From positions 1-34,957 of the IMG/VR virus record IMGVR_UViG_3300040856_000759: DNA of 34,957 nucleotides; one strand, given 5' to 3'. A program made the translations under genes and the position numbers. Below are positions 1 through 34,957 of the stretch, in pieces. Within the stretch, counting starts at the first letter, position 1. The number at the start of each line of letters is the position of its first letter. Source of the DNA: a virus. A model generated the notes under the pieces. It was not told the origin of the DNA. It did not search any database and was given only the letters and a program-made list of their open reading frames with translations.

Positions 1-520
1 TACGTAACCAATCAATAACATGTTCCCCCTTCATGCTCCACCCACCGTTTCTTTGTAGACAGATAAGAACATGGTCGCCGCTGTTTGTATACGGAAGTAA
101 TTGTAGTCCATATCTATTTGCTAATCTGTCCCAGTGCTCTGGAGTAGTAATATCGTGATTACAATAATCTCCTGTTGTAGGAAATACACCATCAAAACTA
201 AAGCGTATTAATTCACTGTCGTTAAATTTGCCTGTTGCGTAACTAAACATATTACTATCAATAATAACACAGCGTTTAGGTTTTACTGTATTTCTTTGAT
301 GTACTAGACGCCTAAATTGCAAGTGAGGTGCATTTTTTCCATGTTCATGAACGAAACCTTGCAGTACAGCAACATCACATTCTTGATATGTTGTACCTTC
401 TATTGCAACACCTTCGTCACCGGCGGCAGTTACTCCTTGCACATAAGCATGTAACATTGCAGGCTTAGCCGGGTTATTGTTGCGTGGAGGAATACCTCCT
501 AAAAAACTTACTACTTTCAT
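1..520 (-). CDS. GT-B-like sugar-cluster protein, C-terminus cut by the window edge
   Basis: The reading frame is open for 173 codons from ATG at 520 to the left edge, so the C-terminal part is missing. The ATG overlaps the stop of the upstream pyruvyl transferase-like gene as TAATG, which fixes the start and suggests translational coupling. No signal peptide or membrane segment is visible. Residues about 50-165 align by eye with the 301-aa protein at 4932-5837: both have a 'DV..LQ/FFQ' opening, a 'W..L/I' block and a 'GD[HN][VI]L[IV]CLQ' strand. It is therefore probably a third member of that local family, whose complete members look like GT-B glycosyltransferases of the capsule-synthesis type. 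The substrate is unknown. The family call rests on the paralogues because the informative C-terminal half is outside the window. Confidence 0.7.
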   Translation of the reverse strand, partial: MKVVSFLGGIPPRNNNPAKPAMLHAYVQGVTAAGDEGVAIEGTTYQECDVAVLQGFVHEHGKNAPHLQFRRLVHQRNTVKPKRCVIIDSNMFSYATGKFNDSELIRFSFDGVFPTTGDYCNHDITTPEHWDRLANRYGLQLLPYTNSGDHVLICLQRNGGWSMKGEHVIDWLR

Positions 521-1473
521 TAAAGAACTGCCTTGACTTTAGTCCAAAAATCTTTTGTGGCGTTTCTTGCTTCTTCTAATGCGTTAGGGTATATCGGTGC
601 TTCGTCTAAAGCATCTAGCCAACCTGCGGGTTTACCTAACAAATAAGGTTTGTGTTTTAATGAATAAAATTTTGAACTCCAAGGTCCTAACACAATTACT
701 TTTTTACCTAAAAGTGTACCCCAGTATGCACCATGATAACTGTTAGTTAAAATTGTATTAGCACTACCTAGTAATTCAATTGTTTGCTCCATATTGGAAC
801 CACTATTGATAAATCTTGGAACAGGTGTTGGTCCAAAATCGTTACCTTTAATTAATTGTTTTTTGTGTTCAAAAACAATAATATCGTTCTTAACCGGATA
901 TTTTTTGTCAAATGCTGGATGCATACAACTTGCACAAGGAACCCAATCCCAATCAGGATGTTGTGCTTGAAATAGTTCGCCCCAATAATCGCGAACTCCA
1001 ATGAGATCAAAATCTTTCATGCGTCTTGGGTATTTTATATTGTGTGAATTTGCAGAATTGTAGTCTCTTTGGTTGTGTCCTGCTCCCCAAATAACTCTTT
1101 TAACTTCTTTATTTTCTTCTATTTGTCTAATTATATTAACAACATCTTCTTTTAATCTTTTATTAAATTCTGCATATAATTCTTTATATTTTGGATTACA
1201 CAATCTCCAACGATGATCCCACATTTCATTTAATTGGTTAACATCTGGACGATCAAAAACCATGTTTATAGCATCGCCAAAAAATTCGTTGGCTAATAAA
1301 CCACCACCACCATAAATTACAGGAATATCATCTGGAAAAGGGTGCCTACCAATTTGTGTGATATCTACTTTTTCATATTCGCTGTCTTTTAAAAAATATT
1401 GTAATGGATCACTAGCCATATCTCCAATATTATTTGCGTCTCTTCTGTGAATTACTACTGCTTTTATTGACAT
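520..1473 (-). CDS. polysaccharide pyruvyl transferase-like protein
   Basis: 317 aa. The sequence carries the marks of the PS_pyruv_trans family (CsaB/WcaK type): N-terminal 'NIGDM' near residue 15, a glycine-rich GGGGLL at 55-60, 'WGAG.N' near 130, 'IGVRD' near 158, and a C-terminal 'TNSYHGAYWGTLLGKK' block near 245-260. Known members move pyruvate from phosphoenolpyruvate onto sugars of exopolysaccharide or cell-wall polymers, giving ketal groups; they act in the cytoplasm. Relatives in phages and in sugar clusters can have other activities, so the exact reaction is not proven. It starts with ATG after an AAAGGA ribosome site and ends overlapping the next gene. It sits in a cluster of glycosyltransferases, which fits a role in decorating a surface glycan. 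Confidence 0.75.
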   Translation of the reverse strand: MSIKAVVIHRRDANNIGDMASDPLQYFLKDSEYEKVDITQIGRHPFPDDIPVIYGGGGLLANEFFGDAINMVFDRPDVNQLNEMWDHRWRLCNPKYKELYAEFNKRLKEDVVNIIRQIEENKEVKRVIWGAGHNQRDYNSANSHNIKYPRRMKDFDLIGVRDYWGELFQAQHPDWDWVPCASCMHPAFDKKYPVKNDIIVFEHKKQLIKGNDFGPTPVPRFINSGSNMEQTIELLGSANTILTNSYHGAYWGTLLGKKVIVLGPWSSKFYSLKHKPYLLGKPAGWLDALDEAPIYPNALEEARNATKDFWTKVKAVL

Positions 1474-1493
1474 GTATTATCCTTTATTTTTAA

Positions 1494-2228
1494 TTATGTG
1501 CGAACCTCAAAGGTATCACTTTTCTTGACTTTACCTTTATAGTGTGTCATGTATTCTGCAAGAACGGTGTGCTTAAAAATTGTGTTATGTTTCCTATTAC
1601 CCAAATCATTGAAGATATTTCCGTGTTTTTGGAACTCATTTACCACTGCCCCAAACACATCTCCGTCATAAAACCTTCTAAGTTCTGCACCATAACCTCT
1701 AACGTAGTATTCACGATAGCGATTAACAAAATCTTCAAAATAATAATGTCTAGTGTTTGTAATATAAAACCCTGTTTCACCACAAAGTACAGGTTTTATT
1801 TTTTGAAACCCTTCACCTTTGGTTTTTTTATGGTCATAAACAACAGCCATGTAGGTTGCAAGAAAGTGTCCAGGAGCAAGATTACATAAAAAGTCATAAG
1901 GTACAGGTTTAAATGTAATTACATCGCTATCTAGCCATATGACTCGATCCACACCCTGAAACTGACAGGCACGTAACCAACTAAATGCTTTATAACTGAA
2001 AATTTTCACTCTCTTTTTGTAGTCTGTTTCTTGAAAATCTCTAAAATCTTGATCAAGTTCATCAAAACTGTGATACATTACATTGTCGTGATTATCTAAT
2101 GTAAAATCTTCAGCAAAAACATGAAGTGTAATTTCTTTTGGCCAATATTTTACAAAACTGTCGATGCAATTTTTTCCTAATTTGTCGTAATAGGCTTTAT
2201 TCTGTGTTGTTACTGCTATAAATTTCAA
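1494..2228 (-). CDS. GT-A-fold glycosyltransferase
   Basis: 244 aa. The core signal is 'RVIWLDSDVITFKPVP' at about 95-110: a hydrophobic beta strand ending in a DxD motif (D100, D102), which in GT-A enzymes binds the metal and nucleotide-sugar. The N-terminus 'KFIAVTTQNKAYYDKLGKNC' and the later 'GETGFYITNTRHYYFEDFV' fit GT8-like or related transferases of nucleotide-activated sugars. Donor and acceptor cannot be told. No membrane segment is seen, so a cytoplasmic enzyme is likely. The start codon overlaps the stop of the preceding gene by 4 nt (ATGA), so it is translated in the same operon as the GT-B-like and GT8-like genes upstream. Confidence 0.75.
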   Translation of the reverse strand: MKFIAVTTQNKAYYDKLGKNCIDSFVKYWPKEITLHVFAEDFTLDNHDNVMYHSFDELDQDFRDFQETDYKKRVKIFSYKAFSWLRACQFQGVDRVIWLDSDVITFKPVPYDFLCNLAPGHFLATYMAVVYDHKKTKGEGFQKIKPVLCGETGFYITNTRHYYFEDFVNRYREYYVRGYGAELRRFYDGDVFGAVVNEFQKHGNIFNDLGNRKHNTIFKHTVLAEYMTHYKGKVKKSDTFEVRT

Positions 2229-3016
2229 AATCCTAATATCCTTTTTGCAGTACCGTCCTTCAATTCGTCAATATGAAATTGCCCATAGGCTAAATGACAT
2301 GCCCATTCATATACTTCGTCTTGATCAGGGTACCTTGGTTGTTCAATTTGTGTCAAATCATCAGATGCCAATTCCATAGCGGCATTTGGAGCCAGTGTAA
2401 ATACTGGTATACCGTATAATATGGCTTCAGTTGCCGCAATGCTTTGTAGTGTTACCACAGCAAACGCATTATCTAGTTCTTGGTAGATTGTTTTTTCAAT
2501 TCTTTCTTGTCTTTTGGCTTTTTCTCTAATTACAATAGGTCGATCGGTATGCTTTTTGATCATTTCTACTGTTTCTCGACGCCATTTTACCATATCAATG
2601 TTATAAAACCTTGCAGGCTTTTCACTTGGCATTACTACAAGAATATTTCTACCATCTCTCTTCCACGTAGGAATGCTAATGCCTAATTTTTCAAGTCTGT
2701 CCGAAGGTCTTTGTTCGACAATATCGTGTTGTAGGTCGTTTTTTACAATTCTATGAAATAATTTAAATCCGTTTGGGTTAATTGGACTTTTATAGTTACC
2801 TATATAACCACTATCCATGTAATAGAAGTCTCTTTGTTCTGCCCAACACTGTTGCATTAACTTGAATTTTAAAATTCCACGTAAAAAGATAGGTCCTGAT
2901 GTTTCATTAAAATTAAATTGATCAGAATGTGTTGGGGCAACACCAAAACTCTTGGCGAGCATGTTAATATATTCGTCGGAAGCGTTTTTACTTAGGAATG
3001 TTAAATTGTTTTCCAT
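2225..3016 (-). CDS. GT-B-like protein, paralogue of the 4932-5837 product
   Basis: 263 aa. Two blocks are shared with the 301-aa product encoded at 4932-5837. One is 'ILVVMPSEKP' followed by 'W...TVEMIKKHTDRPIVIR'. The other is a C-terminal 'NAFAVVTLQSIAATEAILYG' then IPVF. The second resembles the donor-binding half of capsule-synthesis GT-B transferases, where an invariant E sits in a helix after the 'A.V...S' strand. The C-terminal tail 'DELKDGTAKRIL' also matches 'EEISNGTAWEHL' in the paralogue. The N-terminal half is diverged and shorter. It overlaps the preceding gene by 16 nt and the next by 4 nt. I infer a glycosyltransferase, but an inactive or non-sugar role is possible. Confidence 0.65.
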   Translation of the reverse strand: MENNLTFLSKNASDEYINMLAKSFGVAPTHSDQFNFNETSGPIFLRGILKFKLMQQCWAEQRDFYYMDSGYIGNYKSPINPNGFKLFHRIVKNDLQHDIVEQRPSDRLEKLGISIPTWKRDGRNILVVMPSEKPARFYNIDMVKWRRETVEMIKKHTDRPIVIREKAKRQERIEKTIYQELDNAFAVVTLQSIAATEAILYGIPVFTLAPNAAMELASDDLTQIEQPRYPDQDEVYEWACHLAYGQFHIDELKDGTAKRILGF

Positions 3017-3693
3017 TGTTGACCTGTTTTGTTTGCAGTTTCAATCCACAAATCAGCATAGTCTACATCTTGACAGTTTGCAAACCACGGTCCACCTTCG
3101 GTAAAGTGAATTGCTTTTGGTTTTCCGTCTTGTGGTTCCTTGTACCAACCTTCTAACCAGTTCCACTCATGGCTGATTTGACCAATTTCTTTGTCTTTTA
3201 GCCAACTAAAGCGGTGCATGAACTTTCCAGTTTCTTTGTTTACCATGCTAGGTATAACTTGTTGGTTACTAGGATGTCCACAATTCCATAATACCATTGA
3301 ACTCCAGTTTTTTCTTGGATAAAGTGTCTGCTGTTTGCCGTCCATTTTGACACCTTCTTTGGGAGTATAGTCATGATGCACACACATTACTGCATATTTG
3401 TCATCACGTTGTGATAATAACTTATCAACATCGTCTAACCATAAAAAATCACAATCACAAAACAATGCCCAACCTTTATAATCCATTAGATAAGGAATTA
3501 AAAATCTTGTAAATGTAAATTCAGTGCTACTAAGCGAATCATGTGGCCTTGTGTATATGCCTTTGTCACGAAGTTCGTTAATTTTTAAATATTTTATGTC
3601 AATAGGTTCTTCAGTTGTGTGACGTAAACTGTATTCACAAACATCACTTGCAATTGGTTCACGGGAGTCATACCCAATAAAAATAGTGTTCAT
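3001..3693 (-). CDS. GT8-like glycosyltransferase
   Basis: 230 aa. It begins 'MNTIFIGYDSREPIASDVCE', typical of GT8-like family members in marine phages, followed by 'EFTFTRFLIPYL' and 'GWALFCDCDFLWLDDV', whose D80-C-D82 is a DxD metal/nucleotide-sugar site. A 'SSMVLWNCGHP' block and 'AIHFTEGGPWF' follow, in line with the acceptor side of such enzymes. It has no transmembrane segment. The start is fixed by a TAATG overlap with the upstream cytidylyltransferase-cupin gene. The sugar donor is unknown. The neighbouring fusion protein could supply a CDP-activated donor, which is inference from position only. Confidence 0.78.
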   Translation of the reverse strand: MNTIFIGYDSREPIASDVCEYSLRHTTEEPIDIKYLKINELRDKGIYTRPHDSLSSTEFTFTRFLIPYLMDYKGWALFCDCDFLWLDDVDKLLSQRDDKYAVMCVHHDYTPKEGVKMDGKQQTLYPRKNWSSMVLWNCGHPSNQQVIPSMVNKETGKFMHRFSWLKDKEIGQISHEWNWLEGWYKEPQDGKPKAIHFTEGGPWFANCQDVDYADLWIETANKTGQQWKTI

Positions 3694-4487
3694 TATTTTC
3701 CTTCTTTCCCGTAATTTTCATCAACGCCAACACGCTGTATGTCATCTTCAATACAATTATCACCAAATTGTATTTCAATAATTCTTAACGGTTTGTTAGT
3801 TTTGTTTTCTAGTTGGTGCCATTCACCTACATCTATATTTAAACTTTGGAATTTACTAAGTGTTGCCCACTCGTCTAAATCTGTACTACGATCTATAGTG
3901 TTTACCGTGGCAGTGCCTTCACTTACAAACCATAGTTCATTTCTGTGTTTGTGTTTTTGCATACTCAACCGTTTACCTGGGTCAACTGTAAGTTCTTTTA
4001 ACTTAACTTCATTGCCAACACCAAATAAAACTCTATAATAACCCCAAGGACGTTCAGTTTTAGGATATTTGTATTCTTCTAGTATCCAACTGCTTGAATT
4101 CTTTTTATCTTCACCACCTACACCAAACTTAAATGTTAATCTAGGATGAAATACTTCCATTTCTGGAATATTTTCTTTTGTTCTGTCACCGCCGTTAGCA
4201 AATATGTAATCTTCTTGTGGCCATTTAGACATAGTTTGTCTAATTGCATCTGATGCTGTGTTATCACTGTCATCGAACGCAATAACTTCGTCTACTACTG
4301 CTAATTCTTTAACTATTGCTACACGTTCCTCATAAGGCATAAACGGTTTGCCTTTTTTACGTGTTAACCACTCATCAGAATTGACTCCAACAACCAAATA
4401 ATCGCCTAATTCTTTAGCGGCTTTAAAGTAGGCAATGTGCCCTGAGTGTAAGGGATCAAACCCTCCAGTTACTATTACAACTTTCAT
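3693..4487 (-). CDS. cytidylyltransferase-like domain fused to a mannose-6-phosphate isomerase-type cupin
   Basis: 264 aa with two domains. Residues 1-135 form a nucleotidyltransferase of the TagD/RfaE C-terminal type: 'GGFDPLHSGH' at 8-17 contains the HxGH nucleotide site, and 'VGVNSDEW' follows. Residues about 140-260 form a cupin like the C-terminal domain of type II mannose-6-phosphate isomerases: 'RPWGYYRVL', then Q177, H179, H181 and E184 as likely metal ligands, with H224 in the second motif. Such enzymes make activated sugars or polyols and isomerise hexose phosphates; the true substrates are not visible. The start lies exactly 5 nt after AATAAATA, with no Shine-Dalgarno, like several virion genes here. 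That suggests a late, possibly leaderless transcript entering the downstream glycosyltransferases. Confidence 0.78.
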   Translation of the reverse strand: MKVVIVTGGFDPLHSGHIAYFKAAKELGDYLVVGVNSDEWLTRKKGKPFMPYEERVAIVKELAVVDEVIAFDDSDNTASDAIRQTMSKWPQEDYIFANGGDRTKENIPEMEVFHPRLTFKFGVGGEDKKNSSSWILEEYKYPKTERPWGYYRVLFGVGNEVKLKELTVDPGKRLSMQKHKHRNELWFVSEGTATVNTIDRSTDLDEWATLSKFQSLNIDVGEWHQLENKTNKPLRIIEIQFGDNCIEDDIQRVGVDENYGKEGK

Positions 4488-4492
4488 GTTAA

Positions 4493-4500
4493 TATTTATT
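4493..4500 (-). promoter_or_regulatory. late-promoter-like element AATAAATA before the cytidylyltransferase-cupin gene
   Basis: Reading on the minus strand, AATAAATA is followed by TTAAC and then ATG at 4487. It differs from the T4 late consensus TATAAATA by one base and overlaps the end of the upstream methyltransferase gene. The 5-nt gap puts the expected start of transcription at the A of the ATG. Confidence 0.55.
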
Positions 4501-4939
4501 TGTAGCAGTCTGCCAGTATGTATTTGTTGATTTTTGCTATTTTTACTGTTGAAAAGTGTTTATTCAATAAAGTAAAAAGTGTATTTTCATTATATACTTG
4601 TTTCCACCCACGAGATGTCTTTGGCGCCTTAATTGCTAAAGCCATAAAGATAAATCTGCTACAAGTTGGTTGTATAGTTTTTAAAAATTTATCTGGATCA
4701 TCTAAATACTCAAGGACTCCTAATACAAGTCCTACTTCTGCTGTATGTTTGATTGTAAATTCTTCGTTAAAATCAATTTGATAATCTGCTAAAGGGTTTA
4801 AGTCATATCCTACATAATCTTTAAAAGATAGATAGTTGCAAACAGATTTATCTCCGCAACCAAAATCTAAAACTGTTTTATTTTCTATATTGTAATCTTT
4901 TAAGAAACGATTTCTTTCACTCCACACGGGTTCAGTCAA
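4496..4939 (-). CDS. short class I SAM-dependent methyltransferase-like protein
   Basis: 147 aa. 'TVLDFGCGDKSVCNYL' near residues 22-37 is a motif I SAM-binding loop, 'YVGYDLNP' is motif II with the acidic residue that holds the ribose, and 'VGLVLGVLEYLDDP' fits the motif IV region. The protein is shorter than the usual 200-250 aa, and its second half lacks a clear substrate domain. It overlaps the upstream GT-B-like gene by 8 nt. Its place among sugar enzymes suggests methylation of a glycan or sugar nucleotide, but this is inference. A degenerate or non-catalytic protein is also possible. Confidence 0.65.
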   Translation of the reverse strand: MTEPVWSERNRFLKDYNIENKTVLDFGCGDKSVCNYLSFKDYVGYDLNPLADYQIDFNEEFTIKHTAEVGLVLGVLEYLDDPDKFLKTIQPTCSRFIFMALAIKAPKTSRGWKQVYNENTLFTLLNKHFSTVKIAKINKYILADCYK

Positions 4940-5837
4940 AGTAAACTCCTTTTAAATGTTCCCATGCTGTACCATTGGATATTTCTTCTTTAGTCCATAG
5001 CATATATCCAGCATCATAGCACCATTGTGTTCTATCAATATTAACATTAGGGTTTTCAATATTTTCTAATTTGTTTTGATTGCTAATATTCCAAACGACA
5101 CTTTCATCACTTAACGGAAATGTAGGAATTCCTTCTAGTGTACTCTCAACTAATGCGTTAGTGTTGTACCCAACAACCGCCCAAGCATTATTAAAATCTT
5201 CCTCTAATGATTTGCCTCCTTCTATCTTGTTTCTGTTTTTGAACACTGATGATATTTCTACATTATCTATAGTTGATTTAAATTGTAAGAAGTTTAGTTT
5301 CTTATGATGTACGTGAGGTCTAATTATTATTTTTCTGTCTGTATATTTTCTAATTGTTTCAATAGTGTATCTAATCCAGTGTTCATAAGTACCATATTTT
5401 TCGTATAAAGAATTAAGTGTGCTGTCACCGGGTTTTTGTAAACACACAAGAATGTTGTCACCAGGTGAACTCCAATCTTTAATTTCTAAATTTTGTAAAT
5501 CTTTAATTGTATTCCATCTATCTGCAGGACTATTCTCATTATTAAAATTGCCATTACGCAAAAAATGATTCCAACCTAACCTAAAATAACAACGAGAATC
5601 TGTAATAGGAAAACTGTTTTTTCTAAACAAATTACTTTCGCATACTAGTGTAGGTTTATTTTGTTCTTTAATATATTGATATGATTTTACATTTTTTGTT
5701 TTGCTTTTTTGTACATTAATTTGAAAAAACACATCAGCAGTTTCTTTTAACGAATTATCGTAATCTATTAGGTGCCAATTTGGTAAGTTGAACCCAATGT
5801 TAAAATAATTAATTTCTTTAAAAGATACAATATTCAT
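4932..5837 (-). CDS. GT-B-like glycosyltransferase, best-preserved member of a local three-gene family
   Basis: 301 aa. The middle holds 'GDNILVCLQKPGDSTLN', then 'YEHWIRYTIETIRKYTDRKI' and 'IIRPH'. The C-terminal half holds 'NNAWAVVGYNTNALVESTLE' and 'GIPTFPLSD', the layout of the donor-binding domain in capsule polysaccharide GT-B transferases (conserved E in the helix after the 'AVVG..S/T' strand). It aligns along much of its length with the products at 2225-3016 and 1-520. There is no signal peptide. It overlaps the FkbM gene by 4 nt and the short methyltransferase by 8 nt, so it is part of one coupled operon. The sugar is unknown. Confidence 0.7.
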   Translation of the reverse strand: MNIVSFKEINYFNIGFNLPNWHLIDYDNSLKETADVFFQINVQKSKTKNVKSYQYIKEQNKPTLVCESNLFRKNSFPITDSRCYFRLGWNHFLRNGNFNNENSPADRWNTIKDLQNLEIKDWSSPGDNILVCLQKPGDSTLNSLYEKYGTYEHWIRYTIETIRKYTDRKIIIRPHVHHKKLNFLQFKSTIDNVEISSVFKNRNKIEGGKSLEEDFNNAWAVVGYNTNALVESTLEGIPTFPLSDESVVWNISNQNKLENIENPNVNIDRTQWCYDAGYMLWTKEEISNGTAWEHLKGVYFD

Positions 5838-6493
5838 TTTATTGCTAAAAAGTTGCTCTCGTATACCGTATCTAGAATGCGTTCTTTTTGTGTAATATTA
5901 GAAAATACATCTCTCGGTATTTTATCTAGTGTAATAATACTGTGTATTGTAAAGTTATTTTCTGTAAAAAAGTCATACAAATCATTAGCAGTATAGTTGT
6001 ACTCTTGAAAATGTATTTGATTACATTCAAAATAAACTAGACTAGTTTTTTGTAAAGTTTTTACTGCGCCTTGTAGTGCAGGAAGTTCTGCACCTTCTAC
6101 ATCTATCTTAATAAAGTAAGGATCGATGTTATAACTATCAACGGTTTTACTTTGTAGTGTTAGTTCGTTGTAATTTTCTAATCTATAATGTTTTCTTAAT
6201 CCACTCCACCCTGCACGATCAAGATCTTGATAAAATGTTACACTACCTGGTTCATTAGATACCACATCATTGTATACAAATACATTATTATCTTTTCTAT
6301 AACGACGTTTTAGTCTATTAAAATGATCCGGCAACGCTTCAATACAATGAAATTCTGCATCAGGAAAATATGTTACATAAGGAACCAACCATTTACCTGT
6401 GCGTGATCCTATATCAATCATAGTCATGTCTGTAGGTGCATGAGTTGTAATATAATCGTATATTAATTTTGTATCTTGTTTTTTAAAGTTCAT
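5834..6493 (-). CDS. FkbM-family methyltransferase
   Basis: 219 aa. The SAM fold is seen at 'MTMIDIGSRTGKWLVPYV' (about 23-40), 'FHCIEALPDHFNRLKRRY' (motif II region) and the FkbM hallmark 'FIKIDVEGAELPALQGA' (about 127-143). FkbM enzymes O-methylate hydroxyl groups of sugars, polyketides and glycolipids in the cytoplasm. The length is normal for the family. Its place between GT25-like and GT-B-like genes, with 4-nt overlaps on both sides, suggests methylation of a glycan built by the neighbours. The acceptor is unknown. Confidence 0.85.
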   Translation of the reverse strand: MNFKKQDTKLIYDYITTHAPTDMTMIDIGSRTGKWLVPYVTYFPDAEFHCIEALPDHFNRLKRRYRKDNNVFVYNDVVSNEPGSVTFYQDLDRAGWSGLRKHYRLENYNELTLQSKTVDSYNIDPYFIKIDVEGAELPALQGAVKTLQKTSLVYFECNQIHFQEYNYTANDLYDFFTENNFTIHSIITLDKIPRDVFSNITQKERILDTVYESNFLAIK

Positions 6494-7080
6494 ACAAATA
6501 ATTTTCTTCTATAATATTTTACATCAAACAGTATACTGTTAAACATTACTCTAGGAATTATCCAACCGTATTTTCTAACCACTTCAAGTGCTTTTTTGCA
6601 ACCTAAAGGTGTAATAAGATACGCATCTGCATTCTTTAAACAGTTGTTTTCAAAGTAAGGATAATCATCTCCGCCTATATTGTAATTGGGTTTAGGTAAA
6701 GATTGTATTGAGTTTTCGTACTCCCATTCACCGGCACTTAAATTTAAAACTTCAGTATAAAAGTCATTTACATTGCCTGGAATAGGCCATTGTTGCCAAC
6801 AGCAGTCTTCAATTATTAGGGTTGGTTTATCAGATTCAGCACCCAGTCGCCATGCTTTTAGATGATCATAAAATGTTAAAAAATGACCATTTTCTCTATG
6901 GTTACTGTTTCTATAATTTTTATATTTTCCGAAAGTTGCTGGAGGTATTTTGTTTACTTGATCGATTGTTCGAATACCTGTAATAGATCTATTGTTATAA
7001 CCTAGTTCAACACAACGGTCATAACACTCTTGGTAATTGTTTTGATTGGTTTTTATTATTATAACATCAAAGTGATGCAT
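6490..7080 (-). CDS. GT25-like glycosyltransferase (LPS biosynthesis type)
   Basis: 196 aa. The protein opens with 'FDVIIIKTNQ' and 'YQECYDRCVELGYNN', has 'HFLTFYDHLKAWRLGAESDK' followed by 'PTLIIEDCCW', and near the end 'ADAYLITPLGCKKALEVV'. This order matches the Glyco_transf_25 family (lipooligosaccharide galactosyl/glucosyltransferases), where the acidic pair after the 'LIIED' strand binds metal. The gene overlaps the end of uvsY by 14 nt, so the recombination operon runs straight into the sugar cluster. Donor and acceptor are unknown. Confidence 0.68.
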   Translation of the reverse strand: MHHFDVIIIKTNQNNYQECYDRCVELGYNNRSITGIRTIDQVNKIPPATFGKYKNYRNSNHRENGHFLTFYDHLKAWRLGAESDKPTLIIEDCCWQQWPIPGNVNDFYTEVLNLSAGEWEYENSIQSLPKPNYNIGGDDYPYFENNCLKNADAYLITPLGCKKALEVVRKYGWIIPRVMFNSILFDVKYYRRKLFV

Positions 7081-7525
7081 CTTCCATTCCTGCTACACGT
7101 AATTTAGTAATATTAGTTATCTGCCATTGCTTCATGTCGATGCCTTTTAAGATTCCTAACCACTTGTTACGTAGCAGTGCAAACTCGTTGATAATTTTTT
7201 CCATATCAACTACGTCTGCTTCGCCGTCAACATATTTTTCAACATCGCGACTGCTTAATGCTCTTTGATAGTTTTCTAAGTATTGCTTAAAATATTTACT
7301 TCTTGTTCTGCGTAGTTCGATGTTTAGGTATTCGAGGATTGCTTCAATTTCTTGTAGTTGTCCAAAACGTTTTTCTACAACACCAGGCAAACTAGAGGCG
7401 TTCTTTTCAAGATTGCCTTTCAAAGCACACTCTATCCTAGCATCTTCCATTTGTCCCTCATACCATAGTATAGCATCAGGAATGCAAGAAATATCAGTTG
7501 AAATCCTCGAATACCAATTTATCAT
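7067..7525 (-). CDS. uvsY: UvsY-like recombination mediator
   Basis: 152 aa, close to the 137 aa of T4 UvsY. In T4, UvsY forms hexamers, displaces gp32 from single-stranded DNA and loads UvsX. The central part (about 50-135) is charged and helical, with 'ELRRTRSKYFKQYLENYQRA', and ends with 'KWLGILKGIDMKQWQITNI', which resembles the UvsY C-terminal 'YWGILL...IKSRGFAIKHI' pattern. The start ATG directly follows the stop of the small acidic gene (TAAATG). The position just after uvsX and a small gene supports the call more strongly than sequence identity, which is low. Confidence 0.7.
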   Translation of the reverse strand: MINWYSRISTDISCIPDAILWYEGQMEDARIECALKGNLEKNASSLPGVVEKRFGQLQEIEAILEYLNIELRRTRSKYFKQYLENYQRALSSRDVEKYVDGEADVVDMEKIINEFALLRNKWLGILKGIDMKQWQITNITKLRVAGMEDASL

Positions 7526-7783
7526 TTAATAATCTTCCGAATCATATTCATCATAGTCTTCATCATAATCATTATCGTATACCTCTTCGTCGCCATATAC
7601 TTCTGTTACAGCGTCTTTGAGATAAGGATCCTGATCTGCTAACTGATATAACATCGGTTCTTCTAGACCATTGTCTACACACCAGTTTATAAACTTGTTA
7701 GCACAATCTTGTTTGCTTTTAACATCGACAAATTCAGCAAACGAATCCCAAAGGTCAATTAATTGTTCGTCACTTAGATTCAA
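7526..7783 (-). CDS. small acidic protein between uvsX and uvsY
   Basis: 85 aa if it starts at TTG 7783. This start is chosen because AGGAG (7791-7795) lies 7 nt upstream, and the protein then begins right before the apparently conserved helix 'LSDEQLIDLWDSFAEF'. The overlap with the uvsX end is then only 14 nt. Alternative starts at ATG 7819 or 7855 would give 97 or 109 aa, with longer overlap and poorer ribosome sites. The C-terminus is strikingly acidic ('DNDYDEDYDEYDSEDY'), like the acidic tails of DNA mimics or of single-strand binding protein partners. I do not recognise the family. The context suggests a helper of UvsX, UvsY or gp32. Confidence 0.65.
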   Translation of the reverse strand: MNLSDEQLIDLWDSFAEFVDVKSKQDCANKFINWCVDNGLEEPMLYQLADQDPYLKDAVTEVYGDEEVYDNDYDEDYDEYDSEDY

Positions 7784-8873
7784 TTGGAGTCTCCTGTTCA
7801 ACGGTTTCTGTATTGTCATCGGCCTCTTGGTCGATTCCGTTATACTTATCACCATTGTTTGCGAAATCCTTCATAATGATTTCGAGTTGGTCTCCAGTCC
7901 AATCTTTACGATAGTTTAAATGTTCTTGACCTGCTGAGTCCACAAATTTTAGTCTATTGCCTTGTTGTTTTAACAAACCTTGTTTTTCAAACAAATCAAC
8001 TAGACCACTATATGGATCCATACCAGTTTCGTATGGGATTTTTACTTGTACACCTTCAAAAGGTTTTGCGTAACGTGTTTTCATTACCTTACAAGCGGCT
8101 CTAATACCACGTACATCTGTTACCTTTTTACCGTCTTCATCTTCTTTTAGTTTCAACTTTTTCATTGCTACCACAATAGATGAAGCATACACAAAGCCTT
8201 GTCCTCCACTGATTTTATCATCAGGATCAAACATATCTTGCGATGCGTATGTGTGGTTAGTACATACCATACCTACGTTGTAACTACCAAACATGTTTAC
8301 ACAGTTACGTACAAGTGCCGTAAGTGCCTTAGGCTTTCTACCCATATCACCTTTTAAGTCACCTTTATCAAACTGATCAACATCTGTTGGTGTTAGCAAC
8401 ATACCCAAACTGTCAATTACAAACAATACTTTAGGACGTTCTTGTGGATCAACACCATCATAATCCTCTCTATATTCTTTCATAAAGTTTGAAACAGTTT
8501 TTGCTACGTCATCAATCATACTCATTGACAAACGTAATAGTTTACTTTCGTCTGTATCAACACCAAGTGCTTGTAACCACTTTTCGTCTAGTGCATTCTC
8601 TGAGTCAATTAGTACTACAAAGATACCCTGTTCTTGTGCTGATTTTACAATATTTCCAGAAGCAAAGTAAGATTTACCTGCACCGGATTCGCCGGCAAAC
8701 ACTGTTACCTTACCTAGCGGAACACCTTTGTGAAAGTCGCCACTAATAAGATAGTTAAGTGCGTAATTGCCTGTGCTTACCCAGTCTGTTGGATCGTTAA
8801 AGCCAACACCAAGTCCTGTAATAGACTTGGTGAGACCTTTACGAAACTTTGATACATCAAATGGTTTCGCCAT
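7770..8873 (-). CDS. uvsX: UvsX, RecA-like recombinase
   Basis: 367 aa. UvsX is the phage strand-exchange ATPase used in recombination-dependent replication and double-strand break repair. The Walker A site is GESGAGKS at 61-68; Walker B is 'VLFVIDSLG' at about 149-157; 'DPDDKISGGQGFVYASSIV' matches the DNA-binding L2 region of UvsX. The length is slightly less than T4 UvsX (391 aa). It starts with ATG after a strong AAGGAG site, 9 nt downstream of the gp32 stop, and so shares the gp32 transcript. The C-terminus is acidic and Thr/Glu-rich, as is common for RecA-like proteins. Confidence 0.95.
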   Translation of the reverse strand: MAKPFDVSKFRKGLTKSITGLGVGFNDPTDWVSTGNYALNYLISGDFHKGVPLGKVTVFAGESGAGKSYFASGNIVKSAQEQGIFVVLIDSENALDEKWLQALGVDTDESKLLRLSMSMIDDVAKTVSNFMKEYREDYDGVDPQERPKVLFVIDSLGMLLTPTDVDQFDKGDLKGDMGRKPKALTALVRNCVNMFGSYNVGMVCTNHTYASQDMFDPDDKISGGQGFVYASSIVVAMKKLKLKEDEDGKKVTDVRGIRAACKVMKTRYAKPFEGVQVKIPYETGMDPYSGLVDLFEKQGLLKQQGNRLKFVDSAGQEHLNYRKDWTGDQLEIIMKDFANNGDKYNGIDQEADDNTETVEQETPIESK

Positions 8874-8882
8874 GTTTGCTCC

Positions 8883-9878
8883 TTACGATTGACGTGAGCG
8901 AATCATATTCAAAATGTCTTGAGCACGTTCGCTACTTGGTTTGTCATCTTCAGCCGCAGGTGTAGTAGTTTGTGCTGGTGCAGGTTCTGCAACAGTTTCT
9001 GCTACTGGCTCACTTGCTGGAGTTGGAGTTGGTGTTGCTGGAGCACTTGCCGGAGCAGATGCTTTGTTCGGATCACCAGTTGGAGCACTCATGCCTGGAG
9101 CACGAAAGTACTGACCAAAACGATCTGGATCATACGCTTCACCATCAACAGATGCTTCAAACATCTCTTGAATGACTTTAACTTCAACTTCTGAAGGTTT
9201 CTTAGGAAGGAAATCATTTAGATTATGCAATCCATGTGCATCAATTGCCGCTTTTTCTTCATCAGTTAAAGCACGTTCTCTACGTGACCATTGTGATGTT
9301 GAGTAGTCAGCATAACCACCTTTTGATGTTTTCTTAATTCTAAAGTCAACACCTCTTGCGTAATCTGTTGGAAGTTCTTCCATCTCCGGATCCATCAAAG
9401 CACCTTTAATGATTTGGAAAATTTGTGGACCAATAATAAACCTACGAATAGGATTATCTGGAGTTGAATCTTCACTGATCGGATTGTCAGCAACGAAGCC
9501 TTGGAAAATGTATGAACGCTTTTTCCAATACTTACGTCCTTGATCTTCTAGTGAAGGATCTTTAAACCAACCACGTACTTCTGAAAGGACTGGACAGGTC
9601 TCTCCATACATTTCCATGCATGGAACGTTTACTGTAACAGGACGTGAATCTGTTTGTCCTTTAATCCCAGCAAATGGAAGTTTGATCATCAAACGCTCTT
9701 TCCAAAAGAACACGTTCTCTGGATCTGCGTCTGGCAAGAAACGAAGTACTGCTTCGCTACCTTCTGCCATATTCCAATGTGGGTAAATTGCGTTGTCGCC
9801 GCCGCTTGTTGAATTACCGCCGCCTTTACGATCTTCTTGTTCACGTAGTTTTGCACGGATTTCTGCTAATGTTGCCAT
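8883..9878 (-). CDS. gp32: gp32 single-stranded DNA-binding protein
   Basis: 331 aa. It coats single-stranded DNA during replication, recombination and repair. The OB-type core runs from about 30 to 240: 'GSEAVLRFLPDADPENVFFW', 'WKKRSYIFQGFVADNP', 'IRRFIIGPQIFQIIKGAL'. A Pro/Ala/Thr-rich linker (about 260-315) leads to a short charged tail ending 'AQDILNMIRSRQS', the place of the acidic protein-contact tail in T4. Of the T4 zinc ligands, only H34, C87 and C95 are plausible here; the C-x2-C pair is absent, so zinc binding is doubtful. TTAAGGAGG gives a strong ribosome site. Upstream lie a sigma-70 promoter and an inverted repeat. Confidence 0.9.
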   Translation of the reverse strand: MATLAEIRAKLREQEDRKGGGNSTSGGDNAIYPHWNMAEGSEAVLRFLPDADPENVFFWKERLMIKLPFAGIKGQTDSRPVTVNVPCMEMYGETCPVLSEVRGWFKDPSLEDQGRKYWKKRSYIFQGFVADNPISEDSTPDNPIRRFIIGPQIFQIIKGALMDPEMEELPTDYARGVDFRIKKTSKGGYADYSTSQWSRRERALTDEEKAAIDAHGLHNLNDFLPKKPSEVEVKVIQEMFEASVDGEAYDPDRFGQYFRAPGMSAPTGDPNKASAPASAPATPTPTPASEPVAETVAEPAPAQTTTPAAEDDKPSSERAQDILNMIRSRQS

Positions 9879-9914
9879 AATATAAGCCTCCTTAATGTTT
9901 TGCCTTTATGTGCC

Positions 9915-9945
9915 TGTTGTAGATAGTTTCTAACAACATATCTAC
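9915..9945 (-). promoter_or_regulatory. inverted repeats in the gp32 leader/start region, possible autoregulatory structure or operator
   Basis: GTAGATA (9939-9945) pairs with TATCTAC (9919-9925). A second pair, TGTTGT (9933-9938) with ACAACA (9915-9920), interlocks with it in the manner of a pseudoknot, sharing two bases. The first pair spans -67 to -41 relative to the ATG. T4 gene 32 is known to be autoregulated through an upstream pseudoknot in its leader at a similar distance. Transcripts from the sigma-70 promoter would start inside the first arm, so only the second hairpin would be complete in them. Confidence 0.4.
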
Positions 9946-9946
9946 T

Positions 9947-9975
9947 ATTATATTTAGTCTTTAGGTAAAAGTCAA
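9947..9975 (-). promoter_or_regulatory. near-consensus sigma-70 promoter for gp32-uvsX, overlapping a late-like element
   Basis: On the minus strand, TTGACT (9970-9975) is followed by a 17-nt spacer and TATAAT (9947-9952). The expected transcription start is near 9940, giving a leader of about 60 nt before ATG 9878. ACTAAATA (9951-9958), a late-promoter-like element, overlaps the -10 box, so the gene could be read early and late. Confidence 0.85.
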
Positions 9976-9994
9976 TAGCGATTTTGAACTTTGT

Positions 9995-10603
9995 TTACCA
10001 AAGTGACTTTTGAGGAGTGAAAACAAAGTTGACAATCATTCTGCGTGGGTTTGCACTGCTTGGATTCGAACTTGCATGGAATCTGTTGCTAGGAAAAACA
10101 AACATTCTTCCTCTTTTTGGTTCCACAGTAGTTTCTACTTCTATATTACCCATACCCTGTCTAAGGGAATTTTTGAACAGTCTAGTAGCACCATCACAGT
10201 CATGTAGATAATAGATCATGCTTAAACTTTCATCATGTGGACTATCAATATGCGGTGGATTGTATACTTTAGTTGGATCACTGCCATCTGCCATCATAAG
10301 ATTGCTTTTCACACGTTCAATAGTTTTGATTTGCATACCTGTTTCTTTTTCTAAAAAGTAAAAGATTGGTTTGACCATTTCCCAAGTATAACATGTGATT
10401 TGTTTTGTTGGGTCTAGTACTGTGTGTACAAACTGTGGTGATTCTTTTATTTCTGGATTATCTGCAATAAAAGCAAGTTCCCAATCTTGGAATCCACTTG
10501 TGTTGTCTTGCCACATCCAGACCAAATTTGGATCCTTGAAAGTTAGTTCAAGGTGTTCTTGCATAGAAGTGGGTAATACATCGTCAAATACTTTATACAT
10601 CAT
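9995..10603 (-). CDS. 2OG-Fe(II) oxygenase
   Basis: 202 aa. The double-stranded beta-helix shows the facial triad H118-x-D120 ('NPPHIDSPHDESLSMIYYL') and H176 ('PSNRFHASSNP'), with R187 or R188 as the 2-oxoglutarate ligand. These enzymes hydroxylate or otherwise oxidise proteins, nucleic acids or small molecules using Fe(II), oxygen and 2-oxoglutarate. Many marine T4-like phages carry them, mostly with unknown targets. ATG 10603 is chosen over ATG 10600 because it lies exactly 5 nt after CTTAAATA, matching the spacing seen at other late genes here. There is no Shine-Dalgarno site. Confidence 0.88.
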   Translation of the reverse strand: MMYKVFDDVLPTSMQEHLELTFKDPNLVWMWQDNTSGFQDWELAFIADNPEIKESPQFVHTVLDPTKQITCYTWEMVKPIFYFLEKETGMQIKTIERVKSNLMMADGSDPTKVYNPPHIDSPHDESLSMIYYLHDCDGATRLFKNSLRQGMGNIEVETTVEPKRGRMFVFPSNRFHASSNPSSANPRRMIVNFVFTPQKSLW

Positions 10604-10608
10604 ACGTA

Positions 10609-10616
10609 TATTTAAG
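10609..10616 (-). promoter_or_regulatory. late-promoter-like element CTTAAATA before the 2OG oxygenase gene
   Basis: Minus strand: CTTAAATA, then TACGT, then ATG 10603. It shares the core TAAATA and the 5-nt spacing with six other genes in the window. Confidence 0.5.
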
Positions 10617-10635
10617 TATTAGATTTTTTTGGGTA

Positions 10636-13050
10636 TTACTTTTTGATTCCGGCTAAATGAATGATTCTGTTTAGATCTTCGTTAGTCTTTTTCAACGCTT
10701 TTCTTACACCTGGATGATCTGATAAACCTTTAGCAATTTTTTCAATAGTGTTAACTGCACCTGAATAGTTACCGCCTTTGTAACGTTTATCATTAAGTAC
10801 ACCATAAGCCATTTTTATCTGCTTATCACTAAACTCTTGCTTTTCAGTACCTTCGTGCGTTGTACTAATCTTTTGTTGTACTGCTTCTAAACCTTTTTCT
10901 TTTAGGTCTTCAATAAAATCATTTACTATTGATCTAGCATATCTGTCATCAGCGTCTTTTTCGCTATGGCTATCTCTTAAATGCTCTAGTTCTTCAACAG
11001 CATCTTCAACAGTACTAGCATTTTCGATAATTTTTTCTGCATCTACTAGTGCCATATCCCAAGCATTACCGCCTTCTGCAACAGGTGCTGATTTTTTCAT
11101 AGCCTGTTTTACTTCTTCGGGTGACATGCCTAATTCTTTAGCAATCTCTTCAGCACTCTTCCCTTGTTTATGTAACTTGTACATATACGGTATTGCTTCT
11201 TCGATATCATCGTTTTCGACTTGTACCTTTTTGCCTGTTAGTTTGGATACAAATCGCTCGACTAGATCCCCTACGGAATCACCAAAACGCTTACGAGCGG
11301 AGATTACAACACCCGTTTCACCTTTTGGAAACGCTCCAGTTTCTTTATCATAGAATGAGCGAACAAACTCAATGACATCTTCAGTTGATGCTTTTTTATC
11401 TTCAACACCATCATCTTGACCTGCTAATTTCATAGCACCGTCTTTGTCAATTGTTACATCAGTAGTGTCGTCTTCTTGTTTTAGATCACCAAAATCTAAA
11501 TCGTCTAACACTTCAGGCATATTCTTTTTAACATAAGAATAAATTAAAGGTCTTACACATGCGTCAGCATCTTTGTCTGCGAGTGCAATAACATCTTTCT
11601 TAAATGTTTCATCGTCGATAATACCTTCAAGACTACTAATTGCGTTTGTTCCATCTGGCCCTACTGGCAGATGTTTGTTAATCATTTTATTTAATAAAGC
11701 AACTTTTTGCTTATCTATTGTTTCACTCATTACTGAGTCTGCCCACTGTTCGAATTCATCAATGTCTTCGCCGTGTGCATATTTGTTATCACGCTCTGCC
11801 CATCTTTCTTCGGCATCTTCTTGAGCGTAGTTCATAAGTTCATCCATGTCTTGCATCTCAAGGTCCATGTCTTTGTCAAAACCTAATTTGCTATTACTAT
11901 CTTGTTGGCAACTTATTTCAATTGATTTAGGATGTACAACAGGCTTACCATCAACTACTGTTGCTGTATAATATACAGTGCATGGTGTTGTTTCGCCATC
12001 GTCGCCTACACCATCCCAATCAAATTCACCATCAAAATGATCTGGATCAAAACCTTCTACTACTCCGGATATTACATCGTCGAGATTAACTGTTGTTTCA
12101 GCAATTCTCTTTTGATGAATCTTATGTAGCAAAGGAAACATGTCAGTTAAATTTTCATTAAACTGTGGAATAGTAAATGCATTGGTAAGATCATTTACAA
12201 TGTCTTCTCCCAATTCTGTTCCCGCCTCTAAAGGCATAAAGTTTTCTTTTTGTTGTGTATAATATGTTTGTGTCTGTAATTTTCTGATATGGTTTCTTAA
12301 ACTTTCTAATTCAACTGTTGCACCTTCAATAATATCATTTGATGTTGAATTCATAAAGTCTTTGTGTTGTACATATCTTTTGAAAGTTGTTAGTTTTGCA
12401 ATGTTCCCAGAAGTTTCAATAATGTGTTTACCAAATTCATCATGCGGCATACCACCGTTAGCAACGTGACGAGCCATTGCCCTTGCACCTGCTAGATGAT
12501 TGAATGGATACTTAAATCTTTCGCCTGATTCGTTTTCAATAAACAGCGTCTGAATGTTACGTGCTCTAGCACCCATTTGTTCTGCGTTTATTTCTTTTTT
12601 GTGTCTAATAATTAACTTAGTTTTGTCTAGGTTTTCATAACTAGACTTTGTACTTCCATACATTGCTGACTCCTGAACTTTGTTACCTAGATATTTATAG
12701 TCTCTTTTATCTAAATTTGTTTTTGCAATATCTCTAGCATCAAACCCCATCATATGTTTTTTACTAAAGAAACGCATTTCCTTTAAAAAAGCATACCAAG
12801 CGTTTTCAACTGCTTCATTAGCGTTTTCAAGCATTCCTTGGCTGTAATACAGTTTAAGTGTATCTGGATCCTTAATGCTTATGCTTACAGCACCTTGATT
12901 TTCTCCGTTAACAATGTAGTCAAAGTCAAAAAATCGTGCCTTGCTATCTTCGCTAGTAGGCGCTCCGTTTTCGTCCCCCATTTCTATGCGTGGGAAGCGA
13001 GAACGAATCTTCTCAAATAATGATGATGCTATTGAATCTAAACCTTTCAT
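10636..13050 (-). CDS. large conserved protein of unknown function, probable virion or DNA-packaging-associated protein
   Basis: 804 aa, no signal peptide or membrane segment. I do not recognise a named family, but the opening 'MKGLDSIASSLFEKIRSRFP' and the following 'ARFFDFDYIVN' have the look of a protein found in marine T4-like phages. The N-terminal half is mixed alpha/beta. The C-terminal half is acidic and helical. Near residues 640-665 'GKSAEEIAKELGMSPEEVKQ' looks like a helix-turn-helix of the sigma-factor region 4 or resolvase type. The last residues, 'LNRIIHLAGIKK', resemble a motif repeated in the 523-aa product at 14858-16429. It lies right after the terminase gp17 gene and has its own TATAAATA late element. 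Confidence 0.8.
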   Translation of the reverse strand: MKGLDSIASSLFEKIRSRFPRIEMGDENGAPTSEDSKARFFDFDYIVNGENQGAVSISIKDPDTLKLYYSQGMLENANEAVENAWYAFLKEMRFFSKKHMMGFDARDIAKTNLDKRDYKYLGNKVQESAMYGSTKSSYENLDKTKLIIRHKKEINAEQMGARARNIQTLFIENESGERFKYPFNHLAGARAMARHVANGGMPHDEFGKHIIETSGNIAKLTTFKRYVQHKDFMNSTSNDIIEGATVELESLRNHIRKLQTQTYYTQQKENFMPLEAGTELGEDIVNDLTNAFTIPQFNENLTDMFPLLHKIHQKRIAETTVNLDDVISGVVEGFDPDHFDGEFDWDGVGDDGETTPCTVYYTATVVDGKPVVHPKSIEISCQQDSNSKLGFDKDMDLEMQDMDELMNYAQEDAEERWAERDNKYAHGEDIDEFEQWADSVMSETIDKQKVALLNKMINKHLPVGPDGTNAISSLEGIIDDETFKKDVIALADKDADACVRPLIYSYVKKNMPEVLDDLDFGDLKQEDDTTDVTIDKDGAMKLAGQDDGVEDKKASTEDVIEFVRSFYDKETGAFPKGETGVVISARKRFGDSVGDLVERFVSKLTGKKVQVENDDIEEAIPYMYKLHKQGKSAEEIAKELGMSPEEVKQAMKKSAPVAEGGNAWDMALVDAEKIIENASTVEDAVEELEHLRDSHSEKDADDRYARSIVNDFIEDLKEKGLEAVQQKISTTHEGTEKQEFSDKQIKMAYGVLNDKRYKGGNYSGAVNTIEKIAKGLSDHPGVRKALKKTNEDLNRIIHLAGIKK

Positions 13051-13055
13051 ATGTG

Positions 13056-13063
13056 TATTTATA
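13056..13063 (-). promoter_or_regulatory. late promoter TATAAATA before the 804-aa gene
   Basis: An exact match to the T4 late -10 consensus on the minus strand, followed by CACAT and ATG 13050. It lies between the gp17 stop (13067) and the next start. No Shine-Dalgarno site is present. Confidence 0.7.
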
Positions 13064-13066
13064 CTA

Positions 13067-14656
13067 TTAGAACGAAACGAATACCGGCATTGGTAACACT
13101 GTTTCCGAGTTAATATCCTTCATTTTTTCATATATAGCAGGATCCCAATCAGCCAATATCTGTTGCATACGTACATTTAACAGTGTAGCACTAACCAAGT
13201 CATCATGCTCTCCTGTCTTGGCACCGAACGTTGTTCCGTGTGCTACGTATGCTTTTAATTCGCTTATAAGTGGTTTACTGCGTATCTTAAGTTTGCTTTG
13301 CTCTAGTAAATGCTTGAACTTAGCACAAGCACTCATTTTAGTTTTGTGTGTTGTATTGAATCCTTTTCTAAATTTACGCACATGCCCTTTTCTAATAGGT
13401 TCACTCAAAAACATACCGTAAATGTTTTCTTCACCGTAGTCTTTGACTGTAACAAGTGCCGCTTCGCCTATGGCGTTGTTTTCAATTGAGTAGTACACCT
13501 GTGGCAAGCGTCCGGTTGCTTCTTCACATTGTTCTTTTATAGTTTTTGTGATATCAGCAAGTATTCGTACTTGTCCTTGTATAGGTGTTAAATTGTGTTG
13601 CCACTCTGCTACCTGTTCAAAAGTTGGCAATTCGAAAACTTGAATAGCCGCATAGTCACCTCCTGTACCTAAACTTGGGTCCATACTTACAACATAAGTC
13701 ATCTTATCGTTGCAGTCTTTGTACCACCGTGTTTGACCCATTTTTCTCAAAGGTTCTTCGCCTTCGAGTTCAGCAAGTCTTACACTGTTGATTAATGTTT
13801 CGTCAAAGATTAAGAATTCACACTCGTGTTCACGTCTAAAACGTTCTTCACCAATGCGTGATTTTTCTTCTGTTGCCCATTGTTCATCTCTGTCCGGATG
13901 TTCACTCCAATGTGCAGTAAAAGCATAAAATCCATTAATACCTACTTCGGTATCATTACCGTGTTCGTCAAATCGTTTCATTGCTTCTGTCCAAATAAGT
14001 GCAAATTGATCTTCGTCACTGTTTGGAGTAGAAGTAATAATTGCCTTACCACCTGTTGCTAGTGTAGGTGAAATAGCAGTCCAGAATTCTTTGGCAATGG
14101 TTGGGTTAACGAACGCAAACTCATCACAGTATAGTAGTGATATGGACATACCACGTCCTGTGTTGTCTGTAGTTGTTTGTGACACAATACGTGAACCGTT
14201 ATCAAATTCCATCGATCCTTTGTTGTATGATACAACACCACAACGTATATGGTCAGGACAATCTTCATATGCATATCTTATTCTATGCATAATCTCTTGA
14301 GCACCTGCATATTTGTGTGCCGCAATTAGTACGGTAACATCTGGATTAAACATTGCATACCACAGTAGATAACCTGCCGCCGTGGTTGACTTACCTGTCT
14401 GTCTTGGCAACATGTTAATATTGAATCTATAGTTGTGATATGAATCTACAAGACGCTCTTGGAATTCAAAAGGCGCAAACAACAACTTGCCTTTAGTAGG
14501 ATGTTGAATATAAAAGAAATTATCCATAAAGAATTTAGCACCTGTAGTAGGATCCATACAGGCCGTAAGTTCTTCAATTTGTTCTTTTGTGTATCTAGTC
14601 TTTGAGTGTGCTTTTTTAACTAGTACACCGTCAAGACTTTTTCCTTGTTGTGCCAT
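13067..14656 (-). CDS. gp17: gp17 terminase large subunit (packaging ATPase-nuclease)
   Basis: 529 aa; T4 gp17 has 610. It drives DNA into the prohead and cuts concatemers. ATPase domain: Walker A PRQTGKS at 84-90 and Walker B 'LLYCDEF' at 174-180 with E179 as the likely catalytic carboxylate; 'AIITSTPN' at about 205-212 is the coupling motif. The nuclease domain is RNase H-like with D326 ('SMDPSLGTGGDYAAIQVF'), E392 ('YYSIENNAIGEAAL') and D485/D486 ('EHDDLVSATL'). All key residues are present. It starts 5 nt after ACTAAATA and has no Shine-Dalgarno. The order gp16 - three genes - gp17 differs from T4, where 16 and 17 are adjacent. Confidence 0.97.
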   Translation of the reverse strand: MAQQGKSLDGVLVKKAHSKTRYTKEQIEELTACMDPTTGAKFFMDNFFYIQHPTKGKLLFAPFEFQERLVDSYHNYRFNINMLPRQTGKSTTAAGYLLWYAMFNPDVTVLIAAHKYAGAQEIMHRIRYAYEDCPDHIRCGVVSYNKGSMEFDNGSRIVSQTTTDNTGRGMSISLLYCDEFAFVNPTIAKEFWTAISPTLATGGKAIITSTPNSDEDQFALIWTEAMKRFDEHGNDTEVGINGFYAFTAHWSEHPDRDEQWATEEKSRIGEERFRREHECEFLIFDETLINSVRLAELEGEEPLRKMGQTRWYKDCNDKMTYVVSMDPSLGTGGDYAAIQVFELPTFEQVAEWQHNLTPIQGQVRILADITKTIKEQCEEATGRLPQVYYSIENNAIGEAALVTVKDYGEENIYGMFLSEPIRKGHVRKFRKGFNTTHKTKMSACAKFKHLLEQSKLKIRSKPLISELKAYVAHGTTFGAKTGEHDDLVSATLLNVRMQQILADWDPAIYEKMKDINSETVLPMPVFVSF

Positions 14657-14661
14657 ACTAA

Positions 14662-14669
14662 TATTTAGT
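14662..14669 (-). promoter_or_regulatory. late-promoter-like element ACTAAATA before gp17
   Basis: Minus strand: ACTAAATA, then TTAGT, then ATG 14656. The same element with the same spacing stands before the tail-tube-fold gene at 19417. Confidence 0.55.
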
Positions 14670-14683
14670 GGAGTTTTGAGTGG

Positions 14684-14857
14684 TTAGGCTTTTTTCTTAG
14701 CCATCTTAGTTGCAGTAGCGTACATTACTGCTTCTGCATCTTTGCCATAGCGATCTTTAAAATCACTCTTTGCTTTCTTCATACCTTTAACGTATTTTTC
14801 CTTGGTCTTTTCTTCTTTCTTAGAAAGTTTACGTTCTGTTAGTTCGTGTATACGCAT
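14684..14857 (-). CDS. 57-aa Lys-rich protein ending in the 'VMYATATKMAKKKA' motif
   Basis: This short frame runs from ATG 14857, directly abutting the stop of the 523-aa gene (TAAATG), to TAG/TAA-type stop at 14684. The protein is very basic and helical ('RKLSKKEEKTKEKYVKGMKK') and ends with 'RYGKDAEAVMYATATKMAKK'. From memory, a 'YGKDA..VMYATATK' ending recurs in proteins of marine T4-like phages, often near structural genes. Function is unknown; a small DNA-binding or internal head protein would fit its charge. Codon use and the tight junction with the upstream gene support it being real. Confidence 0.7.
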   Translation of the reverse strand: MRIHELTERKLSKKEEKTKEKYVKGMKKAKSDFKDRYGKDAEAVMYATATKMAKKKA

Positions 14858-16429
14858 TTATTTTGTCGATTTAATAATACCGCCAGAAGTTACATTTGGA
14901 TCTGAATATTTTTTAAGTGTATTAAATGCCGCAGTAATATCAGTGTCCCCGTCGAATTTTTGTAAACGTTTAAGTAAATTTGCTACTTTAGCATTGCTTG
15001 GATCTAGGAATATTTTTTCACCAGTTTTTAAGTTTGTTATAACTCTCATTCCGCCTTGGACATCAATTGCAAGATCTGCATTTTTAATAGCGGCTATACC
15101 TTTTAATACACTTGCATTCACTTTTTTAACTTCGTCAATATTTTGAATTACCGGTACTTTGTTTTGTTTACTAAGTTCTTCAACAAGTTTTTTACCTGTT
15201 TCGGCTAATTCATTAGCGGCTTGCTTGTTGGCTTTTATTTTTTTAATCATCATTCCTGATAGTTTGAAAAGGCCAGCGCCGCCAAACATAAGGCCAATAT
15301 CTATATATAAATTTGTAATCATTGCCGCCGCGGCCTGATCAGGCCCGTCACCTTCGTCACTAGTTAGGTTACACCATCCTGCTTTCGCATAACCATGTTC
15401 ATTGTAATATGCTCCACACTCTGCTGACGAAGTTTCTTCTGTAAAAGGAAGTGCTTGGATATAAACAGACCAATCACCGTTTCCATCTTCATAAATTCTT
15501 ATTAATTTTTTAATCATGCCATAAGTTCCATATATGGATGCGGCCGCAGAACCAATTCTAAGTGCCCATATGAATGCTGGGATGAAAAAGCCTTCGTTTA
15601 TTTGTGAGTGGTTAGTCTTTTTTTTTACATCTGCACTTTCGTTAACAAATGTAATGTAGTCTTGGCGTAGTGCCTCTTCGATATCTTCGAGTGGATTATC
15701 GCCTCGCATAGAAAACTTACGAGGTAGTTTTTTGATTTCTGTTTTACCGTATTGTTTTTCTAAACTGTCTACGGGATATGTTTCTTCTTCTTTTTCTTTG
15801 CCTATTGAATTAGCATAACCTTCTTCGGTTTGCTCGTCTTCATGGTATGCAGGATCTTTTACTCTTAGGTCTTTAGGATTCTTAGAACCATTTAAACCAT
15901 TTAAGCCTGCTAGTCTTGTGATGTCATTTGTTGTGCTGTAATGTGCATCAGGCTCATTTGCATAACCTTCGGCTTCGTCTTCACAACCACAGTTGCCATT
16001 AATATTGTCATCACCTTTCATAGTCATGTCTGGTGTGTCGCCTTGTGGCATCATGTCTTGACCTACTGGTTCCATACCAGCAAGTTTCATAATTCTTTGT
16101 AGTGCAGGTAAATCATCTGGTGAGTCAGCAGTAATAGTAATTGCTTCGTTTACAGATTCTTTAACTGACTTACCGCAGTCTGGTCCACAATTACAATTAG
16201 GACCACAGTTACCGCCACATGCACAATCTTCATTGCAATTACATGCTTTGGCTTCGTTAGTCTTTTTCTTTTCTTTATCTTTCACGGCTTTCTTCATTGG
16301 CTCTTTTTTGTTGCCGTCACCGTCAATGTCAATGTAATCAGGTTTTGCTTTTTTACCTTCATCGACTTGATCGTAATAACCTAAGTCTTTTAATTTTTTC
16401 ATTACATCAATCATTTCACGTGTAGCCAT
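14858..16429 (-). CDS. unknown virion-type protein with eight-cysteine cluster, DxDGDG motif and membrane-like helices
   Basis: 523 aa. Residues 34-39 (DIDGDG) resemble an EF-hand/dockerin calcium loop, followed by a Lys-rich stretch. Residues 63-85 hold eight cysteines (63, 65, 69, 71, 75, 79, 81, 85) separated by Gly, Asn and Pro, a metallothionein-like pattern. Two copies of an 'LAG' motif follow ('LQRIMKLAGM' at 110-119 and 'NDITRLAGL' at 168-176), and 'EGYAN' occurs twice. The C-terminal half has hydrophobic segments at about 280-310 and 365-397 that could be membrane helices. It starts after AGGGG, 2 nt from the previous gene. I do not recognise the family; a position between terminase genes suggests a head-associated or ejected protein. 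Confidence 0.75.
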   Translation of the reverse strand: MATREMIDVMKKLKDLGYYDQVDEGKKAKPDYIDIDGDGNKKEPMKKAVKDKEKKKTNEAKACNCNEDCACGGNCGPNCNCGPDCGKSVKESVNEAITITADSPDDLPALQRIMKLAGMEPVGQDMMPQGDTPDMTMKGDDNINGNCGCEDEAEGYANEPDAHYSTTNDITRLAGLNGLNGSKNPKDLRVKDPAYHEDEQTEEGYANSIGKEKEEETYPVDSLEKQYGKTEIKKLPRKFSMRGDNPLEDIEEALRQDYITFVNESADVKKKTNHSQINEGFFIPAFIWALRIGSAAASIYGTYGMIKKLIRIYEDGNGDWSVYIQALPFTEETSSAECGAYYNEHGYAKAGWCNLTSDEGDGPDQAAAAMITNLYIDIGLMFGGAGLFKLSGMMIKKIKANKQAANELAETGKKLVEELSKQNKVPVIQNIDEVKKVNASVLKGIAAIKNADLAIDVQGGMRVITNLKTGEKIFLDPSNAKVANLLKRLQKFDGDTDITAAFNTLKKYSDPNVTSGGIIKSTK

Positions 16430-16431
16430 AA

Positions 16432-16929
16432 TTATTCCCCTGCTTGTCTGTCTTTTGCTTCTTTAGCAAGACTTTGCAAAAATGTTTCTTTACCTTTTTC
16501 TGTAACAACTAAGTCGTCTTTGTTAACATCTGGACCATCATATTTGTATTCACCGTCCATTAATTTTGATTCATATGTAGTATCATCTGACTCTTTTTGA
16601 TATTCTTCATATGGCTCACCCGGTCTACGCACTCTAATATTTTCTACGCTTACGTTTGTAAAGTTTGCAATGTAGTGTCTTAATTGATCCTGTGTAGTTG
16701 GATAATTTAGAGTAGTTTCAAACACAGTTACTTCTGTATGAGTCATTTGTGGAAAGTCTAATGGTACACTCTGAATAGGAGTTTTCTTACCTGCTGTAAG
16801 ATTTGCAATTTCATATTTTTTCAAAGCAGTTTCCATCTTATCTTCAAAGCCTTCAGGTAGTTCGCCCGCTACTTTAATGACAAAATCGTATTGTTTATTC
16901 GCTTCTGCTAGATACTTTTTAAAATCCAT
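16432..16929 (-). CDS. conserved 165-aa protein of unknown function in the terminase cluster
   Basis: The N-terminus 'MDFKKYLAEANKQYDFVIKV' is followed by an alpha/beta region (about 15-110) with 'PIQSVPLDFPQMTHTEVTVF' and 'YPTTQDQLRHYIANF', and then an acidic tail. The pattern 'pep strand - helix - strand - strand - helix' would suit a small ferredoxin-like fold, but this is a guess from the sequence. I recall similar proteins next to packaging or virion genes in marine T4-like phages, without a known role. ATG 16929 has a clear AGGAG site and a GATAAATA element 22 nt upstream. Confidence 0.75.
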   Translation of the reverse strand: MDFKKYLAEANKQYDFVIKVAGELPEGFEDKMETALKKYEIANLTAGKKTPIQSVPLDFPQMTHTEVTVFETTLNYPTTQDQLRHYIANFTNVSVENIRVRRPGEPYEEYQKESDDTTYESKLMDGEYKYDGPDVNKDDLVVTEKGKETFLQSLAKEAKDRQAGE

Positions 16930-16950
16930 GGTTACTCCTAATATGTATAG

Positions 16951-17445
16951 TTATTTATCTTCTTTCTTGTTTAAAATCTCTTGAATGAGTGAGTTGCGAT
17001 CGATGATTACACCCTCACTATCCACTGTATTTGCAGTATCACCTGCTCTTTGGTCTATTTGTTGCTTTTTAAGTTGCAATTCAACCATTTTTAACTTCTT
17101 ATCAAGTTTAGCACTCTTAGCATCAATAGCATTTTTAAGACTGCCTACAGCAACTTCAAAAACACGGCCTGCATAACGGCTTTCTACGTTCATACCCAAA
17201 TCCATTAGATCTTCGTACGTTGCTTTTGCTTTATCTGCAAGTTCGTCTAATTCTTTATCTGCTAATTCTCCAAGTCCTTTTACCATAGGCAACGCCGCTG
17301 ATATTTTATCAAACTCTGCAATGCTTCTTTCCATCTGCTTGGCTTGTTTTGGAGTATCAACTACTTCTTGTTTTGGTTCTTCTACTTGTTCCATAGTTTC
17401 TTTAACTTCTGGGAGATCAAGTAATTCTTCTAATTTCTTCGTCAT
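16951..17445 (-). CDS. gp16: gp16 terminase small subunit
   Basis: 164 aa, the same length as T4 gp16, which forms rings and regulates gp17 in DNA packaging. The protein starts 'MTKKLEELLDLPEV', like the T4 opening with 'LLDISDLP'. The centre is a helical hairpin/coiled coil ('YEDLMDLGMNVESRYAGRVF', 'SAKLDKKLKMVELQLKKQQI'), and the tail holds 'VDSEGVIIDRNSLIQEIL', which matches the layout of cyanophage gp16. Its start is 5 nt after GATAAGTA, a late-like element with one change from the pattern elsewhere, and there is no Shine-Dalgarno. Confidence 0.82.
   Translation of the reverse strand: MTKKLEELLDLPEVKETMEQVEEPKQEVVDTPKQAKQMERSIAEFDKISAALPMVKGLGELADKELDELADKAKATYEDLMDLGMNVESRYAGRVFEVAVGSLKNAIDAKSAKLDKKLKMVELQLKKQQIDQRAGDTANTVDSEGVIIDRNSLIQEILNKKEDK
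16952..16959 (-). promoter_or_regulatory. late-promoter-like element GATAAATA before the 165-aa gene
   Basis: Minus strand GATAAATA overlaps the gp16 stop codon and lies 22 nt upstream of ATG 16929, leaving room for the AGGAG ribosome site. The same element with the same 22-nt gap stands before gp19. Confidence 0.5.
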
Positions 17446-17450
17446 AATAG

Positions 17451-17458
17451 TACTTATC
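17451..17458 (-). promoter_or_regulatory. weak late-promoter-like element GATAAGTA before gp16
   Basis: Minus strand: GATAAGTA, CTATT, ATG 17445. The trailing CTATT equals the extension of the T4 late consensus TATAAATACTATT. It has one mismatch in the TAAATA core, so it is a weaker case. Confidence 0.35.
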
Positions 17459-17891
17459 TTTTCCCTTGATGGAACAAATCTTTTTCTGTTACAATCCTAA
17501 AAAATATACCATGCTGTTTAGCATAAGCATTTGCCGCTTCCCATTTTGCTTTGTTTTTTATAAACTGTGCTTGATTGTATGTATTCTTACCAACATTTTC
17601 TCTTACAGTTTGATTCTGAGGTTTAATTTCAATTATTTCTGCTTTTGTTTTTCCTTTTTTATTACTGTACACAATAAAAAAGTCTGGAACATAAATTGTA
17701 TATTTTCCTGTAAGCGGATCTCTATAAGGAATTTTAATTGACTCACTGGCCCATTTAGCAATAGCAGGATGTTCGTCACACAATTTCATAAAGTGCCATT
17801 CCCAACTGCTTCTATACATAGGTGTTTTTGTTCCTATATATTTGTCTGGATTTTTAAGATCGTATCTGCCTTGGGCAAATTTCATAGCCAT
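17454..17891 (-). CDS. gp4: gp4 (gp50/gp65) head completion protein
   Basis: 145 aa; T4 gp4 has 150. It is needed to finish DNA-filled heads before tails join. Matches to T4 include 'YRSSWEWHFMKLCDEHPAIA' (T4 YRSNWEKFFFEWLDKNPEII), 'WASESIKIPY', 'IEIKP', and 'KWEAANAYAKQHGIFFRIVT' (T4 KWKAAQSLAEKRGIKFRILT). E31, D70 and E88-x-K90 form a TnsA-like PD-(D/E)xK nuclease pattern, so it may trim DNA ends. It lies between gp16 and a small unknown gene with gaps of 2-8 nt. The ATG at 17885 is an alternative start two codons later. Confidence 0.92.
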   Translation of the reverse strand: MAMKFAQGRYDLKNPDKYIGTKTPMYRSSWEWHFMKLCDEHPAIAKWASESIKIPYRDPLTGKYTIYVPDFFIVYSNKKGKTKAEIIEIKPQNQTVRENVGKNTYNQAQFIKNKAKWEAANAYAKQHGIFFRIVTEKDLFHQGKR

Positions 17892-17893
17892 GT

Positions 17894-18274
17894 TTATGCC
17901 CCATCGATGATATTTCTTTTAGCACTGTTGTCAACTTTTTCTTTTGCAGTTCCTAACGTGCTTGACTTTGGCCTATTGATATTTAAAATTTCTCCAAGTG
18001 TATCTGTTAATTGCATGTTTGAAGTTTGTCTAAGTTCCTCATAAATTGTCATCGGATCAATTTCATCAATGTTACACTGCTTTAAAATAATATTAGTTGA
18101 TTGTTTTGCAGTTTCAGGCGCCATACCTTTTCTTGTTAATAGATCAACAAACGCAGTTACATCACTAGACTTTAAATTTATTTCTTGCTTATTAAAACTA
18201 TTAAAAAAATCTAGTGTTTTATCTGCACTATTATTTGCTGATTCACCTACTGTTGTGTATACATTAGTACTCAT
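17894..18274 (-). CDS. small helical protein of unknown function beside gp4
   Basis: 126 aa. The central region 'VTAFVDLLTRKGMAPETAKQ' and 'STNIILKQCNIDEIDPMTIY' continues into 'LTDTLGEILNINRPKSSTLG'. It looks like a compact all-helical domain of a kind I recall in marine T4-like phages near baseplate or head-completion genes, where it has no assigned role. It starts 3 nt after the stop of the tail-tube-fold gene, so it belongs to that late transcript. No membrane segment is present. Confidence 0.7.
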   Translation of the reverse strand: MSTNVYTTVGESANNSADKTLDFFNSFNKQEINLKSSDVTAFVDLLTRKGMAPETAKQSTNIILKQCNIDEIDPMTIYEELRQTSNMQLTDTLGEILNINRPKSSTLGTAKEKVDNSAKRNIIDGA

Positions 18275-18277
18275 TTT

Positions 18278-19417
18278 TTATCTTCCAACGGTTTCTTGAT
18301 TTGTAGTATCATTATTCCCGGCACCTTGTTGATTGTTTTCTAATTGACCAGATGCAGTTCCGGATGGATTGCCGGATTCTGCTTTAGTACGTTTTGCCGC
18401 ATCAAACTTGTCAGCACCTTTTTGATCAATTGTTTGTCTAGCAGTTCTTATTAAACTTTTTTCTGTAATGCCTTGGATTTCGTTACGTACACCTTCTTTA
18501 GTTAACTGTTTTGCATTATCAATTGTGTTCTTGGCTTTAATTGCAGTACCAATAAATGCAAATGGATTTGCAAAAGCATCACCACTTGCAACATCTCCGA
18601 ATACATCTAAGCCTCCTGCAAGTACACCATTTGCTCCAAAAAATCCTGCTGTTCCTCCTCCCATTACACTTAACGGTGAAGGAGTTCTATCGTAGTGCAG
18701 TGTTGCAAATCCTGTAGGATTATCAGTAGTAATCCTGCCTGTTGCATATTTTACACCTTCATAGATAACAGTCATTTGATTCTCTACAGGTTGTGAACTA
18801 CCAGCAGTCATGTTTGGCGGATCCCAACTTTGTATCATAGGATTAATTAGTGTAAATTCAAAAAATCTATGACGTGCTAATTGATATATGCTAACACCTT
18901 CATTTTGAAAGAAGTTTTTATTTCTATCACTGTTTAAACCAAACTTAACATATTGCTCTGATCCTTGATAAGGTGTTTGCTTATAAAGTTCCTGCCAATA
19001 TAAACTATCGTTGTAGTTTGCTTTAAAATATTGTTGCCAGAACGCATTGGTTAGTCCGTCATTGTCATCATGAAAATTAATTGTAACAGGTGCGTATGTT
19101 ACTGCTGTTTGGTAATTTGTTTTTTTACCGTATTGATTTTTTGTATCTGTTTGTACTTGTATTCCAGGTAATTTCACATCCTTAACTAGCATACCGCATT
19201 CAATTTGTGGACTTGCTCTGTTAAAACTAGCATCTGGTGATCGTAACGCAATATTATTAATATTAAATGTTACATGATATAAAAATCCAACCTTAGGTGC
19301 AAGACGCATGTAGTCATCAGTAAACAAACGAGCCGCGTGTTGATAATCACGCATGTCGCCTTCACTTCCGAATATACCGTTGAATACGTTTCCTAAAAAC
19401 TTTGTTAACTTTGCCAT
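18278..19417 (-). CDS. tail-tube-fold baseplate protein (gp48/gp54-like cap or initiator)
   Basis: 379 aa. Residues about 40-235 have the tail-tube/gp19-like layout: 'APKVGFLYHVTFNIN', 'LVKDVKLPGIQVQTDTKNQY', 'AVTYAPVTINFHDDNDGL', 'HRFFEFTLINPMIQSW' and 'NQMTVIYEGVKYATG'. In T4, gp48 (364 aa) and gp54 (320 aa) share the tube fold and connect the baseplate to the tube; this protein has a fitting length and a Gly-rich, low-complexity C-terminus. Which of the two it replaces cannot be decided by eye. It follows a terminator after gp19 and has its own late element 5 nt before the ATG. Confidence 0.68.
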   Translation of the reverse strand: MAKLTKFLGNVFNGIFGSEGDMRDYQHAARLFTDDYMRLAPKVGFLYHVTFNINNIALRSPDASFNRASPQIECGMLVKDVKLPGIQVQTDTKNQYGKKTNYQTAVTYAPVTINFHDDNDGLTNAFWQQYFKANYNDSLYWQELYKQTPYQGSEQYVKFGLNSDRNKNFFQNEGVSIYQLARHRFFEFTLINPMIQSWDPPNMTAGSSQPVENQMTVIYEGVKYATGRITTDNPTGFATLHYDRTPSPLSVMGGGTAGFFGANGVLAGGLDVFGDVASGDAFANPFAFIGTAIKAKNTIDNAKQLTKEGVRNEIQGITEKSLIRTARQTIDQKGADKFDAAKRTKAESGNPSGTASGQLENNQQGAGNNDTTNQETVGR

Positions 19418-19422
19418 ACTAT

Positions 19423-19430
19423 TATTTAGT
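19423..19430 (-). promoter_or_regulatory. late-promoter-like element ACTAAATA before the tail-tube-fold gene
   Basis: Minus strand: ACTAAATA, ATAGT, ATG 19417. It begins just downstream of the gp19 terminator, as expected for an independent transcript. Confidence 0.6.
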
Positions 19431-19433
19431 CGT

Positions 19434-19468
19434 AAAAAAAGGCCGGAGATTTTTACGTCTCCGACCTT
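19434..19468 (-). terminator. Rho-independent terminator after gp19
   Basis: On the minus strand, an 11-bp stem AAGGTCGGAGA / TCTCCGGCCTT (one G-U pair) closes an 8-nt loop and is followed by a run of seven T. It lies 18 nt after the gp19 stop and separates gp19 from the following gene. Confidence 0.88.
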
Positions 19469-19486
19469 AAATTTTAAAAGTTTTTA

Positions 19487-20113
19487 TTAACCTGTTGCTA
19501 ACGTTCTAATTGTTCTGCCAATTGCGCCGCCTAAGCCGCTTGGTTGACCTGCACCATTAGTTTGAATAGCATTATCATATTGGATTTGTAGTTGAATATC
19601 AACTGGATTTGAATCACTGTATGATAACTGGTTGTAGTTAATATCTTGAACAAAGCAACCTACTAACTCGAAAGTTTCAAGTACGCTAGGAGCATTAGCG
19701 CCATTACCACCATCAAGTATTTCGATTCTACCTTTGAACTTGTAATCAACACCAGATGCCGCACTTGACTGTTCGAAGAAGTCAAATTGCTTCTGAAGTT
19801 GCTCACCGCACAGTTTGTTAACTGAGTTGTTCACATCATCTCTTAGAGTGATTGTGATTGGTTGCCATGTATGTTTACCTGCATAGTAAACTTTTGAGTT
19901 GTAGACATCAATTGCTACAGATTCAAAGTTTACATTAGGTCTTGTTACATCAATAACCTGCTTTGTTAATTCTACACTCGGACTTCCAGCACCAAAATTT
20001 TCAAGTGATACTCTAAAGCGATACTTTAGTTTTGGCATCAACAAACCTTGGGTGGATGCTGACTGGTCACTTGCTAATGGAACTGTAAATCTACTTAAAC
20101 TTGAAATTGCCAT
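19487..20113 (-). CDS. gp19: gp19 tail tube protein
   Basis: 208 aa; T4 gp19 has 163. It polymerises into the inner tail tube through which DNA passes. The fold is seen in 'LKYRFRVSLENFGAGSPSVE', 'VIDVTRPNVNFESVAIDVYN', 'HTWQPITITLRDDVNNSV' and the C-terminal 'GCFVQDINYNQLSY...VDIQLQIQYDNA'. It follows gp18 as in T4, 34 nt downstream, with a GATAAATA element and a strong AAAGGAG ribosome site. A terminator follows, so gp19 ends this transcript, which suits a protein needed in many copies. Confidence 0.88.
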   Translation of the reverse strand: MAISSLSRFTVPLASDQSASTQGLLMPKLKYRFRVSLENFGAGSPSVELTKQVIDVTRPNVNFESVAIDVYNSKVYYAGKHTWQPITITLRDDVNNSVNKLCGEQLQKQFDFFEQSSAASGVDYKFKGRIEILDGGNGANAPSVLETFELVGCFVQDINYNQLSYSDSNPVDIQLQIQYDNAIQTNGAGQPSGLGGAIGRTIRTLATG

Positions 20114-20135
20114 TATCTTGCTCCTTTTACAGTTT

Positions 20136-20143
20136 TATTTATC
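20136..20143 (-). promoter_or_regulatory. late-promoter-like element GATAAATA before gp19
   Basis: Minus strand GATAAATA lies just after the gp18 stop and 22 nt before ATG 20113, with AAAGGAG in between. Confidence 0.55.
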
Positions 20144-20147
20144 TTCA

Positions 20148-23100
20148 TTATTGAGCCCCCAAAGTTGCTATTTCGCCTGTGTTCTTTAAGCGTAATGGTA
20201 TGTAGATAAATTCAACAGCCTTGACAGGTTCAATAGCAATGTCTAAGTAAAGTTCATTTCTATCAATTCTGCTTGGTGTGTTGTTAGTTTCATCACATAC
20301 AACTAGGAAGTCGTATAGTGCTCTTTGACCTACTAATTCAAGCAATAAACTTTCTGCCGCTTGTTTGATCTCATCACGTGTAATCTTATCGTTTGGTTCA
20401 AACAAGAACGGTTTAGCAAGTAGATTTAATTGACGTCTTAGGTACGCTGTTAAACGTGCTACGTTAATTCTATCTAATGCACTTGCGTTTCTTGCTCTTG
20501 TAACTTGTCCAAAGTTAACCAATCCACTTCCAGTAATGAATGTGATTGGGTTAATCTTAGCACCTTGCATTGTATCTCTTGTACCGTCGTTTAATGATAC
20601 TGGTGTAAATTCACCTTCATCATTAATATAACCAACACTTGAAGCGTTGCTAATACCACCACGTCTTGTACCTGCTGGTGCAAACCATGGGAACGATACC
20701 TGATCGCTCAGTGCAATAGTTTTAAGCATCATGTGACTTGGTGGAACAACAATGTTGTTACCAGTTAAGTCTGTTGTAAATCCTGATGGATAAAATGTTG
20801 CCATATACTCATCATATGTTACAAATCCATCTTCACCATCTGCTAGTGCATTACCTGTGTTGTTACCATAATTTTGTAACGTAGTTGCACTTGCTGATAA
20901 TCTAAATGGAGTATCTGCTACAACAAAGCCAGTAATTCCTCTGTCAATGTTTAGATTTACAAGGTTGCTTGTTAGTTCTGGATAACCAGGAGCCGCTAAC
21001 AATGTGTATGCTCTTGTTTCTTCATCTCTTAGATCGTCGTTGGTATCAATTTGTGATTTTAGTGCCGCAACAACTGTTTTACGTTGTGCTTTACGACCAA
21101 ACAATCCTGAACCATCTTCAGCAGTTGTATTCCAACCAACCCATCTATTAACTTTGTAAGAAGCCATTGCCTCGTCTGATCCGCCATCGTAAACAGCGCC
21201 AGTACCTTGGAATCTCTTATTCCTACCTGAGTTTTCGTTAATATCAATGTGTGTAGTTCTAAAGATTTTAACATTGTTTCCTGAACGTCTAGTGTTCCAT
21301 AGCAACATACCTCTTGGATATAATGCTGGATCTGGAGCGTCTGGATCTAAGTAATCACTTACAAGCATATCTTCAATGTCTGCTTTAGTATCACCAGTTA
21401 CACCTGTTTCACCATAACGTGCATCAGCAAATAAGATACCATCTTCTGAAGTTTGGTCTGCTACATCAACAGCCGCCCATTCTAGATTTAAGCCATCGTA
21501 TTTGTAAATCTTTTGTCCATAAGTTTCAGTGTTGCCTGAGTCAATCCAAAGATCACCATTTACTAGTGAAGTTCCGTCTGACTGTTGTGTAGGCTCAGTT
21601 GCTGAAACAATAGGGCCTTTAGGATCAGCATCACTATATACTTTGTTATAGCCTCTCCATGTAGTACCATCGTGTACCATAATATCTACTTCATCAAGTG
21701 TAGTATTATACCATAGTGTTCCATTTTCTGGATCACTTGTAGGTGCACCTGCTTTTGCTTCATAACTTAATGGCTTCCAGTTAGAAATAACTAGGTCTTC
21801 ACTTGCTTGGCTACCAGCGTCATAAACGTTGTCAACTGAACTTGTAAAGCCTGCTGTTGCTAACGGAGTACCATTTCCGTCTGTTAATCTAATTTCGCCG
21901 CCAACTGTGTGACTAATTTTAACATTTCCGTTTGCAGTAACTTCTGCAACCACGTTTGTTAATCCTGCGTCACTGATTGCTTCAACTAGTGCATCTGCAT
22001 CAGTGCCTGTGAAACTTACACTTGCACTTGTAAATGCTGTTGCACCTGCTGTTGTTTCAGCGATTGTAAATGTTTTTGTACCAGCACTAATAGTTGGGTT
22101 AGCAACACTACCAGTTGCACTTGTAGGACTTGGAATTAGTCTTCTGTGCAATTTGAAGTCTGCAATTTGTTTTGAGTCTTCAGTTGTGTTTGCTAAAGCA
22201 AATAATGTTCCAGTTGGAATATTTTTTCCACCCTCGGAATCAAGTGCTTTAATTGCTTCTGCCGCACTGTTGTAAATTGGTGTTGCAACAGTTGACCATA
22301 AGCCTGTACCTGTGCTGTATAATTTAACTTTTAAACTTGCACCTAAATTAGGTGTAGTAGTTTTCATGTAAACAGAACCAGTAGGTCTTAATCCACTGTA
22401 ACCTGTTCCACCAACTTCAACCCTGTCAGTTGCTCTCCATAATGGAACTGAACTGTGTGCTGAAATTTGTAGTTCTGGTGAATGGAAATATCCTGCTGTA
22501 ATACCTAAGTCAGTTAAAATTTGTCCTGAACCTTCTTCAATTAAAATAGCACCGTCAGTAGTTGTACCATCTGTGCTTGAAGTTCCGTCTGAGTAGATTT
22601 TAACTCTATCATTAGCATCAAGTTTAGCACCAACACCTGGAATAGCCGCATCGTTAATTGCTTGTACAAATGTTGCTGGTGTTGAACCTGCATTGTTAAC
22701 CTGTGTATTGTTAATAATAACGTTTGTGCTTCCTAATGCACTTGGTGTTAGTGTAGCAGTAATTGTTGGCCAACTTGTTTTCCAAGTAGTTGAGTTCCAA
22801 GTAGTTGATGTAGCAAATCCTACCGCATCAAATGCTGACTCGTCATATGAACCAACTTGTACCCAAATGTTATCTTCATTTTTGTACCAAACTTTGTTTT
22901 CTGTATTCCAAGTAACAACAGCATAGTCGCCTTTTGCGCCAACGCTTCCTTTAACACCTGTGTATGTTGCACCACTTACTCCTGTAAGATCTGATGATGC
23001 ACCAATAACAGTTGGTGTTTTATTTGTAAATGTTTGTGTAGAACCATTCCATTGGAATAATCCATATAAAGAATCGTCAGTGTCGAACCAATAAGTTCCG

Positions 23101-23495
23101 TCTGCTGGAGCACCTGCTGGTGCATCGTTTGATCCTTGTAATTTTCCTAAGTCTACATTCGCTCTTACAACATACGCTCTGTTAGCCACGCCTAGGTATG
23201 AATAAGCCGCCTGTAAACCATACTCATTTAATTCGTTACCATGTAGTGGGTTATTAGAAGTGTCTGTATAGAAAGTTGGATTACCAAAGGTTTCTGTTAA
23301 CTCTCTCTGACTGGTAATTAAGTAAACTTTATTTTTGTTTGATGCTAGTGTACCTGCCGCAGTTCCTGTCCCTGTGCCTGATGGTTTGCTTTCAGCAGTA
23401 GCAACAACAATTAAAGGTGTTGTAGCACCAGCGGCTGGGGTATAGAAACTTTCATCGATTACGCTAACTTCAACTCCGGGTGATGATAGTGCCAT
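20148..23495 (-). CDS. gp18: gp18 contractile tail sheath protein with a large inserted region
   Basis: 1115 aa against 659 in T4. The N-terminal 115 residues ('SSPGVEVSVIDESFYTPAAG') and the C-terminal 400 are clear sheath: 'FPWFAPAGTRRGGISNASSV', 'ARNASALDRINVARLTAYLR', 'DRNELYLDIAIEPVKAVEFI'. Residues about 120-690 are an insertion made of small modules. Four 'DG..W'-type segments lie near 126-157, 195-215, 585-615 and 633-675. Two flagellin-IN-like repeats lie near 255-340 and 480-555 ('TFVQAINDAAIPGVGA' and 'ALVEAISDAGLTNVVAE'). These probably sit on the outside of the sheath. It starts with ATG after AAGGAG, with TATAAATA upstream. Confidence 0.95.
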   Translation of the reverse strand: MALSSPGVEVSVIDESFYTPAAGATTPLIVVATAESKPSGTGTGTAAGTLASNKNKVYLITSQRELTETFGNPTFYTDTSNNPLHGNELNEYGLQAAYSYLGVANRAYVVRANVDLGKLQGSNDAPAGAPADGTYWFDTDDSLYGLFQWNGSTQTFTNKTPTVIGASSDLTGVSGATYTGVKGSVGAKGDYAVVTWNTENKVWYKNEDNIWVQVGSYDESAFDAVGFATSTTWNSTTWKTSWPTITATLTPSALGSTNVIINNTQVNNAGSTPATFVQAINDAAIPGVGAKLDANDRVKIYSDGTSSTDGTTTDGAILIEEGSGQILTDLGITAGYFHSPELQISAHSSVPLWRATDRVEVGGTGYSGLRPTGSVYMKTTTPNLGASLKVKLYSTGTGLWSTVATPIYNSAAEAIKALDSEGGKNIPTGTLFALANTTEDSKQIADFKLHRRLIPSPTSATGSVANPTISAGTKTFTIAETTAGATAFTSASVSFTGTDADALVEAISDAGLTNVVAEVTANGNVKISHTVGGEIRLTDGNGTPLATAGFTSSVDNVYDAGSQASEDLVISNWKPLSYEAKAGAPTSDPENGTLWYNTTLDEVDIMVHDGTTWRGYNKVYSDADPKGPIVSATEPTQQSDGTSLVNGDLWIDSGNTETYGQKIYKYDGLNLEWAAVDVADQTSEDGILFADARYGETGVTGDTKADIEDMLVSDYLDPDAPDPALYPRGMLLWNTRRSGNNVKIFRTTHIDINENSGRNKRFQGTGAVYDGGSDEAMASYKVNRWVGWNTTAEDGSGLFGRKAQRKTVVAALKSQIDTNDDLRDEETRAYTLLAAPGYPELTSNLVNLNIDRGITGFVVADTPFRLSASATTLQNYGNNTGNALADGEDGFVTYDEYMATFYPSGFTTDLTGNNIVVPPSHMMLKTIALSDQVSFPWFAPAGTRRGGISNASSVGYINDEGEFTPVSLNDGTRDTMQGAKINPITFITGSGLVNFGQVTRARNASALDRINVARLTAYLRRQLNLLAKPFLFEPNDKITRDEIKQAAESLLLELVGQRALYDFLVVCDETNNTPSRIDRNELYLDIAIEPVKAVEFIYIPLRLKNTGEIATLGAQ

Positions 23496-23533
23496 GTTAT
23501 ATACTCCTTGTATGGTTTTAGTATTTCTAAAAG

Positions 23534-23541
23534 TATTTATA
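23534..23541 (-). promoter_or_regulatory. late promoter TATAAATA before gp18
   Basis: An exact T4 late consensus on the minus strand, 38 nt before ATG 23495. With AAGGAG 8 nt before the ATG, this gives a short leader with a strong ribosome site, fitting high-level late expression of the sheath. Confidence 0.8.
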
Positions 23542-23597
23542 CAGATCTAGGAAAAATGCTACTTAATATACGTATGAAAAGGGGTTGAAAAGGGCGT

Positions 23598-23605
23598 GAT
23601 AAATA
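23598..23605 (+). promoter_or_regulatory. late-promoter-like element GATAAATA before the HNH-type gene
   Basis: Plus strand: GATAAATA, CAGTT, ATG 23611. The 5-nt spacing equals that of minus-strand genes and argues against the GTG at 23596 as start. Confidence 0.5.
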
Positions 23606-23610
23606 CAGTT

Positions 23611-23949
23611 ATGACTAGGTCTTTATGTAAGCAATGCAAGAAACGCCCAGTTGCTATTAACTATTACAAGGGCAAAACACCATACTATAGAAGTAAATGT
23701 GATCGTTGTGCTAGTGGCAGATCACCCGGAATACCGTTTTGGCATAAAGCAGGATATCGTCAAAAAGACAAGTGTGATAAGTGTGGATATTCAAGCAAAC
23801 ACACTGAACAGTTCAATGTGTATCATATAGACGGAAACTTAACTAATTGTAAGCATAGCAACTTAAAAACTATTTGTGCTAACTGTCAAAGAATTATGCA
23901 AAAAACAGGTGTTACTTGGAAGCAGGGAGACCTAACACCTGACTTCTAA
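23611..23949 (+). CDS. HNH-type zinc endonuclease-like protein
   Basis: 112 aa from ATG 23611. Paired CxxC motifs (C6/C9, C30/C33, C55/C58 and C89/C92) frame 'YHIDGN' (H72, D74, N76) and 'NLKTICANC', the layout of small HNH nucleases with a structural zinc. Such proteins act as homing endonucleases or, in some phages, as packaging-linked nickases. It lies on the strand opposite to its neighbours and its 3' end overlaps the end of the dNMP kinase gene by 38 nt, tail to tail. GTG 23596 would add five residues but would place the late element inside the gene. Activity is not proven. Confidence 0.75.
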   Translation: MTRSLCKQCKKRPVAINYYKGKTPYYRSKCDRCASGRSPGIPFWHKAGYRQKDKCDKCGYSSKHTEQFNVYHIDGNLTNCKHSNLKTICANCQRIMQKTGVTWKQGDLTPDF

Positions 23950-24574
23950 CAGCGTTACCTAGATCTTCTAAAGTCCCATCATTCTCAATAACACCGTCAA
24001 CTTTTTCACCTACCCAAGCATATTCACTAATATGCACATCTGGGTGTTGCTCTTTCATCTTATCAGTAAGTATCATATTCTTAGTAACTAGTGCTTCTTT
24101 ATTATGTTCGTTTTGTTTAATAGCATCATCGAACCATATAGGATTAGGCCCACGTTTGATACGGTATACTTTACCACGCAGTCTTTTGATCATTTTAATT
24201 TCGTTAGGGAAACGTACATCGCTAATAACAGCATCTTGCTTCATTTGTAGCAGTTTGCTTTCTAAACTAGCAATCCATATATCGTCATGAAAACCTTTAC
24301 GTAGAACATCTGTACCCCAATATTGCAATATCCAACGTGGAGTAAGTTTTGGCATTTCTAGTTTTTCTGCCCACCATTCATCTACTTCTTCACGCCATGC
24401 ACGTGATTCTTCTGTGTTTCCTTCTAGTGCTTCTCGGTCCCAACCAAATACAGCAGAAACAGCATCTTTAAGTGTAGTGGCAAAACTAACACGTTTATAC
24501 CCACCTTCGCTAACAAGGGTGTCAGCACAGGTATCTTTTCCAGAGCCAATCAGGCCAACGAAACCAACAATCAT
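23912..24574 (-). CDS. deoxynucleoside monophosphate kinase (T4 gene 1 type)
   Basis: 220 aa; T4 gp1 has 241. It phosphorylates dNMPs to dNDPs to feed phage DNA synthesis. The P-loop is 'GLIGSGKDT' at 7-15, where K13 binds phosphate. Further signs are 'ILQYWGTDVLRKGFHDDIW' (T4: 'LMQALGTDLIVNNF...YW'), 'DAVISDVRFPNEIKMI' (T4: 'IVPDTRQDHEM') and 'VIENDGTLEDL' (T4: 'VITNDGSLEEL'). It is expressed from its own sigma-70 promoter at 24605-24633, consistent with early expression, while its neighbours are late genes. Confidence 0.88.
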   Translation of the reverse strand: MIVGFVGLIGSGKDTCADTLVSEGGYKRVSFATTLKDAVSAVFGWDREALEGNTEESRAWREEVDEWWAEKLEMPKLTPRWILQYWGTDVLRKGFHDDIWIASLESKLLQMKQDAVISDVRFPNEIKMIKRLRGKVYRIKRGPNPIWFDDAIKQNEHNKEALVTKNMILTDKMKEQHPDVHISEYAWVGEKVDGVIENDGTLEDLGNAVRSQVLGLPASK

Positions 24575-24604
24575 AGTAAGTTTATATATCCCATGTAAAA
24601 GTTT

Positions 24605-24633
24605 ATTATATACTAGGTGAATAAAAAAGTCAA
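24605..24633 (-). promoter_or_regulatory. near-consensus sigma-70 promoter for the dNMP kinase gene
   Basis: Minus strand: TTGACT (24628-24633), 17-nt spacer, TATAAT (24605-24610). The expected start is near 24598, 24 nt before ATG 24574. Boxes and spacing are identical to those of the gp32 promoter. It lies in the short gap after gp13. Confidence 0.88.
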
Positions 24634-24639
24634 GTGTTT

Positions 24640-25401
24640 TTATCCAATAACAAACGATAATGGAGTAGAACCGTCAACATAGTTTGCCAAATCTTGTTCT
24701 AACTTCTCAATATCCGATTGTGCATCCGCTTTGAGTGCGTCTCCGTTTAATGAAGTACCTCCTTGCGGTGTTGAAATTGTAGCAAATTTGCCACGTGCTT
24801 CACCAATCATGTATTTGCACGTTGCAAGTGTATAATCTTTTAACCATTGTCCTGCATAAGGATCACTTAGTAAAATAAAGTCTGGTCGTTGATTGTACAC
24901 CGCTAACATAACTTCTTCATCGCCTCTAGGTCTTTGCATTATTGTTAGTTTGTGATTAACTGGATCAAATTTAAAGTTAATAAAAGAGCCAAACATTTTA
25001 CCTACAAGTTCTTGATATCCAGCAAAGGCCATATAAGTTGCCAACCCGCCCATTTGCGTAGAACTTAATAGATAGGTGTTTGTGTATGCAAGGTTGAATG
25101 GTTCAAATATTGTACCACCTTGACCACCACCGCTTCTTGACCCAATACTTCTGCGAAACACTTCTTTGACACTTTGTATTTCATTTGGAAGTATGTAATC
25201 GTTAGTGTCTTCTTTTAATTCTAAAAATGCGTAAGATTCTTCTACAGCATTTTCTGCTCTTTGTCTATATTTGCCAAGTGCTTTCTCTAGTGCTACTTCG
25301 TAGTGATCAACATCTAGTTCAACGTCAATCATACCGTCACCTAGCAACTTCTTGACGTAATTAAACAGTTTTGTTTTTGCGGTATCTAATTGTGTGCTCA
25401 T
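24640..25401 (-). CDS. gp13: gp13 neck protein
   Basis: 253 aa; T4 gp13 has 309. With gp14 it forms the neck that seals the filled head and accepts the tail. Features that match marine-phage gp13 are the opening 'TAKTKLFNYVKKLLGDGMID', 'DHYEVALEKALGKYRQRAEN', 'FLELKEDTNDYILPNEIQSV' and 'QWLKDYTLATCKYMIGEARG' followed by 'DIEKLEQDLANY'. It faces away from gp14, which starts 43 nt away on the other strand; in T4 the two are co-directional. It starts 5 nt after AATAAATA with no Shine-Dalgarno. Confidence 0.75.
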   Translation of the reverse strand: MSTQLDTAKTKLFNYVKKLLGDGMIDVELDVDHYEVALEKALGKYRQRAENAVEESYAFLELKEDTNDYILPNEIQSVKEVFRRSIGSRSGGGQGGTIFEPFNLAYTNTYLLSSTQMGGLATYMAFAGYQELVGKMFGSFINFKFDPVNHKLTIMQRPRGDEEVMLAVYNQRPDFILLSDPYAGQWLKDYTLATCKYMIGEARGKFATISTPQGGTSLNGDALKADAQSDIEKLEQDLANYVDGSTPLSFVIG

Positions 25402-25406
25402 GCTAT

Positions 25407-25414
25407 TATTTATT
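25407..25414 (-). promoter_or_regulatory. late-promoter-like element AATAAATA before gp13
   Basis: Minus strand: AATAAATA, ATAGC, ATG 25401. Together with the plus-strand element at 25428-25435 it forms a 29-bp back-to-back promoter pair. Confidence 0.6.
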
Positions 25415-25427
25415 CGATCGTCATTCC

Positions 25428-25435
25428 AATAAATA
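25428..25435 (+). promoter_or_regulatory. late-promoter-like element AATAAATA before gp14
   Basis: Plus strand: AATAAATA, 8 nt, ATG 25444. It is the only promoter-like signal I see ahead of the seven-gene plus-strand operon, so that operon, heptose genes included, is probably late. Confidence 0.6.
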
Positions 25436-25443
25436 CATTTGTT

Positions 25444-26562
25444 ATGCCCAGATTAAGTTTATACAAACCGGAGAAATCCGCTGATTATCGCTTTATAGAC
25501 AAGACTGTATATGAAGCATTTCAAATCGGTGGAACAGACATATTTGTTCACAAATATGAGGGTCCTGTTGAGCCAGGTGTAGGAACGCCAACTCAACCCA
25601 AAGGAGTAAGTGATATTCCTGAGACTAAAATACAGGATTTATTATTTTTAGAAAATCGTGATAGAAAATATTCAGACGATGTTTATACATTGCGTGGTAT
25701 TTACAATGTACAAGATTTAGATTTTGACTTATCACAGTTTGGAATGTTTTTACAAAACGATACCGTGTTTATTACATTCCATCTAAACAGAAGTGTCGAG
25801 TCGATTGGTAGAAAACTTATGAGTGGCGATGTATTAGAACTACCGCACTTGGCAGATGACTATGCACTAAATGATTTCCAAGTATCACTAAAACGATTTT
25901 ATGTAATTGAAGATATAAGTCGTCCTAGCGAAGGCTTTTCACAAACTTGGTATCCACACTTGTTAAGAGCAAAATGCAAACCAATTATGGACAGCCAAGA
26001 ATTTAAAGATATTTTTGATAAAGAGTCAGGTGAAGAAGGCAAGAACTTACGTGATGTGCTTTCTACATATGAAAAAGAAATGCAAATTAATGAACAAGTA
26101 ATTGCACAAGCAGAGGCCGATGCACCAAAAACAGGATATGATACAAACCAATATTTTGTTGTACCTACTGATGATGCAGGTGATGTTAATATTGTCGATG
26201 ACGGTTCAAACACTCCAACTCTACAAACACCAAGTGGAAACTATTATATTGCATATGGTGGCGGGGACGGATTACCAGCGAATGGTTCACCATATACATT
26301 TGGTACTTCTTATCCTAGCAGTCCTGATAAAGGTGCATATCATTTAAGAACTGACTATTATCCTAATAGACTGTTTAGATATGATGGCAATCATTGGATT
26401 AAAGTTGATGACGGTGCAAGAATGAGTCTTACTAACACTGTACAAAATAGTGTTGTTAATGAATTTACAAACAATACAGAAACATATACAAATAGAAAAG
26501 GCAACACTCAGCCAGAGAAACAGCCTTTATCAACTGCATTGAAACCTGAGGCAGACGCTTAA
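25444..26562 (+). CDS. gp14: gp14-like neck protein with an added C-terminal module
   Basis: 372 aa from ATG 25444; T4 gp14 has 256. 'FIDKTVYEAFQIGGTDIFVH' leads to 'LFLENRDRKYSDDVYTLRGI', 'GMFLQNDTVFITFHLN', 'LMSGDVLELPHLADDYALND' and 'YPHLLRAKCKPIMDSQEFKD', a pattern that matches gp14 of marine T4-like phages. The identification is strengthened by gp15 following directly. Residues about 290-345 are an extension with 'DKGAYHLRTDYYPNRLFRYD' then 'GNHWIKV', the same type of module found in gp18. A TTG frame at 25390 is ruled out because it would run through the promoter. Stop and gp15 start overlap as TAATG. Confidence 0.72.
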   Translation: MPRLSLYKPEKSADYRFIDKTVYEAFQIGGTDIFVHKYEGPVEPGVGTPTQPKGVSDIPETKIQDLLFLENRDRKYSDDVYTLRGIYNVQDLDFDLSQFGMFLQNDTVFITFHLNRSVESIGRKLMSGDVLELPHLADDYALNDFQVSLKRFYVIEDISRPSEGFSQTWYPHLLRAKCKPIMDSQEFKDIFDKESGEEGKNLRDVLSTYEKEMQINEQVIAQAEADAPKTGYDTNQYFVVPTDDAGDVNIVDDGSNTPTLQTPSGNYYIAYGGGDGLPANGSPYTFGTSYPSSPDKGAYHLRTDYYPNRLFRYDGNHWIKVDDGARMSLTNTVQNSVVNEFTNNTETYTNRKGNTQPEKQPLSTALKPEADA

Positions 26563-27983
26563 TGGAACATTTTTACGACGGACAAATTAGAAGATTTGTT
26601 ACACAATTCATTCGTGCATTTAGTAACTTTAGTTACAAAGACAATGCTGGTACTTTAAGAAAAGTGCCTACTAGTTACGGAAACTTAACACGTCAAGTAG
26701 CACACATTATAAGAGATAATTCAGAAAACAAAGTTATTAGTGCACCTCGTATTGCTTGTTATATTACAGGGTTAGAGTATGCAAGAGAACGTGTACAAAG
26801 TCCAACACACGTTGATAAAGTTCATATTAGACATAGAGAATATGATGATGCAACAGGAACTTATAAAGACTTGCAAGGCGTCGGTAACACTGTAGAGCGT
26901 TTAATGCCTGTACCATTTACACTAAGAATGAAAGCAGATATTTGGTCAACTAATACAGATCAAAAATTACAAATTATGGAACAAATACTTGTTCTATATA
27001 ATCCTGCACTAGAAATACAAACAACAAACAACTATGTTGACTGGACTTCACTTAGTTTAATTGAACTAGCAAGTGTAAACTATTCAACTAGAAGTATTCC
27101 GCAAGGAACTGAAACAGAAATTGACATAGGCGAAATGGAATTTACAATGCCTATATGGATTACACCTCCGGCTAAAGTTAAAAAACTTGGTGTTATTGAA
27201 AAAATTATTATGAATATTTTCGATGAAAGCGGAAGTATCAGTGACGGAATTATTGATGCAACTATACCAACAGCAACAGTTGTTAAGTCACCAGGCGATT
27301 ATAAATTACTAGTTCTAAATAACACAGCACGTTTGTTACATGCACATGAAGGTGTAGATGAAAGTAAAACTGGAACGTTTACTACAACCGGAGATCCGAT
27401 AAGTTGGTTTAAATTACTAGATCAATATCCTGGTAAGTTTACTGCTGGAACAAGCACTATTAGACTTACAAAAAGTGACGGCAATGAAGTTGTAGCAACA
27501 GTTAGTCTGAATCCAACAGACGATACACAAATGGTATTGTCTATTGATAGTGATACTGTACCTGCAAATACAACACTTGTAGACAGTGTAAACAGTAGAG
27601 GAACCGTAGATGCTATTATTGATCCTACAACTTTTGCACCTGATTATACCACAATAACAGCAGGAACAAGGTATTTGATACTTAATGATATAAATCCAAA
27701 TGTAAAAGGCGACAGTTCTGATGCTAATGCTAATGCTTGGCAAAACGGAGATGGTTCAATATTCAAAGCAAACCAAAACGATATTATTACTTGGAACGGT
27801 AATAGTTGGGAAAAAACACTAGATGCAAGTGGCTCAAACGACGGAGCCGATTCTGCTTCATCACCAGACCCAGTGTACATAACTAATACATATACTGGAA
27901 TTCAGTACAAGTGGGAGAACGGATCTTGGCTGAAAAGTTTTGAAGGTGAATACGAGGCAGATGAATGGAGACTAGTCCTGTAA
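26562..27983 (+). CDS. gp15: gp15 tail completion/sheath stabiliser with a C-terminal extension
   Basis: 473 aa; T4 gp15 has 272. gp15 caps the tail and joins it to the neck. The start 'MEHFYDGQIRRFVTQFIRAF' then 'LRKVPTSYGNLTRQ' mirrors T4 'YFYNSSFRRYATLMGDLFSN' and 'IRVPITYASKEHF'. 'APRIACYITGLEYA' and 'QIMEQILVLYNPALEIQTTN' also correspond, up to 'MPIWITPPAKVKK' near 215. Residues about 230-473 are added: an 'LLVLNNTARLLHAHEG' domain with 'YPGKFTAGTSTIRLTKSDGN', then 'DIITWNGNSWEKTLD' and 'GIQYKWENGSWLKSF' modules that recall those in gp14 and gp18. The Nudix start lies inside its last codons. Confidence 0.85.
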   Translation: MEHFYDGQIRRFVTQFIRAFSNFSYKDNAGTLRKVPTSYGNLTRQVAHIIRDNSENKVISAPRIACYITGLEYARERVQSPTHVDKVHIRHREYDDATGTYKDLQGVGNTVERLMPVPFTLRMKADIWSTNTDQKLQIMEQILVLYNPALEIQTTNNYVDWTSLSLIELASVNYSTRSIPQGTETEIDIGEMEFTMPIWITPPAKVKKLGVIEKIIMNIFDESGSISDGIIDATIPTATVVKSPGDYKLLVLNNTARLLHAHEGVDESKTGTFTTTGDPISWFKLLDQYPGKFTAGTSTIRLTKSDGNEVVATVSLNPTDDTQMVLSIDSDTVPANTTLVDSVNSRGTVDAIIDPTTFAPDYTTITAGTRYLILNDINPNVKGDSSDANANAWQNGDGSIFKANQNDIITWNGNSWEKTLDASGSNDGADSASSPDPVYITNTYTGIQYKWENGSWLKSFEGEYEADEWRLVL

Positions 27984-28411
27984 AAGACATAATTTGTAGT
28001 GGTGCATTATTTTTTGCAAAAAGCACCGGCAAATTTTTATTTCTACAAAGAACAAAACATAAAACAGCAGGCCAATGGGGCCTAGTTGGTGGTATGAGTG
28101 AAGAAGGTGAAACACCTTGGAAAGCACTCGAACGTGAAATCAAAGAAGAAATTGGTGAAACTCCAAAATTTGAAAAAATTATTCCATTAGAATTATTCAC
28201 ATCCAAAGATCAAAAATTCTTTTTTCATACGTATGTTGTAATTGTTGAAAAAGAGTTTATTCCTGTACTAAATGAAGAACATAGCGGTTATGCTTGGACA
28301 AACGCAAAAGATTATCCAAAACCGTTGCACGTTGGATTACGTAATACCCTTCAAAATAAAGTAAATCAAACCAAGATTGACACAATAGTAGAAATAGTAA
28401 AAAGTTTATGA
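27965..28411 (+). CDS. Nudix hydrolase
   Basis: 148 aa. A complete Nudix box lies at 43-65: G43, five residues, E49, seven residues, then R57-E58-I-K-E61-E62-I-G64 and E65 where a hydrophobic residue is usual. Nudix enzymes cleave nucleoside diphosphates linked to another group, such as nucleotide sugars, NADH, ADP-ribose or RNA caps. The substrate here is unknown. The gene overlaps the end of gp15 by 19 nt and the start of hldE by 4 nt (ATGA), so it sits between structural and heptose genes; a nucleotide-sugar role is possible but not shown. Confidence 0.88.
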   Translation: METSPVKDIICSGALFFAKSTGKFLFLQRTKHKTAGQWGLVGGMSEEGETPWKALEREIKEEIGETPKFEKIIPLELFTSKDQKFFFHTYVVIVEKEFIPVLNEEHSGYAWTNAKDYPKPLHVGLRNTLQNKVNQTKIDTIVEIVKSL

Positions 28412-29646
28412 TTAAAGTAATTGGCGATATAATGCTTGATCGTTGGATTCTCGGCTCAGCAGATAGAATGAGTCCAGAAGCACCCGTACCTGTACTAAAA
28501 GAACAATCACAAGAATACAGTGTAGGTGGTGCAGGAAATCTTGCTTTAAACCTTGCAAATTTAAGCGTAGACGTTAGTTTACATGGTGCAGTAGGTAGTG
28601 ACAAAGAAGGTTATAAAGTCATTGAATTACTAAAAGACTGTAATACACTGACCAGTAATGTTTCATTTGATAATGAATTAACAACAACAAAAACTAGGCT
28701 TGTAGGTCAAGGTGGTCAACATATCCTACGTTGGGATAGAGAAACACACTATCAAGGTGACACAAAGAAATCACTTAATGTTAATAATAATGATGTAGTT
28801 GTAGTAAGTGATTACAATAAAGGTGTTATTGATCTAGAACTAATGAACAGTTTAAAAGATGTAAAAGTGTTTGTAGATCCAAAACAAATGCCACAAATGT
28901 ACAAAGATTGTTTTTTAGTAAAACCTAATATGTCTGAATATAACAGTTGGTTTGGAGAGTTTGACATTGCAAAAGCAAAGCAACATCTAGTTCAATTTAA
29001 CTGGGAATGGTTGGTTGTTACTGATGGTGCAAACGGTGTGCATGTTATAAACAAAAAAGATCACTGGCATTTTAAAGAAGATGTTAGAGAAGTTGCAGAT
29101 GTTACTGGTGCAGGAGATACTTTTTTAGCAGTGTTAGTATACGGCCATGTTATTAAAAACATGAATATTCAAGATAGTTGTAAATTAGCCTGTTATGCAA
29201 GTGCTAGAAATGTTGAAAAAAGAGGAGTACATCCTGTAAGTTTTGAAGACTTGTATAGAGGCGTTGTATGGACAAATGGTGTGTTTGATATACTACACCC
29301 AGGACATTTAGAACTACTAAAGTATGCTAAAAATTTAGGACAAAAACTAATTGTAGGTATTAATGATGACGAAAGTGTAAGGCGTTTAAAGGGCGATGGA
29401 CGACCTGTAAATGATTTTGTAACACGAAAACGTCAATTAGAAATGCTACCGTGGGTAGATGAAGTTGTTGTATTTGCAGAAGATACGCCTCAAGAAATTT
29501 TAGAAAATATTAGACCTGATATTATTGTAAAAGGCGGTGACTATACAAGAGAAACAACAGTTGGTCATGAATTAGCAGAAGTAAAAATATTTCCTACAAT
29601 TCAAGGTCATAGCACAACAGATATTATAGGAAGGATCAAAGAATGA
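28408..29646 (+). CDS. hldE: HldE: bifunctional heptose-7-phosphate kinase / heptose-1-phosphate adenylyltransferase
   Basis: 412 aa; E. coli HldE has 477. It carries out two steps of ADP-heptose synthesis: phosphorylation of D-glycero-D-manno-heptose 7-phosphate at C1, and later adenylylation of heptose 1-phosphate. Kinase (about 1-283): 'VIGDIMLDRW', 'RMSPEAPVPVLK', 'VGGAGNLALNLA' and the GAGD site at 234-237 with D237 as base. Adenylyltransferase (about 284-412): 'VVWTNGVFDILHPGHLELLK' with HPGH at 297-300, 'RRLKGDGRPVN', 'EDTPQEIL' and 'VKGGDY', all as in E. coli. The kinase half is about 30 residues shorter than in E. coli. It overlaps its neighbours by 4 nt. Confidence 0.95.
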   Translation: MIKVIGDIMLDRWILGSADRMSPEAPVPVLKEQSQEYSVGGAGNLALNLANLSVDVSLHGAVGSDKEGYKVIELLKDCNTLTSNVSFDNELTTTKTRLVGQGGQHILRWDRETHYQGDTKKSLNVNNNDVVVVSDYNKGVIDLELMNSLKDVKVFVDPKQMPQMYKDCFLVKPNMSEYNSWFGEFDIAKAKQHLVQFNWEWLVVTDGANGVHVINKKDHWHFKEDVREVADVTGAGDTFLAVLVYGHVIKNMNIQDSCKLACYASARNVEKRGVHPVSFEDLYRGVVWTNGVFDILHPGHLELLKYAKNLGQKLIVGINDDESVRRLKGDGRPVNDFVTRKRQLEMLPWVDEVVVFAEDTPQEILENIRPDIIVKGGDYTRETTVGHELAEVKIFPTIQGHSTTDIIGRIKE

Positions 29647-30134
29647 TTGTCGAAGCCTATTTGCCTAACTGGAAAGACTACGAGGAAATTTATAATGAAT
29701 GGTCAGAAAAGAACAAAGAAAATTACAACACAGATAGTACTACTGTAGGATTTGATATTGGACAACCAGGTATACCTAATGCGTTTGATTGGAAAATAAA
29801 AGAAGACTACAACAAAGCAATACAAAGTATTATACCTAATTGGAATTTTGGAAAGATATTAAACATCTGGGGTGTATATTATAGAGATTTTGGATATCAA
29901 ACATTACATAGACATAACCAAGATAGTGTTGCTACAATTTTATATTTTGATACACAACCCGAAGAAGACAAGTTGACAACATTAAACGGTTTAATGTATA
30001 CTATATATGATGATGTTCATAGAACATTTAAGCCTGAACCAGGCAAATTAATTTTGATGAACTGGGACGTATGGCACGGAGTATATCCTGCTAAAGAACC
30101 TAGAAGAAGTTTTATGGTGGACTTTGCTACATGA
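29643..30134 (+). CDS. 2OG-Fe(II) oxygenase-like protein between hldE and hldD
   Basis: 163 aa. 'YQTLHRHNQDSVATILYFDT' gives candidate iron ligands H89 or H91 and D94, 'NWDVWHGVYPAKEPRRSFMV' gives H145 and R154/R155, and 'FKPEPGKLILMN' is the strand before the distal histidine. This is the layout of small phage 2OG-Fe(II) oxygenases, which hydroxylate unknown targets. The spacing of the first motif (HxHxxD) departs from the simple HxD form, so activity is less certain than for the 202-aa protein at 9995-10603. It overlaps hldE and hldD by 4 nt each; modification of a sugar or lipid from the same pathway is a possible role. Confidence 0.65.
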   Translation: MIVEAYLPNWKDYEEIYNEWSEKNKENYNTDSTTVGFDIGQPGIPNAFDWKIKEDYNKAIQSIIPNWNFGKILNIWGVYYRDFGYQTLHRHNQDSVATILYFDTQPEEDKLTTLNGLMYTIYDDVHRTFKPEPGKLILMNWDVWHGVYPAKEPRRSFMVDFAT

Positions 30135-30967
30135 ATATATTAATGACAGGAGACGCTGGGTTCATCGGTCAAAATCTAGCATTTTATCTAGTTGACCGCG
30201 GACATAGTATTGAAGGCTTTGATTGGAAGGGACCTGACGTTTTACCTAATCCAGAAAAATTTGATTGGGTAATACACCTAGGTGCTATTAGTTCTACAAC
30301 AGAAACAGATGTGGAAAAAGTGCTTAAACAAAATTACGAATTCACAATGAATCTAATTCAAATATGTGATAAGTTTGGTGTTAACATGCAAATAGCAAGT
30401 TCTGCTAGTGTGTATGGTCCAGGTTTAGACGGATACAAAGAAGATAGTAAATGTTTACCACAAAGTCCTTATGCATGGAGCAAGTATCTTATTGACAGAT
30501 TTTTAGTTGAAGCAGGTATCTACAATAAAGAGTTTAACATGAACATTCAAGCGTTTAGGTACTTTAATGTATATGGGCCAAAAGAAGAACACAAAGGTGA
30601 CCAAGCAAGTCCTGTACACAAATTTACTGAACAAGCCAAAAAAGATAAAGTGATAAAAGTTTTTGAAAACAGCGACAACTATGTTAGAGATTTTATTTGT
30701 GTAAGTGATGTATGTAGAGTACACGAAAAAATGCTTTCACAAGATACTAGCGGAATATTTAATGTTGGTACAGGAACAACTACAAGTTTCCAAAGTGTTG
30801 CTGATACTATTGCCAGTAAGTTTGGGGCAACTATTGAAACTATTCCCATGCCAGAAAAATTAAAAGGACAATATCAAGAATATACTTGTGCAGACTTGAC
30901 AAATTTAAATAAACATTGTAAAATAGAAGACTATATGACAGTTAAGGAATACATTAATGCCTACTAA
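30131..30967 (+). CDS. hldD: HldD: ADP-L-glycero-D-manno-heptose 6-epimerase
   Basis: 278 aa; E. coli HldD has 310. It converts ADP-D-glycero-D-manno-heptose to the L-glycero form used by LPS heptosyltransferases. It is an extended short-chain dehydrogenase: 'GDAGFIGQN' (7-15) binds the cofactor, Y114-x3-K118 is the catalytic pair, and K155 lies in 'FRYFNVYGPKEEHKGDQAS', which equals the HldD signature 'YGPREGHKGSMAS' holding the second catalytic lysine. 'SGIFNVGTGTTTSFQSVAD' and 'MPEKLKGQYQEYTCADLTNL' match E. coli almost word for word. Compared with E. coli it lacks about 30 residues near position 40, and it keeps all key residues. Confidence 0.93.
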   Translation: MNILMTGDAGFIGQNLAFYLVDRGHSIEGFDWKGPDVLPNPEKFDWVIHLGAISSTTETDVEKVLKQNYEFTMNLIQICDKFGVNMQIASSASVYGPGLDGYKEDSKCLPQSPYAWSKYLIDRFLVEAGIYNKEFNMNIQAFRYFNVYGPKEEHKGDQASPVHKFTEQAKKDKVIKVFENSDNYVRDFICVSDVCRVHEKMLSQDTSGIFNVGTGTTTSFQSVADTIASKFGATIETIPMPEKLKGQYQEYTCADLTNLNKHCKIEDYMTVKEYINAY

Positions 30968-31346
30968 TAGACTAAGTGGAAAAGTAGATAAAGGTTGGGG
31001 ATATGAACTAATCTTTGCTACTAATGACAAATACTGCGGGAAAATACTTTTCTTTGAAAAGAAAGGTGCAAAATTTTCAATGCATTTTCATAAAGAAAAA
31101 GATGAAACTTGGTTTATTAACAATGGTAAATTTTTACTTCGTTATGTGGATACAACAAAAGCAGTAATGTTTACAAAAGAATTAGGACCTGGAGATGTTT
31201 GGAGAAATCCTCCACTAATGCCACACCAATTAGAAGCACTAGAAGACAACTCTAGTCTTACAGAAGTAAGTACACCAGATAGTGTAGAAGATAATTATAG
31301 AATTATTCCTGGTGATTCACAAAAAGAAGAAGATAAAACTACTTAG
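30957..31346 (+). CDS. single-domain cupin, mannose-6-phosphate isomerase-like
   Basis: 129 aa. 'KGWGYELIFATNDKYCGKIL' is typical of sugar-cluster cupins. Metal ligands are probably H43, H45 and E50 ('SMHFHKEKDETWF'), and H90 in 'PPLMPHQLEAL'. Such cupins isomerise or epimerise sugar phosphates or nucleotide sugars; a bare cupin of this size may also only bind sugar. The start overlaps the end of hldD by 11 nt. It is the last gene of the operon and its end overlaps by 8 nt the end of the 41-aa minus-strand gene. The related cupin domain in the 3693-4487 fusion shows that the phage holds two of them. Confidence 0.8.
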   Translation: MPTNRLSGKVDKGWGYELIFATNDKYCGKILFFEKKGAKFSMHFHKEKDETWFINNGKFLLRYVDTTKAVMFTKELGPGDVWRNPPLMPHQLEALEDNSSLTEVSTPDSVEDNYRIIPGDSQKEEDKTT

Positions 31347-31464
31347 TCTTATTTTTAATCCAACGATAAGCCGCATAGGCTAATAATAGTACAACAATAG
31401 TACCAATACCATCTACCCACGATGTTTCGTTCATTGCTCTAATTAGATCTGCTGTGATTTCCAT
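31339..31464 (-). CDS. 41-aa single-span membrane protein
   Basis: The frame runs from ATG 31464, overlapping the stop of the large virion gene as TAATG, to TAG at 31339. The N-terminus is polar ('MEITADLIRAMNETSWVDGI'), followed by one hydrophobic helix 'GTIVVLLLAYAAYRWI' and a basic tail 'KNKTK'. Charge suggests the C-terminus stays inside the cell. I do not recognise the family; small one-span proteins in phages include holins, antiholins and superinfection-exclusion proteins. The coupled start and the single hydrophobic segment argue that it is real. Confidence 0.65.
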   Translation of the reverse strand: MEITADLIRAMNETSWVDGIGTIVVLLLAYAAYRWIKNKTK

Positions 31465-34400
31465 TATGCTTGTGCCTCTGACCAACGTAGAATAATTTCC
31501 CCTGTAACGTCAGTACCGGATGTTTTATACACGTTCAGTGCCAACACGTCTGGACCATTAGGGAATGTACCTCTTCCACCTAGTGTGGTATTGGTTAATT
31601 CTTTAATGAATGATAAATCTAGCGTTGATCTTTCTCCCGGTCTAGCAACAAAACCAAAGATTGTTTCACCCGGCTGTGCATACGGTGGTTGTGTAAAGTC
31701 AAACGTTACTGTATCTGTGCCTTTGGTAAGTGTACTAGCATCAGTACTCTGAGAAAACTGTACTTTATAGTATTCTGTTGAACCATAACTTTCTAATGAT
31801 ACACTTGATACTGATGTATTTGCAGGAAATCTAGTTTCACTTGATGCAACTGACGTACCTTGGGTAGCACCGGCTGATTCCCAACTTGCTTTTGTAAACC
31901 AAATTTCTGAAGTTGGTGGATTTTTAAATGTTTTTGTAAATGTTAAGTTAACATTACCAATTGGTACGTTTCTTAAACCGTTACTTGAAACATAAATTGG
32001 TCTTAGTGTTCCTGAACCAGCACTACCTGTTGTCCAACTTCCAACCTGTGTAATTGTTGTTCCTGATGAAAAGTTTATTCCATCGCCAACCTCTGTACCT
32101 AATTCAAATAAATCTGTGTTTGCTTGATAAAAGGCTTCTGTAACAAAGAATAAATTTCTACCTTGTCTAATAGTATTATCCCAATAATCGTTATTACTTC
32201 TATATCCTCTATCAATAGCAACAATCGTTTCTGTAATTGGTGCAAGTGTAGTTGCGGCCCTTGTTAGTGTAACCGCACCTGAGTTCCAGTTAACCGATCC
32301 ACCTGGTGCAATCTGTGCGAAACTTGGCTGACCACCCTGTGCAACACCTGTTAATCCTTGCCAACCAATATCGTCTGGGTTAGCAGGATAGTTTTGTGGG
32401 TTTAAAACTCCTGTTACAACAATGTTACCTGTTTGCCCACTAGCATTAGGTTCTGTGGTAATTTCCAAACCTTCTAGTAGCAACTGTGCTCTATTAATTA
32501 ATTCTCTTTCACCTAAATCACCTACAAGTGCATTACTAACACTTGGTGCAAGTCTAATTAGGAATGATGTAAATGGTGTAGTACCAAATGCAACACCGGT
32601 CGCCGCGTAACTAAACAAGAAACCTCTATCACTGTCAAAGCCGCCGTCTGTAATAAACGAAGAACCCCAGTGTTGGATAATTGGTGTTGTAGTATTACTT
32701 ACAAGTACTAGTCCGGTTTTAGCCGCGTGTGTCGCCGTAGGTCCTGCTGTGTATGTTCTAGTTGCACCTGAAGCAAACTGCTGTAATGGTGCTTCACGTG
32801 TACAGCCTGTTAGAGTATTTCCTGTTATTCCAGTATACGTAACAAGTTCGTTGTCAATGTAAATTGTACCACCATCATCTGGAAAATCACTTGCATCTTC
32901 TAGTTCAATTGATGCATCAGCAACTCCAATATTTGATTTTAGTTTACCAATAGCACTTTCATTAATAACTTCATAACGCACAGGTTGGTTACCAGTACGC
33001 ATATACGCTTCTGTGTTAATGTTTGAGTTACGCATTCTGTGTGCCATGATAAAGTTACCATCACTACCTCTGAACATGTAATCAATAAAACCAGCACCAT
33101 ACCATGAATATTGAATCCCGATCATCTGCATGTATGTTACATCAAGATCGTATCCTGATTTGCCTGTTCCATCACAGTTATCTCTGTTCCACTGTCCTTG
33201 ACGTGCTTTTTTATCAACAACCTTGGCCATCTTAGCACCTGAAATATTAGTTACACCTCTAAAGTCTGGTGAAACGTTAATGCTTGACTGGTTATTAACT
33301 TTAGTAACAACGTGTGTCATACCACGTATAACAACTCTGTCACCTACACTTAATTGATCTTGGAATCTTGTATTTGAACCAGTAATTTCGTTTTGATCTC
33401 TGTATGCTGTACATGTTCCCGAAAGTTGGAAAGTTGCACTACGTTGTACACAATACAAGTGCTTACCATTGTATTCAAAGAAAATACCATTTTGATCATC
33501 ATATGTACCTGCTCTTACCACAGACCCGTGCCATGTACGTGTTTGTACTTGCGGGTTATCTGTAAGAGTTGCAGTAGTATCACCTAGTATATATTTTGCT
33601 CTTATTGTAAATTGACGTTCATCAACAATACTATCTACATTATAATTTCCATCGTAACCTGGTGTTACAATGCCTTTTAATCTAATGCCAGCACCAACTT
33701 GTAACCCATGATCTACATCGTCAGTAGTTACTGTAATAACACTACCAACTGCTGTACCGCCTGCTGTAATACTTAATAAGTCATAACTTGGTGCAAATAA
33801 AGCACCAGTTGTGTACATAATACCTTTACCTGACTGGTATCTAATATATTTTTTACTTTGACGTATTGCTTGTGCACCATGTACAGGAGAACCAGTACCT
33901 AATTGTACACCACCGTCAAATGGTCTATGCAAGAAGAATGCATCTGGTCTTGGATAAACTGTACCTTGTATAGGTTCATCATTGTTTGTACCAGTTGAAA
34001 TATTACCTACCGATAATGCTTGATATGATATTTGATCTAAAGCACTTACAGATGTTGCTATAAATGATCCTGCCGCTAGATAGTGATTGTTTGTTCCGTT
34101 GTCAGAAGCAACACTAACAATAAATGTTGACCCTGGTACTAATCCGTGTGGACTACCAAATGATACACTAATTGTTGCAAGTGCATCAAAATCGATTGTT
34201 GTGCCTTGTGGCAATAATCCAGTCGTCGATTCACTCATACTTACAGTACTATACACTGTTAATTGGCTACCCTGTGCCGCTGATCCTGAATTTGACGTTG
34301 TTAAAATTTCGCCATTTGTATCTACGCTGTCGACAGTAACAGTTAAATCATTTGCAGGACTTTGACCACCTAAGTTTTGTCCTGATAACACTATTCTATT

Positions 34401-34957
34401 TCCTACTTTATATCCAGTACCTGCTGTTGCAACAGCGTTAATTGTATACACTCCGAGATTTCTGTTAACATCAAAACTTGCTCCATTACCGCTTGGAGAT
34501 TCGTTAAATCCTTCAACGCCTGTAAATTCTCCATTTCCTGAAACAGCATTACCACTGCCAGTAACATTAATAATACCACCAATACTATCAACAGCACCTG
34601 CGACTGTCATAGTAGCATCGTTATCTGGACTAGTACCACCTAGGTCACTACCAAGAATTACAATCTCATCACCTGTTGCATAACCTTCACCACCGTCAAC
34701 TACTGTTCCAGTATAGTTTCCTCCACTAGTTGCAATATTAAAAATTGCTCCAGTACCAACTAAATTATCACCACTTTGGCTTTCATAAGTTTGACTGTTT
34801 AAACCAGTACCTGACTCAGTAAACGCTGTAATTGTTCCGTTTACATCGACAGCAGTAACAGTTAGTGTTAAATCATTTGCAGGACTTGTACCGCCTAGTT
34901 GATCACCGCTAATTGTAAGTGTATCTGTAGTAGCAAAGTTTACACCACCGTCTTGTA
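31464..34957 (-). CDS. very large repeat-bearing virion (tail/baseplate-associated) protein, N-terminus cut by the window edge
   Basis: At least 1163 aa; the frame stays open past the internal Met at 34610 up to the right edge, so the start is outside. The visible N-terminal part holds three copies of an 85-90-residue unit with 'LGG.SPANDLT.TV'. The middle has 'DAFFLHRPFDGGVQLGTGSP' and 'IRQSKKYIRYQSGKGIMYTT', a pattern I recall from large structural proteins of cyanophages and pelagiphages. The C-terminal 400 residues are beta-rich and Ser/Thr/Gly-rich, as in fibres. It is probably part of the tail-side host-contact apparatus; the exact role is unknown. The stop overlaps the start of the 41-aa gene. 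Confidence 0.82.
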   Translation of the reverse strand, partial: QDGGVNFATTDTLTISGDQLGGTSPANDLTLTVTAVDVNGTITAFTESGTGLNSQTYESQSGDNLVGTGAIFNIATSGGNYTGTVVDGGEGYATGDEIVILGSDLGGTSPDNDATMTVAGAVDSIGGIINVTGSGNAVSGNGEFTGVEGFNESPSGNGASFDVNRNLGVYTINAVATAGTGYKVGNRIVLSGQNLGGQSPANDLTVTVDSVDTNGEILTTSNSGSAAQGSQLTVYSTVSMSESTTGLLPQGTTIDFDALATISVSFGSPHGLVPGSTFIVSVASDNGTNNHYLAAGSFIATSVSALDQISYQALSVGNISTGTNNDEPIQGTVYPRPDAFFLHRPFDGGVQLGTGSPVHGAQAIRQSKKYIRYQSGKGIMYTTGALFAPSYDLLSITAGGTAVGSVITVTTDDVDHGLQVGAGIRLKGIVTPGYDGNYNVDSIVDERQFTIRAKYILGDTTATLTDNPQVQTRTWHGSVVRAGTYDDQNGIFFEYNGKHLYCVQRSATFQLSGTCTAYRDQNEITGSNTRFQDQLSVGDRVVIRGMTHVVTKVNNQSSINVSPDFRGVTNISGAKMAKVVDKKARQGQWNRDNCDGTGKSGYDLDVTYMQMIGIQYSWYGAGFIDYMFRGSDGNFIMAHRMRNSNINTEAYMRTGNQPVRYEVINESAIGKLKSNIGVADASIELEDASDFPDDGGTIYIDNELVTYTGITGNTLTGCTREAPLQQFASGATRTYTAGPTATHAAKTGLVLVSNTTTPIIQHWGSSFITDGGFDSDRGFLFSYAATGVAFGTTPFTSFLIRLAPSVSNALVGDLGERELINRAQLLLEGLEITTEPNASGQTGNIVVTGVLNPQNYPANPDDIGWQGLTGVAQGGQPSFAQIAPGGSVNWNSGAVTLTRAATTLAPITETIVAIDRGYRSNNDYWDNTIRQGRNLFFVTEAFYQANTDLFELGTEVGDGINFSSGTTITQVGSWTTGSAGSGTLRPIYVSSNGLRNVPIGNVNLTFTKTFKNPPTSEIWFTKASWESAGATQGTSVASSETRFPANTSVSSVSLESYGSTEYYKVQFSQSTDASTLTKGTDTVTFDFTQPPYAQPGETIFGFVARPGERSTLDLSFIKELTNTTLGGRGTFPNGPDVLALNVYKTSGTDVTGEIILRWSEAQA
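34304..34957 (-). repeat. three tandem repeats of about 85-90 codons in the large virion gene
   Basis: The 'LGG' codons of the three copies lie near 34895, 34640 and 34370, giving periods of 255 and 270 nt. Each unit contains 'GD/N.I.[IL].G..LGG.SP.ND.T.TV' followed by 'NG.I' or 'GG.I'. The first copy is cut by the right edge, so more copies may lie outside. Confidence 0.85.

Follow-up and report, generated by a model that had tools for sequence, protein, structure and literature searches.

A phage cassette for ADP-heptose synthesis and its association with a heptosyltransferase-like gene among tail genes

The window (the whole 34,957-nucleotide stretch of virus record IMGVR_UViG_3300040856_000759) carries genes for HldE and HldD behind phage neck genes, and relatives carry a heptosyltransferase-like gene, here called GT9x, among tail genes. 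Sequence comparisons support well that HldE, HldD and a cupin form a conserved cassette, that GT9x co-occurs with HldE and HldD, and that the fold and position of GT9x are as described below. We consider it about evenly balanced that phage-made ADP-heptose feeds the phage GT9x, whose acceptors would be virion (tail) proteins; of this, the chemistry is likely, and we infer both the virion acceptor and a carbamoylation step. In two distant phage groups, heptose synthesis is tied to tail-gene regions that encode a GT9-fold enzyme and a carbamoyltransferase, and the function of these genes becomes concretely testable on cultured phages.

The genes concerned and their neighbours are as follows.
24640 to 25401, minus strand: gp13-like head-tail adaptor Ad2 (PHROG 211, 6.2e-33), the anchor neighbour, outside the operon
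25444 to 26562, plus strand: gp14-like virion structural protein (PHROG 11591, 1.5e-87)
26562 to 27983, plus strand: gp15 tail sheath stabiliser (PF16724, 4.6e-27)
27965 to 28411, plus strand: Nudix hydrolase (PF00293, 2.8e-18)
28408 to 29646, plus strand: HldE (PfkB, 3.9e-37, and CTP_transf_like, 9.8e-20)
29643 to 30134, plus strand: 2OG-Fe(II) oxygenase-like protein (PF13759, 1.6e-4, sub-threshold; PHROG 81, 1.9e-7)
30131 to 30967, plus strand: HldD (Pfam Epimerase, 3.8e-32)
30957 to 31346, plus strand: metal-type cupin (PF00190, 4.1e-6; PHROG 7851)
31464 to 34957, minus strand: large virion structural protein, truncated where the window ends (PHROG 5838, 4.1e-215)

The genes from gp14-like to the cupin all lie on the plus strand and overlap successively by 1, 19, 4, 4, 4 and 11 nt. 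The open frame of the gp14-like gene begins at 25390, the likelier start being the ATG at 25444; its name comes from position, the sole match of the protein being PHROG 11591, "virion structural protein". The initial annotation read the string as probably one late, translationally coupled message. The overlaps of 1 to 19 nt agree with coupling, but the late part found no backing, as the T4-type late box TATAAATA occurs three times in the window against 4.28 expected, each time on the minus strand. The 2OG oxygenase-like gene is optional and was not seen in many relatives' loci.

HldE combines a PfkB kinase domain and an adenylyltransferase domain within one protein (Pfam and NCBIfam), with heptose-7-phosphate kinase at about residues 2 to 283 and heptose-1-phosphate adenylyltransferase at 284 to 411. 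Its NCBIfam matches were PRK11316 (9.5e-98; 327.8 bits, curated cut-off 521), rfaE_dom_I (1.2e-63; 215.2 bits, cut-off 345) and rfaE_dom_II (1e-43; 148.6 bits, cut-off 181.5), while HldD matched the ADP-glyceromanno-heptose 6-epimerase model TIGR02197 (1.3e-72; 244.6 bits, cut-off 274.6). Although all these scores lie under the curated cut-offs, the HldE and HldD models top the NCBIfam ranking by a wide margin. Alignment to 4e84 and 5x9q revealed GAGDT and DILHxGH in HldE, which we take to be its active-site motifs. HldD, whose N-terminal half is shortened, matched 1eq2 at 2.6e-48 with the segments YAWSK and EEHKGDQAS aligned; we take their YxxxK and HKG elements to be catalytic. Profiles and motifs thus uphold the earlier assignment of both genes with intact key residues. 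The two identities are well supported at this level, and the phage proteins presumably have the corresponding enzyme activities.

HldE relatives gave 411 matching stretches in IMG/VR, and the best 80 of 411 were examined. The gene order gp14-gp15-Nudix-HldE-HldD recurred among HldE-positive relatives while HldE identity dropped from 100 to 58%, and the order is therefore kept beyond chance; this supports conservation of gp14-gp15-HldE-HldD, a point the initial annotation had raised for checking. In each of the 45 distinct HldD sequences whose flanking stretch was long enough, the cupin followed HldD. A gp13-based sample tempers the idea that neck and sugar genes are fused: the overlap is real, but the heptose genes are one occupant of a variable slot, with HldE in 17 of the 35 loci with a visible slot and none in 18. 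Nine of the latter 18 slots were annotated; their contents are halogenase-like, 2OG, tail-type or other genes. We rejected the Nudix hydrolase as a member of the sugar pathway, since it persists in 20 loci (17 contigs, counted by contig name) showing no HldE, HldD or cupin; a 21st locus in this test, L250, had none of the markers. The Nudix gene belongs to the neck block.

A heptosyltransferase gene had been reported missing, and the window indeed has no GT9x; in relatives, however, the gene sits some 9 to 16 kb beyond HldE, past the point where the contig of the window stops. The phage of the window, its contig ending earlier, may well carry it too. Beyond the large virion structural protein, relatives have tail-type genes, a carbamoyltransferase and the GT9-like gene; the carbamoyltransferase adjoins GT9x, and Gly/Cys-rich structural and tail genes surround it. 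GT9x was present in 20 of 25 longer HldE-positive records, and the remaining five contigs stop before the site. Among 80 loci retrieved with GT9x, a carbamoyltransferase was found in 77 and Gly/Cys-rich proteins in 68; 50 of the 80 were checked for the cassette, and HldE (at least 45% identity) was found in 26, with HldD in the same 26. All 23 annotated phage records in which GT9x reaches at least 36% identity matched HldE, and 22 of the 23 matched HldD. Fourteen of the 24 GT9x records without HldE/HldD display the site with the cassette missing, so GT9x is able to persist without a phage-made donor; 13 of these 14 fall into two groups on the tree. The HldE-positive P-TIM68, S-SM2, S-T4, Sf-CH5, Sf-CH8 and AG-345-E08 are missing from the 55 GT9x matches. 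Two Gly/Cys-rich queries returned 3 and 8 records, both limited by low-complexity filtering. One query with the phrog_9740 family returned 11 records, all S-CAM1 or S-CAM3, and a separate query gave only 9 loci; both are excluded from the counts.

Members of the GT9x family matched two NCBIfam heptosyltransferase models, heptsyl_trn_III (14/36) and RfaQ (5/36), with at least 17 of 36 lacking any NCBIfam match, and PF01075 at E 0.001 was reached in just 14 of 25 records. An AF2 model (pLDDT 82) gave Z scores of 17.9 to 21.9 to the GT9 enzymes 3tov, WaaF (1psw), TibC and WaaC, against at most 11.8 for other enzyme families. Three chloroplast NDH subunits have this fold too (Z 17.9 to 18.4), and the fold therefore does not prove activity; a GT9x profile had no significant match among the sequences of solved structures. 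Arg17 of GT9x, invariant in alignment A1 and present in 98% of 55 rows, appears to sit at the position of the catalytic Asp13 of WaaC, as placed by eye against the WaaC motif rather than by superposition. ADP-heptose would be the expected donor. Autotransporter heptosyltransferases (TibC, AAH) have the GT9-type fold in common with GT9x, TibC being among its best fold matches, and a passage in PMC4358343 describes TibC as a GT9-fold enzyme that glycosylates protein with ADP-heptose. Unlike them, GT9x lies among phage tail genes, is linked to a carbamoyltransferase and, by eye, has no Asp at the WaaC Asp13-like position.

The initial annotation also saw neither GmhA nor GmhB in the window. A search with PF13580 likewise found GmhA in 0/25 and 0/37 relatives' records (62 in all, many of them fragments), against 9 of 14 control genomes, and the pathway would therefore rely on the host or on the cupin as a candidate isomerase. 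GmhB is a different case, because a GmhB-type phosphatase gene adjoins the cassette in 6 of 50 HldE-positive records, its best models being GmhB with scores below cut-off; the contig of the window is too short to show such a gene. Compared with the ADP-L-glycero-beta-D-manno-heptose pathway (GmhA, HldE, GmhB, HldD), the phage set shares the HldE architecture and motifs, the HldD catalytic segments and, in some relatives, this GmhB-type partner; it differs in being phage-borne, in its constant cupin, in its sub-cut-off equivalog scores and in having no GmhA in these records. We did not accept the PHROG label "cysteine dioxygenase" (phrog_7851) for the cupin, as an AF2 model and fold search indicated a generic metal cupin. 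Its nearest folds include KdgF, D-lyxose isomerase and the phosphoglucose and phosphomannose isomerases, and also quercetinase and oxalate decarboxylase, making it a candidate sugar-phosphate isomerase to the extent of compatibility. Nor was the label "phosphoheptose isomerase" (phrog_1238) accepted: one member matches the capsule phosphatase model EcbF-BcbF at 26.3 bits, far below cut-off, two others have no NCBIfam match, and by eye we read the protein as a HAD protein.

In the reading that we prefer, the source of heptose 7-phosphate would be GmhA of the host or perhaps the cupin of the phage, and phage HldE would phosphorylate this sugar. One phosphate would then be removed by a host or phage phosphatase, HldE would adenylylate the product and HldD would epimerise it. 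GT9x would transfer the heptose to a virion protein, likeliest a Gly/Cys-rich, phrog_9740 or tail protein encoded alongside, and the NodU-type carbamoyltransferase next door would carbamoylate the heptosylated product. Two points count against this reading: a GT9x clade lacking HldE/HldD, and the apparent Arg in place of the usual GT9 catalytic Asp. Searches of the open-access literature turned up no publication on heptosylated phage virions. Bacterial autotransporter adhesins are known to be heptosylated; the same modification of phage tail proteins, if true, would be a new means to protect or tune receptor binding. An extended version, which we regard as rather unlikely, is a near-complete phage pathway for O-carbamoyl-heptosylation of the phage's own tail adhesins. 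The cupin would be a non-homologous substitute for GmhA, so that even hosts with heptose-less LPS (marine cyanobacteria) would yield heptosylated virions, and phages of ADP-heptose-making hosts would lose HldE-HldD-cupin and keep the transferase and carbamoyltransferase.

The cyanophages S-CAM1, S-SSM7, Sf-FS3 and P-SSM2 have the same heptose/GT9x set, and in the first three the same GT9x block has the heptose genes behind it. The published "LPS" clusters of P-SSM2, S-SM2 and S-SSM7 (Sullivan 2010, PMC3037559) and SynMITS9220M01 (PMC7378029) contain, in the parts concerned, the same HldE (T4-GC 304, 305), cupin (307) and HldD (308); P-SSM2 and S-SSM7 additionally carry GT9x (T4-GC 302) and a carbamoyltransferase (T4-GC 303). 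These clusters differ in having a split HldE and an additional short HAD-like protein. Passages in both papers speak of LPS or heptose-LPS genes; the annotation of GT9x is "hypothetical protein". Sullivan et al. 2010 state at one point that it is not known whether the "LPS genes" are functional or stuffer DNA (PMC3037559).

A tentative alternative, to which we give clearly less credence than to virion heptosylation, is that GT9x uses the phage's ADP-heptose to add heptose to the LPS or some other surface glycan of the host, which would shut out later phages. The classical GT9 enzymes are LPS heptosyltransferases, GT9x members match the models heptsyl_trn_III and RfaQ, and surface changes against other phages have been proposed for cyanophage and pelagiphage clusters (passages in PMC7824862 and PMC7029224). 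However, according to a review (PMC4515613), neither heptose nor Kdo occurs in the LPS of the marine Synechococcus strains WH8102 and CC9311; since Sf-FS3 infects WH8102, that phage is unlikely to use the LPS core as acceptor. In the jumbo and cyanophage loci examined, GT9x also lies within blocks of structural genes, a distant homologue adjoins tail genes in two Vibrio phages, and at the level of annotation the genes showed no obvious flippase, ligase or lipid-linked step. Of the three uses first proposed for the ADP-heptose, virion glycosylation thus fits best; rebuilding of host LPS is weakened by the cyanophages, and feeding of the minus-strand sugar cluster is unsupported by the analyses run.

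It is quite doubtful that the enzymes act on a related sugar other than L,D-heptose, or that ADP-heptose merely supplements the host pool. The sub-cut-off scores, the shortened HldD and the GT9x-positive records without HldE would suit either idea, but the catalytic segments align to solved heptose enzymes and the GmhB-type phosphatase accompanies the cassette in the six records noted above. Improbable, finally, is a diffusible sugar-derived metabolite made by HldE, HldD, the carbamoyltransferase and halogenase-like and 2OG enzymes: tryptophan-halogenase-like genes adjoin HldE in S-SSM7 and in jumbo loci L049, L051 and L053, halogenase-like genes occupy the slot in other phages, and a secondary metabolite or capsule decoration was proposed for the S-SSM6a cluster (a passage in PMC7824862), but the halogenase-like family adjoins HldE in just three of the IMG/VR loci examined and is absent from the S-CAM1 stretch, and the constant partners are the carbamoyltransferase and structural genes.

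An exact-peptide-pattern scan, in which absence elsewhere counts for little, located GT9x in five loci of cellular genomes, all on MAG contigs and three of them titled TaraRedSea. Because the flanking genes are those of the same phage block, these contigs are likely mis-binned phage.

The initial annotation described an overlapping run of genes from gp14 to the cupin, and we recovered seven genes on one strand with successive overlaps of 1, 19, 4, 4, 4 and 11 nt. The features of the window are as follows.

24640-25401 (-), gp13-like head-tail adaptor gene
25390-31346 (+), gp14-like, gp15, Nudix, HldE, 2OG oxygenase-like, HldD and cupin genes
31464-34957 (-), large structural gene (the virion gene)
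3693-4487 (-), fusion of an HldE-C-family nucleotidyltransferase domain (phrog_7878) with a cupin (PF01050, weakly phrog_7851), a second pairing of these two protein types within the window
520-6493 (-), sugar cluster encoding methyltransferases (FkbM-type and others), a protein like polysaccharide pyruvyl transferase, and several ORFs without a name

Profile matches named gp15, Nudix, HldE (kinase plus adenylyltransferase), HldD and the cupin; the 2OG protein was identified more weakly, and the name gp14 was assigned from position. The key residues of HldE and HldD, previously reported as intact, lie in active-site segments that align with the solved heptose enzymes 4e84, 5x9q and 1eq2. Both proteins scored below the NCBIfam curated cut-offs, and HldD has a shortened N-terminal half. 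Judged by sequence, this virus record of 34,957 bases belongs to a T4-like group, probably of jumbo phages: its top terminase matches were Pseudomonas PA5oct-type phages (~285 kb, 56%), and the longest contigs among its relatives reach 267,783 bases. A tblastn search with HldE against 50,697 phage records matched 97, none of them at 60% identity or more.

To follow gene order, we used the best 80 loci of 411 IMG/VR stretches with HldE relatives. The order gp14-gp15-Nudix-HldE-(2OG)-HldD-(extra gene)-cupin recurred, facing the large virion gene, while HldE identity fell from 100 to 58%. By gene picker, the Nudix position was occupied by a small opposite-strand ORF in five loci (L043, L044, L045, L048 and L050), Nudix was absent from L049 and L054, and two halogenase-like genes preceded HldE in L049, L051 and L053. 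Where 1.5 kb or more of flank was visible, the cupin came after HldD in 45 of 45 distinct HldD sequences. Twenty HldE-negative loci showing the site kept Nudix and were missing HldE, HldD and cupin alike, so that the heptose cassette consists of HldE-HldD-cupin and Nudix goes with the neck block. A second sample, based on gp13 (best 80 of 203 relatives), gave 35 loci in which Nudix was followed by 600 nt or more of visible sequence; HldE was present in 17 and missing from 18. In nine annotated HldE-negative loci, the slot was occupied by halogenase-like genes of the e7 family, by 2OG or tail-type genes, or by genes without a name, of which one resembled a glycosyltransferase by eye. The slot behind gp14-gp15-Nudix is thus a variable cargo site beside the neck genes. 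Halogenase-like genes occupy this slot in other phages at L316 3464-4960, L302 4571-6085 and L094 5538-7025.

The reported absence of GmhA, the pathway isomerase, was borne out: PF13580 matched 0/25 and 0/37 relatives' records, versus 9/14 control genomes. GmhB, the phosphatase, had likewise not been seen, and this did not extend to relatives, since 6 of 50 HldE-positive records encode a GmhB-type protein. Its best NCBIfam models are GmhB, with scores below cut-off; the gene adjoins the cassette in all four records examined and spans two frames in one of the six. The short HAD-like family phrog_1238, distinct from the GmhB-type protein, occurred in 8 of 33 records: all three cyanophages in the search, two large jumbo contigs, and three records with weak matches at GmhB-type genes. 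PHROG labels this family "phosphoheptose isomerase". The sole NCBIfam match of one member (L093 6745-7083) was a weak one to EcbF/BcbF phosphatases, and GmhA annotations in cyanophages may therefore be wrong. The cupin HxH...E motif and second His were invariant in 25 aligned sequences, and its nearest folds include isomerases of sugars and sugar phosphates as well as metal cupins unrelated to these. From its constant company with HldD and the absence of GmhA, we would guess that the cupin replaces GmhA. The chemistry leading as far as ADP-heptose is likely.

The initial annotation also found no recognisable heptosyltransferase, which holds for the window and fails for its relatives: a protein search found GT9x, a GT9-fold heptosyltransferase-like protein, in 20 of 25 longer HldE-positive records, and the other five contigs stop short of the site. 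PF01075 (GT9) matched in 14 of these 25, 10 above cut-off. GT9x lies past the virion gene in a recurring block of TFc1 and TFc3 (tail-type genes), a NodU-type carbamoyltransferase (PF16861, 2.2e-59; PF02543, 5.4e-29), often a protein SGNH-like by eye and without a Pfam match, GT9x, phrog_9740-family proteins and usually three Gly/Cys-rich proteins (n = 229; median 251 residues, 19% Gly, 10% Cys). In relatives' coordinates, HldE lies 8.9-15.6 kb from the nearer GT9x. The gap is 15 kb in L009, which among relatives carrying both genes is closest to the window (HldE 81% identical); no GT9x was seen in the window because it stops within the virion gene. A protein resembling a subtilisin-like (S8) peptidase by eye is encoded between tail-type genes in some relatives (L011 18962-20827, -).

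An AF2 model of GT9x built from 36 sequences (pLDDT 82) matched GT9 enzymes best (3tov, Z 21.9; WaaF, 20.4; TibC, 18.3; WaaC, 17.9-18.1), versus Z of at most 11.8 for other enzyme families. Three chloroplast NDH subunits share the fold (Z 17.9-18.4), which cautions against reading activity from fold. Only two NCBIfam models were matched, both heptosyltransferase (14/36 and 5/36 members); at least 17 of 36 members matched none, and the GT9x profile gave no significant match to sequences of solved structures. Besides a conserved CDSxxxH motif near the C terminus, the family has an invariant Arg17, which in a by-eye alignment falls at the position of the catalytic Asp13 of WaaC.

We then examined whether GT9x travels with the cassette. 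Among 375 IMG/VR stretches with GT9x relatives, the best 80 loci were kept and the records of 50 searched. HldE (at least 45% identity) occurred in 26 and HldD in exactly those 26, some with an additional weaker adenylyl match; two other records had an adenylyl domain match alone (34%). The 24 HldE-negative records comprised 14 showing the site without the cassette and 10 with the site cut off. Thirteen minus records formed two groups in the GT9x tree, one of 12 and L182 alone, which would fit two cassette losses. A clade including L178, L181, L192 and L202 has GT9x-SGNH-carbamoyltransferase inverted with respect to the tail genes and lacks the HldE cassette. In the gp13-based sample (28 records searched), all 5 HldE-positive records contained GT9x, and 0 of the remaining 23 did (14 showing the slot without HldE, nine without a visible slot, several being fragments). 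Annotated phages yielded 55 GT9x-matching records. The 23 with at least 36% identity were all cyanophage or marine single-cell records, with HldE in 23/23 and HldD in 22/23, a count that is not independent because many are near-copies. The other 32, at 24-29% identity, comprised 31 Vibrio phages and one Aeromonas phage; in three examined, GT9x homologues lay beside tail genes in two and the third was annotated as hypothetical proteins only. HldE was found in 0 of these three, versus 5/5 cyanophages in the same search. GT9x probably uses ADP-heptose.

In cyanophage S-CAM1 (host Synechococcus WH7803), a single run comprises a tail fibre gene, two small genes, three Gly/Cys-rich genes, phrog_9740-family, GT9x and carbamoyltransferase genes, the HldE adenylyl and kinase parts, HAD-like, cupin and HldD (opposite strand) genes, a second tail fibre gene and the virion gene. 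P-SSM2 is similar, as are S-SSM7 and Sf-FS3 (host WH8102), with extra genes interspersed and reaching up to gp13. Sullivan et al. (2010) raised the question of whether cyanophage LPS genes are functional or stuffer DNA (PMC3037559). The main rival to virion glycosylation is remodelling of the host surface, the published view (PMC7824862, PMC7029224). In a review, the LPS of Synechococcus WH8102 and CC9311 is described as lacking heptose and Kdo (PMC4515613). TibC, which glycosylates protein with ADP-heptose, provides a precedent (PMC4358343). From gene position, the heptose-free LPS of one host and this precedent, we infer that the acceptor may be a virion protein. In S-SSM7, a halogenase-like gene labelled tryptophan halogenase in the record adjoins HldE.
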